In this document: positions 1 through 64,000 of the stretch, piece after piece
How positions within the stretch are numbered: the stretch's first letter is position 1
Layout of the letters: the number at the start of each line of letters is the position of its first letter
Source: Parietichytrium sp. I65-24A
Taxonomy: Eukaryota; Sar; Bigyra; Thraustochytrida; Thraustochytriidae
Direction: 5' to 3'
Assembly (NCBI GenBank): GCA_012862575.1
Contig: BLSF01000014.1
Coordinates: 1-64,000 of the forward strand
DNA length: 64,000 nucleotides
Program-made: the position numbers and the translations under genes
Notes under the pieces: generated by a model
What the model was told of the DNA's origin: nothing
The model's input: only the letters and a program-made list of their open reading frames with translations
Databases searched by the model: none

Positions 1-971
1 CGTAATTTGCATTTGCATAAGTGTATACTTAATAAGTGTCGTAGGATCCTGGGTTGCCGGAGTCACTAAAAAAGCCAGACATTGCGATTAATTATTGCGA
101 AGAGATGCATACTGAGTTGCCTTCGCCGTAAAGTTTCCAGTTGCTGGAGGGTTAGCAAATGTGTCTCATATTTTCCACGGCAGGCTTACTCGTTGCGTTC
201 ACAAGTCATCTTCGAAAGTTGCGCTGGAGCCAGGCTTACTCGGTGCATAGGCTTTTCAGTAGCGCCGTGCCTTCGGCAGGCGTACTCAATCACCTAACGG
301 GAGGATCGGATAGAACTGCCTTACGGCAGCTCTATTCCTCTCCGTAGAATGCGACGTGCAAAGCAGTAGAAATATCACGTGTACGGTTGGGCCGGAGGCA
401 GGCGCAACTCTCAAGCACGAAGAAGACCGCCGAAGGCGGGCGCACTTTGGCTTGTTTTAGAGGTAAGAATCGAGACATTCTGAGAAATCTGGAAAGATGG
501 CTTTATCGCTTAACATAATTCTAGAATTAAAGTGAAAATGTCTGCGCAGCACCGAACTTGAAGATGGCGTCTAGTTAGTCTTATATCCCAATGATTCTGG
601 AATTCTTTACTATATCGTGCTAATTAGCCATCGGTGATAGCACTTGTGCTCTAGCCTTTCATTCAACTGAATTCTGTAATCGATCTCTGGCGCAAGTGGT
701 ACTAGTGGTACAGGTGGTACAAGTGGTACTCAGTAGCCCTGCGTGGTGGCCTCAAGCCCTGCTTGCGCGTAGTAGGGAAGAGCAGAGCTGGGCAGGGAAG
801 AGCAGAGCCGCTAGAAAGCGTGAGCGCGCTTCGGTTGGGTGGCGGCGAGGTCACGGTTACACCTCAGGTTGGCTCCGGCAAAGGAAGAGAGTAATCGGCT
901 CTCGCAGCTCGCGTGTAAAGCTCTCGTGCAGCCCGCTCTGTTAGCCACACCTGTTCAACGGAGTCAGCACG
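1..971. other. gene-free 5' flank with short repeats
   Basis: No supported coding sequence. Between about 120 and 440 there are short GC-rich hairpin-like segments (gccttcggc, ccttacgg, gccgaaggc cores) and three loosely spaced copies of a 'caggc(t/g)tactc' word near 181, 231 and 277. A four-copy 9-base tandem repeat lies at 694-730. The last part is presumably the promoter and 5' UTR of the poly(A) polymerase gene at 972. Confidence 0.5.
694..730. repeat. 9-base tandem repeat
   Basis: Four imperfect tandem copies of a tggtac-containing 9-base unit (tggtactag, tggtacagg, tggtacaag, tggtact) lie about 240 bases upstream of the poly(A) polymerase start. No function is apparent. Confidence 0.7.
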
Positions 972-3216
972 ATGTCGAACAACTTTATGGGCAAGTACTT
1001 GCCCTGGTTCTCACGACTCATTGTGGACCCGCCGACCGAAGCAGAGCTGCAGTATTCAGAAAAGTTGACCGAGTACATAGACAGCGTCGCTCCTTTGGAG
1101 GGAAGGGAAGGGACCAGAAAGCGCATGATGCTCATCGACTCACTTCAAAAGATGCTCCACTCATGGGTTCTGAGTAAGCTCAAGGAGAAGGACGTGCTGT
1201 ACACTCCCGAAAAAGAGACGGACTACGCAGGTAGAGTCTACGTGTCTGGTTCCTATCGTCTGAACATCTTTGGGGCGGGGACAGATATTGACTCGATTTG
1301 TGTTATACCTGCCCCACTCACCCGAGAGGACTTTTTTGACGAGGAAGATGGTATGTTGGCGCGCATCCGGCAAGTCCCGGAGGTATCATATGTGAACCCT
1401 GTGATTGCGCGCGTTCCAATCATTGAAGTGATTTGGGATGGCATCGATCTTGACGTGCAGTGCTGTGTAATCCAGCGTTTACGAGTACCACAGCATGCAG
1501 ATGAGTTGCTAGACGACTCCATTCTAATCGGTATGGATGAAAAGAGCCAGCTATGCATAAACGGCCCACGAGTAACCGAGGTGATCACTCACTTAGTTCC
1601 CAATCAAGATACGTTCCGAATGCTTCTTCGGTGTGTTCGTCTATGGTTCAAAAAGCGGGGGTTTTACTCGAACAAGATGGGGTTTCTGGGTGGTGTCAAC
1701 TTTGCGCTGCTCTCTGCGTTCGTGTGCCAGCTCCTCCCGTATGCTTGTCCTGCTAGGTTGCTCTTTCAATTCTTTGAATTGTACACGAATTGGGACTGGC
1801 CCACAGAGATTCGCCTGTGCCACCCATTTGCCCCAGAAGGCCTTGACCTTCGACAATGGGAAGGTCGAACCAGGTAAGTTTGCACCCCTCCGGGAGCCGG
1901 TTTTGCGCTGTTCTTGACTTGAAGTGTCGCGACTAAAAATCACTCGGCTTTGCGCTTCGCTTTGGGGAGGTAGTGTGGAAGTCATGCCAATTATCACTCC
2001 AGCTTACCCGAGCATGAACTCTTCCTTCAACGTCACGTAAGTTTTGCTGAGCAATTTTTTTGTGTCTCCATAGTATGAGGAGATCAAGTCACCTAACTTT
2101 TTGTCCGACTCGGCCTAACGAAACAGCAAGTATAATCTTCGGCTTATGGCGGATGAGTTTGCCAAGGCTCACCATTTCTGCAAGTCATTAAGCCGGAGAT
2201 ATTGTGATGAGCCCATCGAATCGGCAGACGTATGGGCACCTTTGTTCGCGGATAGCAATTTCTTCATTAGATATAACACCTACCTTGTAGTCAGAGGCGA
2301 TGCAGCTGACGAACGACAACTGAACAGGTGGTCTGGTTGGATCGAAGCAAGAATGCGAAAGCTGTTCGATGAGCTCGATAGATTTTCTATGCAGGAAATT
2401 TTCCCGTACCCGAAGAAGTTTGATCACGAAGGGGTTACGCTGAATTATCGAGAATTCGGGGAAGAAAAAGAAGACGAAGAAAGTAAATCCGTCGAAGAGA
2501 AGAGTGAGCTGGAGGACAAGCCAGCAAAGCCGAAGCGGTGCTTCTGGTATATTGGCTTGCTTCCACATCCCATTAACTCTGTTCGAACAAGCTCGAGTAT
2601 AGATATGACCTCGGCTGTCGCTAGCTGGTGCGCTATAATCAAGGACTGGCCGGAAAAGGAGGAGAGTATGGATCTTTCAGTGACCTTAGCCAAGTGGAAG
2701 GATCTTCCCGACGACCCTGATATGTTCCCAAGTGGCAAAGCAAGCGTGAGCGGCGCGCATAGAGCTTTAATGGATGCGCAAAAGCGAAACAACGCAAAAG
2801 TGCGCCGTGATGGTCTTGGTCCGAAAGGTGCAAACAACTCCGTTGAAGTAGAGAGCAAGACTGAAGTTGACAAGGAGCCAGGCACAAGCCCTGAGGTATC
2901 AGGCGCAAACAAATTAAAGCCTGAAGAGCCAGGGGCGGGAGGCATCTCAGGCGCAACTAAGGCCGAGGTAAGCGTAGATGCTGCTGCGGTTGAGGAGGAG
3001 AAGGAAGGTCCATCTGAAAAGCAAGCAAACGCTGAGTTTGCGCGGATGCAAGATGAACTTGGCAAGCGCGCGCGGGACGAAAAAGAAGCAAATGCAGCTC
3101 TGAAAAAGGTACAAAAGATCACGTCAACCAACTTCTTCGATCTTCCCCAAATTCCCGGAATCAACACGACAAAGCCAATCAAAATAAACAGGCAGCATGG
3201 CGGATTTGTTGCATAG
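972..3216 (+). CDS. PAP: nuclear poly(A) polymerase, three exons
   Basis: This enzyme adds poly(A) tails to pre-mRNA 3' ends in the nucleus. Exons are 972..1873, 1974..2036 and 2127..3216, giving 684 residues. The introns are 100 and 90 bases, each with a GTAAGT donor and acceptors ggtag and aacag. The joins restore the conserved PAP segment around 'MPIITPAYP' and 'NVTKYNLRLMADEF', which fixes the splice sites. The nucleotidyltransferase core shows GS at residues 93-94, catalytic Asp105 and Asp107 in 'GTDIDS', and a third Asp near 161 in 'GIDLDV'. The central segment 'INGPRVTEVITHLVPN' and the RNA-binding region follow. The C-terminal 200 residues are Lys/Glu-rich and poorly conserved, as in other nuclear PAPs. 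The ATG at 972 gives the expected short leader before 'YLPWFSRL'. It converges on the HACL1 gene. Confidence 0.95.
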
Positions 3217-3745
3217 AGCTCCGTTTGATAGTTCTGGGTGCTTGATTCGAGGACCTTGATACACCTCACGCGGTCATCGAATCTTGCATCCCTGGATTGT
3301 TTTTAAATAATTCAAAAGAAGGTGCAATTGAAAACTTCCAACTTCCAGTTTTTTATTCACACGGCAACTGAGAGACACAGCGCCGAGCACAACGCAGCTC
3401 AAGAACTACACCTACCAATCAACAGGAATTCCTAGTTCCACGCCAGAAGGATCTTCACGCGTGAGAAACTCCTCGCCGTTCGAAAACTATCAGAACGAGG
3501 AAGAGCGGGATCAAATAATACATATATATATGATAAGAAAATAAGAAAATAAATGAGCATTCCAAATTTAAAAAAAACTGCCAGTAGATCAGATTTTGCT
3601 GACAGGACCTTCCTCGCGGGTGAGCCATCCGAACTCAAACTCCTCGCCGTTCGAAAACTATCAGAACGAGGAAGAGCGGGATCAAATAATACATATGATA
3701 AGAAAATAAATGAGCATTCCAAATAAATAAAAAATTGGCAGTAGA
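3217..3745. other. convergent 3' region with duplicated HACL1 end
   Basis: This lies between the 3' ends of the poly(A) polymerase (+) and the lyase (-). Its right part is occupied by the tandem duplication described at 3466-3793. Apart from AT-rich 3'-UTR-like sequence, nothing else is visible. Confidence 0.6.
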
Positions 3746-3793
3746 TCAGATTTTGCTGACAGGACCTTCCTCGCGGGTGAGCCATCCGAACTC
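3466..3793. repeat. tandem duplication of the HACL1 3' end
   Basis: Two direct copies lie end to end, 3466-3636 (171 bases) and 3637-3793 (157 bases). The right copy contains the last 15 codons and stop of the lyase gene (3746-3793). The left copy carries the same 48 bases unchanged at 3589-3636, detached from any reading frame. The copies differ mainly by small indels in an AT-rich stretch (extra atat and a repeated aagaaaat in the left copy). A degenerate third fragment may lie at about 3448-3465. Confidence 0.9.
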
Positions 3794-5543
3794 TTGCTTT
3801 TTGCGTCCTGCAAAAGGGTCAATTCGAATGTTGATCATTGTTGGCATCGGATGTGCGATGGCTTCGCGCAAGACAGGCTGGATCTCATCCGGGCGTGTGA
3901 CATGAAAGCCTTTTCCTCCAAACCCTTCAATCACTCGTTCGTAATGGCTTTCTTCTCCTCCCGAAAGGCTGGTAGCTGGCACACCCTTGAGCCTCTCAAC
4001 AGTGTTTCCGCCCTCGATTGGAAGTCCAATGCCGATGCCCGAGTTATTGATCACGATGAAAGTGATATTTTTTAGTTTGTAACGGCAAGCAGTCTCCACT
4101 TCCATTCCGCTAAAACCAAACGCGGAGTCCCCTTCGATGCAAAACACCTGCCTATCAGGGTGCACGAGAGCAGCAGCAAGAGCAAAGCCGAGGCCAACGC
4201 CCATGGTTCCGTATGTTCCAGCGTCGAGTCTGCACCTTGGAAGGTAGTTCATAAGGACGCTTCGAGAAATGTCCAGCGTGTTGGCGCCTTCGATGCAGAT
4301 TAAAGCGTCTTTATAATTCTTCTGAAGTACCTGCTGAATCTCGTCAAAGCAGCAGTAGTAATTCATTGGCGTACTTCGGTCCTGAATCAGCTCCAAGCAG
4401 GATTGATTATTTTTGTCGACCTTCGCTTGGAGAGTAGCCCACCACTCGTTGTTTTTGCGGTTCACCTTAGGGAAAGAGGTGCGCTTTGCTTCAGCGCTGA
4501 GCTGCGACACGATCGCCTTGACTTGCCCACAAAGCCTTGCGTAAGCCGGCACGTTATTTCCGAACTCCTCCGGGGCAATATCGACCTGAATGATTTTGAC
4601 ATCCTTTTGAAATCGGTTGGGCATCCCGAAGTGAAGCATCCAGTTCAGCCTTGCACCCACCAAGAGGATGACATCTGCAGACTTGAGCGCGGTAGAGCGT
4701 GCAGGAGCCACTGACTGCTCGTGGTCGTCAGGAATGCAGCCTTTACCCATAGGAGTGGGCAAATAAGGAAGGCCAGTCAGTTCCACAAACTCACGGATTT
4801 CCTGCTCAGCTCGGCCGTAAGAGCAACCTTTGCCGACAATAATGAGAGGGCGCTTGGCGTTGCGAAGAGCATCCACTGCGATGCGGATTTGGTCCGGATC
4901 TGCCAAAGAGATTGGCGGTGGCTGAACCTTTGGCACCTGAACGACTTTGGAAGCATCTGGGGTAGCGTTGACAAAGTTGCCTGGCAAATCGAGGTAAACT
5001 GGACCCGGGCGCCCGTAGATACTGGTTCGTACAGCCTTTTCAACATAAAACGGCACGCGTTCAAGGCTATCGAACTGTGCAGCGTATTTTACATATGGCC
5101 TCGCAAACTCGACCTGTGGGGATTCCTGAAACGCTCCTTTGGAGTTGAGTGAAAGGTCACTCGCCCCCCCGAGCACAATCATCGGCCAGCAATTCATCTG
5201 AGCGTTTGCCAGGCCAGCGAGGGCATGGACAACACCGGGACCGGAAACCTACTCGAAACAACGATAAGTTAATATTTGCCAGACGTTGAGGTTTCATACC
5301 AAGATTGGCGCCACTTACCACCAAGCACACTGCCGGACGACCGGTCATGTACCCGACGATCCCAGCTGCATACGACGCAGCTTGCTCGTTTCTGCACCCG
5401 ATGAACTTGAGGCCCTCTGCAATGCACGCTGCTCCGACCTCAATGACAGGGACTCCGACGATGCCAAAAACATATTCCACCCCTTGGGCTTTCAGCGCCC
5501 TGGCCACCAGGGCTGCGCCATCTCCTCCGCCAGTCATGGACAT
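3746..5543 (-). CDS. HACL1: 2-hydroxyacyl-CoA lyase, peroxisomal type
   Basis: This is a thiamine-diphosphate enzyme that cleaves 2-hydroxyacyl-CoA to formyl-CoA and a shortened aldehyde in fatty-acid alpha-oxidation. Exons on the minus strand are 5319..5543 and 3746..5248. The intron at 5249-5318 is 70 bases (GTAAGT...gagtag, phase 0) and restores 'CLVVSGPGVVHAL'. The product is 575 residues, close to human HACL1 length. The ThDP glutamate lies in 'GCRNEQAA' (Glu53), and the GDSAFGFSGMEVET...NN cofactor motif is intact. The segment 'GAFQESPQV' resembles HACL rather than oxalyl-CoA decarboxylase, which has Tyr-Glu there. The C terminus Ser-Lys-Ile fits a PTS1 peroxisomal signal. One oddity is that the usual 'GIYxG' after the NN motif reads 'GIGIG'. 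Oxalyl-CoA decarboxylase is the alternative name for such proteins. Its 3' end is tandemly duplicated downstream. Confidence 0.9.
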
Positions 5544-6462
5544 CTTTGCTTGCTCTCTTTTTCAAATACCTTGACTCCGTTCAAATCCTGAATTCCTCGC
5601 TTTCGTTTGAGGTTTGCTCGAGTCGAACGTTCGCTGCATGTGAAGAGCTCGGAAACCATTGCACTTGCACATTGTATCTTTACCTTTCGGACAGGTCCCA
5701 GTATCGGACTGAAAAGTGTCTCTACATGCGGAGCTATGATTTCCTATAGTCCTTTCTTCGGTCCACCAGGAGACAAACTGTATTTACTGTTAATGTTATA
5801 CCGGTCCAGTTCCTACGACCCGCCACACGTCTCCTGACTCGGAACTGAGAATGCTGAGGTACCCTTACTCTTACTCTTGCCATTAGTTAAATACTTGGAT
5901 TCGACTAATGCAGGGTTTATCATCTCTCACTACTCTAGTTCTCGCGACAGGTTAGTACCGGTACCTAAAGCACCCGTCAGTTGGTTGGGCGAGAAGCAGA
6001 TTAATGTCGGACTGTGCCTTATGTCCTATAGAGCAACGCTAATGCTCCATAGTGTTTCCCTAAACGTTGCCATAGAGCGGGAAGCGTTCCGAAGCGGTTG
6101 TAGCGAGCGATACTGACCAGTGGTAACCTCTGACATATTCATGGGTACACTTAGCTGAGAGTAACACTCTCATGAACAACTCAATTTTAACTTCGATGTT
6201 TTGAGTGGTAGTAACTTACCGGTACTGACTGTGAGTACCCGAGTACTGACTGTGAGTCTCTCTGTCACCTGTTTGAATTTTGTACACGTACCGGTACTCG
6301 TGTTCGTGCTACCGGTACTACCGGTACTCACAGTCAGTACCCGTCTGGAGGATACTCGCGTTCCACAAAGCAGTCAAAGTTACACGGTTTACAAGGCCTG
6401 CACCGAACAGGGCCACCACGGTGACACTGACAAAAGGTTTCCAAGGCGCAGCGGACCACGCC
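5544..6462. promoter_or_regulatory. divergent intergenic region, HACL1/LRRC49
   Basis: This lies between two divergent genes and must contain both promoters. No TATA-like or named element can be assigned confidently. It holds many AGTACT/GGTACC/CCGGTA-type words and a perfect 19-base inverted repeat (6221-6239 and 6323-6341). No further gene is supported. Confidence 0.4.
6221..6341. repeat. 19-bp perfect inverted repeat
   Basis: The arm ggtactgactgtgagtacc at 6221-6239 is matched by its exact reverse complement at 6323-6341, with an 83-base spacer. A further partial copy (gtactgactgtgagt) begins at 6243. It sits about 125-240 bases upstream of the LRRC49-like start. A near-identical word recurs at 55048-55066. 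Confidence 0.85.
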
Positions 6463-8700
6463 ATGCCTGGCCTCCCTGAGTTCCAAGCTAAAACGCAGAG
6501 TCTCTTGAAAGAGTTAGAAGCAGGGAAGCGGGCGAGCGTTCGTCACCACCATTTCGGCCGCAAGGATTCCCGGGATGAAACAGAAAAGTTCGGAGCAGCA
6601 CGATGGTCCGGCAGTTTCGAGGCTAAAAACGCAGACCATGCTCGCATGAAACGCCAAGACAAACAGCTCTCGCAAGCATTGGTTAGCAGCCATTTGGGCC
6701 ACTCCCTTGGCCTTGCATCCTATCAAGGGCGCCCGCAAAGCGCGAGCAACACCAATGCGGGCTTTCAGCACTGGATATCCGATGCTGTCAAAGTTAGACG
6801 CGCCCCGAACAACCAAGGGTCGTCGCGTGAAGACAGTTTTGGGAGCATCATTCCAACTTTTGACAAACCATCCCAGCGTCCGGTGTCAGCCACACGAAGG
6901 CAGGATTTTAATCAAAGCCGCGAAGCCAGAGCTATTCACTTCGCCTCTTCTTCTCGCCCTGTGCAATGTCAAAAGGAGCGAATAACTGCGCAACTGGCTG
7001 CGGATATCGGTGTGGAGGAGCGAACTGTACATAAAGAGGTGACTGGGCGGCAATGGGCCGCGAAAAATCCAACTTCAGTCAGCAATCAGCCCACAGCATC
7101 TGACGACCACGGCACTTTCCTCTCTGAATCAAATGGTGTAATCATTGTTCATCGCTCCAAAGGAAATCAAAAAGTAACGTCCCGCGACCGCCTAAATTTG
7201 GACGGTAAACAGCTAACTTGTGTACCTATTATCGAAGGAGAGAGGAATCTCCGATTGCTTAACCTGCAGCACAACAGCATCACCAGAATCAGTAACTTAC
7301 ACCACGTCGAGAGCTTGGTGTTCCTGGACCTGTACGACAATCAAATATCGCAGATTGGGAACCTTGAGAGTTTGACGCAGCTTCGGGTTTTAATGCTGGG
7401 TCGAAACAAAATCCAAAGAATTGAAAACCTCTCAAGTTTGGCGCAGCTTGACGTACTAGATCTTCACTCAAACTTGATTCGAGATGTCAGTGGGTTTCGA
7501 GCCCTTAACACATTGCGAGTCTTGAACTTGGCAGCAAACAAGCTACGTACCTTGGAGACCCTTGAGTCCCTCCCGTCCCTCGCAGAGCTAAATGTTCGTC
7601 GGAATCATATCACCAAAGTTGTGGACCTGTCTGGAGCGCCAAAGCTTCGTAACTTGTTCTTATCGAACAACTCGCTTGATTGCCGTGATAGCATTGAGGG
7701 CGTTTTAAAGTGTGCAATGTTGACGGATCTGTCGCTAGATGGCAACGGACCATTGATAGCTTCGCTTGGGAAAGACTCGACAGAATATCGCGGAGAGATC
7801 TTACGTGCCTTGACGAACTTGAAAACTCTAGACCTTATCCCTGTCACCGAAGACGAGCGACAGAATGCTGTAGTGGCAAGGGTCGAGGCGACCTTTGCAT
7901 CTGCGCCAAACGACGCAGTTCCCGAGAAGAATGATCAGGAATTTTGTGCTCTTCGCAATTGGATGACTTTTCGGCTAAAACACCTCCCAAGCAATGCAAC
8001 AATCAGCCCCCACGGTACTCGGGAGCATGAGTCGAGAAATCGGCCAAAGGCCAGTGCAGAGTCGAATTCCCTTGGAACTGCGGAGCCTGGGACGGTTGTG
8101 ATTGCCGGTGAGGTTAAATTGGCTGCATTACCAAGCACCTTAGCCACCTCCGACCCCGAACGAGTGCACTTTTTGGAAGTGCAGATCGATGATCTCTTGT
8201 GCAATGGCATCAGTCTTCTTTCTAAACTCAGCACCGTGTCCAGCATCATCATTTCCAAAGTCGACATACAATCTCTTGGGAATTTGGCAACTCTTGCCTC
8301 CAAACTTCCTGCCAATGTTACGGCCCTGCATTTCAAGTTCTGCTCAGTAACGTCAACGCAATTTTACCGTCCATGGCTCGTGCATCACTTGAAGCACGCA
8401 CTCATCCTCGACGGCGTTTTGATCACGCAAACGGAGCGTTCTGCTGCGGAGGCCATCTTGGGACCTATGCTCCCATTTTGTAAGGATCATAACGAGTCAC
8501 GATTTACGCTTGGGGCAAAGAGAGCTTTAGCGAACAGGCAACGTGGGTCAGCGGCTCTCATTGGTGAGGCGTCCGCACAGATCTGTGGCTCTGCGTTGAA
8601 TCAAGTCAAGCAAGAAAAGATATCCGAAAGACAAGTACTGGCGATCATATCTGAGAATGTTCACAAGCTCGCTTCGGAGCCTAGTCCTCTGGTGGCCTGA
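6463..8700 (+). CDS. LRRC49: LRRC49-like leucine-rich repeat ciliary protein
   Basis: This is the probable homologue of LRRC49, a subunit of the tubulin polyglutamylase complex (TPGC), which modifies axonemal and neuronal microtubules. The protein has 745 residues, near the human length. Residues about 240-460 hold successive SDS22-like leucine-rich repeats ('LLNLQHNSITRI', 'FLDLYDNQISQI', 'VLMLGRNKIQRI', 'VLDLHSNLIRDV', 'VLNLAANKLRTL'), preceded by 'LNLDGKQLTCVPII', a segment typical of LRRC49. The repeats end in an LRR-cap-like segment with 'VTEDERQ'. The basic N-terminal 230 residues look disordered. I chose ATG 6463 because the longer frame to 6280 is low-complexity and starts inside the inverted-repeat region. 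An alternative is another SDS22-type ciliary LRR protein, but the pre-repeat segment favours LRRC49. Confidence 0.85.
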   Translation: MPGLPEFQAKTQSLLKELEAGKRASVRHHHFGRKDSRDETEKFGAARWSGSFEAKNADHARMKRQDKQLSQALVSSHLGHSLGLASYQGRPQSASNTNAGFQHWISDAVKVRRAPNNQGSSREDSFGSIIPTFDKPSQRPVSATRRQDFNQSREARAIHFASSSRPVQCQKERITAQLAADIGVEERTVHKEVTGRQWAAKNPTSVSNQPTASDDHGTFLSESNGVIIVHRSKGNQKVTSRDRLNLDGKQLTCVPIIEGERNLRLLNLQHNSITRISNLHHVESLVFLDLYDNQISQIGNLESLTQLRVLMLGRNKIQRIENLSSLAQLDVLDLHSNLIRDVSGFRALNTLRVLNLAANKLRTLETLESLPSLAELNVRRNHITKVVDLSGAPKLRNLFLSNNSLDCRDSIEGVLKCAMLTDLSLDGNGPLIASLGKDSTEYRGEILRALTNLKTLDLIPVTEDERQNAVVARVEATFASAPNDAVPEKNDQEFCALRNWMTFRLKHLPSNATISPHGTREHESRNRPKASAESNSLGTAEPGTVVIAGEVKLAALPSTLATSDPERVHFLEVQIDDLLCNGISLLSKLSTVSSIIISKVDIQSLGNLATLASKLPANVTALHFKFCSVTSTQFYRPWLVHHLKHALILDGVLITQTERSAAEAILGPMLPFCKDHNESRFTLGAKRALANRQRGSAALIGEASAQICGSALNQVKQEKISERQVLAIISENVHKLASEPSPLVA

Positions 8701-8845
8701 TTATTCGCTCAGGTCGAGCGAGTCATAAAGCAGCAATTGGGAAACTCTAAATAGATGTCGTGAAAAAATTAGAGCCTGAAGTTTATTAGAAAGCAAGGAA
8801 AACTGACAATTTTGACTGATTGTGAATCAAATTAATTCTATTTGT

Positions 8846-9184
8846 TTACTCAACATCTGGACCAAGCCCCCAGCGAGCCTTGAACTTCGGAGTGAGTGCC
8901 GGCCAGACCAACCAGGATCCGCCAATGATTCCTGGAACCACGAAAGGAGCTGTGAACGGTAAGCGAGTGTGAACGCACGCAAGAATGATTATTCACAGTC
9001 AAACCATTTTCAACATTTTTTTTTCAGTTAGTGTTTGCCGAGTACAGCAAAGCATCACAACAAAGTTTGGCTTACCTCTCCTTCCAAGAATCTTTGCAGC
9101 GCGAATGAAGAATGGGCCCTTCTGCAAAGCGTTCACCTCGCCGGTGACGTAGGTGTTGTTGAGGGGGTTGCGCCAGTTCACCAT
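8846..9184 (-). CDS. 70-residue two-exon membrane protein
   Basis: I do not recognise the family. Reading the minus strand, exon 9076..9184 starts with ATG and ends at a GTAAGC donor. Exon 8846..8949 follows a 'gttcacag' acceptor and ends in TAA. The join (intron 8950-9075, 126 bases) keeps frame and gives 70 residues. The product starts 'MVNWRNPLNNTYVTGEVN', has a basic 'RAAKILGRR' segment, one hydrophobic helix ('PFVVPGIIGGSWLVWPAL') and ends 'RWGLGPDVE'. Size, single helix and basic flank resemble accessory subunits of mitochondrial respiratory complexes, which is only an inference. The ATG follows a good acceptor (tttctgcag), with a possible 5'-UTR donor GTAGGT at 9318, suggesting a leader intron at 9185-9318. 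It converges on LRRC49 and is divergent from HUWE1. Confidence 0.7.
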
Positions 9185-10293
9185 CTGCAGAAACGAAACA
9201 AATATTCGCCAACAAATCGCACACCTAGAGGTCAGCAAACAGTTTCAAAATAAAAGCCGCCACACTTGACGCGAGCCACCAGGCGGCGGCTAGCTCGTGT
9301 GTCACGCCTCCAACCTACCTTGCTTGTCTCTCAACGGATGCGTGATTGATTCTGCACTTGTTCTGTCTCTCGACCAAGGTCCTTTCCTTTTTCTTTCTTT
9401 CGCTCAGTCAGTCGAGACGGGAGAACGAGAGAGTTGTTTCACAGTCAACCACAATTCATTGCTGACACTACCGAAGGACTATGTCGCACTATACTGCACG
9501 TAGGCTTTCCTGACCTGGTGTTAGAAGCCCGTCCGCACCTCCTTGCTATGCCTAGCTATTGGGTAACGAAAAGGGGTAGCTAAGTCTAGTTTATTCTGAA
9601 GAGGCTCAAGCAGACTACCAGATCGAGGCACCGGACTAAGATAGCGGTAAGAGAAGCATGAGCCGAACTAGAACCACCGAGATACTGGGTACTCTGTCCT
9701 AGGATGGTAGAGAGCGCCGTGACTGGTGATGACCTGACAGTACTAAGGTATGTTTAATAGCTCTCTAGCTAGCTATTAATACAGTTACCACGAAATAGTA
9801 ACCCATGGGTGACAGAGACGGTTAAGAAAGGACTACTGTGACTACAGCGACCCCCTGCCCTTGCTAACCGTTTTAGCTACGCGATAGCCTGAGTCCACCG
9901 AACACGAAGAACCCAGTACGCGCATACCGTACAAGGAGTTGATCCCTGGAAGGATCTTGAGTCGAGTTCTTCGTCTTTGGCTCTTTGGCTCTTTCAGCTC
10001 TTTCACTCTTTGCCATGCCGCAAACAGATTCGGAGTGATTTTTCCAGCGAAGAGGGACTCGAACACAGGCGTCTGGAAGAGCGCAGGATTTCCGTGGCGC
10101 GCTTTGGGCGAACGATTGCCATACATTCCTAAGGGCCGGCCGAACGAACCCCCTTTCTTCCTTTTCCTTGCCACTCCCTGATTCGGACTGGGCGAGGAGG
10201 TGGCCTTCAACGGGGATTGGCACGAGAAAAAGAGAGTGAAAGTGAAAGTGCGGATAGCTCTCGAAACTCTTGCTTTGCTGCGCTCCATCGACC
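9185..10293. promoter_or_regulatory. divergent intergenic region upstream of HUWE1-like gene
   Basis: About 1.1 kb between the 70-residue gene (-) and the giant ligase (+). It includes the probable leader intron of the small gene (9185-9318). The word ttcacagtca occurs at 9438-9447. A CTAG-rich stretch lies near 9760-9780. No other gene is supported. Confidence 0.45.
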
Positions 10294-13200
10294 ATGAAGA
10301 TCAAAGCAAGAGAGATTCCCAGTCGCGAAGGGGATCTTCGCTTGTGTGAGAGGCAAGCAGTTGAGGATGCTCTGAAATGCCGTGCGGAAGGGGACTCCGA
10401 ATTCTGTTCCGCTCTGGAACAAACTCTGTCTGCGAATGAATGCTTTTCCGAGCAAGTTGATTTGGCAGATTGGATTACCGTCATAAATGAGGTGGATGAT
10501 GTTCTTGCGGGCTTAGCCAATCAAATGGAGAGTGAGAATCGCATGATTGTGAAAGTGGGCAGGACCAAAACCGCAGCCGCCGATGAAACGAGCGGTGAGC
10601 CTCGCCCCAATACCAGCTTCAGCGACCCGAAAGGCGCGCTTTTGACCTGCCTCAAGTTTACCTTGAAGCTATTGAGCAACTCACGACGCGTTGCATTGTA
10701 CAGATCATTTGATCGCCTTGTCCCTTTCTTTGGGCTTGCGGATGAGCAGATTGACGAGTTGCTCCTTGAGGTATTCGTCGCGGCCACGACTCCAAGCAAA
10801 ACATATATGCATGCTGCCGATTCAGAGGAGCGAAAGTATTCGCGGCTTGGCGGCGAAGACGGCATCGGGAACATACTACTTTGCTTTGCGCAAAGCTGGG
10901 GAGGGAAGGCGCAAGGCTTTGACCTCCGAATGTGCGTCACAGAACCCGACAACTCACCCTCCTTGCCATCTTCTGGCGGCGACATTTATTTTGATTTCTA
11001 CCCGAAGGCAGATGCGCCCGTCGATGGTGAAGATGAGCTGCAAGCGAACCGTCCACCAAAATCACTTCAGCGTCTTCATATGACGATTACTCCGGAAGAA
11101 TTGGGCTGCGGTCCAGAAAAGGTGTTTCGGCAGCTAGTAGACGAGCACAAGATCCACGCAAGTCAGCAATACTCATTATTGCAAAGAGTACGGCTGGCAT
11201 TCAGCTTCAAAACCATGCAAGGTCGTCGAACAAGGGTCCGTCAGCGACTTTTGGCTCTCCGCACCTTGCTTTCTGTGAGCGCTTTGAGCCCTGTGATGGT
11301 TCTTTACTTTCAGAACGAGCCGGAACTTGCTCAGGACCTTGTCGGGTTACTGGATAAAGGTCAATTTCTTTCCCCGGAAGAGTACTCTTCCGGCACCCAA
11401 GTTCCTCTAGACTTATGCATCAAGGCCATCTATGTGCTGGATGCAATCACCAAGGCCACATTAGAAGATGCTGGCGCCCAAGCAAGCCGCGAGTCTGGCG
11501 TTCTGCAGGCCCTTGGAGCCACTCGAAGTGATTCTCACGGCATTTTGCTCTCCATGCTGCGCACTGCAACCACGATGCTGGAAAGGCATGCTTGTGCTGT
11601 TCAAGAGCAGCTGGCATCTCAATCGGCCTCGGCCGCCTTGGGAGAGAATGAGGCATTGGATCTGTCGTTGGCCATGTCATTCGCGTTGGAAACCTCCTCT
11701 AATCCAGGACGTGGCCCAACAATGGATTCGGCGCATGCGTCTGAAAGCGATGGAACTGGAGGCCAGATGCTCAATTCCAAAGGCAAGGGTGAGAATCAAG
11801 CAAAGTCGAACTTGCGATGCCCGGTGGAAGATTTGGAAAAGAACCAGTTCGATTGGATGGAGGCCACCTTCAACTTGTCAAACACAATTGCATGTGTTCG
11901 CCAGGGTGCAGCAGCACTCACTGATGCTGGGCTGGTACATTCGTTGCTCTCGGCGATCCTCACAGAAAGGAATTTTCGAAAGCAGATCCGTTCAGACTTT
12001 ATCTCTGCAGAGCTTGACTGCCCCAGAAGGTCCATGATCACTTCATTAAGCATGTTCATTCTCGATAATGCTATAGAAGCGTACCCGTCTGCAGCGCGCT
12101 GGGCGTCTGAAATGAACCTGGTCGACTTGAGCATTGATACTCTCGAAGCCATTCTTAAACGCACGCAACTCATATCCTCTAGAATTCGCAACGAGGCAGG
12201 TCTTCCCAAACTATCGCAACAAGTTTCATCGCAGACACAGACAGGCCAAGACGAGCTTCCAGTCGATCCGCGTCTGTCGATTCAAGATCTTGAGGGAGTC
12301 GATGACGAGGAGGTACTCATTGCAGAAAAACGTGATGGCGGCCGGGAGGAAGGAAATGAAGCTGGCGAGAGCTCGTCGTCGGGACAGAGTGACGATGAGG
12401 CATCTTCTCACGACCATCGGCGAACGACTTCCGCCGAAGCCACAAGTGATCTTCCCTCAGACCTCGTCGCCAAAGGGTGTGGAACCATTGCTCCGGGTTC
12501 CCTTTCTGAAGCAGATCAGGCTCTCCTTTGCTCAATATTGTCGCTCCTCCTGACAATGCAAAACTTCAGTGGCACAAATCGCGCTGGGCTAGGGGGAATG
12601 AGCGATAGACTCCGGTCCCCGCGTTCAAAACTACACCGATGCCTAAGATGCCTGTTTGACAATGTGAATCAATTCACTGGCCAAGTCTATACGCGGGCTT
12701 CGTTTTTGCTGAGCGAGGTCCTTAATGGGGACCCGGCTAGCGCTCGGCCGGTGTTTTTCAGTGGTCTCGCTCGTTCTGTTTTCATGGTATCCTCAACCGG
12801 GCAGCTACCAATTCATGACGACGCAATCCGCGCTACCCCAGTTTTGTATTTGGCTCTCATTCTCAATCACCGATCAATGCAACTGCTCAAGAACAGAATT
12901 CGCCCAAACCCACTCGATAAGCTTGTGCAGGTCTTTCAAAACCAACGCCACGTTCGCGAGATGTACGTTGATTGCGCCGGGTCGACAGGACGCTTTGTTC
13001 TTCGGCTGTTGCAGGATTCAACCACACTCCAAAAAACAACAATGTCTACTTGTGTTGAGGCGTTCCAAAAACTTCTTGAAGACATGCGCAGAGTTGATGC
13101 GAAAGGAGAAGAGCTATGGTGGCACAGACGATGCCTGCAGGAGACTTTGCAATTCTGCATTCCTTTGCTTGAGCAGGTCGAGTTTGCTAAAATTTTTGTC

Positions 13201-16200
13201 GAGAAGGGGGGGCTAAAGGCGTTGCTGAATTTATACCAGGAGACTTTGCCGGTTTCAGAGAGTTTCCTCCTACGCACGGGCAAGGAATTTGAGGACGTAA
13301 AAGTTTCCAAATCGCTCACTTTTGTGGTATACTCGGTGATTGGAATTAGCAAAGGTGGCATTGAAACTGTTCACCAGGTCATTGAGCTTCTTGGGAGCAT
13401 GCTGAAGGACGTTGCAAAACTTCGCGACGATCTTCGGCAATCCGCTGTGGAAGGAACGCTTCTCAAGAGTGTGCCACAGGCAAACGTTGAGGAAGCCCGG
13501 GCCGCCACAGGGTATAGCGAGGATGCTGGCGTTTGGGGCGACGAGAAATCTGCGGATGGTGAGAAGGACCTGAGATCTGCTATTTCCTCCGTGTCCCCAT
13601 TCTTTCAGAAATTAACGGCCATTGAGTGGCTGTGCAATTTGCTGTCCAAATGCTTGATGAGCGGAATGCCCTCAAACCACAACTCGTTCCGTTTGCATCA
13701 GAACTGGATTTCGGACTTCATGTCGCCCGAGCGTCTGGCAGTTCTGCACGAGCTTGCGAGTTTGGACCGCGAAATTAGACACGAACTTGCGGTGGGGCTT
13801 GTGGAGCGAAGACTCTCCGGCGAAGATTCCAAAGTGAGTTTGCGTGAGAAAGGTCTTGCCGAGCTCAATCGCTTTTGTGACACGTTTAGGAAGCTTCTTC
13901 GCAATCTGTCGCGACTCTCTTTCCTCCACAACAGCTCTTCGCGTTTGAGGCATTCTGACACTGCGTGCGCGCTTGCCCGGAATATGGCGAAAGAGGTTCA
14001 AAAGGTTTTATCCGAGTATCTAAGCTCCAAGCCTCTCGAGGAGGGCGGCGCCGAGAGCAAGGTGCAAGTTGTTTACAATTGCATGGTCTTTCAGTTATTC
14101 AATGCTTGCATCACCGAGTCCAAAAAGCAGCAGATTTTGCCTAATTCAGTCATATTGCAAACTCTTTGCGAGACTTCTAGCTCGGAGGATTCCTCAACCG
14201 CAGTGCCTGGAATTTCAGATCTCTCTCAAGATTCCACGCTCGGCAGAGCGCTGAGCACTGCATTTTGGAGCATGGATACTGCCTCTTCTATCAACTGGGC
14301 TCCTCTCGGAACAGGGGCCGGGGAAACTGCTTCAGGCATGTCTCAGAATCTGAATGTTTTGGAACCCGTCATGACCTTCTTGTGGAATCTCACGAGCATG
14401 CCCAAATCAAAGACTCCATCAGCACAGCTCAGTTTTGCCGCACAGTCGTCATGGCCAGACTTCCGCGAAATGGTCCTTAGGGTGCAAATCAAAGTTATTC
14501 GTGAACTTGGCCCGCGCCTCGAATCGGAGAGCTGGCAAAGAATGCCAGACCAGGCTTGTCTTTCTCTTTTTCCAGCGATATCAGTCCTCGTCAGCACCGC
14601 CCTTTTAGATAAAGATTTGGTTCCTGGCATTTCTGACCCCGGAGAGGAAAACTCACAGAGGAGGCGAGAAACAGATGACACCAGTTTGTTTCGGGGTTTT
14701 CTCGCTGGGAATCGAATGGCTGTGGAGGCCACCTCGGAGCCTTTCGCCATTGACGAATCTGTAGCAGAGCGAATGGTGCAGTGCGGTTTTGTCATGGCAC
14801 ACGTGAGGCGAGCCATGCAAACCTTAGCGAGCAATGACCCCAATTTTGTGATGGACTGGCTTCTGGTCAACCCGGCGACCGAAGCGGAAATGCTAAGCTC
14901 TGAATCTGGCGCTACGGCAAACACTGCGACTGTCAGCGAAGGCCAATCTGCCGCAATGGAAGCAGCCAATGATACGAACGAGGACGATGAACTGAATCTG
15001 GCACTCCGTCTGTCTTTGGGCGACAATGCCGATGAAGAGCCAAAGTCCGCAATGGCCACTGACGAAGATACAAAAGCTCAGAGAGAACTTGATGAGAAGG
15101 TGCGAAAGGAGAGCCTGTCTGAGATGTCGCAAGCCGATGAGGAGAGCCAAGAGCTGCAAAAGATTTCCTTGGTGGTGTCACAGCGGAAGACAGCTTTTTT
15201 GAACTTTAGACGGTCTGCAATCAAATTTTGTACCAACGTGCTTGTGACCACGCCAGAGACAGATGCAAATGGAGTTCGGTCCTCTGTTGTTGCAGAGAGT
15301 GTAACTTTGCTTCTCTCCAATCTGGAGAAGAGTCTACCAATGCCACAGCGCCTCAGACTTTGGACTGAGTTGAGCTCTGATGTGCTGGGTGGGGTGTCTC
15401 ACTCCGGCAAGGACACTGTAAAGCTCAATTCCCTAGCACTTCAGCTTCAGGTCTTGAGCAAGCTCGTCAGTCGTATGATCGTCACTCTTTCTCTTAAAAA
15501 GAAGGAGGAGGAACGCAGCGATAGCCTTTCTCCAAGCGCGATCCATGAGTACCTCAACGGCAGCCAATCCAAAGATCTTGTGGTTGCCGTGGTGGCTTGT
15601 CTGGAAGGTGCGGAGGAACAAGGTGAGTGGATTGGGTCTTTCTTTAATTTCCTCTGGGAAGTTTTGCGTCTTGCAAGGCTTTTAGAGTCAAAAGACGCGC
15701 ATCGGAAGACCGACCCTAAGGAGTCCCGAGTTGATTTGCAAAGCCGGGAACTCGCTGGACCTTCTGTTCGGGCGTGCAAGTTTCTCCTCGGCAACAGGGC
15801 GAGCATTTTGGACGCCCCGGCAGCTAGATCGCTCTTTCAGCTTTTGGTGGAAGCACTAGACGATTATGCCTTAGTTGAGGACTTTATCGGAAGACCTGTG
15901 AGCAAAGCTTCTGTTGATGTTCTCCTGGCGGGCCTGCCTAACACGTGTAGATTTCCAGGCTACGTGACCCTTGCAAGTCTGGCAATCTCGAAAGTTGTTG
16001 AGCATCCAGACTCTCTTCGAATTTCGATGGCGTCTTTGTTGACCTCTGCCTTCAAGGTAGTTCAGGACAAGACAAAAAGTGTCGCGCGAGGAGAGGGTGA
16101 GAACCTGCGTTCGCGAAAGATTCATTTGCAAGAGCTTCTGGACTTGGTGGAACCCATTCGTCGACGCGACCCTGAGGTTTTTATTCAAGCTGCAAAGGCC

Positions 16201-19200
16201 GTCCTTGCGTTTCAGCGGACAAAGTCGGGCGAAATTCTTGCCGAGCTGAAGTCAGGAGACGCTCAAAGTTTGCGCCAGCTCAAGTCCGACGAGAAAGACA
16301 ATGGGGCATACAGTGGCAAGGTTCGTGACACGGTCGTGTTGAGGAGTCTTGAGCTTCTTTTCAGCTCCTTGTCGACTTGGTTTCAGTCTGGGTCAAAGAA
16401 GGAGGTTACTCAGAGCGACCAGTCAGGTTTTCTTGACGCGGCAAATTTGCTCGTTATTCTGAAAGACTTGGTAGAGTTTCAACCTTGGATCGCCCACCAG
16501 CTCCTCGGAGCGGAGGTCCCTGAGGACATCGTTCAGCTCATGGAAGATATTTGGTCCAAGAGGCTTGATCTGAAGCGGCCTCCGTGTAACACGTTTGTGG
16601 GCGTCTTGCTGCACCTGGTTTTGGCTTGCGAAGGTGAAGTCCCAGACGCCGTAGTTCCGAAGCTTACGAAAGGCGCCTTCGAACTTCTAAACGTTCTGGC
16701 CAATCACAGCATTGGGGAAGCAAAACGTCAGGTGGTGAGTGTGCTTTCGAAGTGTTTTGAGACTCTTGCTTCTCTGAGCGAGCCGAGCAGCGCGCACGGC
16801 TTGCGCGTTCTCGTTTTGCAAAACTGGACGACCCTCGGGCGCATTCTCTTGGACTCAAACTCATTCAAAGAAGAGCACAAAAGTGAGTCGCGCAAAACGC
16901 AGGTGTCATGGGAAATTGCTCGAGCGATGCATGGGAAATCCTTCGTTAAACTCCTTCTTAGATCCCTGGGATCTCTAGATCTTGATCACCCACTCGCCTC
17001 CCCGGTAGTAGGAAACGTTCTTGTTTTTGTCGCTTTCCTTTCCCGACGTGGTGTGACCCAACATGTCCGTGTTTCAAGCAATACGAAACAGAAATCCAGC
17101 CCTTCGCGAGCCCGGAGCTCATCGTCAAGCAGTTCTGCCAGCTCCGGCTCTGCAGATAATCATCCTGCTTCCACGGCACGGGGGACGGAGACCCACGACG
17201 AAGACGTTGATATGATGCTAAGTGCTCTTGCCGAACGCGAGCACTCCCGCTCGAGGAGTGCCGCAGAGAGCCGCTTTCCCGGTGGCGAGCTTGAGCATGG
17301 TTCATCTCTCGAAAGCCTTGGAAGTGGTGCAGAGGGCTATGGGACGATTGGGCTTGTGGCAAGCCAAGACGCGTTGGATCGTGATGAGGAAATTGACGAG
17401 GCGGAGGCAGATGGTCTTTTGAACGAAGAGGATGATGAAGGCAATCTAGAAGAAATGGATGTTGAGGAGTTGGACGAAGAAGATATGGAGAATGGCGAAG
17501 AGGATGATGACGGCGAAGCCGTCGATGAAGACGAAGACGATGATGACGACGAAGAAGATGATGATGACGATGGCGACGAAGATGATGACGATGACGACGA
17601 AGATGATGATGGCGACGAAGATGATGACGATGGTGATGACGATGCGGGTCTTAACATTAACGTCATTGACGACCTGATGGAGCAGGATTTTATTCGTCGT
17701 CTTCATTCTGGGGCTCATCGTACTTTGGAGATTAATGATGACGGCGATTTCAATGATGCAATCGAAGACGACGAAGATGACGAAGAGTTCGATACGGAAG
17801 CCATGCGAGTCTTTCGTGCTCTGGACGGGGCTCAAGATAGCGACGTTTTTCAAGTCTTTTCGGGGCGTGGAGCGATGAATATCAATCATCTCAATGCCGA
17901 GCGCCTCCTGCCAGACTTATTCGGTGATCAAAACATAAATGGAATTGGCGGAAACCGGGTGGCTGACTGGCTTTCATCTCGTGAGCCGGTTCTAGATCTG
18001 CTTCGAAATATCCAGCCATCTCAATCAGGTGCTCAAATGCATTCGTTCGCCTTGTCGGATTTTGGCAGAGGAGGTGTCAGAGGTGCGCCTGCAACCCGAA
18101 TTGGACGGAATGGCGGCATGGTACGTGTGTACATGTCGTCTACCAGAGATAGACCTCGCCGAGCCGGCGTCGGCGGCTTTCAGTGGTCTGTCCAAGGCGA
18201 GGGGCGCGCCTCAAATACTGGCCACGAACAATCCTTGCCTCCTTCCGAAATAAACAGTCTCAGTATCCCAGGTGTACGAGATAGTAGCTCGGGTCTATAT
18301 TCCAGTTTCTTGGGCCGGGTCGGCCGGCGAGCAGAAGCCCAGGATCAGACCGCACTAAGTCATGGAAGGCAATTTCGTATCGCATCGCCCGCAACATCAG
18401 CTGTGGAGGTTGATACAGCTGCAGAAGTACCCATTCCAGAATTATTCGCCGAATCGCCATCAGTTCCTAATGGTGACTGGCAGCCAAGGTCCTCCTCTTC
18501 GTTTCTCAATCCATCCGCGGTAAGGATGCAAATGGTCAGGCAACGCGGCGCTCCGCAGCGAAATCAGATGTATAACCATCTCCCAGTTGGGTCACAGGAC
18601 CAGCTCACGCGCTGGGCGAATGGGGTGACGACATCGGATTCTAGTGCTGTCTCTGACTTGGTCTCTCTTTTTTCACAATTTGCCGTCGATGAAGAGCAGG
18701 CATCCGTTCAATCTCAACAAGCCCCCGCTGTCCAGCCGGCTCAAGACGCTCTCAATGAAGAAGACACAAGAGAAGCCACTCGTGAGGTCGCAGATTTAGA
18801 AAGCTCCGCTCAGGTTCCAGCCCAAGATGAAGGAGGAATCCGTAGTGGCAGCAGCCAAGAGGCGTTTGTGGAGCAGGCAAGTTCCGCCGCATCGAGGGGT
18901 GACGTAGGAGACCTCCCAGGGGTGCACACGACCAATGGAACGCCAATGTCTGTGGATGAGTCCGGTGCTGTCCCTTTGGCTGATGCTAGCGAAACTCCTC
19001 CTCAGCCACCTGCCTCCGCCGGTGTCGGCAGTGTGATGCATGTGGGCGGTGAGGAAAGCAATATTCCGGCTGACGTGCAGGAAAATTCGACCGAGACTGG
19101 CGTAAGTGCGGAAGATGCGGATCAAGACGATGAACTTGAAGCGGCCATCCGATTTAGCATGCAAGCACTCACAACGCAAGATGAGGCCACGGCTCCCGTT

Positions 19201-22200
19201 GATGGTTCAAACGTTGCCAGTGTCTCAGGTGATGCAGCTGAAGCTGGGGTTTCCGAGCCTGGGGGCAGCGCTGAAGCCTCTGCGACGGAGGCGGAGGTGG
19301 GAGACGCGGAGGCGATTGGAACTCAGCCAATGACTATATCCAACATGCCTGCTCCACCCGGCGTTGACGCTGAAGTCTGGGACAGCTTGCCCGATGAGTT
19401 CCGCCTGGATGTGCTTTCTCAGCACGGGATCTCCTTGGGTGGCTCCGGAGGGAGCATGGAGGACGAGTTTCTTGCTGCGATGCCTGAGGACATTAGAGCG
19501 GAAATCATGCGGCAGAATGGCGCAGGCGGCGTCCAGTCGAGTGTTGCAAGTGAGCCTCCCGCAGATCCGTCCAACGCTCAGGATATGGACCCGGCATCCG
19601 TCATTGCCTCTCTCGAACCTGAACTAAGACGCGAAGTTCTCTTGACTGCAGACGACTCAATATTGGCCCAGCTTCCTTCTCATTTGCGCGCAGAAGCCGA
19701 GATTCTCCGCCAGCGCCAGCTCAGTTATAATCGCAACCCTCTCTATCGCGGTGGGAGAGATCAAGCTGATGAGAGTAATACGGCCAACCAGGGGCCACCA
19801 AAACCAAAGGATGAGATCGAGCTTGACCCGGAGCTTGATGGAAAGGCACTGGTCCAAAAGCGTGATGTTCACATTGTTGCTAAGACACTCTTTCTCTTGG
19901 AGCAGCCACGCCTCTCAGTCGTCAAGGAGGTCTTAACGAATTTGTGTCTGCACGGAAAATCTCGCAGCGCGGTGCTTGAAACTTTAGTTAAATTGTTGTC
20001 CCCAAAGGTGTGGAGCGAGCACCCTTGGATACCAAAATGCATGTTTGGCAGCCCAATGGACGCCAGCTTTGCTTTGTCAGCAAGCGCCACGTGCACGGCT
20101 TTCTCTACAGACTCTAAAGGAAGGGTTGTGGCAACCATCCCTCCCCTCGTTGCCAAACGTGCGCTGGAAATTCTGAACTTTTTGGCTTCCAGAAACAATA
20201 GGGTTGTTCTTCAGTTGCTGATTTCGGGCAGCTCCTCCAAGTTGCTCTCAGCTCACGATCGCGCCAAGAGCTTTGATCAAAGTAGCTTTCCATTTTTGGA
20301 GGAGCTTTGTGGTCTTCTCGCCATGCGCGAATATAGTCTTAGCTCGGCCCATCTTACTGGTGTGATTGACTTGCTGGCCGCAGCAGTGTCTCCGCTGTCT
20401 ATGCTTGAACACGGAAGTGATTCTGCGAAAGTCGCTGAAGAATCGAAAACCTCACTTGATGCGACACCATCTGACTCAGGTGCAGGGGCCTCCGCCACAG
20501 CAGGAGACGGCGCTCCAGCCCAGTCAAGTGAGGGGAAGGCCGAATCGAACCAGAAGGACCGCGTAGTAGTGCCTCGTCGACAAGTCGATCCCGCAAGTTT
20601 GCGACAACTAGCTGACGTCCTCACGCTGGACACCTGCACGGACACAACCTTTTCGAAAGCCACGACAATCGTTCAAAACCTTGCTAAAGTAGATGCAAAC
20701 CGATCAAGACTTTTGAGCGAGCTGTGCCGCGCTGCTGAAAAGCTAGGGGCTCGCGCTGTGGAAGATCTTGTCTCTCTAAAGCGCGTCCTCGACTCTCAAA
20801 GCGATGCAACAGTCTCCTTGAGTGGTAACTCTATGGCGTTCGCTTCCAGCGCAAATGAAGTGAAACTTTTGCGAATTCTTAAAACTGTGCGCGGTCTGAA
20901 CGAATCTCCGGATGACTTGCAACGCTTGTGCGCAAGCGTAAATCTAGATGCTCTATGGGAGTCCTTATCAAATTGCTTGAAGATCTTCGCAGTGCGAAAA
21001 GAGGAAAAGAAAGACGAAGCCGAGGAGAGCACCAAAACTCCAGCGAGCTTTTACGCTTCTACCTCCTCCTCACGCCAGGAGTCTCTGGTTCCGGGATCCG
21101 CAGCAGTGGGGGAAGGTGAATCGAGAGATGCATCGGATCCGAGTACGAGTTCAGTGCTCGCATTCGGACATGCCAGATTGCCTATCATCAAAGCATTTTT
21201 CATCGTCAACGGATTCACTGACAGCGTGAAAGAAAAGGTGAAAGCTAAGGAGGAGGAGGAGAGACGAAATAAACTTTTGCTCGAAGAGCAGAGACGTCTT
21301 GAAGAAGATCAAGGTATGGCGAATTCTCAATCTCTTGAAGGCAATGCTGAGCTTCGTGACGATCCGAAGGAGTCTGCAGGAAAGGTACCGAACAAGCGTG
21401 AGGCAACTCTCGTCAGGTTTGTCCAGCAGAATGGCTGGATCTTGAATGAGCTCGTTACCCAATCCCCAAGCTTACTGGGCGGTTCATTCAACTGTTTGCT
21501 CCGCCACGGCAAGTGTCGCGGTGTAATCGATTTCGACAACAAGCGCCAGTACTTTACATCTGCAATGAAAAAACTGCGCTCGTCGACGAGGACACCACCA
21601 ATCAGGCTCCAAGTTCGCCGAACTTATGTCTTTGAGGACTCTTTCATGTTTCTACGCCCACTCGAAGCAGAGGAAATGCGAGGACGCCTGTCAATTACAT
21701 TTGAGAATGAACCTGGCATTGACGCTGGCGGAGTGACCCGCGAATGGTACGAAATCCTTGCTCGTGAGATGTTTAAGCCCGGATATGCGCTGTTTAAGCC
21801 GTCTGCCGACAGCTCGGCATTTCAACCGGACCCGCGCTCGTACATAGTAGACCAGCACTTGGACTACTTCAAATTTGTTGGTCGCATAGTCGGAAAGGCC
21901 ATCGCCGATGGGCAGCTCTTGCCCATCCACTTGGTGAGAAGTATGTACAAGACGATGTTGGGGCGACGAGTGACTCCTCAAGACATGCAAAGCATCGACC
22001 CTGAGTACTACCGGGGTCTGATGGAGCTCCTTCAGATGGATGTTGAAGAACTAGGTCTGGAGTTGACGTTTACAGCGGAGAGCGAAGAGTTTGGAGTGAG
22101 GAAAACAAGGGAACTCATTCCTGGCGGATCCAACATCCATGTCACAGAGAAAAATAAACGCGATTACATCCGCCTTGCAACACAGCACCGCATGACGACC

Positions 22201-22674
22201 GGAGTGCAAAAGCAACTTGACGCCTTCTTGAGCGGTTTTCACGAGCTTGTTCCTGACGACCTCATCGAAATTTTTGACGAAAATGAACTAGAGCTATTGA
22301 TCAGTGGAGTGCCCGAAATCGACTTGGACGACTTGAAGCAGAACACGGAGTACGTGTCGTACTCCGCGACAACTTCCCAAATAAAGTGGTTCTGGAAAGC
22401 TCTCGAGTCTCTTTCAAACGAAGACCACGCAAAGTTTGTCATGTTTGTGACTGGGACCAGCAAGGTCCCTCTTGACGGCTTCAAGTCGTTGCAGGGAATG
22501 CGAGGTCCGCAAAAATTCTCCATACACAAAGCTTACGGCGGAGACAAGACACTGCCAATGGCCCATACTTGCTTCAATCAATTGGATTTACCAGAATACA
22601 GCTCCTATGAGATCCTCCGAGAAAAGCTGATGTACGCGATCAGTGAAGGCGGCGAAGGTTTTGGATTCGGATAA
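10294..22674 (+). CDS. HUWE1: giant HECT E3 ubiquitin ligase, HUWE1/UPL1/TOM1 type
   Basis: This is a 4,126-residue uninterrupted protein that transfers ubiquitin from an E2 to substrates through a HECT cysteine. The N-terminal armadillo-like DUF908/DUF913 region includes 'AQSWGGKAQGF', matching a conserved HUWE1 word. A UBA domain lies near residues 1480-1525 ('MVQCGFVMAHVRRAM'), with UIM-like helices near 450, 1565 and 2945. A very acidic Asp/Glu tract lies near 2370-2450. DUF4414-type repeats ('LPDEFRLDVL', 'MPEDIRAEIM', 'LEPELRREVL') lie near 3015-3145. The HECT domain covers about 3750-4126, with the active-site Cys in 'PMAHTCFNQLDLP' (about residue 4093). The C terminus 'EGFGFG' is standard. 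I see no WWE domain, so the layout is closer to plant UPL1/2 or yeast TOM1. ATG 10294 is preferred over an in-frame TTG at 10270. Confidence 0.95.
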   Translation: MKIKAREIPSREGDLRLCERQAVEDALKCRAEGDSEFCSALEQTLSANECFSEQVDLADWITVINEVDDVLAGLANQMESENRMIVKVGRTKTAAADETSGEPRPNTSFSDPKGALLTCLKFTLKLLSNSRRVALYRSFDRLVPFFGLADEQIDELLLEVFVAATTPSKTYMHAADSEERKYSRLGGEDGIGNILLCFAQSWGGKAQGFDLRMCVTEPDNSPSLPSSGGDIYFDFYPKADAPVDGEDELQANRPPKSLQRLHMTITPEELGCGPEKVFRQLVDEHKIHASQQYSLLQRVRLAFSFKTMQGRRTRVRQRLLALRTLLSVSALSPVMVLYFQNEPELAQDLVGLLDKGQFLSPEEYSSGTQVPLDLCIKAIYVLDAITKATLEDAGAQASRESGVLQALGATRSDSHGILLSMLRTATTMLERHACAVQEQLASQSASAALGENEALDLSLAMSFALETSSNPGRGPTMDSAHASESDGTGGQMLNSKGKGENQAKSNLRCPVEDLEKNQFDWMEATFNLSNTIACVRQGAAALTDAGLVHSLLSAILTERNFRKQIRSDFISAELDCPRRSMITSLSMFILDNAIEAYPSAARWASEMNLVDLSIDTLEAILKRTQLISSRIRNEAGLPKLSQQVSSQTQTGQDELPVDPRLSIQDLEGVDDEEVLIAEKRDGGREEGNEAGESSSSGQSDDEASSHDHRRTTSAEATSDLPSDLVAKGCGTIAPGSLSEADQALLCSILSLLLTMQNFSGTNRAGLGGMSDRLRSPRSKLHRCLRCLFDNVNQFTGQVYTRASFLLSEVLNGDPASARPVFFSGLARSVFMVSSTGQLPIHDDAIRATPVLYLALILNHRSMQLLKNRIRPNPLDKLVQVFQNQRHVREMYVDCAGSTGRFVLRLLQDSTTLQKTTMSTCVEAFQKLLEDMRRVDAKGEELWWHRRCLQETLQFCIPLLEQVEFAKIFVEKGGLKALLNLYQETLPVSESFLLRTGKEFEDVKVSKSLTFVVYSVIGISKGGIETVHQVIELLGSMLKDVAKLRDDLRQSAVEGTLLKSVPQANVEEARAATGYSEDAGVWGDEKSADGEKDLRSAISSVSPFFQKLTAIEWLCNLLSKCLMSGMPSNHNSFRLHQNWISDFMSPERLAVLHELASLDREIRHELAVGLVERRLSGEDSKVSLREKGLAELNRFCDTFRKLLRNLSRLSFLHNSSSRLRHSDTACALARNMAKEVQKVLSEYLSSKPLEEGGAESKVQVVYNCMVFQLFNACITESKKQQILPNSVILQTLCETSSSEDSSTAVPGISDLSQDSTLGRALSTAFWSMDTASSINWAPLGTGAGETASGMSQNLNVLEPVMTFLWNLTSMPKSKTPSAQLSFAAQSSWPDFREMVLRVQIKVIRELGPRLESESWQRMPDQACLSLFPAISVLVSTALLDKDLVPGISDPGEENSQRRRETDDTSLFRGFLAGNRMAVEATSEPFAIDESVAERMVQCGFVMAHVRRAMQTLASNDPNFVMDWLLVNPATEAEMLSSESGATANTATVSEGQSAAMEAANDTNEDDELNLALRLSLGDNADEEPKSAMATDEDTKAQRELDEKVRKESLSEMSQADEESQELQKISLVVSQRKTAFLNFRRSAIKFCTNVLVTTPETDANGVRSSVVAESVTLLLSNLEKSLPMPQRLRLWTELSSDVLGGVSHSGKDTVKLNSLALQLQVLSKLVSRMIVTLSLKKKEEERSDSLSPSAIHEYLNGSQSKDLVVAVVACLEGAEEQGEWIGSFFNFLWEVLRLARLLESKDAHRKTDPKESRVDLQSRELAGPSVRACKFLLGNRASILDAPAARSLFQLLVEALDDYALVEDFIGRPVSKASVDVLLAGLPNTCRFPGYVTLASLAISKVVEHPDSLRISMASLLTSAFKVVQDKTKSVARGEGENLRSRKIHLQELLDLVEPIRRRDPEVFIQAAKAVLAFQRTKSGEILAELKSGDAQSLRQLKSDEKDNGAYSGKVRDTVVLRSLELLFSSLSTWFQSGSKKEVTQSDQSGFLDAANLLVILKDLVEFQPWIAHQLLGAEVPEDIVQLMEDIWSKRLDLKRPPCNTFVGVLLHLVLACEGEVPDAVVPKLTKGAFELLNVLANHSIGEAKRQVVSVLSKCFETLASLSEPSSAHGLRVLVLQNWTTLGRILLDSNSFKEEHKSESRKTQVSWEIARAMHGKSFVKLLLRSLGSLDLDHPLASPVVGNVLVFVAFLSRRGVTQHVRVSSNTKQKSSPSRARSSSSSSSASSGSADNHPASTARGTETHDEDVDMMLSALAEREHSRSRSAAESRFPGGELEHGSSLESLGSGAEGYGTIGLVASQDALDRDEEIDEAEADGLLNEEDDEGNLEEMDVEELDEEDMENGEEDDDGEAVDEDEDDDDDEEDDDDDGDEDDDDDDEDDDGDEDDDDGDDDAGLNINVIDDLMEQDFIRRLHSGAHRTLEINDDGDFNDAIEDDEDDEEFDTEAMRVFRALDGAQDSDVFQVFSGRGAMNINHLNAERLLPDLFGDQNINGIGGNRVADWLSSREPVLDLLRNIQPSQSGAQMHSFALSDFGRGGVRGAPATRIGRNGGMVRVYMSSTRDRPRRAGVGGFQWSVQGEGRASNTGHEQSLPPSEINSLSIPGVRDSSSGLYSSFLGRVGRRAEAQDQTALSHGRQFRIASPATSAVEVDTAAEVPIPELFAESPSVPNGDWQPRSSSSFLNPSAVRMQMVRQRGAPQRNQMYNHLPVGSQDQLTRWANGVTTSDSSAVSDLVSLFSQFAVDEEQASVQSQQAPAVQPAQDALNEEDTREATREVADLESSAQVPAQDEGGIRSGSSQEAFVEQASSAASRGDVGDLPGVHTTNGTPMSVDESGAVPLADASETPPQPPASAGVGSVMHVGGEESNIPADVQENSTETGVSAEDADQDDELEAAIRFSMQALTTQDEATAPVDGSNVASVSGDAAEAGVSEPGGSAEASATEAEVGDAEAIGTQPMTISNMPAPPGVDAEVWDSLPDEFRLDVLSQHGISLGGSGGSMEDEFLAAMPEDIRAEIMRQNGAGGVQSSVASEPPADPSNAQDMDPASVIASLEPELRREVLLTADDSILAQLPSHLRAEAEILRQRQLSYNRNPLYRGGRDQADESNTANQGPPKPKDEIELDPELDGKALVQKRDVHIVAKTLFLLEQPRLSVVKEVLTNLCLHGKSRSAVLETLVKLLSPKVWSEHPWIPKCMFGSPMDASFALSASATCTAFSTDSKGRVVATIPPLVAKRALEILNFLASRNNRVVLQLLISGSSSKLLSAHDRAKSFDQSSFPFLEELCGLLAMREYSLSSAHLTGVIDLLAAAVSPLSMLEHGSDSAKVAEESKTSLDATPSDSGAGASATAGDGAPAQSSEGKAESNQKDRVVVPRRQVDPASLRQLADVLTLDTCTDTTFSKATTIVQNLAKVDANRSRLLSELCRAAEKLGARAVEDLVSLKRVLDSQSDATVSLSGNSMAFASSANEVKLLRILKTVRGLNESPDDLQRLCASVNLDALWESLSNCLKIFAVRKEEKKDEAEESTKTPASFYASTSSSRQESLVPGSAAVGEGESRDASDPSTSSVLAFGHARLPIIKAFFIVNGFTDSVKEKVKAKEEEERRNKLLLEEQRRLEEDQGMANSQSLEGNAELRDDPKESAGKVPNKREATLVRFVQQNGWILNELVTQSPSLLGGSFNCLLRHGKCRGVIDFDNKRQYFTSAMKKLRSSTRTPPIRLQVRRTYVFEDSFMFLRPLEAEEMRGRLSITFENEPGIDAGGVTREWYEILAREMFKPGYALFKPSADSSAFQPDPRSYIVDQHLDYFKFVGRIVGKAIADGQLLPIHLVRSMYKTMLGRRVTPQDMQSIDPEYYRGLMELLQMDVEELGLELTFTAESEEFGVRKTRELIPGGSNIHVTEKNKRDYIRLATQHRMTTGVQKQLDAFLSGFHELVPDDLIEIFDENELELLISGVPEIDLDDLKQNTEYVSYSATTSQIKWFWKALESLSNEDHAKFVMFVTGTSKVPLDGFKSLQGMRGPQKFSIHKAYGGDKTLPMAHTCFNQLDLPEYSSYEILREKLMYAISEGGEGFGFG

Positions 22675-23069
22675 GATTTCCTGATGCCCATTCTCGTGGA
22701 GAACGCTGTTTTGCCGAGTTGATTGGCACTATCCAATCGAGGCTGGGTTACAATCATGGCACAAACACAGCCGTCAGAGGAACCGTACCTTGAGCACGTT
22801 CGAAATTTACTGTTAATTCCAAAGAACATTAATTTATGACTTTCTGTTTACAGGTATTTTCATGAACAAGGCTCATGCATTACTTTAGCTCTTGAGCATT
22901 TCCCATTCTTAATTCATGAACAAAAATCAATACAAAACTCTGAAATCCAAATTCTGGAGGACGTACACTCCGAACGAAACTAACGCACAACCAACCCATG
23001 GAATTGAAGAACTAAAATTAAATTCAAGTATTCAAATATTCTTCTCTTGGCGAGAAAAGAACTGGTGCT
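22675..23069. other. convergent 3' intergenic region
   Basis: AT-rich 3' flanks of the ligase (+) and quinone reductase (-). The word tttactgttaat at 22806-22817 recurs at 5783-5794. No gene is visible. Confidence 0.6.
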
Positions 23070-24146
23070 TTAAGGTTTCACGATGAGCTTGCCCAACGTT
23101 TTTCCGCCTTCAATAAACTTGTGCGCTTCGGGAGCGTCAGCTAAACTGAATTCCTTCTGGATCTCCACCTTGAGCTTGCCCTCCGAAACCCATTGAAACA
23201 ATTCCTTGCTTCGCCCGACCATATCCTCGCGAGTTTCAATGTAATCAAACAAGCTAGGCCGGGTCATGTACAGTGAGCCGAGTCCGGTTAGCGTCAAAGG
23301 CTCGATTGCAGGAACTGGGCCCGAGGCGTTTCCAAAGAAGACCGCCATCCCGCGTTTCTTAAGACACTTCAGAGAGATGTTGTACGTGCTTTTACCGACA
23401 CCGTCGTAAACTACATCAGCTCCCTTTCCGTCGGTACTCTCGCGGATTTTGGCGATGAGCTCTTCCTCGGAGAGCTCATCGTAGGGAAGCATGATGTCCG
23501 CCCCACAAGCACGACCAATATCAAGCTTTGCCTTGGAGCTAGTTCCGATTACAGTCGCGCCGCAGATTTTGGCAATTTGTACAAGAAATTGCCCAGTACC
23601 TCCTGCTGCCGCGTGAACCACAGCTGTGTGCCCCTTCTTGAGTGGGAAGGTGGACTTTGCCAAGTAGTGAGCGGTCAAGCCCTGGATCATGCAGGCTGTC
23701 GCAACCTCGAAGGAGACATCTTCGGGGATCTCAACAACTTTTTTGGCGTTAATTTTGGTGTATTCAGCGTAGCCGCCTCCAGAAGAGATGTACGCAACGC
23801 GCTTGGAAGTGAACGTGTTCGCCGAGACGTTGGATCCGAGCTTTTCGATCACTCCTGCGCCGTCGACGCCTGGGGTGAACGGAAGTGGGACTTTGTAAAA
23901 CCCTGAGCGCTGATAAGTGCAGATGAAATTCACGCTGCTGCAAGTGTTTTTGATGAGCACTTCGTCTGGACCAGGCTCCGGAATCTCGATTTCCTCCACC
24001 TTGAGCACCTCGGGGCCGCCATACTCCTTCACCTGAACTGCTCTCATGGTCGCCATGTTGCGAGTCTTGCTCAAAAAGTGCTGAGGAAAGCAGGCGCTCG
24101 AAGTCGCTCCAGTTGCGTGTCTGCTGATCTGCAGAATGCGGCGCAT
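23070..24146 (-). CDS. zeta-crystallin-like NADPH:quinone oxidoreductase
   Basis: This is a medium-chain dehydrogenase/reductase family protein, probably a zinc-free NADPH-dependent quinone reductase. It has 358 residues; the catalytic fold begins near residue 34 ('MRAVQVKEYGGPEVL'), followed by 'PFTPGVDGAGVI'. The nucleotide-binding glycine motif 'AAAGGTGQFLVQIAK' lies near residues 179-193, and 'TDGKGADVVYDGVG' is typical of the quinone-reductase branch. The zinc ligands of alcohol dehydrogenases are absent. The first 30 residues are basic and lack acidic residues ('MRRILQISRHATGATSS'), so a mitochondrial presequence is likely; a second ATG at codon 31 could give a cytosolic form. The usual Asp of the family word 'NFIDTYxRSG' reads Cys here. 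It lies downstream of the ATRIP-like gene on the same strand. Confidence 0.9.
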   Translation of the reverse strand: MRRILQISRHATGATSSACFPQHFLSKTRNMATMRAVQVKEYGGPEVLKVEEIEIPEPGPDEVLIKNTCSSVNFICTYQRSGFYKVPLPFTPGVDGAGVIEKLGSNVSANTFTSKRVAYISSGGGYAEYTKINAKKVVEIPEDVSFEVATACMIQGLTAHYLAKSTFPLKKGHTAVVHAAAGGTGQFLVQIAKICGATVIGTSSKAKLDIGRACGADIMLPYDELSEEELIAKIRESTDGKGADVVYDGVGKSTYNISLKCLKKRGMAVFFGNASGPVPAIEPLTLTGLGSLYMTRPSLFDYIETREDMVGRSKELFQWVSEGKLKVEIQKEFSLADAPEAHKFIEGGKTLGKLIVKP

Positions 24147-24535
24147 TTTCTAGTCCACTCTTTGACAGTGCAACAGGCTTTTGCTTTCACACTCAAGAAT
24201 ACAAGGGTCACAACTTGTATCTTCCTTCCCTCCCTCCACCCTCGAACAGTGCTGCTCGGTACCTTCTACCGCGCGACTAAGTAAGTCTGTGTCGGACAAA
24301 ACGTTCACTCAATCCGACTATACAGACTACACTCTAATTTTAGCTACTCGTAGCTAATAGTGGAGGCTATCTCCTCTTAGCTCGGGAAATTTGAAATTGA
24401 GTTGCCGAAGTTGTCGAGAGTCAGACGATGATACTCACCATCACTCGCCATTTCATAACCAAGCGGCAAGTTAAAATCAGCGTAGCTGTTGGTTTCAGCA
24501 TGAATCAAGAGCAGCACCTTGCATACTCTAGCTAG
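24147..24535. promoter_or_regulatory. intergenic region between ATRIP-like and quinone reductase genes
   Basis: A 389-base gap that must hold the quinone reductase promoter (-) and the 3' end of the ATRIP-like transcript. It contains a 'ttagctactcgtagctaa' palindrome-like word near 24342. Nothing else is recognised. Confidence 0.5.
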
Positions 24536-24541
24536 CTAGAG
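24526..24541. repeat. 16-bp perfect palindrome over the ATRIP-like stop
   Basis: The sequence ctctagctagctagag equals its own reverse complement. It covers the TAG stop (24536-24538) of the ATRIP-like gene. Similar tagctag clusters occur in several other gaps of the window. Confidence 0.85.
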
Positions 24542-26355
24542 CTCCTTGCTGAGTGCTTCAGCAAGCACTGCAGCTCTTGGCAAATTTCTGCACGAGGGAA
24601 ACAAAAGAAAAATAAATCGATCAGTCTGGTGCTCGTGCAAGAATGTCGTTTACTTGGAACCAGACACGAATCGCCAAAAACACAGTTCTTCGGATTGGGA
24701 GATCAGTTCTCCACGCCAAGACAACAAACTTACCTGCTCAGCCTGTGAAGAACTGCAACAAATTCAACATTTGATGAGCTGACGAGCAATTCAGGTTTGG
24801 CGCCATAAATGGAAAAGCACACATGGAGAGCAGCGGCATTCCAAGCGTCGTTCCTCGCGTCGGAAGGATCATCGAACAGCTTGGCAATAGAGAATGCTTG
24901 ATCTTTTGCGGTACCCTGAGAGCAGGATACCACCGCAAAAAGTTCCAGCAAGCTGAATCCGAGCGGACCGGCATTCAATGAACGCCCCGTGCATTCAGAC
25001 TTGGTCGAAAAAGCCGTGTCTTCGTCCATTTCTAAGCAAAATGCCCTCGAGAGAAGAGTGTAGAGTTTGGAGCCAGCTTCGCACGGACAAACGGTGTTTC
25101 GGGAGAGGACAAGCAATATATCTATTAATCCGCGATTCGCATGAAGCAATTTTGCGCTGTTTGATAAAATTTCCTCCGAGTCCCTTGCATGGTTCCTGCG
25201 GGATTCATATTCATCTGGGCCTCCCGAACTCACTGCTTGTGGCGGTGGAGGACGCATAGGGGTTGTTGGGGTCATCATGCCTGAAATGTGTGCGTTTCTC
25301 CTCCTCGAGACAGGGGTCTCTGGCGACCTTTTCCTCGCCGGTTTCAACGGTGTTTCGCGATGCACACGGTGAGGCGGCATAGAGCTCCAAGTATTGATGG
25401 ATTGCAAAATTTTCTCAAATAGTGGCAGGAGGAGTTTTAAGGCCAGTGGATGATCCAAAGATAGGTTCTGGCTCCGAAAACAGGTACTTAAAGCTGCGAG
25501 GAAGTGATTGAAATCGTTTTGAGAGTCGCGTTGAGAAGGCGAGTCTGGGTTGGAGGAATTTATCAGCTCGACTCTTGCAAGAATTTCGCTTATGAGCACA
25601 CCTTCGATATTCCCGTCAGCAACAGCCGTAGCATGCAGAGGACTTACCGCGCGAACCAGACCAACAAACTCCTCCGCTGTTAGCCACGCTGGGAGCGAAA
25701 GTCCCTTGAGACCAGGAACCAAGGTATTGGACGAGGACACCGTGGGCTTCGGCGGTGGGGTCAAATCAGACACAGGCATCACACGATTCTCTCTTTCGAT
25801 AAATTTTTCCGCCGTTTTGACATCGCTCGAGATGAACTCCTGACTCCCTCCTCCACTCCCAGAGTCAAGACGATCGGATGCAACCCTCTGGCGCTTTCTG
25901 CTCTCCAATACGCGAGCTTTTCTACTTTCTAGGTTTTGGCGCAACCTTCGCTCATTCTGCAAGGCGAGGTCGCTCTCTTCCAGCTCTCTTTGTTTGAATT
26001 GCAGTTGACTCTTGAGAGTATCCAACAGTTGTGACTTGCCGTGTCTCTCCTCCGCTGCTTTGCACACTAGCTCAGCTTTGAGCATGAAAGAGTCTTCCTC
26101 AAGCTCAGCGATCCGCCTTTCAGCGAGTCGCAGCTTTTCCTGCAGCTCTCGAGCACTTGAATTCAAGGTGCGCTCAGTATCGAAGGTGTCACTTCTCCTG
26201 TCACCAGTACCCTGGACGATTTCTCCTTGGGTTTCTAATTGTACTGAAACATCATCAGGATGGCCATCTCTAACAGCCTGCTGTATTATCGCTCTGGCAG
26301 GCGCTGCAGAGGTCACTTGCGTGATTTGCAAGGGCTTTGCACGTGCGCGTTTCAT
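24536..26355 (-). CDS. probable ATR-interacting protein (ATRIP-like), two exons
   Basis: This is a candidate ATRIP, the partner that recruits ATR kinase to RPA-coated DNA. Exon 1 is 24734..26355 and exon 2 is 24536..24587. At the end of exon 1 the frame would stop inside a perfect AG|GTAAGT donor. A pyrimidine-rich tract and gtgcag acceptor lie 146 bases on, and the join adds 17 residues before TAG, giving 557 in total. The N terminus is basic ('MKRARAK'), suggesting nuclear import. A coiled coil covers about residues 70-155 and contains 'LKSQLQFKQRELEE', close to the 'ELQFK' word of ATRIP coils. Segments 'DHPLALKLLLPLFEKIL' and a helical C-terminal half follow. An in-frame TTG at 26398 was rejected as the start. 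Family assignment rests on the coil plus general layout, so it is moderate; another nuclear coiled-coil protein is possible. Confidence 0.6.
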
Positions 26356-27817
26356 CTGATCACAAACGTTTCGGCCTTTCTTTTCAGCCCTTCGCTTCAA
26401 CTACAAGTCTTGAGCACCTGTTCGCAAACATCAAGCATACTCTCGTGCACCAGCAATGCCCAGCGAAGCAATACGCGCCCCTCGCTCACTCGGTTTCCTA
26501 CTCCAGGTTTTTCTTCCCCCTCCACCCCTTCAGTCCACTTTCACCTCGTCTTCGAGCCTCCCCGATCTCCCCGATACTCGTCGAGCTTTAAGCTCGGGTA
26601 CTAGTCTATTTATTACATGGAGAACTACTACTCGCTCTAGAAGAGTACTTTTCCGAGAATCATGCTGTGTACTCGTTGCGAACACATACCCACATGCGAT
26701 GTTGAGTGAAGTGTGTTCGCCGAGCTGGCCACGCATTCCAGTTTTTTTACATTTCCGTCACTTTTATACAAGAGAACAGCGGCGGCGGCTCGATGTGAAG
26801 ATCCTTCAGAATCTACTTGCTAGCCTCCTTGCAGCTCAGGGACAGACTTCGATGCATGGAGGGAGGGGTGAGGAAACTGTTTACACGACAACTGCCGATG
26901 CACGGAATGGGGTCGTTGGGCAACACACGATGACTAGCAGCAGATGAGCATATGGGGCAAGGACACACTGCACCTCTCTCTTTGTTCTGTTTTGGTTCTG
27001 GTCCTCCGGTTCTTCTGCACTGCACGTGTCGAAACTAACTGACAGCGCACAACCATGAAGCTAAATAAAGTAAGCCTTCAAACCGGACAGTGAAGGCTGG
27101 CCGTCGCTCTTCAGCTTTTTTGATATTGAGTAATGAAGAAGCATTTGCCCAGATCTTTGGTTGCAGGATGTTGCAGGAGCAGAATTTTTAGCCGACAACA
27201 CGGCAACTTCTCTTTACCTTAGTCTGTTGTGTATGAGCGAAGTATTATCAAGCTACCAATCACAGCTGCTCACTGTTGTTCCCCTCCGCTGGAACCCCAA
27301 TACTACATACGCTGATTTGTTCGTCTTATTTCTTATGCAAGCAGTCGTGCGAATGCAGGAGAAACGATCGCCCTTCCGTCGCCAATAAATGAAAAAAACA
27401 ATGGTAGCCAATAATAGCAACATTTCCGTAGTGGTTATACGCACAGTTAAGGAGCCTTGGAGGGAACCAAGCCTCACCTTAGGCGGACGCGTCGCGCGAC
27501 AATGCGCAACGGCTAGCAAGGAAACTCATCATCTATTTGAAAGCCATTACGTTCCCATTTATCTTGGAGCTGTGAAGCTCTTTAAACTTCAAGACTGCGA
27601 AGCAGTGCAGGCGCAACGACCGTCGACCAATAGAGCTAATTTGAGAGCTCGCGACCCGCTGGCGCCATTTTCGCGTTTGCGGAGGTGGAAGCGGTTGCTG
27701 CAGCGGACGTCTTCACGTTTTTGGATTTCATTCACATCGGGCGCAAACTGATGCCGGCGGTGTCTCGGGCGCCTCTCAACCGAATTTCATTCGTCACGAA
27801 GGCGAGCGAGCGACCCT
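26356..27817. promoter_or_regulatory. divergent intergenic region, ATRIP-like/kinase
   Basis: About 1.46 kb between divergent genes. Short frames occur on both strands near 27160-27520, one starting with a hydrophobic helix on the minus strand (about 27410), but none has a recognisable product. The 5' leader of the kinase immediately precedes 27818. Confidence 0.4.
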
Positions 27818-29833
27818 ATGGGGTGCGGGTCGAGCAAGGGAGTCCTTTCCGTGGCACCGGAACGAGAGGCCAGTGTTGGTAAAAATGCCACAAAGGTGAG
27901 ACTTGCGGCAGTTGACGAGGCTGACTCGGTGGTACGTGTGAGTTCAGATGGGAAGGTACGTTTGGTGCAGCTCAATCCCGGAGCATCTGCGATCGTGAGG
28001 GCAGAAGCAGCAGTCGCAAAGACATCGAGTGCACATTTGTTTGGTGGTGGAGTCAGCGATCATTTCGCGACAAAATCAGACGATAAAATTGACCTTGACT
28101 CGACAAAACATCAGGCTCTCGCGCAGAACAGTATAGCGGAGTCTATTTCTCGTCAAGAGAGCATCTCTCGTCGTGAGACAGGGTCGGCGGTGGGTGAATC
28201 CTCCAAAGTGAAGAACAGAGTCCTCGAAAGCGAGAGTGGCGGTCACCATGATGCAAAACCTAACGTTTACAAACCACAGCCTCAAGTCTGCGGGGCAGAT
28301 GAGAATGAAAAGCGAAGTGGTGCACCGCAACCTCAGAAGGGTCCAAACAACACAAAATCTAGAGCAATCACCTGGAAACGAGGAGAGCTTATAGGAAGTG
28401 GATCATATGGTAAAGTTTACATGGGGCTCGACGAAACCACCGGAGTTCTGATGGCCGTTAAAGAGGTGAAAGCAAGCTCTGATGCAGAAATTCTATCATT
28501 ACAGAAGGAAATTAGTCTGATGCGGGCCATTCGCCATGAGAATATTGTACAGTACCTGGGATCCGAGGCAGGCCCGAATGCCAACATGCTCTACATATTT
28601 ACCGAATGGGTTCCTGGTGGATCGATTGCTGGCCTATTGCAAAAGTTCGGACGACTCTCAGAGAGCGTTGTCCGCAAATATTCGCTTCAGCTACTACAGG
28701 GATTGCACTACCTTCACCGAAAGGGTGTCATCCACAGAGATATTAAGTGTGCAAATATCCTAGTTGATGACCGGGGTAGAGTAAAGCTGGCCGACTTTGG
28801 GGCCTCCAAAGTCCTGGGTAGAGAGCGGAGTGCTTCTTCTTCCAATATGAGCGAGAATCGTTCCCTTCGCGGAACTCCTTATTATATGGCGCCTGAAATC
28901 ATCATGCAAACTGGGCACGGCAGAAAAGCTGACATTTGGAGTGTTGGCTGCACGATTCTGCATATGATTAGTGGAAAACCGCCATGGAAGTCTTTGCGAT
29001 TTTCCTCCATATCCGAGCTTATGCACCACATTTGCAATACTCGAGAAGCGCCGCCCATGCCCGAAGAAAGTATTTCACCGGTGCTGAAGTCATTTTTGAT
29101 GATCTCTTTTCAACGAGACCCGTCGGAGCGGCCATCGGCTGAAAGTCTCCTTCAACATCCGTTTGTACAAATGAGCAAGTTGGGAGCACAGCAGGGGCGG
29201 GCAAGCGAGCGACAACCTTTGCCAAACGATAGGGAAGAGGCTGATGATTTGTCCCGTATCCCTTCTCGTAAAAAATTGAGCGACAAGGGAGTGCGCGATC
29301 GGCGCGCACATTCCCCATTAAGGACAACCTCCATAGATTCGAAGCCTCGCAAACCCCGGATGACGTCAAATGAGGTAAAAACAGAATGGGTAATTTCCAA
29401 AAGTGGAGCCAGGAATCAAATGGGCGAAAACCACGTAATAGAGTATACAGATATTCCTCTCAGTAGAGAGTACTTTGATGACCAGGACGACGATGGGGAA
29501 ACAAGCGTTGGAAATGCCAGGGCATTTGACGAGCATTCATTCTCCTCTTACATGAAGGGAAGAACGGCCGAGAATGAAAAGAAGCTATTGAGCTCTTTTG
29601 GGTCCATAGTTCCATGTGTCTCCAGTAATGTTGCGTCGGATGCAGGAGATAAGAATGAATGGACTATACGGGAAAATTTAGTGATCACTACATTGCACTC
29701 GCAACGAGTTCTGGGGGAGGAAGAGCGGCAGAAAGAGGCACTGAGCCAAAAGAAGCGCGCAGAGCAAGCAAGATGGGAGGAAGAGCAAGCCAAAGAATTG
29801 GAATTTCAAAGGAGAGCTGGGCTACGAGCTTGA
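27818..29833 (+). CDS. MAP3K-like Ser/Thr kinase with acylation motif
   Basis: This is a 671-residue STE11/NPK1-type protein kinase, probably acting at the head of a MAP-kinase cascade. The N terminus 'MGCGSSK' fits N-myristoylation at Gly2 with palmitoylation at Cys3, which would place it on membranes. Residues about 20-180 are low-complexity. The kinase domain covers about 184-450. It has the glycine loop 'IGSGSYGKV', 'AVKEV' (Lys215), 'HRDIKCANIL' (Asp308), 'DFGASK' (Asp326), 'GTPYYMAPE' and a subdomain IX 'KADIWSVGC'. All catalytic residues are present. The C-terminal 200 residues contain an acidic 'DDQDDDGE' patch and end in a charged helix that may form a coiled coil. 'KCANIL' and 'FGASK' are typical of MAP3Ks such as NPK1/ANP. 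No substrate is implied by its neighbours. Confidence 0.9.
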   Translation: MGCGSSKGVLSVAPEREASVGKNATKVRLAAVDEADSVVRVSSDGKVRLVQLNPGASAIVRAEAAVAKTSSAHLFGGGVSDHFATKSDDKIDLDSTKHQALAQNSIAESISRQESISRRETGSAVGESSKVKNRVLESESGGHHDAKPNVYKPQPQVCGADENEKRSGAPQPQKGPNNTKSRAITWKRGELIGSGSYGKVYMGLDETTGVLMAVKEVKASSDAEILSLQKEISLMRAIRHENIVQYLGSEAGPNANMLYIFTEWVPGGSIAGLLQKFGRLSESVVRKYSLQLLQGLHYLHRKGVIHRDIKCANILVDDRGRVKLADFGASKVLGRERSASSSNMSENRSLRGTPYYMAPEIIMQTGHGRKADIWSVGCTILHMISGKPPWKSLRFSSISELMHHICNTREAPPMPEESISPVLKSFLMISFQRDPSERPSAESLLQHPFVQMSKLGAQQGRASERQPLPNDREEADDLSRIPSRKKLSDKGVRDRRAHSPLRTTSIDSKPRKPRMTSNEVKTEWVISKSGARNQMGENHVIEYTDIPLSREYFDDQDDDGETSVGNARAFDEHSFSSYMKGRTAENEKKLLSSFGSIVPCVSSNVASDAGDKNEWTIRENLVITTLHSQRVLGEEERQKEALSQKKRAEQARWEEEQAKELEFQRRAGLRA

Positions 29834-30001
29834 GGCAGTATGATTTTCCCGTGGAAGATTTTTTGCACAGTATTTTTGTTCTCAAGTTTCCGCACCAGGG
29901 CTGAACACCGACTTGGCATGTCCAAAGTTTTGCTTCCAAAAGTTCTTCAAGAAAAGTTTCAGCCGATATGCTCTCTTCGTGCCGCAGCTCTTGGACTCTG
30001 G

Positions 30002-30021
30002 TCTAGTAGCTAGCTACTAGA
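30002..30021. repeat. 20-bp perfect palindrome
   Basis: tctagtagctagctactaga is its own reverse complement. It lies about 170 bases after the kinase stop. It may be a hairpin in a transcript or a remnant of the CTAG-rich repeats seen elsewhere. Confidence 0.85.
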
Positions 30022-30164
30022 GAGTAGAAACAAACGTAAACGGCAAAACTATCCCCATCGTGAAGCAGTTGAGATTGACATTTCGAAAACTGAAAACTGA
30101 AAGCAATAATTAACTGGCCAATGTGCGCTCTTTGTTTCCTTCCCTTTCGATCAGCTCAATACAA

Positions 30165-30272
30165 ATGGCCGACGTGGCCTCGCGACTGATGTTCTTGTCA
30201 ATTTTCCTTGCGGCCGCGACGCCGGCTCCGGTTCCTCAGATGGTGTTGGCGAAAGACTCAGAGTCACTGTGA
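30165..30272 (+). CDS. doubtful 35-residue hydrophobic peptide
   Basis: A short frame starts in a favourable context (acaaATGGCC) after a pyrimidine-rich leader. It encodes 35 residues with one hydrophobic segment ('LMFLSIFLAAATPAPVP'). The stop overlaps a possible GTGAG donor, so it could instead be the first exon of something I cannot follow. No family is recognised, and chance is a real alternative. Confidence 0.2.
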   Translation: MADVASRLMFLSIFLAAATPAPVPQMVLAKDSESL

Positions 30273-30619
30273 GAAAAATCTCTAAACTAACAGTAAATGA
30301 TGTCTGACAAAGTCTGCCTCACAAGCAAGGTAAGCATACTAGTAGCTATGGTACACAGTACTACCTATGGAATGGCGCGGTATGCTAGCTTCACTATGCC
30401 TCACTCACTCAAATCAACGTAGGATGCTGTGTTAGTGATTAATATACTGGCTATTGCGCTCTATCCTGTAGTACTCGCTCGTGCACGTAAGCTTACTGAC
30501 AGGACATTGTTTGACCATGTTTGGACCATGTTTGGACCTTGAGGACTTCCTCTTCTCTCTTCCCTGCACACGGCTACGCAGAGCGCAGACAGCGGAGAAG
30601 GAAATCTGAATCGCTCGAA

Positions 30620-31405
30620 ATGCTTCTGGCTTTAAGATGTGGAACTCGAGCCCGCCCGGGGTTGGCCTGCGGTGGGTTCACCCCGTTCAACGTAGCTGGG
30701 ACCAGGAGTCTTAAAAGACGAGTGTTCCAGCAGATCGGAACCTTCTGCACTCAAGGTGAGAAGAGGCTGGATGGCAAGAAAGAAGAAAAGTTCACCAACA
30801 CAAGGTCTGTGTGGGACGATGCTTTCAATATTCCCAACGCGCTCACAATGACGCGAATTGTTGCTACCCCTGGTATTTGTTACCTCATTTCTCAAGAAAG
30901 GTTTGAGCTTGCAATAGCAAGCTTCTGGGTTGCGGGTTTCTTTGACTGGCTTGATGGCTACTTGGCCCGAAAATGGAAACAACAATCAATATTAGGCTCT
31001 TTCTTGGATCCGCTGGCGGACAAAGTTTTTGTCGCGGGGACTATGTTGACTCTGACTTACCAAGGGTTAATTCCGCTCGCTTTGGGAGGGCTCATCATTG
31101 GAAGAGATTTGTTGCTGGTAGGGGGTTCCTTCTACGTGCGCAGCATAACTCGGCCTGAAGGTGCTCGATTCTTCGAAATGGGCGACCAAGCCGGAGTCGT
31201 TGCGGTTGAGGCCTCCGCTATAAGCAAGTGGAACACCTTGTTCCAGTTTGGTTTGATTTGGTTCACCATGACACACCATGCATGGGGCCTCCCAAGTCAG
31301 GAATTTATGCCACTCATTTGGTTTTTGAGCGGCTCTTCGACCGTGCTCTCAGGCGCAGATTACCTTAAACGAGGAAATTGGAAAAACATCTTTTCCAAAA
31401 AATAG
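30620..31405 (+). CDS. CRLS1: mitochondrial cardiolipin synthase, CDP-alcohol type
   Basis: This enzyme joins CDP-diacylglycerol and phosphatidylglycerol to make cardiolipin in the mitochondrial inner membrane. It has 261 residues. The first 45 or so are basic with Ser/Thr and no acidic residue ('MLLALRCGTRARPGLACGG'), a probable presequence. The CDP-alcohol phosphotransferase motif is complete: Asp112-Gly113, Ala116-Arg117, Gly126, Asp130 and Asp134, within 'WLDGYLAR' and 'GSFLDPLADK'. The flanking 'NIPNALTMTRI' and 'AISKWNT' (the family's SK-NT word) match the eukaryotic CRLS1 branch rather than PGP synthase. Several hydrophobic helices follow. I chose ATG 30620 because the frame upstream begins only with TTG. 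PGP synthase of the same superfamily is the main alternative. Confidence 0.9.
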   Translation: MLLALRCGTRARPGLACGGFTPFNVAGTRSLKRRVFQQIGTFCTQGEKRLDGKKEEKFTNTRSVWDDAFNIPNALTMTRIVATPGICYLISQERFELAIASFWVAGFFDWLDGYLARKWKQQSILGSFLDPLADKVFVAGTMLTLTYQGLIPLALGGLIIGRDLLLVGGSFYVRSITRPEGARFFEMGDQAGVVAVEASAISKWNTLFQFGLIWFTMTHHAWGLPSQEFMPLIWFLSGSSTVLSGADYLKRGNWKNIFSKK

Positions 31406-32235
31406 ATTGAGCTTCAACCTGCTGCACCTCTCGGATCCGTAGCAAAGGAGAGGGCGTGTGGAAACAAAGACATGATCCGATACACATGCAGTGTAAACAT
31501 CATGGCAAAGCGTTGGTCGTCCAAATATGTGACAAACAGTTCACTTTTACGCCCGTCATGTGTGATGAGTTCCTGTAATGACATTATACATCAGTTCTGT
31601 TTACCAATCACGCTTCTTTTTTTCCCCGGGATATCCTGTCCTTGACTCGCTCCCAAGTACAAGTTGAAAGCAAGTCCCCAAGCTATTGAAATGCGCGTTC
31701 AAGACTAAGACCAGAACGAAAAGATTCCATGAGAGTTTTTGCGAAGCTTTACATGACCTTTTACCTTTTTTCGATTTTTAAAAACAAAAGAAAAAACAGT
31801 ATTTATTTCGCTTATTCCCCTTTTTTCCCCCTCCTTCGATCAGACGTTACTTATACAAGATTAATTCACAGTCAGTCCGAAAAAGCTCCTAGGCTTTAGT
31901 GTACCACAGTAATGGGCAGGTGAGAAAAGTGACGCAGGGATCGCAGGGAAGGAGAAACTAACGAGTGCCGCAGACCGGAGTAGCACGAGCTGAAGACTTG
32001 AAGGGCGCTCGGACGAAGGTCTCCTTGCTAAAGGAAACGCAGTGCAGAAAGCGGCGCGTGGGGCGGAAAAGTAGCGGTTCTAGAGCTCTTCTTTGAGGGG
32101 CATCCTTTCACCGGCGAGGTGCTTCGGTCGACAGGGTAACTTGCTCCCGACAGCCTTGGGGCGCTGCGTTGGAAAGTCTTGCTATTTTCACAGCTCTGTA
32201 CTTTTTTAACTCGCCAAAGACTGGATTCAATTGCA
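31406..32235. promoter_or_regulatory. intergenic region upstream of GTF3C1-like gene
   Basis: This gap of 830 bases lies between same-strand genes. A long T/C-rich stretch lies at about 31755-31835, and the word ttcacagtca at 31865-31874. It presumably contains the CRLS1 3' UTR and the promoter of the next gene. No coding signal is recognised. Confidence 0.5.
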
Positions 32236-35200
32236 ATGCAGCTTCGTAAGCGACCTAGCTTCTTCAAGCTCTTTGGCTTCATTTTAGACCGAATTGGCCT
32301 TGCAGGGAGACAGGGTTGCGCACTCGAAGATCTATGGGTCGCAGTGAAATCAGAGTATTGTCGATTTCGGGATTTGTGGGTTCTAGACCAGCATTTGAAA
32401 GAGCGGATCTGGAAAGAGCTGCTGCTGTCACAAGACGATGTATTCTTTCAAGACACTTCCAGACAGCTTCCGTTCGAAACGGCAGCTTCCTTGTCCGTAC
32501 AAGCCGCTGAGGCGAAAGAAGAGCTCCGTATCACCGGGCGAGAGAAACTACGACTAAACTCCCTGGGGGTGCCGAATGAAGACTACGCAGTCACACAAGA
32601 AGCATTTTTTGTTTTGGAGATAGTCGGCGCGAGCGCTGAAAGCGGTGTGCTCATGACAGAGATTCGAGAGAAGCTCCAAGCTTTCTCCGATGGTTCCAAG
32701 TCCAGTGGCGGCCCGTCCTTTGAAAGGTATTCCAAGAATGATGGAGAGGACTCCAAAAAAAAGAAGTCAAGCAAAGATGTGAATTACCTCGTCGACATAT
32801 TGCTCGAGCTGGGGCTGGCTTTCAAGGCGCTTCAAAACCACGTTAATCGCGTTTGGTTAACCCGGTTTCTGAAAGAAGGCGAAAGTGCTGTTAGTAGCCT
32901 CAGCTCACTCGATATAAAGGTAACCACAGAAGAAAATCCAATCATGCACTGGGTGCAAAGGGACATCGAAAAAGTCATGAAGAGAATCAAACTTGCGACA
33001 GGCCAGAACGTTGTTGCCTACACCGATGCGCTCGTCTTAATAGGGTACAATGAGCAAAGGAAAGAAAAGGATTTGCCGCGTGAGCATTCCGTACGCGAGA
33101 CCCTCTCCCTGCACTTTACTGCTGGACATTCTCAAGTTGAAATCAAACAATTCATTATCCCAAAATTAGAGCGCGGAGCTCGCGATCAGACACCATGTCC
33201 AAAGCCTTTTGAGGATGGCGCAGAGGGGGGCGACGGAGAAGAGATGGTGGAGTCACGGCCATTCGGCCCAGCTTGGTGCTGTGTACTTCATGAAAGCGTT
33301 CTGACTAAGAGCAAGTGGGCGGCGTCCCGAGACGCGAAGACTTCAGAATTGGAGAAACACATGCGGTGTACGCTCGGTCAGGAGGAGATGGGGTCCTTAC
33401 TCGAGTACTCGTATCTTGAAAACATACGCCTCGCAACCCTTTGTTCCGGAAAGACGGGGGTGCTAGTGAGCGATCTCTCAACATTACTACAATCCAGCCA
33501 CAAAACATTGTCTCGCATTCTAAACCAGCTGATAAAGCCCATCGAACCCCGCAACCGGCTTGGGCTTACAAGGTCTAAAGTACTGGGAAAGTTCAACGAA
33601 AAGTATGGTATTTGCGCTTCTGACGAGAGCCTCCTAAAATTCTCCACCTCCGAGGCCAGACGAGACGCCATCTCCAGAATCGAGCACAATGGGCGGCTTC
33701 CGTTCGAGCCTGACTCTGATTCGCTAGGATCGGGAATGCTTGAAAACAAACGTGAGCTCAGACGAAATCTGATTAACGATGTTTTGTCGAAACACGGCGC
33801 GGTAAGGCTTACGGTTATTCAAAAACTCATCTTTGAGAAAGAGCGCGAGCTTGGTGTCGATGGGGAAATTGACTCACGGACTATTAAAACCCTTGCACAC
33901 GATATGGATGACGTAGAAGTCAGCCACTTGAAGGACATGAACGATGAGAAAACAGTGATATCCTATCTCATTCGCCCATCTGCCCGATTGAGTCACGAAG
34001 AGGTGTTTGAGGTTGTGTCGAAGCGCCACCAATTGCCCTCCAAGCTTTCCAGCATGGAGACACTCGAGCGCAGAGAGATCGTCCGTTTTCCAAATTTGTC
34101 ATACCTCACAGCAATTGAAGGCGGTTGGATAAAACCTGTTACTGTCGTAGAGCGTGAGGGGTTGCAACCACGGACCTCGCGAAAAACTCCTCGTAACACC
34201 AGAGAAAAGGCGGCGCATAATCAGATGAGACGAGACCGAAATCGTATAAAGAAGGATGCAGATGCTGGCTATTTTGACGATTCCGATGCAGACTTGAGCA
34301 TGGCTGAAAAAGCACCCAATCTCGAAAGTAGTCAAGCATTTGATGATGCCCCGCCTCAGCCTCCTTCGACGGAACTTTCCTCGTCCATGGGTACGGATGG
34401 ACTTGTGCATGCCAAAGTAGAACCACCAGGGCCAGATGGGATTACACAGCCAAGCAGGGGAAGCACTACGCCGCTAGGAATCAACTTGAAGCTGTACTCC
34501 GAAGGTTACAGCGCTGGTCAAGGTCTCGACCTGCTCTTCCTCAGGACATGTATGAAGCGCGCGCAGAGCTATTTGCAATTCTTGATTGGGTACGTGAAGG
34601 AGCACGAGTTGACGCCGAAGCCAGATGGTACTATCGCTGTAGACCTAAGAAATGCCCTGCGAAGCATGCCAGCATTGACCTTCGTACAAATCTTCAAACG
34701 CAACAAATCTCTGTTTTCGGATTGGGATGAAGACCAGAGCCGGCTGATTCTTGAGGCAGTGAACCAAAACGAGCCAGTCTCTTCAGCGGTGCCCGATGCC
34801 TGGTTTGAGAGAAAGGATCAGCCCAAAGAATGCATTGAAACGTTGCGATCGCTGGGCCTTATCAGAGCGCGATTTGTGAAGAGTCACGACGATGAGAAAG
34901 TTCAGATGCTGGTCAACGACTTCGTTGTGAAGGTTCAGTTTGTCGATGGCGAGCCACTGAGCTTTGACTTCCTCGAAGCACCAGGAACTAATGCGCAAGT
35001 AGGTTCACAATTCTTCTCCCAGCTTTTTGAACTGGCTGCTTCAATGTACTCAAAGAAGCCGGACGAAATTGCACTTCAAGCGTGGTACCGGCCAAAAGCA
35101 TGGGGTTTGGTCCGTTATCCAGAAACAACACCTTCCAACATGTTTTCTCTTGATTGTAAAGCTAGTACGCCAGTCTCCGGTAAGCGCAGAGCTGGAAATA

Positions 35201-36870
35201 GCAGCTCAACTAATTTGGCCGGCGTGGCTGCGAAGCGTAGAAGAGCAAACACGCTACAGCAATCGCGGAAGAATAAAGACTCAGTCTTTTCACACGAGCA
35301 AAGCCAAGGCAATGGCAAGGATCGTACTGCGGCACAAGCGCAGAAACGCCAGAAACGCCAGCGAGGTAACTTTAAACGAGGCACTAAAGCCGGGGCTTCA
35401 AGCATCGCAAAAAAGAGAAGGAGCCGCAAGGTCGATGCTGACACACTCAAGCGCGAAGACACTTTACTGATACAGTCCTACCTGAAGACATTCGATCTCA
35501 AACACACACTGAGCGAGGTTCCAGAGGGATCTTTTGAGTCCCACAAAGATTTGCGAAGTGGTCTCTTGCAGGCTTTCGCAAGGAGATCCGTTAAGCAAAG
35601 CGCAAGCCGTACGGAAACCCGCTCGATCTCCTCGGTGCGAAGCATCGCCGCGCGGAATCTTGTTCTCGCGTGCATAGTCTCTATTTGCATCGCGAACAAT
35701 TCGCAACCAAACGCTGGAGTGGAGAAACGGGATGACTGGATGCAAGGAATGCGTGGCGCGCTGGAACACTTCACTGCTGATGAGATCATTGCTGTGTTCC
35801 AAGAACTCGATCATCGAGGTTTTCTGGGAAAGAAGGCAGTCGGAGAACTTAAAGAAGCTCGCAAGGCTCATGTTGACTATGCAATCTCGAAATGCGCAAA
35901 TTGCCCTTGGCTCAGTCTTCGGGCTTTGATTCTGGAAGTTACCAATCAATTTCAACGCCCAAGGAAAGTCAGAGCTAGCGCGTTGTCAGCCGATCCTCAC
36001 CCGTTATTCGAGAACCAGGACGTCAACGCCTTAATTCCTTTGGAACTTCCAGTCTCTGGAAAGGACCTCCTCGCAGTCTTTCCGAAGGTCGCAGACGGAT
36101 CTGCACGACTCTTGGTCAACTATGACCCCGATGATTTGGAACCAATTCGCCAGGAAGAGGCAAGGGCGTTGCGTCGCGCTCCTCGAGTGCCAGTATCTGA
36201 TCTCGCAAAAAATGAGGCTATGTACAACATTTCTTTGCAAATTCTCCAGCCGAAATTGGAGCACGCTCCTTCGGGAATCAGTACATGCGAGGGCCAGACG
36301 TTGCGCTCCCCCTCGCATACGTTGGACGACAGAGTGGCTGCTGATCTTGTCCAGAAATTAGAAGCGAAGGGTTTGGAAGGTGAGAGACTAGCAAATTTGA
36401 CCAAGCACTCCGCACTGCTCGAGGAGCATATTCGAGCAGGCACTGTTTGTAAAGTGCATTGTTACGACCACATTCGTGTTGTTGCCGCAAAATGCATGAC
36501 TCTTTGGTCGATCGGAGAGCTGGGAACGGATGCGGCGGCCACTCCTACTAGGTGGTCATTGTGGAGTGAGGGGGAAGGGGGCGACGTTTTTCGCAAACAG
36601 CTCGAACGAGCCCTATTGATGTTCGTGTTTGACCACCCTGGATGTACAAAGGAAAAGATTTGTAGAGCCTTTTACCCTTTGGTGGACCCCATTGATGTTG
36701 ACATGCTACTGGGCACGTATGCCGATCCGGACGTGAGTGGGGGAAAGCGACTCATAGAGTTGTATGAACATGTCAACGGCATACTCACATACTCGCCATA
36801 TTTACCGAACCTCAACCCTGACTACCTCAATGAGGCAGTTTCTGGACGCGCCTTTGCATTTCCCGGATGA
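32236..36870 (+). CDS. GTF3C1: TFIIIC largest-subunit-like protein (B-block binding)
   Basis: This is a probable homologue of TFIIIC220/TFC3, which binds the B block of tRNA genes and recruits RNA polymerase III factors. The frame is uninterrupted and gives 1,544 residues. The N terminus ('GCALEDLW', 'LKERIWKELL') corresponds to the opening winged-helix segment of GTF3C1. Further helix-turn-helix-like segments occur, for example near 'VLMTEIREKL' and 'GVLVSDLSTLLQ'. A strongly basic stretch (about 980-1075, rich in KRR and RQKRQR) precedes a Myb/SANT-like 'EDTLLIQSYL'. The C-terminal 'FVFDHPGCTKEKICRAF' resembles the last winged helix of the family. Its start is ATG 32236; the frame before it begins with TTG. 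The family is poorly conserved in sequence, so the call rests on layout plus these segments. Confidence 0.65.
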   Translation: MQLRKRPSFFKLFGFILDRIGLAGRQGCALEDLWVAVKSEYCRFRDLWVLDQHLKERIWKELLLSQDDVFFQDTSRQLPFETAASLSVQAAEAKEELRITGREKLRLNSLGVPNEDYAVTQEAFFVLEIVGASAESGVLMTEIREKLQAFSDGSKSSGGPSFERYSKNDGEDSKKKKSSKDVNYLVDILLELGLAFKALQNHVNRVWLTRFLKEGESAVSSLSSLDIKVTTEENPIMHWVQRDIEKVMKRIKLATGQNVVAYTDALVLIGYNEQRKEKDLPREHSVRETLSLHFTAGHSQVEIKQFIIPKLERGARDQTPCPKPFEDGAEGGDGEEMVESRPFGPAWCCVLHESVLTKSKWAASRDAKTSELEKHMRCTLGQEEMGSLLEYSYLENIRLATLCSGKTGVLVSDLSTLLQSSHKTLSRILNQLIKPIEPRNRLGLTRSKVLGKFNEKYGICASDESLLKFSTSEARRDAISRIEHNGRLPFEPDSDSLGSGMLENKRELRRNLINDVLSKHGAVRLTVIQKLIFEKERELGVDGEIDSRTIKTLAHDMDDVEVSHLKDMNDEKTVISYLIRPSARLSHEEVFEVVSKRHQLPSKLSSMETLERREIVRFPNLSYLTAIEGGWIKPVTVVEREGLQPRTSRKTPRNTREKAAHNQMRRDRNRIKKDADAGYFDDSDADLSMAEKAPNLESSQAFDDAPPQPPSTELSSSMGTDGLVHAKVEPPGPDGITQPSRGSTTPLGINLKLYSEGYSAGQGLDLLFLRTCMKRAQSYLQFLIGYVKEHELTPKPDGTIAVDLRNALRSMPALTFVQIFKRNKSLFSDWDEDQSRLILEAVNQNEPVSSAVPDAWFERKDQPKECIETLRSLGLIRARFVKSHDDEKVQMLVNDFVVKVQFVDGEPLSFDFLEAPGTNAQVGSQFFSQLFELAASMYSKKPDEIALQAWYRPKAWGLVRYPETTPSNMFSLDCKASTPVSGKRRAGNSSSTNLAGVAAKRRRANTLQQSRKNKDSVFSHEQSQGNGKDRTAAQAQKRQKRQRGNFKRGTKAGASSIAKKRRSRKVDADTLKREDTLLIQSYLKTFDLKHTLSEVPEGSFESHKDLRSGLLQAFARRSVKQSASRTETRSISSVRSIAARNLVLACIVSICIANNSQPNAGVEKRDDWMQGMRGALEHFTADEIIAVFQELDHRGFLGKKAVGELKEARKAHVDYAISKCANCPWLSLRALILEVTNQFQRPRKVRASALSADPHPLFENQDVNALIPLELPVSGKDLLAVFPKVADGSARLLVNYDPDDLEPIRQEEARALRRAPRVPVSDLAKNEAMYNISLQILQPKLEHAPSGISTCEGQTLRSPSHTLDDRVAADLVQKLEAKGLEGERLANLTKHSALLEEHIRAGTVCKVHCYDHIRVVAAKCMTLWSIGELGTDAAATPTRWSLWSEGEGGDVFRKQLERALLMFVFDHPGCTKEKICRAFYPLVDPIDVDMLLGTYADPDVSGGKRLIELYEHVNGILTYSPYLPNLNPDYLNEAVSGRAFAFPG

Positions 36871-37951
36871 TCTGCTCCCCTTTTAGAAGTGGACTAACTT
36901 TGTAGGCACGGCATTACTGACGTTCGAAGGGCGTCATGGCCACTTATTGCCCGAGTAAATCCATTGGAGAGATGTTTTGCGGGCTAGTCGATCACTTGAT
37001 GGTTTGAGTCTGGGTTCTTGCCTTCTCCAAAAAAAAAAAGATGCACTCGCTTCGCATTTTGATAAATTTCTTTTCCGGTAAAGGTCAGCTCACATTCGTG
37101 CGTAAGATGGAAAACCTGAGACTTCGGTGCAGCTTCGGACAGCGACAGAGCAAGAGGTCTGGCGGTAAACTTGGTGTCACTTTTAGCCACCTTTGAATCA
37201 GCTTGTGTGAGAATGCTCCAACTCACTCTCTGACACCTCTTCAAATTTAGAGAGGGTGTACGTGATGGTGTCGTCTGGTTGCTTTCCTTCTTCAATGCCT
37301 TTGGCCATGAAGCTGGTGAGTTGGGCTCCAACCTCTCTTCTGATTTTCGGAAAGTGGGCAAGTGTCATCGCTGGGAGGTCTTCTCGTCGTCGGTATCGCC
37401 CTGTGGCTGTTTTGGCGATTGAAGGGGGGGGAGTGCAAGGGGAGAAATTTGAAGCACTCGAAGACGGTGTTACGGCGAATCTCAGCCGCGAGTTTCTCGG
37501 GAAAAGAAAGAAATCTGACACCCCTTTCCAGTGCTTACGTTTGGAGACTTTCCATTGCCCTCAGCTGCACATGCTGGTTGAGTGCTTTTTTGGGGGGCTA
37601 GCGCCACTCACTGAATTTCGCAAACCTTCTAGTAATTTCCAAGTGCTGCTCTCGGAACCCTTCGAAATGGACAAACATCGTCGTGAAATTTAAAAAAATG
37701 GATCTGAAGAATTTTCCAGAAACAAGAACCACAATAACCGACTTCAAATTTTTTCTACCGCGCAATGGAAAAGAAACTGTTTAATGTTGCCGACAGACGA
37801 TAGAAGATCTCCAGCAGAGTAACGCGCGTGCTCTGTTTTGGTTCGTCCCCAGAGTCCTTCGTGCGGCATTGACTTGAGTAAACTTTTCTAGCTGGCTACA
37901 TTGGTGTGGCTTACAAACACGGTATCTCAATCAAGAATCCAAATAGAGATT
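36871..37951. other. region between GTF3C1-like and PP4 genes
   Basis: About 1.1 kb between a plus-strand and a minus-strand 3' end. It contains the doubtful two-exon frame at 37198-37678 and an A12 run near 37029. Otherwise it is unassigned. Confidence 0.4.
37198..37678 (-). CDS. doubtful 89-residue two-exon gene
   Basis: No family is recognised. On the minus strand, ATG at 37678 opens a 67-base exon (37612..37678) encoding 'MFVHFEGFREQHLEITRRF' and ending at a GTGAGT donor. A pyrimidine-rich tract and cacag acceptor at 37401-37405 lead to 37198..37400. The join keeps frame and yields 89 residues, charged and helical, including 'KIRREVGAQLTSFMAKGIEEG'. Against it: the 211-base intron would be longer than the others here, alternative acceptors exist, and overlapping frames are open too. 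It would lie directly downstream of PP4 on the same strand. Confidence 0.3.
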
Positions 37952-38875
37952 TTACAAAAAGTAGTCCGGCGCAGGCTTTTTGGCCGGAACGCCTCGTGTA
38001 TCTTGAGGCGCGGCCTCGACGATTTTGAAACGCTTTTGCAGGTGCTCATCTAACTCCAGAATTGCCGCTACATTGCCACATCGGTAGCAATAGTTTGGAG
38101 CTGACCAGACCGTTACCAAGGATTCATTAAACATCCACTTGTAACCTTCCATGACAAGCTGATGCGCACGGCAGATGAGCTGCAAGCTGTTTGTGTGATT
38201 AAACTTTTCGACCACCTCTTTCCCGAAAAGATACCCTGCTCCGCGAGGACTGAGGCCCCAACCTTCAATGTCCTCCGGATCAGACCACATTAAATCACAC
38301 ATCGCTCCGTCGTGAGGTACTTCCTGCTTGCGATCAATAATTCGAATCTGATCCAACGTGTTGATCGATGGGGAAAGCCCACCGTGAACGCAAAAAATCT
38401 TGTCTTCGATGATTGCCGAAAGCGACAAGAAATCGAAAATTTCTGTGCAGTATCGCCAAACATTTACTGAGCCATACTTTCTCAAGCATTCATCGTAAAA
38501 TCCATACACTTGAGTAATTTGGCGGCTTTCGTGGTTGCCGCGAATCAAAGTAATCCGGTCTGGGTACCGAACTTTGAGCGCCAACAAAAGTAGAAACGTC
38601 TCCACACTATAAAACCCACGGTCTACAAAGTCTCCCATGAAAAGGTAGTTTGTATTTGGGCATTCTCCTCCGACACGAAAAAGCTCCTTCACATCGTAAA
38701 ATTGGCCGTGGACATCTCCACAGATTGTCACAGGCGCATCCACTCTCTGAACATTGCTTTCGTCAATCAAAATTTCTCGGGCTCTTGAGCAGAGAACTTT
38801 GACTTCAGACTCTTTCAGATATTCGCATCTCCGAAGCTGCTCGATCTGACGATCCAGATCGGAGTTTGAACTCAT
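37952..38875 (-). CDS. PPP4C: protein phosphatase 4 catalytic subunit
   Basis: This is the catalytic subunit of the PP4 Ser/Thr phosphatase, which acts in DNA-damage signalling, centrosome function and splicing. It has 307 residues, the same length as the human protein, with no intron. The metallophosphatase signatures are complete: 'GDVHGQFYD', 'GDFVDRG', 'RGNHESRQ' and 'HGGLSPS'. '[21 protein letters not shown]' at the N terminus distinguishes PP4 from PP2A and PP6. The C terminus 'DYFL' is the conserved site of leucine carboxymethylation. ATG 38875 is chosen; the frame extends three codons upstream only to a GTG. With an ATRIP candidate 12 kb away, two DNA-damage-related genes occur in the window, but there is no sign of co-regulation. 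Confidence 0.97.
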
Positions 38876-39289
38876 TTCGGACACAAAAGAGCACAGCTGC
38901 AGCTACTACTCCCTGGTCTCCTTTTGTATTTCCCCGTCCTTCGAAGCGGCTGACAATACAGCTGCCTTGTCCACGATCGTCTTTGTCTTCCCGCCAACCT
39001 GTTGAACTTGGCGTCGCCTGAGCTGGTGGCCGGTGCTCTGTCGCCTGCTTCCCCCAGGTAATCTCCGCACGAAGCCGGATGTCGCTTGCTCCTCCCGCTC
39101 CCACTCGTCTTCTCGCTGCGTCTCACGCCGAAAATTCCCTCTGGACAACCCTCGCGCGACAGATGGTGCGATGCACTGGCGCTCTGATAGAATACGCAGG
39201 GCACGCGGGAAACGCAGACTAGCTAGCGCACGTAGACCGACGGCGAGCCTCGCTGTTGCTGTGTTGCTGGCGCTGTCACTGTCGAGGCT

Positions 39290-39317
39290 GGGGCTGCTGG
39301 GTGGGGCTGGGGCAGGG
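39290..39317 (+). other. candidate G-quadruplex
   Basis: Five runs of three or four G (39290-39293, 39299-39301, 39303-39306, 39309-39312, 39315-39317) are separated by loops of 1-5 bases. This satisfies the usual G-quadruplex pattern on the plus strand, about 415 bases upstream of the PP4 start on the template side. Confidence 0.6.
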
Positions 39318-39725
39318 TTGTCGGCGCTAGCACTCCCACCCCGCAGCCACGGGAAACCTTATCTTGCCTATCTTCACTTAGCCTGCCTACAAACGCGTAG
39401 CTACACGTACACGGCGAATAGCACAGCAGGATACGGGCTATCCAGATGAGAACTGCTATCTCTTGCACTGATTGCACTAGTAAAACCTTCGGTATTCAGC
39501 GGCGTAGGGAGTGTTGTGGGCCAATTGGTGCTGAATAGCACGAGGACTACGAAAGAGTCCCTAAGATTACTATTCACAACCAGTAGTATAAGCTACAAGG
39601 AAGCGATTAAGAGTACATAGAAACATTTACTATTGAAATAGGTCTCGTAACTCGTACACAAAGAGTTCTACTTCAACTACACGCTCGGCTACCTTAAAGC
39701 TACGAATGGAGTTACCAGACCACCC

Positions 39726-39752
39726 GAAGAACCGGAAGAACCGGAAGAACCA
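39726..39752. repeat. three-unit 9-base tandem repeat
   Basis: gaagaaccg, gaagaaccg and gaagaacca lie in tandem. They sit in the gene-poor region with no evident role. Confidence 0.8.
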
Positions 39753-42303
39753 CCCCACTAAGCAGGGGTTCCGCTGCGGAAGAACCCGGTAGTGAGCAGC
39801 TTTAACCCCTGCCATAGCTCTAGCTAGGCGTTATTTTGACTCCTTGAGTGCCGGCGTTGCGGTTCGGTTCAACACATATCGCGAAACGGAGTCTTGTGCC
39901 AAGGTGTGGTGGGGTTAGTATCTCCGTGTTATTTGAGCACACTTCTCACCGCGGTGGCGTGCAGGAAGCGAAACTGACCGGACAAGATTCTGTTGAGTGG
40001 CGCCGATGTTCGGCAGAGATGCTGGGTTCTGTGCAGGGAGGTTCTCGCATAGTAACCGAGTCGAGCAAACTCGTGAACAGCAGAGCCCTTGACCTTGTCG
40101 CAACCGAACTGAGCAAACTCGCGAACATGACTTTCTCGCGGATAAACAAAGTGGGAGAACTGTGATCAGCGTTGGAGATATTGTTCGTGAAAAAATATAC
40201 TGCAGACCCAATTTCCGACGATAGTCTTCAGTGGCTGCTGAGCCTCAGTCGCGGTGTTTGCATCGTCCTCTCAGACAGCGAAAGTTGGCCGGTTTCTCAC
40301 GAGCCAGCACGCACTTATGATCTGAAAGTCCGTCTGCTGCAAAACCTTCTTTGAAGTGTGCAACAGAGGTTTCTAGGCTGGGCCGAGGTAACAGCGATTA
40401 AAGTGAAAAGTGTGTTTTGAGCAGAACGAGATTCTTAAAATGCGGGGGACTCGTCAAGGAACGCCCTTTGGATCCATTAGTCCTGCCTCTGGAAGGCTCA
40501 ACAAAAGAATTCCACAAAAGCCAAATTCGGGAAATAATCTATACGCGCTTGACACTACCCCTCCATCAGCAAGAATGTATTTTTCATGGAAACCGAAAAA
40601 AAAACGCCACGGTTACATTGCATAACACCGCCTCAATCTCTGTCCAACAGCCACGAGGAAATTCAGTTTCCAGCTTTTTAATAAAAGTTCAAAAGTTATT
40701 TCTAAATCCAACGGAAAATTGGAAGGCCATCTTACGAGTAAAAGTTGCGACAGCCTGAATTCATTTTGTTTCTTCTTGCGTTGAAGGGGGTGCCTTTTCT
40801 TCTCTTTTGCTTCGTACCTTCCGGGCGATCCAACAATTCATGTCTTCAGATCGACGGCTCGTGGATGGCCCAACAAAGGAGCACCGCATTTTGACGGCAA
40901 ACGAATGATATTTGTGGTAAATGTATCCGTTGACAGGTTTTGGCTCCGAGTCAGAGGCTCACTTTCGAGAGTTCTCACTTCGGACTGAGACAATGTTAAG
41001 ACCCATTCAACCTTGCAACAGTGGTCAGAGTGGTTTTGTCCGACTCCATGTGAGCGCGCTTGTCTGTGAAACTGGAGTTGGAGAGTGTTGCCGGTAATGT
41101 TCTGCACGCGGCGGCTGTACGAGTGTACTGAACTGACTCACTGAGTGCGAGGTGGTGAGTGTACACAATTATCATTGACTCAGGCTGCGTGAACAAGTAC
41201 CTGTCATGAAATTGAGTGACAGTGGAATCCAGCCGAATCGAATGATAGCGGTTGACATCTTCCTTAGCCTAGGCTGAGCGGGGAAGGGGGGCATGAAAAT
41301 GGAAGACTGCGAAGTTGCAGTAAGAAGAAAAAGCTGACTTAGTCTAAAGTTAATCTGTCGTCACCGTCGTCACGAGTCGATTGGCCCTCTACTTTTTCTA
41401 CTTGCTCCTTCTTCTATGATCAACTTTAGAACCGCCACATCGATTTTCGCTCTTCGATGTACATGCTGAGGAACACTACCGAGCTATTTGTCACTACATG
41501 GAGTCGACCGGAGACGGACCATATAATCCAATTCGGCCACCCAGTGCCGACACGCTACTGTTTTCATCACTAAATTAATTAGCTGATGGGCTGGCCATGG
41601 CTAGGGGGGCCAAAAGAGTCATGCACTGTCTACGTAGTAACCCTATGACACGGGACAGAGTCCTCTAGCCTACTGGCTATTCATAGCATTAATGGCTAAA
41701 AGGGCTCCACATTCGAAATAGATGCAAAGTGTTTGGAAGCTGAACAGCCTTGAGTGATCGTTGGCTAGCTCTTTTGCTCCTTTGCTATGGAACGCATGTG
41801 TAGCATATCCATGCGAGGTATGTGGCACGAGGGCAAGTCTCACCGATCACTTAGCTCGTACCTCAAGTTCACTCTCACCTAGGCGAACAGTGTTAACACA
41901 GACGAAAATCTCAGGCCCCTTACTCCTGTTTAAAGTTGCACCATTCGGAGGTATTCTACAGGCACCCCGTTTTCAAGCACTTGAGCTGACCAGGCGAAGC
42001 GAGTGATGTCTGACACCATACGAAAGAGTATTAGTATTCACATGGAGCCGGGAACTAGCTAGTGCGACTCTTTGTTGCTTCAAAGTCCAAAGAGTCCAAA
42101 GCATTGAAAGAGGAGTGTTACTTGAAACTATAGAGTGGTTTCATTGTGAGCACCCACCCACCCACCTGCTTCCATGTCACAGTGGTTTCTCGTGGTTTCA
42201 TGACCACGATAGGTGGCACTCCGCCGGAGCAAGACAGTCATAGAACGTGCGCTGCACTGAAAACCGTCAGAAGCGTTCAGCCGCGGATACGGCGTCAAAC
42301 CTG

Positions 42304-44415
42304 ATGCGTTCTTTCGCCTTTGTGCTCGTGTTGGGGGCCTTGGTGGGGGCCTCCAGCGGCCGTGCTCCGAAAAATATTATTCTCAGTGTTGCTGACGACC
42401 TCGGTTGGTTTGACGTCGGTTTTGTGAATCCGTATGTGCACTCCCCAACACTGGACGCGATGGCGACGCAGGGGGTGAAGCTAGATCGCCACTATATGTA
42501 TAGGTTTTGCTCACCATCCCGCACGATGCTTTTGACAGGTCTTTATCCGCACCGGCTGGGGCAACAAACAGACATGAACCTGAACCCCATCTCCACGCTT
42601 CAATGTGCTGTGCAAGAGCAGCTCACCTTTCTGCCAGAAATTCTAAAAGAGAACGGCTACGCAACGCACATGCTGGGCAAGTGGCACCTTGGCCACCACC
42701 AGGCCAAGTTTACGCCAACGAGCCGCGGGTTCGACACGTTTTTAGGATTTTACGCAGGAGATACTGGCCACATGGATCGCAACACGAAACTGCTCAAGAC
42801 CTCCATGTTCTCTTCGGAAAAATGTTCATGCTCCACCAAAAACTCGTTTTTGGACGACCAAAAGTCCTGCTCGAAAAAAACTCTTTGCTCCTCTGTTCTT
42901 CAGCTGGTGAACAACTCTGGACAAGAGTTTCAACAAGTTTCTGCTGATCAACTTGGTGAGTTTGAGTACGCAGATGAGCTTCTTGGCACTGAGGCAGCGC
43001 GCATCATTCGGAGTCACGACCCGTCGCAAAATCTGTTCATGTACCTTGCCTGGGCCACTCCGCATTCGCCCACTGAAGCGCCCGATAGCTACGTTTCTCA
43101 GAACGTCAAGCTTGCCGCCGCACTTCAGTCGAGCAACTGCTACCACAAATACCGTCTGGAATACGCAGGGATGATCAGCGCTCTAGATGCTCAACATGCT
43201 AAGATTTCGGACGCTCTGGAGGAAACTGGGATGTGGAACGACACTGTTTTGATTTTTGTCTCTGACAATGGCGGACACGACGAGGGAACGACTGCTCGAA
43301 ATGGAATGACGTGCACGAAGAGTGGTACCAAATTAGTAAAAAGCGGAAGAAACTACCCGCTGCGCGGAGGCAAATTCACTTTCTGGGAGGGCGGAATTCG
43401 GTCTGTCGGTTTCATCTACTCTCCAAACGCCGACATTCTTCCACTCGACCGGCGCGGTACTTCTTATCAGGGTCTGTTCTACGGAAGCGACTGGGGCGCA
43501 ACCATACTCGAAGCAGTAAACATCTCCAAGCCCGATGACTTTGGAGCAGATAGTGTGTCCCACTGGAACTCCATTGTCAAGAATGGCGTGGCACAGTCTG
43601 ACACGGCAAGGAATCTCATTCCCGTCCAGATCTACGGCGACTACGAGCGGTACGTGCTGCTTTACGAGAAGGATGGGACAATATACAAATATCTCAAGGG
43701 ATACCCTGGCTACATCCGTGGCTATGGTTGGGGGCGTGCAAATAAGAAAATCACCAAAAACGATTCGGGAGGCTTCATCACGATACCAGAGGAGATGACC
43801 AAAAGTCATCCTTCGTACGACCCAAAGGTGATTGCAGGCGCAAAGACCAGTTTTCAATGTATCGATGAGCCTTGCTTGTTTGACGTCAGTTCCGATCCAA
43901 GCGAGCTTGAGAATTTATACGGCGACGCCTCGTATGATAACCTGGTAGAGGAGTTGGAGGCTGCACTTCAAACGGAGAAATTGAAAGAACAGTCTTTCGT
44001 TGGCTCCGATCTCTGCTACCCGGGGGATCGCACAGCGCAGCTCCGTATGAAAGGGAAGGAATATCATGACCCCCATGCTTTGGCCCTTGCAAATTTTTGC
44101 GGGACGTTTGTTCCTTGGATGACTGATGAAGGCGTCAAATTGCCCCTCATTTATAGTTCTTGCCCGGACGTTGTTGGCTCCGAAACTCGAGCTTTGCCAA
44201 GTCCTGGCATCTGTGATGCCCAAAAGAAGAGCCCTTGTGGGCAACTCGCCTCAACGCACGCCTGCGCATGGCTGGGTAGTACCTGCGTTGAGACAACTGA
44301 CTGCAGCAAATACAACAGAATACGGTCGACCAAGTCACGCAAGGCAGGTTGTCTAAAAAGAGCAGACATTTGTGAGTACAGCTCTTCCGCACGAAAATGC
44401 GTTACGGCCCTTTAG
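42304..44415 (+). CDS. secreted arylsulfatase, ARSB-like
   Basis: This is a formylglycine-dependent sulfatase that hydrolyses sulfate esters, probably on polysaccharides. It has 703 residues. A clear signal peptide ('MRSFAFVLVLGALVGASSG') directs it to the secretory path, so it is lysosomal or extracellular. The metal-binding 'VADDLGWFDVGF' (Asp31-Asp32) and the activation motif 'CSPSRTMLLTG' are intact; Cys69 would be converted to formylglycine. 'MLGKWHLGHH', 'TRGFD'-like 'TSRGFDTFLGF' and 'SDNGGH' follow in family order. The sequence is closest in feel to arylsulfatase B/I/J. After the catalytic domain a tail of about 70 residues has eight cysteines (from 'GICDAQKK' to 'KCVTAL'), which may be a small disulfide-bonded module. 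I chose ATG 42304 because it opens the signal peptide; the upstream frame begins with GTG. It converges on NPHP4. Confidence 0.93.
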   Translation: MRSFAFVLVLGALVGASSGRAPKNIILSVADDLGWFDVGFVNPYVHSPTLDAMATQGVKLDRHYMYRFCSPSRTMLLTGLYPHRLGQQTDMNLNPISTLQCAVQEQLTFLPEILKENGYATHMLGKWHLGHHQAKFTPTSRGFDTFLGFYAGDTGHMDRNTKLLKTSMFSSEKCSCSTKNSFLDDQKSCSKKTLCSSVLQLVNNSGQEFQQVSADQLGEFEYADELLGTEAARIIRSHDPSQNLFMYLAWATPHSPTEAPDSYVSQNVKLAAALQSSNCYHKYRLEYAGMISALDAQHAKISDALEETGMWNDTVLIFVSDNGGHDEGTTARNGMTCTKSGTKLVKSGRNYPLRGGKFTFWEGGIRSVGFIYSPNADILPLDRRGTSYQGLFYGSDWGATILEAVNISKPDDFGADSVSHWNSIVKNGVAQSDTARNLIPVQIYGDYERYVLLYEKDGTIYKYLKGYPGYIRGYGWGRANKKITKNDSGGFITIPEEMTKSHPSYDPKVIAGAKTSFQCIDEPCLFDVSSDPSELENLYGDASYDNLVEELEAALQTEKLKEQSFVGSDLCYPGDRTAQLRMKGKEYHDPHALALANFCGTFVPWMTDEGVKLPLIYSSCPDVVGSETRALPSPGICDAQKKSPCGQLASTHACAWLGSTCVETTDCSKYNRIRSTKSRKAGCLKRADICEYSSSARKCVTAL

Positions 44416-44766
44416 TTTGTTGTCGGAGGATTGTGTCCAAATTTTTGCGCTTTGTAACGCTCCCACGCGTTCTGCTGTTTTACGCCGAGACGGCGCATGA
44501 ATCCTATTTGAGGCTTTTAGTCAAGATTAAAATATATTTTGTTGTCGTTTCGGATTCGCGGTTTCTGATTTTGCTGAACTTATTTTAATTAGACAGAAAG
44601 ACGCACGATTCTAAACTTGAACACTGCATCGAACAGATAATGACGGCGCAATTGTGAGTGTGGATACATCACCGGGGAGAAAGACATCCACGCGAGTTGG
44701 TGCGCCTCGCATCAGAAGTATTTCACTCCGGGGACGAGCGGCGAGCAAAGTTGGCATGTCATCTGG
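44416..44766. other. convergent 3' intergenic region
   Basis: This gap of 351 bases between the arylsulfatase (+) and nephrocystin-4 (-) stops is AT-rich around 44520-44590. Nothing else is seen. Confidence 0.6.
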
Positions 44767-47700
44767 TTACTTGACAGAAGACGTAAATTTGATTCGAATC
44801 AACAGGCACTCTTCATTCTGGTCCTCCTCGTTGTTTACGAAAACCAGAACTTCCCGAACAACTGGTTTGTGCACCGCTGCGATCCAGAGCCGAATATAAG
44901 ACTTGGATTTCGGCGAAACCTCAAGCCTGGGCTGCTTTGACTTTACCAGATTGGGGTCACTTGTGCGCAGAAGAAACGCGCGAGGCTCGTTCCACGGGTT
45001 CACATAGGCAATCTTTTTGTGTGATGCTTGGTGGAGAGGCAGCTCCAGCTGAAATGTTTTCGTGACGTCTGGAATAGCAGCAGTTGCTTTCACTAGCCAC
45101 GAGCTAACAAGCTCGTGAGTGTCAACGTCGACCATGTGGATCTTAATCTTTCGCGTCGTTCCAGGCGGTGTTTGTTCCAGCGGGCGGTAATCCACCTGAA
45201 CCTTGTTGAATGCTCCTGCCACGAGCTGAAATGGGTCACGCGGGAAAAGCTCGATTTCGCCTGGCCACGAAGTAAAGCATTGAACCCGCCGAGAGAATCT
45301 GTCCCCTTTCACTATAAGTTCACTGGTTGAAGCTTGACCTAGAACCCCATGAAAGTCAACCCTATGCATTGGTTGCACACATACATGCCAAATACCGAAT
45401 GGGAGTGCGTGATATTGGTCTCGATAGAGAAGGACGTAAAACTCACCAGATGTGTCGGAAGCGTTTCGATATTTCATCGCCACTTGCCCCTCCCGCCATT
45501 GTACGTGAACGCCTGGATCTACGGAGTGCACGAAGATTTCCGAGTTTGGCTGTAAGTCTTTTATTTGAACACTAGCCTTCAAATACTCATTGTTCAAGCC
45601 ACAAAAGTGCAAAACCCTGTCGACAGAAAATTGCTTTGGCTCCACCTTCACATCCACCATGAGAACTGTATGCCCCTGACTTGCCACCATGCGAACAGGG
45701 ATGGATCTCTCGCGCACGGCTGCTCGCCCGCCCGCTCGAAACGCCGTCTTAGCGTCACTGGTTTTCGAAGCGCACAATCCACTAGCAAAGCTAATGAACA
45801 CAAATGGAATGCTCACCGTCTCACCACCATCAAGCGTCAGCTCGAGAGTATCCGGAGTAATCATTTCGTGCTCCACTGGGAACAGAGACACGTCAACGCC
45901 GCTCTGCTGCCAAGCGCACTTGACATGATCTCTGTAAAAGCGCCACTCCTCCCCGTTGGTGAGGCATCTCAGCTCTTGGTCCGAAAAGGTAATCTGAAAG
46001 CGCTCCTCATGCTGGTAAGGGTTGGTCAACTGGACCTCGAAGTAGCTTGGTGACCCAAAGCAAGGAAAGATCTCCACCTTTCGCGTTACCGACGAGCGTA
46101 ACAGACTACCTATCAGATCGCGCTTCTGCCCTTCACGAAACCGACGAACAATATTCAGCTGTGCGTCTTGGTTTGTAAACTCAGGGTTTGATGAATTGTC
46201 AATTGCGATGAGGTCGTCATAGACGCCTTGTTTGTCTGAACGAATCACCCGGGAACGGCGGAGCTGATTAACCTTTGCGAGTTGTCTGGATGTCCGATCC
46301 ATATCCTCTTGGGACCCAAGATACGTTGGTTTCGTCTCCTCCAATACTGAAAACCCCAGTTCTGCAATGAACTTGTGGAGACTTGAAACGGTGATTTTTC
46401 CGAGCTTGTCTTTATCCTTTGAGAGTAACATGTCTTTGACTGGGATTCCCTTACTCAGCGCGCGGTCTATTGCTTTGCAAATTTTTTCCCTGATTGAATC
46501 CGTGCCCAGTTTGCCATAGTCGATGCGGCCAGGATTTTCGTCTAGTTGAAAGTGCTCCAGCTCAGACTCGGACACTCCGGCTTCATACCCCATGTCTTCG
46601 ATAATTTTTATTAGCCGCGAAACGGACACGGACCCATCGTCATCTTTATCATATTTTTTGCACCGACGCTTGATCTTTTCGGCGTTGGTCCTCAGAAAGT
46701 CAAATAAAGTCCCGGACTCGGAATTGTCTTCCCCCAACGTGGCACGAAGAAAGGCTACGAACTCGACTTGGTCTACGCTTCCATCGCCATCGGTGTCAAA
46801 CACTGTTACAAAATCTGCAATCTCATCGGAGCTCTCGAAATTGAAACCAACTGTCTTCAAGACACTCTCCAGATCTTTAAAGGTCGTTTGTTTGGAGACT
46901 GAGTTATTCAGAACCAAGAATGCCTCCTCAACGTTGATGCCTTTCCTCTGGGCGTGGCGCAGAGATCGCTGCAACCTTGCAAGGGAGGAGGGGTAAGATG
47001 TCGCTGAGCCCTTACCAATCTCTCGAGCAGAAAGCTCATCCACGGTCTTTATCTTTGGCGAGTCCAGAGGAGCTCTCATGGGTCTTTTCCTAGCGTTGGG
47101 AGCATTGGACCTACCAGAGGATGACGGCGACGCCACCGCAAAGAGGAGAAACTCCTCATATGTGATCAGCCCATCCTTATTCGTATCGAACTTTTCTATC
47201 AGCGGCTGAAAGTCCTCATCAGAAGCTTCAAAGCCGAGCTTGCGCAAAGCCTGGCGGAATGATGGCACAGGTACTCTCCCGCTGCCATCTTCATCAAAAT
47301 GGCGAAAGCTAGCTTTCAGATCGACATTTTCTTCTTTCGCTCGAGCAAGTATTTTGCGCAGTCTCTCCTCCCATTTATCCATCTTTGCTCCGCCTCCGAA
47401 AGTATCGACTTGCAAGGTCGACTGTGGCGCCTCCATAACGAATGCAACAAATTCGACCCAATTCACCTTTCCATCCTTGTCCAGATCCATATCTCTAAAG
47501 AGTTCGTCTGCTTCCCGGGAGCTCAGCCGCACCCCGACCTCCTTTAGACCAGCAAGGCACTCTTCCTTCGTCACGATGCTGTCTCCATCACGATCAAGAT
47601 GCTCAAAGCTCTCTTTCAAGTCGACGCCTTTTTTTGATGCGGACAAAACGATACGTCGCACCTTGTCTGAAACACTTAACGGCTCCCCAGCGGTGATGAA

Positions 47701-50700
47701 TGCTAAAAACTCTTCAATATGCACCACACCATCGCCGTCTAGGTCAAGTTGTTTGAACAAAGCCGACATCGTGTCATCATTGACTTCAACTCCAATCTCT
47801 TCGAGACCAGTTCGGCACTCTTGAGCTGTCAAGTGCCCGTCACCATTTTTATCAAAGTGGTTGAATGTGTCGCGCAATCCCACGCCGCCCTTTTCCTTCG
47901 CTTTGAGTACAATTTTTCGCAATCTCTCATCCAGCCCAGTCTTCTGTCCCAGTGACACGCTTGACGAACCGTTCTGCCAGCGAGAGCTTCCTTGCATACC
48001 TGGGTCGTCGTCCTTCTCGGCGATTGCGCAAAAGTCTACAAAGTTGAGTACCTTTCCGTCCCCATAGCGTTTGAGCAAAATATTGATTTGGGCGGTGGAA
48101 GGCTTGAAGCCCAAACCAGCGAGTCCAGTTGCGAGCTCCTCTCTCTCCACCATACCATCGCTGTTAACATCAAAGTGGTCTCGAAACGCGTCTTTCAGGG
48201 TGACGCCACTCTTATTCCACGCACGGCGCAGAACTCTTCGCAATTTGGACTCCAAGTCGGCGGCTTCGTCAGCGAGAACCTTTGCCAAAAATTTTTCGTA
48301 TAAAACTCCACGAGACCTCGCGTCTTTGAAAGAGTCAACCAACTGCCCAACATCCCGGGCAGAGGGTTTCGGCATTTCAGTATCTTCGAAACATTTGGTG
48401 AGCACCCGTTTAAAGTCTGTAGAGGGTACTATGCCCAAATTTTCCACGTCCAAGTCGTTAAAGACGCGATAGAGGCCGACGTTGATTCCGCTGCAGGATT
48501 TCATCTTCTCCCAGAGTTTGGAAATATCATTGTTGAGCAAGGTCTCAAGATTAAGGTAATTTGTCAGCGCAGCAATTTGAATTTGGCCTCTGTTCTCCCG
48601 GTCGAGGACACGATCGAGCCGCGAGAGCTCGCCAGCAGTGATCACCATTTCTGTCGCGATGGATGGCATCGGCGATGAGCCAGGGCCTTCCTCGCGCTGC
48701 CTTTCCCTCCTTGAGGGATGCAAAATTCGCCTGGAAGTTGATCCTGCAACTTTGATTAGATCGTCCAGCTGCGGGTTTACGTGCGCAAGAGGGCGAGCCA
48801 TCACCCTTCGGCTGGGACCGCTCCCGCCTGGATTGACGGACAGGTTCTCTTCGTTCTCCGCAGCCGTGCGGATGTTGCTGAAATGATGCCCATTGGAGAG
48901 ACCTGGGTCGGCGCTTGCCATACCCTTGTCCTTAAGGCGCTTCGGTCCGTCACCTTTCAACCCATAATTTGTTAGAATTACCTGGACTTTGCCAGTTACC
49001 TCGCCTCGGCCCGGAGTAGACGAATACAGTTCGATTGCCTCAACACCATTCGAGCTGACGCTGTCGGCTGGAACAATAACGTCAAATTCTTTTGCGACTT
49101 TCACGACCTTTTCGCCCTGTCTCATCAAGTCTCGAAGTGGAATCGCGATGACCCCGATATTTAGCAAGGAATCCCCGTCCCAGACTTGAACAAACAAGGT
49201 CTTTTCCAAAAGGTACTTTGCAAACTGCTCAGGCTCTTGTTCGTCCCCAGCGGTGGTATCAATAACGTACTTCATTGCAAGGCTTGGAGAATGCCGGAAT
49301 TTTGGATCGTCGGCACGGGTGAGAACGAAAGGTTTCGATAGACCGGCAGAAGATGGCGGAGCCCTTTTGGTCTCTTCAACTGCTCGAAGATTCATCCGCT
49401 CTGTCCTGGTTGGCAAGCAATTGTAGAATTGAAAAGTGAAGAAGATTGAGTCCGGACGTCTAGAGTGATGAACGCTCTCCATGGCATGCCTGAAAGCCGC
49501 GAATTGGAGGGTGATCTCATTCGCTTTAAGCCTGTCCCGTAATTCTATCTCCACATCCTGTGGAGACATGTCCAAAGCAGTACTGGCATTCTTAACCGAC
49601 CTCTCCAGCGGGTTCTTTGCATCTGTTACATAGCCGTGCTGATTCAGAAGTGTGCGGGACGCGCGAGTGAGCTCGGAACTAAGCACGTCCTTGTTTCCTG
49701 ATGTTCCCCTGCGACTTGACGGAACGCTGCTTACAGAATTTGCGGGATCATAGCTCAGACTTGTGAAAGCGCGATCAGAAATTTCAGCTTTGGACTCTTC
49801 TCCCGTCACTGCATGCATCCGGAGATTCAGAGTCTGCGCAAGAAGAGAGCCTGGTATATCTGCAGACTGAAGTGCGGGACGCGGAGGTTGGATATTTCTC
49901 TTGTTCCGCAATGTCTGCCGAACTGATCTCGCTCTGCTCTTTGAGAGTTTTCCGCTGGATGCCCAAGCAAAGTCATTCTCCGGATGAAATTCATTCATTC
50001 CGTCACTCGATGCATCGCTCTCGCTGAGATGTTTTGATCTCGTTCGTAGTCGCGCCGCTCGCTTCTTCGTTTTAGGCCCAGACCCATCGCTTAACCACGA
50101 ATGTTCCGAGGAGCTTTTGTCTTCATCTGATTGACCATCGCCGCCGTTGAAGGAGGACGACGAGGACTTCGACGAACCGGTAGAAAGCGATCTGGAGCGG
50201 GAAGAATCCGAGTCTGATTGGCGTGAAGTCGTACGCCTATTCTTGCTTCGCTTTCGATTTCTTTCTGTGTCTCCTGAAGCCCTCCGATGGCTTGAACTTA
50301 TCTTTTCAGGTTTCAGGCCCAGATGAAGTCCTAAGATCGGATTTTTGGACACAACGGACTTATCCAGGGGCAAGGTATTCCCCGGTTCGGCAAACGGGGT
50401 CTGCATGTCATATTGAATTTCAATCTCTAACGGGCTTCTCGTTGCCGACGCATTCCGATGAGCGTTGGCAAGTACGATCTTTTTACTCCGTTGTTCTCGA
50501 TTCACCACGAAAGGAAGCCATAGTCCGCAACCTAAAACGAATGACAAAGACTTGCCATTTTCCAAGATCCTGTAGTCGCACTGAAATGCCAGTGCAATGC
50601 CAGGATCTCGGGGGACGTCTTTTACTCGGAGCGGATTAAATGCACGCAAAATCCTGTCGTAGCCAGGATGACCGCCGAAATCGCTCTCTTGCAGCTCTAG

Positions 50701-51717
50701 CTCAGCCCAGCCCGACTTTGCAACACACTTTCGTTCATTGTGAGGGGCCACTTTGAAAACAAATTGTGTATTCGCAGCAGCATGCATCTTAATTCCTTTC
50801 GCCTGGTACAAATATTCTTGAACGGCTTCTTCCCAGCTCTCCGGAAGCAGAATTGAGATTCCGTTCACGAAAACATCAATTGTTGGTGCGAGTCTAAGTT
50901 TCTGGCGAGGCTTTGCAGGGAAAGAGGCGATACCATCCTGGGGTTTCAAACCGTGAACCACTTGCTTTGGCCCGATGAGTTCGTTCTCGCGGACCAGATG
51001 TGCGATCCTCAAAATATCTTCGTCGTATGAACATGAGTACGTGAGCTGAAATCCCTCTAGGGGCTGCAGCTTCGATGTATCGAGCTTTGTTGGATCCTCC
51101 TCGCTCACGAAGAGCAACGCACGTGGGCTTCCGGAGTACATTTGAGCTGTTTGCTTCACAGCTTTGGTGGAGCTGGCCCCAGCAGCAAACTCACTCGAGA
51201 GCGCAAAGATTGGAAGGTACGTCCAACCGCAGCCGTATTGGCCCAAAATTTGAGAACCGCCTGGGTCTTTTTCAACGATAACCAATTCGAGCACTGCCAA
51301 GCAGGTGGGGTCAATAACCTTGGTGTAGAATACCACGAAAGAATGCATCAGCTCAAGCTTTGAATTCTTCTTTCCAAAGAGAGTGGAGCTCGGGAGTACT
51401 GGGTCGCTGACCCATGTATTGCCAAAGAAGCTTTGCGAGGCTGTGTGAAAAAGAGATATGTGTACGCAATACTCCAGCTTATTTTTGATTGCTGCTTTGT
51501 CCTTTGCGAATGCACCGGGAAGACGAAACCCTTTCATCTTGTCAAATTGCACTCGCACACCACACTTCTTCCCGCGTCGCACTCTCTCCTGCACCAGCGG
51601 CACAACAAGCTGGTGGTTTCGGGACTTTAGCCATCGCTCCGATGATCGCTTCCAATCGTTTTCCAGCCGGCGATCTGGTACATCCGAGCCGGTGTGAGAG
51701 GACTCGCTGTCACTCAT
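44767..51717 (-). CDS. NPHP4: nephrocystin-4 with internal EF-hand array
   Basis: NPHP4 is a structural protein of the ciliary transition zone that links nephrocystin complexes and gates entry to the cilium. Here it is one 2,316-residue frame, far longer than the human protein (about 1,430). The N-terminal half shows NPHP4 words such as 'YSGSPRALLFVSEEDP', a C2-like region with 'YFTFQFYNCLP'-type sequence (here 'FFTFQFYNCLPTRTERMNL') and 'LFVQVWDGDSLLNIGVIAIPL'. The C-terminal Ig-like repeats are clear: 'FEVQLTNPYQHEERFQITF', 'VDVDTHELVSSWLV', 'KKIAYVNPWNEPRAFLL' and 'VLVFVNNEEDQNEECLL'. Between them, about residues 1020-1810, lie roughly ten EF-hand units, several with canonical loops (for example DKNGDGHLTAQE, DLDGDGVVHIEE, DTDGDGSVDQVE). 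A Ser/Arg-rich linker occurs near 500-580. ATG 51717 is the first ATG of the frame. Confidence 0.92.
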   Translation of the reverse strand: MSDSESSHTGSDVPDRRLENDWKRSSERWLKSRNHQLVVPLVQERVRRGKKCGVRVQFDKMKGFRLPGAFAKDKAAIKNKLEYCVHISLFHTASQSFFGNTWVSDPVLPSSTLFGKKNSKLELMHSFVVFYTKVIDPTCLAVLELVIVEKDPGGSQILGQYGCGWTYLPIFALSSEFAAGASSTKAVKQTAQMYSGSPRALLFVSEEDPTKLDTSKLQPLEGFQLTYSCSYDEDILRIAHLVRENELIGPKQVVHGLKPQDGIASFPAKPRQKLRLAPTIDVFVNGISILLPESWEEAVQEYLYQAKGIKMHAAANTQFVFKVAPHNERKCVAKSGWAELELQESDFGGHPGYDRILRAFNPLRVKDVPRDPGIALAFQCDYRILENGKSLSFVLGCGLWLPFVVNREQRSKKIVLANAHRNASATRSPLEIEIQYDMQTPFAEPGNTLPLDKSVVSKNPILGLHLGLKPEKISSSHRRASGDTERNRKRSKNRRTTSRQSDSDSSRSRSLSTGSSKSSSSSFNGGDGQSDEDKSSSEHSWLSDGSGPKTKKRAARLRTRSKHLSESDASSDGMNEFHPENDFAWASSGKLSKSRARSVRQTLRNKRNIQPPRPALQSADIPGSLLAQTLNLRMHAVTGEESKAEISDRAFTSLSYDPANSVSSVPSSRRGTSGNKDVLSSELTRASRTLLNQHGYVTDAKNPLERSVKNASTALDMSPQDVEIELRDRLKANEITLQFAAFRHAMESVHHSRRPDSIFFTFQFYNCLPTRTERMNLRAVEETKRAPPSSAGLSKPFVLTRADDPKFRHSPSLAMKYVIDTTAGDEQEPEQFAKYLLEKTLFVQVWDGDSLLNIGVIAIPLRDLMRQGEKVVKVAKEFDVIVPADSVSSNGVEAIELYSSTPGRGEVTGKVQVILTNYGLKGDGPKRLKDKGMASADPGLSNGHHFSNIRTAAENEENLSVNPGGSGPSRRVMARPLAHVNPQLDDLIKVAGSTSRRILHPSRRERQREEGPGSSPMPSIATEMVITAGELSRLDRVLDRENRGQIQIAALTNYLNLETLLNNDISKLWEKMKSCSGINVGLYRVFNDLDVENLGIVPSTDFKRVLTKCFEDTEMPKPSARDVGQLVDSFKDARSRGVLYEKFLAKVLADEAADLESKLRRVLRRAWNKSGVTLKDAFRDHFDVNSDGMVEREELATGLAGLGFKPSTAQINILLKRYGDGKVLNFVDFCAIAEKDDDPGMQGSSRWQNGSSSVSLGQKTGLDERLRKIVLKAKEKGGVGLRDTFNHFDKNGDGHLTAQECRTGLEEIGVEVNDDTMSALFKQLDLDGDGVVHIEEFLAFITAGEPLSVSDKVRRIVLSASKKGVDLKESFEHLDRDGDSIVTKEECLAGLKEVGVRLSSREADELFRDMDLDKDGKVNWVEFVAFVMEAPQSTLQVDTFGGGAKMDKWEERLRKILARAKEENVDLKASFRHFDEDGSGRVPVPSFRQALRKLGFEASDEDFQPLIEKFDTNKDGLITYEEFLLFAVASPSSSGRSNAPNARKRPMRAPLDSPKIKTVDELSAREIGKGSATSYPSSLARLQRSLRHAQRKGINVEEAFLVLNNSVSKQTTFKDLESVLKTVGFNFESSDEIADFVTVFDTDGDGSVDQVEFVAFLRATLGEDNSESGTLFDFLRTNAEKIKRRCKKYDKDDDGSVSVSRLIKIIEDMGYEAGVSESELEHFQLDENPGRIDYGKLGTDSIREKICKAIDRALSKGIPVKDMLLSKDKDKLGKITVSSLHKFIAELGFSVLEETKPTYLGSQEDMDRTSRQLAKVNQLRRSRVIRSDKQGVYDDLIAIDNSSNPEFTNQDAQLNIVRRFREGQKRDLIGSLLRSSVTRKVEIFPCFGSPSYFEVQLTNPYQHEERFQITFSDQELRCLTNGEEWRFYRDHVKCAWQQSGVDVSLFPVEHEMITPDTLELTLDGGETVSIPFVFISFASGLCASKTSDAKTAFRAGGRAAVRERSIPVRMVASQGHTVLMVDVKVEPKQFSVDRVLHFCGLNNEYLKASVQIKDLQPNSEIFVHSVDPGVHVQWREGQVAMKYRNASDTSGEFYVLLYRDQYHALPFGIWHVCVQPMHRVDFHGVLGQASTSELIVKGDRFSRRVQCFTSWPGEIELFPRDPFQLVAGAFNKVQVDYRPLEQTPPGTTRKIKIHMVDVDTHELVSSWLVKATAAIPDVTKTFQLELPLHQASHKKIAYVNPWNEPRAFLLRTSDPNLVKSKQPRLEVSPKSKSYIRLWIAAVHKPVVREVLVFVNNEEDQNEECLLIRIKFTSSVK
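46290..48650 (-). other. EF-hand array inside NPHP4
   Basis: This stretch encodes about residues 1020-1810. Reading the protein order, recognisable loops start DVNSDG, DKNGDG, DLDGDG, DRDGDS, DLDKDG, DEDGSG, DTNKDG, DTDGDG and DKDDDG, with a degenerate unit ('DVENLG') before the first. About six keep every usual Ca2+ ligand; DRDGDS, DEDGSG and DKDDDG deviate at position 6 or 12. The units come in alternating pairs separated by basic helices ('KVRRIVLSASKKGVDL', 'RLRKILARAKEENVDL'), which looks like repeated duplication of a two-EF-hand module. Confidence 0.85.
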
Positions 51718-52998
51718 CGCAGGCAATTGCAATCGGCCACTCCCTCTTCGGCGCCGAGACCGACAACTTGAAAGCCTAAACCCTGCCAATAAGGAAGGCG
51801 CACTCTGCTCTTCACCGTGGTCTTACTTCCCCTCGCGGAATCTGCCGATTTTTTCCTTTCCAAGCGTCGGGCTCTCTTGCGGCAAGAAAGCTCTTTCCAA
51901 GGTTTCACTCGCGGCCACGGGTGCTTAACTCGGCGAATTCTGCGCGTTCAAGTCTTCAGCCCCTCCTCCCGAGTCCCCAACCCTGGGACTTGCGCCCTCA
52001 AACTTTCGTCCTCGGTGCCTACTCAGCCGAGCCAGTTTGACAGTCAGTTCGCTTTGGCAATGGCAGTGTCAGTGTCAGTGTCAGTGTCAGTGGCAGTGGC
52101 AGTGGCAGTGGCAGTGGCAGTGAGAAAGAGAATGACCGTGATCGTGACAGTGACCGCCGTGGTCGTGCCCGTGAACTTCGGTCTAAGCCGTGGGCGCCGG
52201 CCCGGCCCAGTGGTGAGCGAACGGTCTTTATTTGCAGTACTGGCATTCAGTAGCGCTATTTACCAGGCTGCGACCTTTTACCAGGTACTAATGAGTAGGA
52301 CCCCTACAATACGTTAGGTAAGGAAAGGGTCACGGTTATGGACTTACATGTTAGTTCAGGCCCGATTGAAACAGAAACTGAACAGTGTGCACAAGTGTGA
52401 AAAGCGATTCGTGAATCAGTCAATGCTTACTCTCTGGTGAATTGCGCGCTGCATTCAGCCCCAGTGACACAAAATAATTACAGTTAGGATATCCTAGTTT
52501 TGATTTTGTAAACTTCATTGAATGAACAAAACTTAAAACAAATTGACAGTGAATAGAACGGCGTGCGAAAAATCCGTTCCGAACGTTACTCTGCTCGACG
52601 ATGCATGATCTGCGATGCGGGAGGGATCCTCTTTCTGACTATGAATTCTGGTTCTCAGCTACATCTGCTAAGCTTTCTTGTAAGTGACTGGCACCCAACT
52701 TAGAAGCTACTAATAGAAACTAAGTAATGATTGTAGAAGTCCAGGCTTCAGTCCTTAGCAGAAATGATAGTTTTTGTGCTCGAGTATGATGTTGTACGAC
52801 TCGAGTATCCTTGGAAGACTTGCCAGCGGAGGCGAACAGGCCAACAGGCGAACGATAGCGAGCAGCTGAAGCCCCTGGCATAGTGGGGTGAAGACTTGCG
52901 GACTCGTATCCTCCAAGCCTGACTCACAGTTGCAAGCTTGCGACGTCAGATCCAAGTGTTCTGACCTCGCTCTTTTGCGGGTTCCCGCGAACACGGCG
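51718..52998. promoter_or_regulatory. divergent intergenic region, NPHP4/MICU
   Basis: This gap of 1.28 kb must hold both promoters. It contains the hexanucleotide repeat at 52061-52122. No further gene is supported. Confidence 0.45.
52061..52122. repeat. hexanucleotide microsatellite
   Basis: The tract runs tggcag, then tgtcag four times, then tggcag five times. It lies about 345 bases upstream of the NPHP4 start and 880 upstream of the MICU start. Such repeats are prone to length change. Confidence 0.9.
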
Positions 52999-54745
52999 AT
53001 GCGACAGCTTCTTCGGAGGGCGGCTGTGGGAAGGCTCGGTGCGGTTCGCGTGGCACCTGTTTGGACTGACTTGACCGAAAAGTTGAAGCGAGGCAGCCAG
53101 GGGTGGCGGCTCTCCTGTTTTGCGGCACTTGCGCCGGCTCTGGTCGGGACCGCAGTATTTGCAACAAATGACGAGTCGCAAATTCACTGCGAAAATAGCA
53201 GTGCGAAGAGCGCAGTAGAAGGCCTTCGAAAACGAGTGATAGGAAATTATGAAAACAGGCTACGAAGGCATTCGCCGCCTGAGAAAGTGAGTTTCAGTTT
53301 GAGGGTGATTTTTTGGGGGTGGTGAGTGGAACCGTCTTTTGCGATATCTTTTGCGATATGGATAGATTCTGGAGTGGCACTCACCTTGCGTTCCATTATT
53401 TTTGTCAGGTGTTCGGTTACTTTGCTTCAGTACCTGCGCGCGACGTCTACCCCGATGCAGAGAGGAACGAAATGTTGATGACCCCCGAGGACTTTGTTCG
53501 CTCTTTGTTGCTCTTCTCCGACGGAATAGATGAGCGAGCACTTGGGAGCGCAAACTTTCAGTACAGCCTGAAGTCGAAGAGCGAAGTACCGGAATCTGTT
53601 TTGAAGACCTACAAAGAGACATGCCAGGAGATTGTGGGGGGAGTGAAGGCTGGCCGGCCTGTAGAGGCATGTAGGCGCAAGCTTCGCGAGCTTCGGCGCA
53701 AGTACCTCGTCCCGTACGATGTCCACATTTGTATCATGAAAGAGCTCAACAGCTCGAATGCGGAGTTTTACCGAGACGACTCATTCGTGCAATTGGTGGA
53801 CATAGACGGGGACGGTTACATTGTGAGTGGCGTGGGTCTTTACACGTTTTCGAATTGATGAGAGATGTCCTAACGTGTCATTATATGGGTGCGGTTTTGC
53901 TCGAATCCCAGTCGTTCGAGGAATTCCTAATCTTCACCTCCTTGCTAAGCATACCCCGAGAGCATTTGAAACTTGTGTTTCGTCTCATTGACAGTGGCCA
54001 TGACGGAAGCTTGGACCGCAACGAATTCCTTTGTGCGCTGAAGTGGATCACACGCAGGGGTCACCTCAGCGCTGGCGCATGCGACGTCATGAGTCGAGTT
54101 GAGAAGCGCTTTCCAAATATCGCTGATAAGCTCTTTGGAACACAAGATGCAATTTCTTTCCAGCAACTGAACGAGTTTCTCGACAAGCTTCACGAAAACA
54201 TCTCCACTTTGGAGTTTGAAACCTTTGACTCGCGGTCTGATGGCTTCCTTATGCCAAGCGCCTTCGCCTTTTATCTCGCAGCTGCTCATGCGTTGCCATC
54301 CAAAAAAAACTTGGTGTCTAGAAGGGCATCGGAATTGCAGCAAGGTGAAGAGAGGCTCCCTGAGGAGAAACGAGAAGAGAGGGGAATATCTCTGCACGAC
54401 TTTCAATGTTTTGGGCGCTTTCTCGTCCATCTGGAGAAGCTAGAGCTTGCGATGGAACTTTTGCTATCCTTGGAACCAGGGCAGAACGGTCTTTCCGTCG
54501 AGGAGTTCCTCGCATGTGTGCAGAGCACGTCAGCGAGGCCGTCTCATCAGATCCCTCCCCACCTCGCGACTCTGCTTTTTGAGATCCTCGACGAGAACAA
54601 GGATGGTCGCTTGAGCATCCAGGAGCTCATGGCTGTGCTTGGTGCTCGCCGCGGAACTGGGCTCGAGCGTGGGGAAACAGACGCCAAATCAAAAGTCAGC
54701 GGGGTCCTCGACACTTTCCGACATTCCTTTGGATTCAATAAGTAG
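52999..54745 (+). CDS. MICU1: MICU-like mitochondrial Ca2+ uptake regulator, three exons
   Basis: MICU proteins gate the mitochondrial calcium uniporter by sensing Ca2+ in the intermembrane space. Exons are 52999..53286, 53409..53822 and 53912..54745, both introns phase 0 with GTGAGT donors (122 and 89 bases), giving 511 residues. The basic N terminus ('MRQLLRRAAVGRLGAVRVAP') and the following hydrophobic stretch ('FAALAPALVGTAVFA') suit a presequence and inner-membrane anchor. 'YENRLRRHSPPEKVFGYFAS' and 'MTPEDFVRSLL' are hallmarks of the family. The first EF-hand, 'DIDGDGYISFEEF', is assembled across intron 2. A second canonical loop follows ('DSGHDGSLDRNE'), and the last is 'DENKDGRLSIQE'; one middle loop ('DSRSDGFLMPSA') is degenerate. 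MICU1, 2 and 3 cannot be separated by eye. Confidence 0.92.
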
Positions 54746-56647
54746 CGAGCCTTGGCTATCCTTGGCTGGTCGGACGAAGGCCATTTGGAGCACGGCGTAG
54801 TGGCTTACCGACTCCGATCTGAGACAGGCTCTGTCTGAGACATTCTGAGACAATCAAGGATTGTCTTTGCCGTACCGGTACTAGTGTCTCAGTACCACCA
54901 TAGCATTCAATCTCAGGCACACAGAATCTCCCGAATACAGATGAATGCAATGCTTTGAATCTTCATCTTCAAAACAAAATCTTTACAACAAAAAGTAACT
55001 CTGAAAATTTGAACTTGACACTTTTTTAGTACAGGTTGGTACTGCGCGGTACTCACTGTCAGTACCTTGTCGACTCCCAAACATTCTAAAACAGAGAAAA
55101 GGATGGGACGGAAGCCGTGGTGTTGTGGACCATGCGCGAGTAAGAGCAGCCATTGCCAATGGTTCTGTAGCAAGGCGAGAAACAGACTGGCTTGGTTGGC
55201 TGCACACGAAGATGCACGAACCATGTTTCTATTTCCGACATTGGCTCTTCAGTGACGGTGTGCACTACTCCAGTTTCTCCGAGGATGAGCATACTAACAT
55301 AGTGCTTCTCTATGAGGCGCATAGTCTGCAGAATAGGCGCTCTCGACCTCTGGAACCAGTAGGGATGGGTTTGGTCGTTGCTACTGAGTGCTACTGACAT
55401 CCATGAGGGGTAGTAATTAGGTGCTATACCTTTTAGTAGCTAGCTCAGCAACGAGGTGTGCAGTAGAACTCTCTGACGAAAGTTGCACCTGCCATTTTCG
55501 TCAGAAAGGCCAAAGAGCACTTTCGCTCAATCGCACCAAGCCGCACCCATCTGATTCTACATGGACGGTACGGGCAGTAGTCTTACCCTTTGACTTGACT
55601 GACATTTCGCTCCTTTTCTAATTTTCTTTGCCAGACATGCCAGACTATCAAGCGCAGTGTGTGAAAGGTAAACTGTTGCTTACCTATTAATCCAATCAGA
55701 GGAATAAATGCGGAGCACACTGAAGCGGTGAAATGGACACTGATTGAGAGTAATTGCGTATAAGTTTGCTCTAGCGGAAACTCATCTGTGGAATAAGGGG
55801 CTCTCTAGTCTCACACACCTCTCATACAAAGTAAGGAGGAATGGCTAGGCGACCAAACACTCCTCCGCGCCTCGTCTGACTTTGTTGAGTGGCTCGTGAG
55901 GTTTGCCTGACGAGCTTGACGATTTGCTGAGTGCTCAGTACGTGGTGGGTCCAGAACTTCCATGCCTGTCTTTTCGAAAGCCTTGGCAAAGGCACTACAC
56001 TGGTGACTTTAAAATTGCTGGGATGCGTTTGATGTGAAGGTTTTGACTTTGATGACTTGTTTTCCTGGCCCATTCTGGGTGTGTGACCCAGAGGACTACT
56101 ACCGTTGAGTTGCACAGGTGCCATCTATAGGCCTCCTATCGTCCACGTCGCGATGGCCCAGTTTGAGTGGACTATGGCCAGTAGGACCATGCGTCGCCTT
56201 CCATACTGGCTACAACCTGCCGCCATTTTTGACACCGTTTTGATCAAGAGATAGGGTTGATAGGTCAGAAAATCAAGAGGAACTGACTGCCAAAAAGAGA
56301 TGCAGAAATCTGCAGAATGACAATGTATGGATTTCACAATGGGCTATTGACTTTGATTGACTGTGAATGAGTTTTCTGAGTAAAATTCACTGTTAATAAA
56401 GGTGACTCTAGGGCACTCCACTCCCTCTCGCCTAGCTAGCACACCCAGGGAGGATTGGCTGCGAGTAGTGTAGAGATAGGTTAACTTAGCTGTCGCGTGG
56501 GTCGCCAGTGAGAAGTGCTTACAGTTTGGGCGTACTAGTAGCGAGTGCAGATTGTGGACTCACATCAGTGTGCAGCAAGCAGAGAGAGGTGAAGCAGACC
56601 TCTTTTCCCAGGTTGTTGCTGACGAAAAAAAGCGCTTGTCTAGAAAG
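54746..56647. other. 1.9-kb intergenic region with broken open frames
   Basis: This lies between MICU and the Atg22-like gene on the same strand. A ggtactcactgtcagtacc word at 55048-55066 resembles the inverted repeat at 6221. Frames of about 90-104 codons overlap on both strands at 55086-55400. A minus-strand frame runs 56337 to 55822 with a single TAG at 56125-56127. None has a recognisable product. The tgactgtgaa word occurs at 56358-56367. The Atg22-like promoter must lie near the right end. Confidence 0.4.
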
Positions 56648-58231
56648 ATGCCTTGCTTTGCCGAGGAGAGGGAGCCGCGCGGCTTCATCTACGTTTCGGC
56701 TGCTCGTGGTCCTGTGGTAATCTTTGGTGCCCTCATTGCCTCGGTAGCCATCGCAGAGTACGCGCGCGCCGTGTCTGACTGCGACGGGAAGATTCTGAAT
56801 GGGTCCATTAAAGCTTCCAGTGTGTTGTCATCCCTGGGAACGATCGAGGGTGTCATCAACGGAGTACTGAGCCCGTTCATGGGGGCTTTCACTGACTTGA
56901 CTCTGTACCGCAAGGCAGTTCTTGGAATTTCCTTCTTTGCGTTCACGATCCTTGTCGTGTTGGAAGGTGTTCTCTTCATTGCACACGACTCGGAGAAGCT
57001 GGACCCCAACTATGCAACAAACTTCAACACTTCCACACCAGAGGAGGACCTAATCTATCTCCAGGAGCCAATGTGGAACACCGACGCGGCTCTTTTTCTT
57101 CTGATCGTTGCGGTCGTTGTCCAAGTTGTTGCCTACGAAGCCGCGGCTCTTCTCACGGTTACCTACGCTGCAGAGCTGACTACCGACAAGATCTTGCTTA
57201 CCGGCTACGTGTCAAAGGCATACATGACTCTCAATGCAATGCAACTTCTCACTGCTGCGCTCACAACCGGCATCACATTCGCGCTTGGCCTCACAAGCTT
57301 CCAACAGGGCACTGCTGGGGCAATCATCGTCTTCGTCTTCACATTAATGTGGATTCTTCCCGGCTACCCAAAACTTGGAGCGCAGCGCGAAATTTCTGAC
57401 GAGTTGAGCAAAAGCTGCTGCGGTCTCACCCACATCAAGGATATGATCGTTGACATCTTCAAGCACTACCACCAGCTCTTGAAACTCCTGGTGTCGTGGG
57501 CCATGGCGTCTGCATCGCTTTCCTCGATTACGACTTTGTCCACCAGCTACCTGCAGTTTCACCTCGGGTACAGCGGAGTGAAAGTGATGGCGCTGCTCTC
57601 TCTTGCACTCGTTTTTGCCGTTCCTGGGTCTCTGGTTACCAAATACGCAGTGAAGCGCTTTGACCTGAGACGTGTCTATGTGGCAATTCTTGTCATTTTC
57701 GGTCTCTCTTTCGTCGCCGCTCCTCTCGTATTGGTTTCCGACTCCATTCCTTTGAGCGAGATCGGTAACGGAACCGTTTCCTACACTCAGTACGGAAACT
57801 GCGACGAATATAATGCAGATGATTCAGATGAAGTGTTGAAGCAGGCACCAGGCTACATTCTTTACGTGACAGCCTTGTTCACTGCGATCTGGGGTCTTGG
57901 TATTGGCTCTGTGTATGTTGCAAACAACACGTTTTACGCAACCCTCGTGCCTGGTGCTCGCGAGTCCTCCTTTTTTGGCATCAAGGTTACTTTTGCTAAG
58001 ACCATGACATGGATCCCTCCCTTCATCTACACCATCATCAACGAGAACACTGACTACGTGCAATACGCGATCCTTCCACTCGCCTTCTTCTTCTTTCTTG
58101 CCGCATTCTTTGGCTATCTGATCGACGAGGAGAAGGGCATCGAAGATGTCAGGGACACCTTGCATCTTCGTCGTGGCGCTGCGTTCAAGGACGCGCAGGT
58201 TCTTGCAGTAGACTCTCACGATGAGCTCTAG
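56648..58231 (+). CDS. Atg22-like major facilitator transporter
   Basis: This is a multi-spanning membrane protein of 527 residues resembling Atg22/UMF1-type major facilitator transporters, which in yeast export amino acids from the vacuole after autophagy. About twelve hydrophobic segments are visible, starting 'VVIFGALIASVAIAEYARAV'. A loop 'SPFMGAFTDLTLYRK' corresponds to the MFS A-motif region ('P..G...D'), and 'LVPGARESSFFGIKVTF' matches the 'LVP...E..FFG' word of the Atg22 family near the last helices. The soluble loop at 'YGNCDEYNADDSDEV' probably faces the lumen or outside. The C-terminal tail is short and charged. I chose ATG 56648; the preceding frame begins with TTG and reads non-membrane sequence. 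The substrate is unknown. Confidence 0.8.
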   Translation: MPCFAEEREPRGFIYVSAARGPVVIFGALIASVAIAEYARAVSDCDGKILNGSIKASSVLSSLGTIEGVINGVLSPFMGAFTDLTLYRKAVLGISFFAFTILVVLEGVLFIAHDSEKLDPNYATNFNTSTPEEDLIYLQEPMWNTDAALFLLIVAVVVQVVAYEAAALLTVTYAAELTTDKILLTGYVSKAYMTLNAMQLLTAALTTGITFALGLTSFQQGTAGAIIVFVFTLMWILPGYPKLGAQREISDELSKSCCGLTHIKDMIVDIFKHYHQLLKLLVSWAMASASLSSITTLSTSYLQFHLGYSGVKVMALLSLALVFAVPGSLVTKYAVKRFDLRRVYVAILVIFGLSFVAAPLVLVSDSIPLSEIGNGTVSYTQYGNCDEYNADDSDEVLKQAPGYILYVTALFTAIWGLGIGSVYVANNTFYATLVPGARESSFFGIKVTFAKTMTWIPPFIYTIINENTDYVQYAILPLAFFFFLAAFFGYLIDEEKGIEDVRDTLHLRRGAAFKDAQVLAVDSHDEL

Positions 58232-59065
58232 ATGCTGAGCCTATCTGCTTGGCCGATGAAGGTCTGGGACTCACCCACTTTCCGATACCGAGGTTTGCAA
58301 TAACCGCGTACCTCGTAACCCAACGGTGATGCTCGGAGGGCTTTTGCTGTGTTAGATTTTTATTTTCTGTTTTCTCTGTGTCCATGCATACGCGCTGACA
58401 AGCTTAGAAATGGTTTGGGGTGAATGTTTCTGTACAGCGAGACGTTTGTATTTGCAACAAATCTTTCCTTTTATAATCTTTCATTTTAAATCACTTGTGC
58501 AGGCTATTCTCTCGTTCTTTGGGCTTTCTTGTGTGACATGCGACTGATTGCGCACATTTCAGTCAATCAAACGTCGGACTGCTCCCACCAGACAAATGCT
58601 TCAATGATAGAGAGAGTCGTTCCTTTTCCGATGCGCTGGCAGCAGCAGCTTGAAGGTGAGGATGGTGCTACCGAGTGGGGGATATGGAGCTGCGGGAAGA
58701 ACGCGGCCTGAGGCGACTGGCTCCTTTGCACGACTTTCGTGCGGCGTCGAAATAAAGATACGATTATTCGAACAACCAATTCAACATCTTGCGCTGGATT
58801 ATTAACCATTTGAAGGATGCAAACTATGCCGTGCTCGGGGCAGAAGTTTGCAATTTCTGTTTGATATTCTTCGTATCCCGTCCATTATCTGTTCGGAGCT
58901 TTCTGTCGAGACAGGCAATGAAGACGAAACTGAGAGTGTGGCTGAAAGGAATAAATACTTGACACTGTTTGTTGAAGAGAACTCAAGAAATAAATAAGCA
59001 AGAGCGTTAGAGCATCAGCGCGGATGATCTGGCAGTAGGCGTATCTCCAGCGCCTCGTTCCATCT
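58232..59065. other. convergent 3' intergenic region
   Basis: This gap of 834 bases lies between the Atg22-like gene (+) and the DUF3712 gene (-). AATAAA-type hexamers occur near 58752, 58951 and 58988 and may be polyadenylation signals, but this is not certain. No gene is visible. Confidence 0.5.
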
Positions 59066-60886
59066 CTAAAAAAAGGTGAATTGTTTGCAAGACATCTCCA
59101 GGTCGAAAAGAAACCCGTCTGTCAAGCCTTCATCAAAAACAGTCGGCACACGATGTTGGATGCTCTTCAGAGGAAGCTCGAATGCACCCAATTGTAATAC
59201 AAATTCAGAAACAGTATCCACATCGAAGGTATGGCGACCTTGGAGCTTGGCGCGGCAAGCTGCTGCTGGCTGCAGAGACACCATGCAACAGTCGTACGAG
59301 CCTGCTACCGGCACACCGACGTGCTTGAGTTTGCAAGGTCCGTGTCGGATCTGGTGTTCCCTGGGGCGCCCAGGCAGAAAAAAAGTTACACGCTCTCTGG
59401 CCTTCATATTAACTACTGGCGGTCTGTCTGGCGACCCTTTGTACATTCCTGGCGCGCTATACAACTCGGCCATATCAGGGGATGTCGAGCAGTTCCACTC
59501 ACCTAAGAGTGGATGTTTGAAGACGTAACCCAAAGGTTCCGAGAAGAGAACCTGTGTGGTGATGTTTTTTTGCTGAATTTCTGCCTCCAGGGGGTTATGG
59601 GCAATGACAATAGTACCCCGGTACAACACAGGGAAAAGAGACCCAGGTATCCTCGTCACGAAACCATTCATTGTGGATTGATCGATGTAGGCACCATCAA
59701 TTGGTTGATCGCGAAGGCCTTCGAAAAGAAGCTTTTGAACAACAACATCGTCAAGGAATGGCGACGCTGATTGAGTCGGGCCTTTAATTAAAGCAGGCTG
59801 GTCAATCCCGTTCATAAAGTTCGAAACGAATTGGGAGAGCACAAGTTCGTTCCCGTCCATTTTACTCACCTGCCCTGTCACGGAGAGCTGATTCACACCT
59901 TGACGAAGATCAAAGTCGTCCATAATTACGCGTCCAAGCTGTACACGATATCCGGCGTCCAGGTCCGTGTAATTGGTCATCAGTATGCCGTCTTCATCGA
60001 CGAGCACCAACAAATCGAAGACGAATAGACCGAGGTGGTAGAGCTCGAGGATCGAGGAACTAAAAAAGGTAGTTGTCGAGCTGATATTGAAGCTCGTCTC
60101 CGTTGCAGCATCAGGGAGAACGGTGGTGTTGGTTCCGCGTACGTCCTCCAGCAGCGTTGCAGGCACGTCAAACCGCTTGTACAAATTGACGTGAAACTCC
60201 CGAGTGATGCCAACAAACTTGACTGAAACCTTTGGCCTCCCACGGATATACCAAACCCCTCCATATCCTTGCAGAATCCTCGCTGTAGCTTGCGTGAAAG
60301 CTGATACATTTTTAATGAGCATATCCGACTCTAGCGTCAAAGAGAGCACCTCTCCACCCTTAATGTCCATCGCGGGCAACTCCATTGATGCGAGGACAAT
60401 GTCATCATGAATAACATCTACAGGACACGGATATAGCGACGAACTGAACTCGCCTAAATCATGGAGTTCGATATCTGCGCTCAGAGTGATGGTCTCATTG
60501 GTTGGGTTTTGCATGTGCATTCGCACCACGGTAAGTGTGCTCTGGTCCATGATGGTTTGCGCTAGTGGTGGAGGAAGCGCTAACAGTGCTGTGAAGGTTC
60601 CCACGAGAGCAATCAACACTACAGCGAGCGAGCATCTACGGCAACCCCGGCCAAAGAATGGCTCTTTTGAAGACGGCGGTTCGGCAGCGCCAGGGCCCAG
60701 CAGTGGGACGTTCAACAGCTCCAAAGTTGTGGCGTCGTCGTCCTGACCTGAACGGAGAAGAGCTCTATTCTGCACACCTCCGTTGCCATTTCGGTTGTGC
60801 GAGTGCCACTCAACATCCGCAGAGTCTGAGTCTTCCGCCGTATCGAAGTCGGTGTCGTCGATCGAGCCCAAGCTACGGGTCGCCAT
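59066..60886 (-). CDS. DUF3712/LEA-like single-span membrane protein
   Basis: The function is unknown. The protein has 606 residues. An acidic N-terminal tail of about 80 residues precedes one transmembrane helix at about 86-105 ('LAVVLIALVGTFTALLALPP'). The rest is presumably lumenal or outside. It begins 'STLTVVRMHMQNPTNETITLSADIELHDLG', the pattern of LEA14/DUF3712 domains in fungal and protist membrane proteins, and a second similar unit seems to follow near residue 330 ('DFDLRQGVNQLSVTGQVSKMDGNELVLSQFVSNFM'). Several Asn-X-Ser/Thr sites ('NPTNET', 'NISS', 'NVSA') support an exposed, glycosylated region. No catalytic motif is seen. The ATG is the first of a frame with no plausible upstream extension. 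Assignment to DUF3712 rests on pattern memory, not a profile search. Confidence 0.7.
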   Translation of the reverse strand: MATRSLGSIDDTDFDTAEDSDSADVEWHSHNRNGNGGVQNRALLRSGQDDDATTLELLNVPLLGPGAAEPPSSKEPFFGRGCRRCSLAVVLIALVGTFTALLALPPPLAQTIMDQSTLTVVRMHMQNPTNETITLSADIELHDLGEFSSSLYPCPVDVIHDDIVLASMELPAMDIKGGEVLSLTLESDMLIKNVSAFTQATARILQGYGGVWYIRGRPKVSVKFVGITREFHVNLYKRFDVPATLLEDVRGTNTTVLPDAATETSFNISSTTTFFSSSILELYHLGLFVFDLLVLVDEDGILMTNYTDLDAGYRVQLGRVIMDDFDLRQGVNQLSVTGQVSKMDGNELVLSQFVSNFMNGIDQPALIKGPTQSASPFLDDVVVQKLLFEGLRDQPIDGAYIDQSTMNGFVTRIPGSLFPVLYRGTIVIAHNPLEAEIQQKNITTQVLFSEPLGYVFKHPLLGEWNCSTSPDMAELYSAPGMYKGSPDRPPVVNMKARERVTFFLPGRPREHQIRHGPCKLKHVGVPVAGSYDCCMVSLQPAAACRAKLQGRHTFDVDTVSEFVLQLGAFELPLKSIQHRVPTVFDEGLTDGFLFDLEMSCKQFTFF

Positions 60887-61971
60887 CTCCAGATCAAAAC
60901 CAGCTCCCGTCGCTCGTTACTTTGCTAAGGAGCTTGTTCTCTAAAGGTTCTCGCAAGCCCACACCTGTCCAGTACCAATTCCCACAATGCCACCAAGGCT
61001 CCCAGCTTCCGGGCTCTCGAGGCTCCCAAACGCTCTTTTCCGAGCGCTCAGCTCAGCTCTGCTCCTCACAAACGTTTCCTTCGTTCTACATTTCCACTTC
61101 AGAGTCTCCAGAGTTGATTTACCTTTACTGCCTCTTAGTCCCACAGTCAATGCGCATCTATGCGCGATCACCTTTAATTGTTACTGCCGACTTCCACTGC
61201 TATGCTACAAATGGCTAGCTCAAGCTACTAGTAGAGCGCTTTCAGGTGCTCTAGCCAGATTAGCACTGTGCCGTGCCAAGGATAGGACTGCAGTAGCTGG
61301 TACCGCAAGGTCTATTTATCCTTTGCTCTAGCTAGTAGTAGAGATACCGTAGTCTCTGAAGCGGGAACTGCTACTCGGAATGCTAGAGTAAATGGTGACA
61401 GCGAGAACTTGGATCAGTGAGAATGCAACAAAACAAAGAAACCAAAGGAGGACTTGAAACTTACTCATCGTTGCCAGATGCATTTTCTGAAGTTTGATTT
61501 CTGAATTTTGCAATGGGCATGCAATCGCCTGCTCAGCTCGCTAGCTCTAAGAGTCTTTTTGCATTCCTGGAGCATATCAACGCATCGGCACCGTTTCGGA
61601 TTTCGGATTTCGGATTTCGGATGCCTGCGCCACTTGCCTCAGAACGAAGAGCAGAGCGATTGCAGGTTGGGAATTGGAGGAACATGAAAAACTGGGCTGT
61701 GTCTCGAAGGCCACTTTGGAGGAACCCAGCAGGTTTGCTTTTGGCGAAGGCCGCCCGGTGAGTGGCCCAAGAGATGGCTTGGTTCCCGTCTACTAAGGGA
61801 AAAAAATTGAAGTTCCGTTTCGCTTGCGTCTTGGTTCTGCAACAAAACATATACTTATTTAAAAAGTGTCTGAATTCTTAGAGCGCTCGGAACTGCGTAC
61901 GAGCCAGTCACTACAAGCACCAATGAGTCCACCGCGTGCACCCTCGCAAGGCGTTCGCACACAGAAGACAA
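60887..61971. promoter_or_regulatory. intergenic region upstream of DUF3712 gene
   Basis: About 1.1 kb between same-strand genes (-). It contains a four-copy 7-base repeat (61594-61621) and a splice-like GTAAGT...ctag pair on the minus strand (61464 to 61383), with no convincing gene around it. The DUF3712 promoter must lie near 60900-61200. Confidence 0.45.
61594..61621. repeat. four-copy 7-base tandem repeat
   Basis: The unit tttcgga is repeated four times in direct tandem. It has no evident role. Confidence 0.85.
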
Positions 61972-62601
61972 TTAGTGGGTGGAGGTTTCTTTTGGGGGTG
62001 CATAGCCTAGAGCTCTTGCAATAGTAGGGGTCACCGAGACGGCAGCCACGAGCCGAAGGGGCTCGGTGAACTTGGTTAGGATCCAAGCGAGAGCGAAATT
62101 CCCTGCCTTCGGGGATACTTTAGACATGTCCACAAAGTTATTTAGCCCGGTTGATTCTAAAAGTGAGATGGCGTCTCCTGCCCCGATCACCTTGCTTTCT
62201 ATGAGACCGTACAGGAGGAAAAGGGTGCCCACGTAGATCCCGCCATATGTTCCAAATGCAACTGCGCCGTATTGCTTGAATAGTTGTCGCAACCTGCCCA
62301 ATTGCTCCTGTGCTTCTGCTTTCATTTGTTCCCCAGCGGTTTCTGGAACATTGGAATTATTTTCTGTTTTTTTGGGCTCCGAAGAGAACTGACGGCTCTG
62401 GAGGCCACCCCAAACGAAATCTAAATTACCACCAAGCTTATACCGATCCTTTTCTTCGACATTAGTGCTGGATCTCAGCAGCTCAAACTGCGGCGCAGCA
62501 CGAACCGGGGCCAGCAAAGACCGTCCGCGCAAGTTTGCTTGAGCACATGAAATGCCAAATTTTGCTCCATTCCTCAGCGCCGCACATCTAGCGAGCATCA
62601 T
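61972..62601 (-). CDS. FAM210: FAM210/DUF1279 mitochondrial protein
   Basis: This is a DUF1279 family protein of 209 residues. Animal FAM210A/B are mitochondrial inner-membrane proteins linked to mitochondrial translation and metabolism. The first 45 residues are basic and hydroxylated with no acidic residue until 'PQFE' ('MMLARCAALRNGAKFG'), a probable presequence. The DUF1279 core begins near residue 100: 'LFKQYGAVAFGTYGGIYVGTLFLLYGLIE' is the family's first amphipathic and membrane helix, and 'NFALAWILTKFTEPLRLVAAVSVTPTIAR' its second. The order and the 'K.Y......TY' spacing fit the family well. Two adjacent ATGs (62601, 62598) open the frame; either could serve. It lies upstream of the DUF3712 gene on the same strand, 1.1 kb apart. 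Confidence 0.88.
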   Translation of the reverse strand: MMLARCAALRNGAKFGISCAQANLRGRSLLAPVRAAPQFELLRSSTNVEEKDRYKLGGNLDFVWGGLQSRQFSSEPKKTENNSNVPETAGEQMKAEAQEQLGRLRQLFKQYGAVAFGTYGGIYVGTLFLLYGLIESKVIGAGDAISLLESTGLNNFVDMSKVSPKAGNFALAWILTKFTEPLRLVAAVSVTPTIARALGYAPPKETSTH

Positions 62602-63192
62602 CTTGTGTGCGTGGTTTCTCTATTCCCAGCCTTGATCGAGGGCCCACGGCGGTGCTCCTTCTGGAGAAGATCTGGCCGGAACTTGAAGGCTCCTGAGCCT
62701 CCGTTCGCTCCTCTCACAGAGCTTCGCCTTTCTATCCGCTGTGTCTATCGAGCGCTTGCTCCTGGCGCCCAACACTCGCTCCCTCCGTCCCTCTCTCTCT
62801 CTCTCTTCTTTGTTTCTGCGCAACCGCTTTCCCCGATGTGTTTGGAACGAACACTGACGCTGCGACTCTGGAAAGCTTCTCCATCGCCACATTCTTTCTT
62901 TCCTTCTTGTTTCACTGTTTCTCACTGTGAATTCTCTAGACTAGACAATGCTCCACCAGTTGAACTATCTACCGAGTGCTGCACTGCTGTTACGAGTACC
63001 ACTGTCGAAACCACACTACTCGGGCAAGTGTGACCTTCCGCGTCATTTCTCCATCTTTCTCCAAGTCACTGTAACGTCTGTAACTTACCTCGGTCGATCG
63101 AAGGATAGAAAAAGAGTAATGATTCGTTCGCCTGCTTTTTTCTTCCGCGTTGCTTGCTTTCGTTAGTTCGAATGCGGACAGACCTGCGAGTC

Positions 63193-63222
63193 TTCGAGAC
63201 CACATCTTTCGAGACCACGTCT
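63193..63222. repeat. 15-base tandem duplication
   Basis: ttcgagaccacatct and ttcgagaccacgtct lie in direct tandem with one mismatch. Confidence 0.85.
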
Positions 63223-63516
63223 TCACATTTTCTAAAGAGGACAGTGCCAAGGGGTACTGTGAGTAACCTAATCGCTACCGTCTCCTAATTAACCGACTAA
63301 AGAGCGCCTAGCCACCAGCACGGTGCGTCGGTTCTCCCGGCTCTGTCGGGTTCTCCGCCAAGGAACCGGGGACGCACGTGATCGAGGCGACGTCCAAGTT
63401 GGGAAATGCAGGCACGGAAACACTCGCTCGGAGCCCGTTTGAGTTTGAGGCTCTCGCAAACGCCACCACCGGGAACTGCTGCCGCCTGACTGCCACTCTT
63501 TTTGACAAGACTTCTG

Positions 63517-63574
63517 CGACATATGGAACTGCGGTTCTTCTGGTACGACATGTGGACCTGCGGTTCTTCTGGCG
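63517..63574. repeat. 29-base tandem duplication
   Basis: Two 29-base units begin at 63517 and 63546 (cgacatatggaactgcggtt and cgacatgtggacctgcggtt openings). They are in direct tandem with only a few mismatches. Confidence 0.85.
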
Positions 63575-64000
63575 CAACTCAAGAGCCAGCTCATGCTCGC
63601 TTGAGGTCATTGTTGCACGACTTCCAATGAGTTGTTGCGAAGCATTTTGAAAATCGCAATGCTATTTCTCAGTCCAGAACAGGTGTAAAACCTTCGCTCC
63701 CAAGCCGCCGACAGACTCACTGTTGCGGCACTCCTATTCAAAATCGGGAGAACTATCACCTAGCTAGACAATTTTTCTATCTGTAGACTACTAACGTGCA
63801 AGGCAGGGCTTCCACACTCCCATTCCAATGCTCCATTAAGATTTACCGTAAAGCACCTTAAAGCGGAGAACATCTCAGGTTGCCTCCACCCCCCGCAACA
63901 CTACAGACCGCCATAAGCGACCACTAGCAGCAAAGCCTTATTAGCGGTATAGTTGGACGGGGGGTGGGAGGAAGAACGCTCATAGTTGCCCTAAGATGTT

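Follow-up and report, generated by a model that had tools for sequence, protein, structure and literature searches.

The window, which is the whole 64,000-nucleotide stretch of DNA analysed here, carries on its minus strand a predicted homologue of nephrocystin-4 (NPHP4/POC10), encoded at 44767..51717 by a single open frame of 2316 codons plus stop, with an array of EF-hand pairs lying in frame between its N-terminal and C-terminal parts. The open frame itself spans 44767-51789, position 51717 being its first in-frame ATG. A preliminary description of this DNA had reported neither intron nor frame change at the two junctions of the array, and this is borne out by the absence of any stop in the 2316 codons (the other two minus-strand frames contain 97 and 116) and by a similar GC3 across the three parts of the gene (N-terminal 0.52, EF-hand 0.55, C-terminal 0.55). 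The same description had named an assembly error as what might overturn the feature; the window contains no ambiguous bases (N), and the 401 bases across the junction between the EF-hand and C-terminal parts are present once in the genome, according to a DNA search with this downstream junction.

The NPHP4 parts flanking the array were found at no other place in the 42.5-Mb genome: the N-terminal 1001 aa gave one match, the C-terminal 507 aa gave one 100% match and one at chance level (E 0.67, 12.8 bits), and searches with both parts found no second, array-free NPHP4. Misassembly, or the mistaken joining of two genes into one, was rejected on the stop-free frame, the absence of N, the similar GC3 and the single-copy parts and downstream junction; we consider it highly improbable, as a separate upstream gene would require a stop or a splice that is absent from the frame. 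The combination of NPHP4 and an in-frame EF-hand array is a confirmed feature of the locus, and the array almost certainly belongs to the NPHP4 protein.

The gene lies tail to tail with a plus-strand sulfatase gene at 42247-44415 (PF00884, E 8.9e-42), and upstream of the NPHP4 start, 52040-52100 is occupied by a short stretch of simple repeat that resembles CTGACA when read on the minus strand. Elsewhere in the window, a plus-strand frame of 4134 codons runs without interruption from 10270 to 22674.

Identity of the flanking regions

The reference was a human NPHP4 sequence that does not come from a database record, used because no NPHP4 profile was available for comparison, and the E-values against it assume a database of 1e8 letters. 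Three collinear matches to this sequence were obtained (60.5, 108 and 184 bits, the best of 50 shuffled controls reaching 26.9). The N-terminal region (aa 77-262; 50932..51489, minus strand) aligned to the NPHP4 N-terminus with 28% identity (E 8e-9). The second match (aa 725-1011; 30% identity, E 6e-23) includes a central C2-like region with the motifs FTFQFY and VWDGDSLL (aa 725-913; 48979..49545, minus strand), whose C2 label we transfer from human NPHP4; a two-row alignment of the central region gave 35% identity. The C-terminal region (aa 1854-2311; 44785..46158, minus strand), Ig-like and labelled ASH/MSP after the literature, matched with 27% identity (E 4e-47). In the literature, a figure legend gives human NPHP4 a central C2 domain (PMC5290278), and NPHP4 is labelled with ASH/MSP domains (PMC8041816). 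The earlier assignment of both ends of the protein to NPHP4 is upheld by these matches, which follow the expected order.

Of the profile searches proposed in the preliminary description, that for EF-hands gave a match, EF-hand_7 being found with E 6.2e-49 on the whole protein; the Pfam scans, which returned EF-hand families and a few weak matches below cut-off, gave no NPHP4 family. Against PDB sequences, the C-terminal part had zero matches and the N-terminal part nothing credible (six matches, all with E 0.35 or worse), while AlphaFold models of two NPHP4 pieces, computed without relatives, were too poor for use (mean pLDDT 34.5 and 35.1). With NPHP4 backed by neither a Pfam profile nor a PDB sequence match, the flanks might be taken for some other C2/Ig-like scaffold, but the three collinear matches to the reference human sequence (E 8e-9 to 4e-47) and the presence of the partner RPGRIP1L in the same genome speak against it, and we give this alternative next to no weight. 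Judged from its sequence, the 2316-aa protein is very probably NPHP4. Its N-terminal, central C2-like and C-terminal regions follow one another as in the reference human protein, with 27-35% identity. The difference lies in the linker between the conserved ends, which has about 940 aa in this protein as against about 120 aa in the reference human sequence, and which here consists mostly of the EF-hand-pair array.

The EF-hand array and its relatives

The array (aa 1067-1811; 46285..48519, minus strand) consists of eight units, each an EF-hand pair of about 80 aa, and was recognised by Pfam EF-hand_7 (E 1e-53 on the centre of the protein), by a unit HMM and by a match to EFCAB6. The unit HMM represents an EF-hand pair of about 80 residues and was applied to six proteins, four of which are parts of longer frames, with 64 units found in total. 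Its scores, which favour NPHP4 and RPGRIP1L because it was seeded on their units, divided the NPHP4 array into five strong units (E 4e-26 or better) and three weak ones (E 0.0003-0.02), two of the latter matching just part of the unit.

The preliminary description had counted about ten EF-hands, of which about six kept all the usual ligands. The array and the complete loops are there as described, but both numbers are higher: the eight pair units offer up to 16 EF-hand positions, and seven loops retain all four side-chain ligand positions together with a hydrophobic position 8. These loops, all on the minus strand, lie at aa 1183-1194 (48136..48171), aa 1289-1300 (47818..47853), aa 1325-1336 (47710..47745, with His at position 9), aa 1375-1386 (47560..47595, with Ser instead of Gly at position 6), aa 1411-1422 (47452..47487), aa 1511-1522 (47152..47187) and aa 1641-1652 (46762..46797). 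Complete ligands are missing from over half of the candidate loops; in 2000 shuffles of the NPHP4 stretch, ligand-complete loops averaged 0.21 and never exceeded 3. Some of the NPHP4 loops are quite likely to bind Ca2+.

The linker had also been described as replaced by EF-hand units. The array is indeed in frame within it, but some of the linker sequence that precedes the array still aligns to the reference human NPHP4, so that the linker is more aptly said to have received the array as an insertion than to have been replaced by it.

When the array alone was compared with solved structures, EFCAB6 came first (E 3.3e-25), followed by calmodulins (from 3.6e-17) and, level with them, CFAP115 (1.7e-16), all among the best 60 of 175 matches; when the entire protein was searched instead, the top places went to calmodulin constructs (1.1e-22), with EFCAB6 behind (1e-18). 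EFCAB6, which is closest to the array among solved sequences, and CFAP115 are both axonemal doublet proteins, and to our knowledge neither contains NPHP4 parts. EFCAB6 belongs to the microtubule inner proteins of doublets, and FAP115 is counted among the doublet proteins with putative Ca2+-binding domains, a similar role being suggested for EFCAB6 (PMC8595878). The array might accordingly be a static spacer or rod that binds microtubules or partners, its ligands serving folding or being remnants, without any Ca2+ regulation. The leading position of EFCAB6 with the array-alone query and its place inside doublet microtubules favour such a rod, as does the proportion of ligand-complete loops, which is seven of up to 16 in NPHP4 and nine of up to 36 in RPGRIP1L. 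The number of complete loops in NPHP4, far above chance, tells against it, as do the higher rank of calmodulin constructs with the whole-protein query and the putative Ca2+ binding of FAP115.

EF-hands are common in this genome, with at least 149 EF-hand_7 matches (among the best 150 of 461 candidates scored); of the matches listed, five fall within the frame of RPGRIP1L and three within that of NPHP4. The NPHP4 array itself has at least 61 other matches in the genome, with identities of 23-41% (from 56 scored candidates out of 142), and similar arrays or pairs are present in many other large open frames. This frequency would suit a neutral, lineage-specific insertion, by which a common EF-hand-pair array entered a tolerant linker and gained no role, and so would the linker of human NPHP4, which is short and is not known to contain a Pfam domain. 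The insertion is, however, probably old, because identity to the other matches is so low, and seven loops are still intact nonetheless; the partner RPGRIP1L, moreover, has the same arrangement. We therefore hold a neutral insertion to be distinctly unlikely.

The best listed match of the array in the genome (designated G000) was a contig 5 protein, with 98.8 bits against 77.8 bits for RPGRIP1L, which speaks against a particular link between the arrays of NPHP4 and RPGRIP1L. This contig 5 protein is encoded by a large frame in locus L009 (contig 5:352001-361000) with many VGDRVEARYKGG...YDDGD repeats, presumably Agenet/Tudor-like, followed by EF-hand pairs. No relatives were found in the viral, bacterial and archaeal contig collections scanned, a result that has little bearing on protists. 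The PUFA synthase model TIGR02813 reached 143.8 bits in the genome, under its cut-off of 1010.1, and a frame of 5583 codons on contig 66 (8562-22499) showed repeated partial PUFA-synthase model matches far below cut-off; it is perhaps a modular polyketide synthase.

The RPGRIP1L homologue and other transition-zone genes

The homologue of RPGRIP1L (2865 aa) is encoded by a single frame on the minus strand of contig 11 (417565-426162; positions 565-9162 of locus L008). The C2-C2_1 domain of RPGRIP1/RPGRIP1L has one match in the genome, on this contig (E 3.4e-32), located at residues 590-726 of the protein (126.4 bits, cut-off 29.2). Pfam further assigned C2 at 768-879, EF-hand_7 (E 1.7e-100) and, at 2730-2863, RPGR1_C, the cut-off of which (22.9) is barely exceeded by the whole protein (23.6 bits) and exceeded further by the isolated piece (28.4 bits); an IQ motif match remained just below cut-off (19.7 bits, cut-off 20.3). 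The array sits between the central C2 domains and RPGR1_C, where the unit HMM placed 18 units (residues 900 to 2683), including one at E 0.6, and its nine ligand-complete loops compare with a mean of 0.35 and a maximum of 5 after shuffling. NPHP4 and RPGRIP1L hold the same kind of module, an array of 80-aa EF-hand pairs, in corresponding linkers after the C2 domains, that of RPGRIP1L being longer and followed by RPGR1_C.

NPHP4 unit 1452 found its best match in RPGRIP1L unit 960, at 44% identity. A unit tree was built from 48 of the 64 units, 16 being dropped for an E-value not below 1e-6 or a length below 57 aa, and retained five of the eight NPHP4 units and 14 of the 18 RPGRIP1L units. Two of its 45 inner branches are well supported, and NPHP4 units 1265 and 1352 pair with good support. 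The NPHP4 units required four changes on the tree, against a mean of 4.8 after shuffling, with 72 of 500 shuffles as low. No tie between the two arrays that would mark the NPHP4 array as a copy from RPGRIP1L appeared among the 48 units, and a tree so little resolved neither shows nor excludes such an origin.

Published work attributes to mammalian RPGRIP1, RPGRIP1L and NPHP4 C2-type domains that are important for their mutual interaction (PMC5290278), and describes NPHP4 as the most prevalent protein of the NPHP complex, RPGRIP1L being as a rule accompanied by one or more NPHP components, in most cases NPHP4 (PMC4092220). Among other transition-zone genes, the genome encodes meckelin and CC2D2A and has B9 domains at five loci, with six matches above cut-off; two adjoining pieces on contig 3 were counted as one locus, and one match below cut-off was left out. 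A by-eye comparison found no EF-hand at these seven loci (five B9, meckelin, CC2D2A) among the matches listed, and the CEP290 model had no match in the genome.

Possible roles of the arrays at the transition zone

In the accessible parts of the published literature, we found no report of EF-hands in NPHP4 and none of EF-hand arrays in both NPHP4 and RPGRIP1L; an earlier mention may exist in the 2012 work of Zhang and Aravind, which would be a natural place for a survey of NPHP4 domains. EF-hands on a transition-zone scaffold are nevertheless already known, because Paramecium RPGRIP1L carries them at its C-terminus (PMC7093003). The preliminary description had known of no account of a directly Ca2+-responsive transition-zone scaffold; EF-hands are unreported for NPHP4 as far as was found, but not for the sister scaffold. 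This precedent lowers the surprise of the present finding, and the parallel array in the partner gene raises it. Like the NPHP4 homologue described here, Paramecium RPGRIP1L is a transition-zone scaffold with extra EF-hands that are missing from the vertebrate protein; it is, however, another protein, and its EF-hands are C-terminal and were tested and found dispensable for deciliation, which was still rescued by RPGRIP1L without them (PMC7093003). In the same study, depletion of NPHP4, RPGRIP1L or CEP290 blocks deciliation by Ca2+/EtOH, an effect that its authors read as a defect of Ca2+ influx and not of Ca2+ sensing, given that permeabilised depleted cells still shed (PMC7093003). The dispensability of the Paramecium EF-hands calls for caution in assuming function from ligand residues alone. 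This result, together with the fact that the array finds its closest solved relative in a doublet-microtubule protein, makes a static rod almost as probable as a Ca2+-sensitive spacer.

Our preferred explanation, to which we would assign a probability of roughly 40%, is that the sole NPHP4 found in this genome has received an EFCAB6-like array by insertion, and that the arrays of both partners are Ca2+-sensitive spacers. It draws support from the seven intact NPHP4 loops, against 0.21 expected by shuffling, and further from the collinear NPHP4 matches on either side of the array, the single open frame, the array of RPGRIP1L, the interaction of the two proteins in mammals, the Paramecium depletion phenotype and the other transition-zone genes of this genome. 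Counting against it are the ligand-incomplete loops, the dispensable EF-hands and the Ca2+-influx reading in Paramecium, the absence of NPHP4 matches in Pfam and PDB sequences, the unit tree, the better match of the array on contig 5 and the lack of a CEP290 model match. If, as we infer, the two proteins localise to the transition zone and bind each other there, Ca2+ would bind at the intact loops of their arrays, and the Ca2+-bound arrays would change in stiffness, length or contacts. The portion of the transition zone formed by NPHP4 and RPGRIP1L would respond, altering the gate or helping to release the flagellum when Ca2+ surges, as in a swimming cell that is shedding or withdrawing its flagella. 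Flagella are shed near the transition zone.

The arrays suggest that Ca2+ may act directly on the ciliary gate, and a transition-zone scaffold that is directly responsive to Ca2+ is plausible; that Ca2+ binding regulates the transition zone is a tentative proposal, to which we give somewhat less than even odds. A bolder version, in which the NPHP4-RPGRIP1L pair would form a built-in Ca2+ sensor of the gate, with both arrays stiffening or shortening together as Ca2+ rises, seems to us unlikely; in it, the signal for opening the gate or detaching the flagellum would be read by the transition zone itself, with no added calmodulin or centrin as reader. Redundancy between the two arrays would, as a speculation, reconcile a regulatory role with the negative result in Paramecium, and it becomes a concrete question because that organism shows the array to be dispensable in one protein.

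What is new here is that the RPGRIP1L homologue of the same genome also has a long EF-hand array, so that two ciliopathy-gene scaffolds in one protist would carry large modules of axonemal type. Such arrays, if present in two scaffolds that interact, would offer a direct, testable route for Ca2+ at the transition zone.
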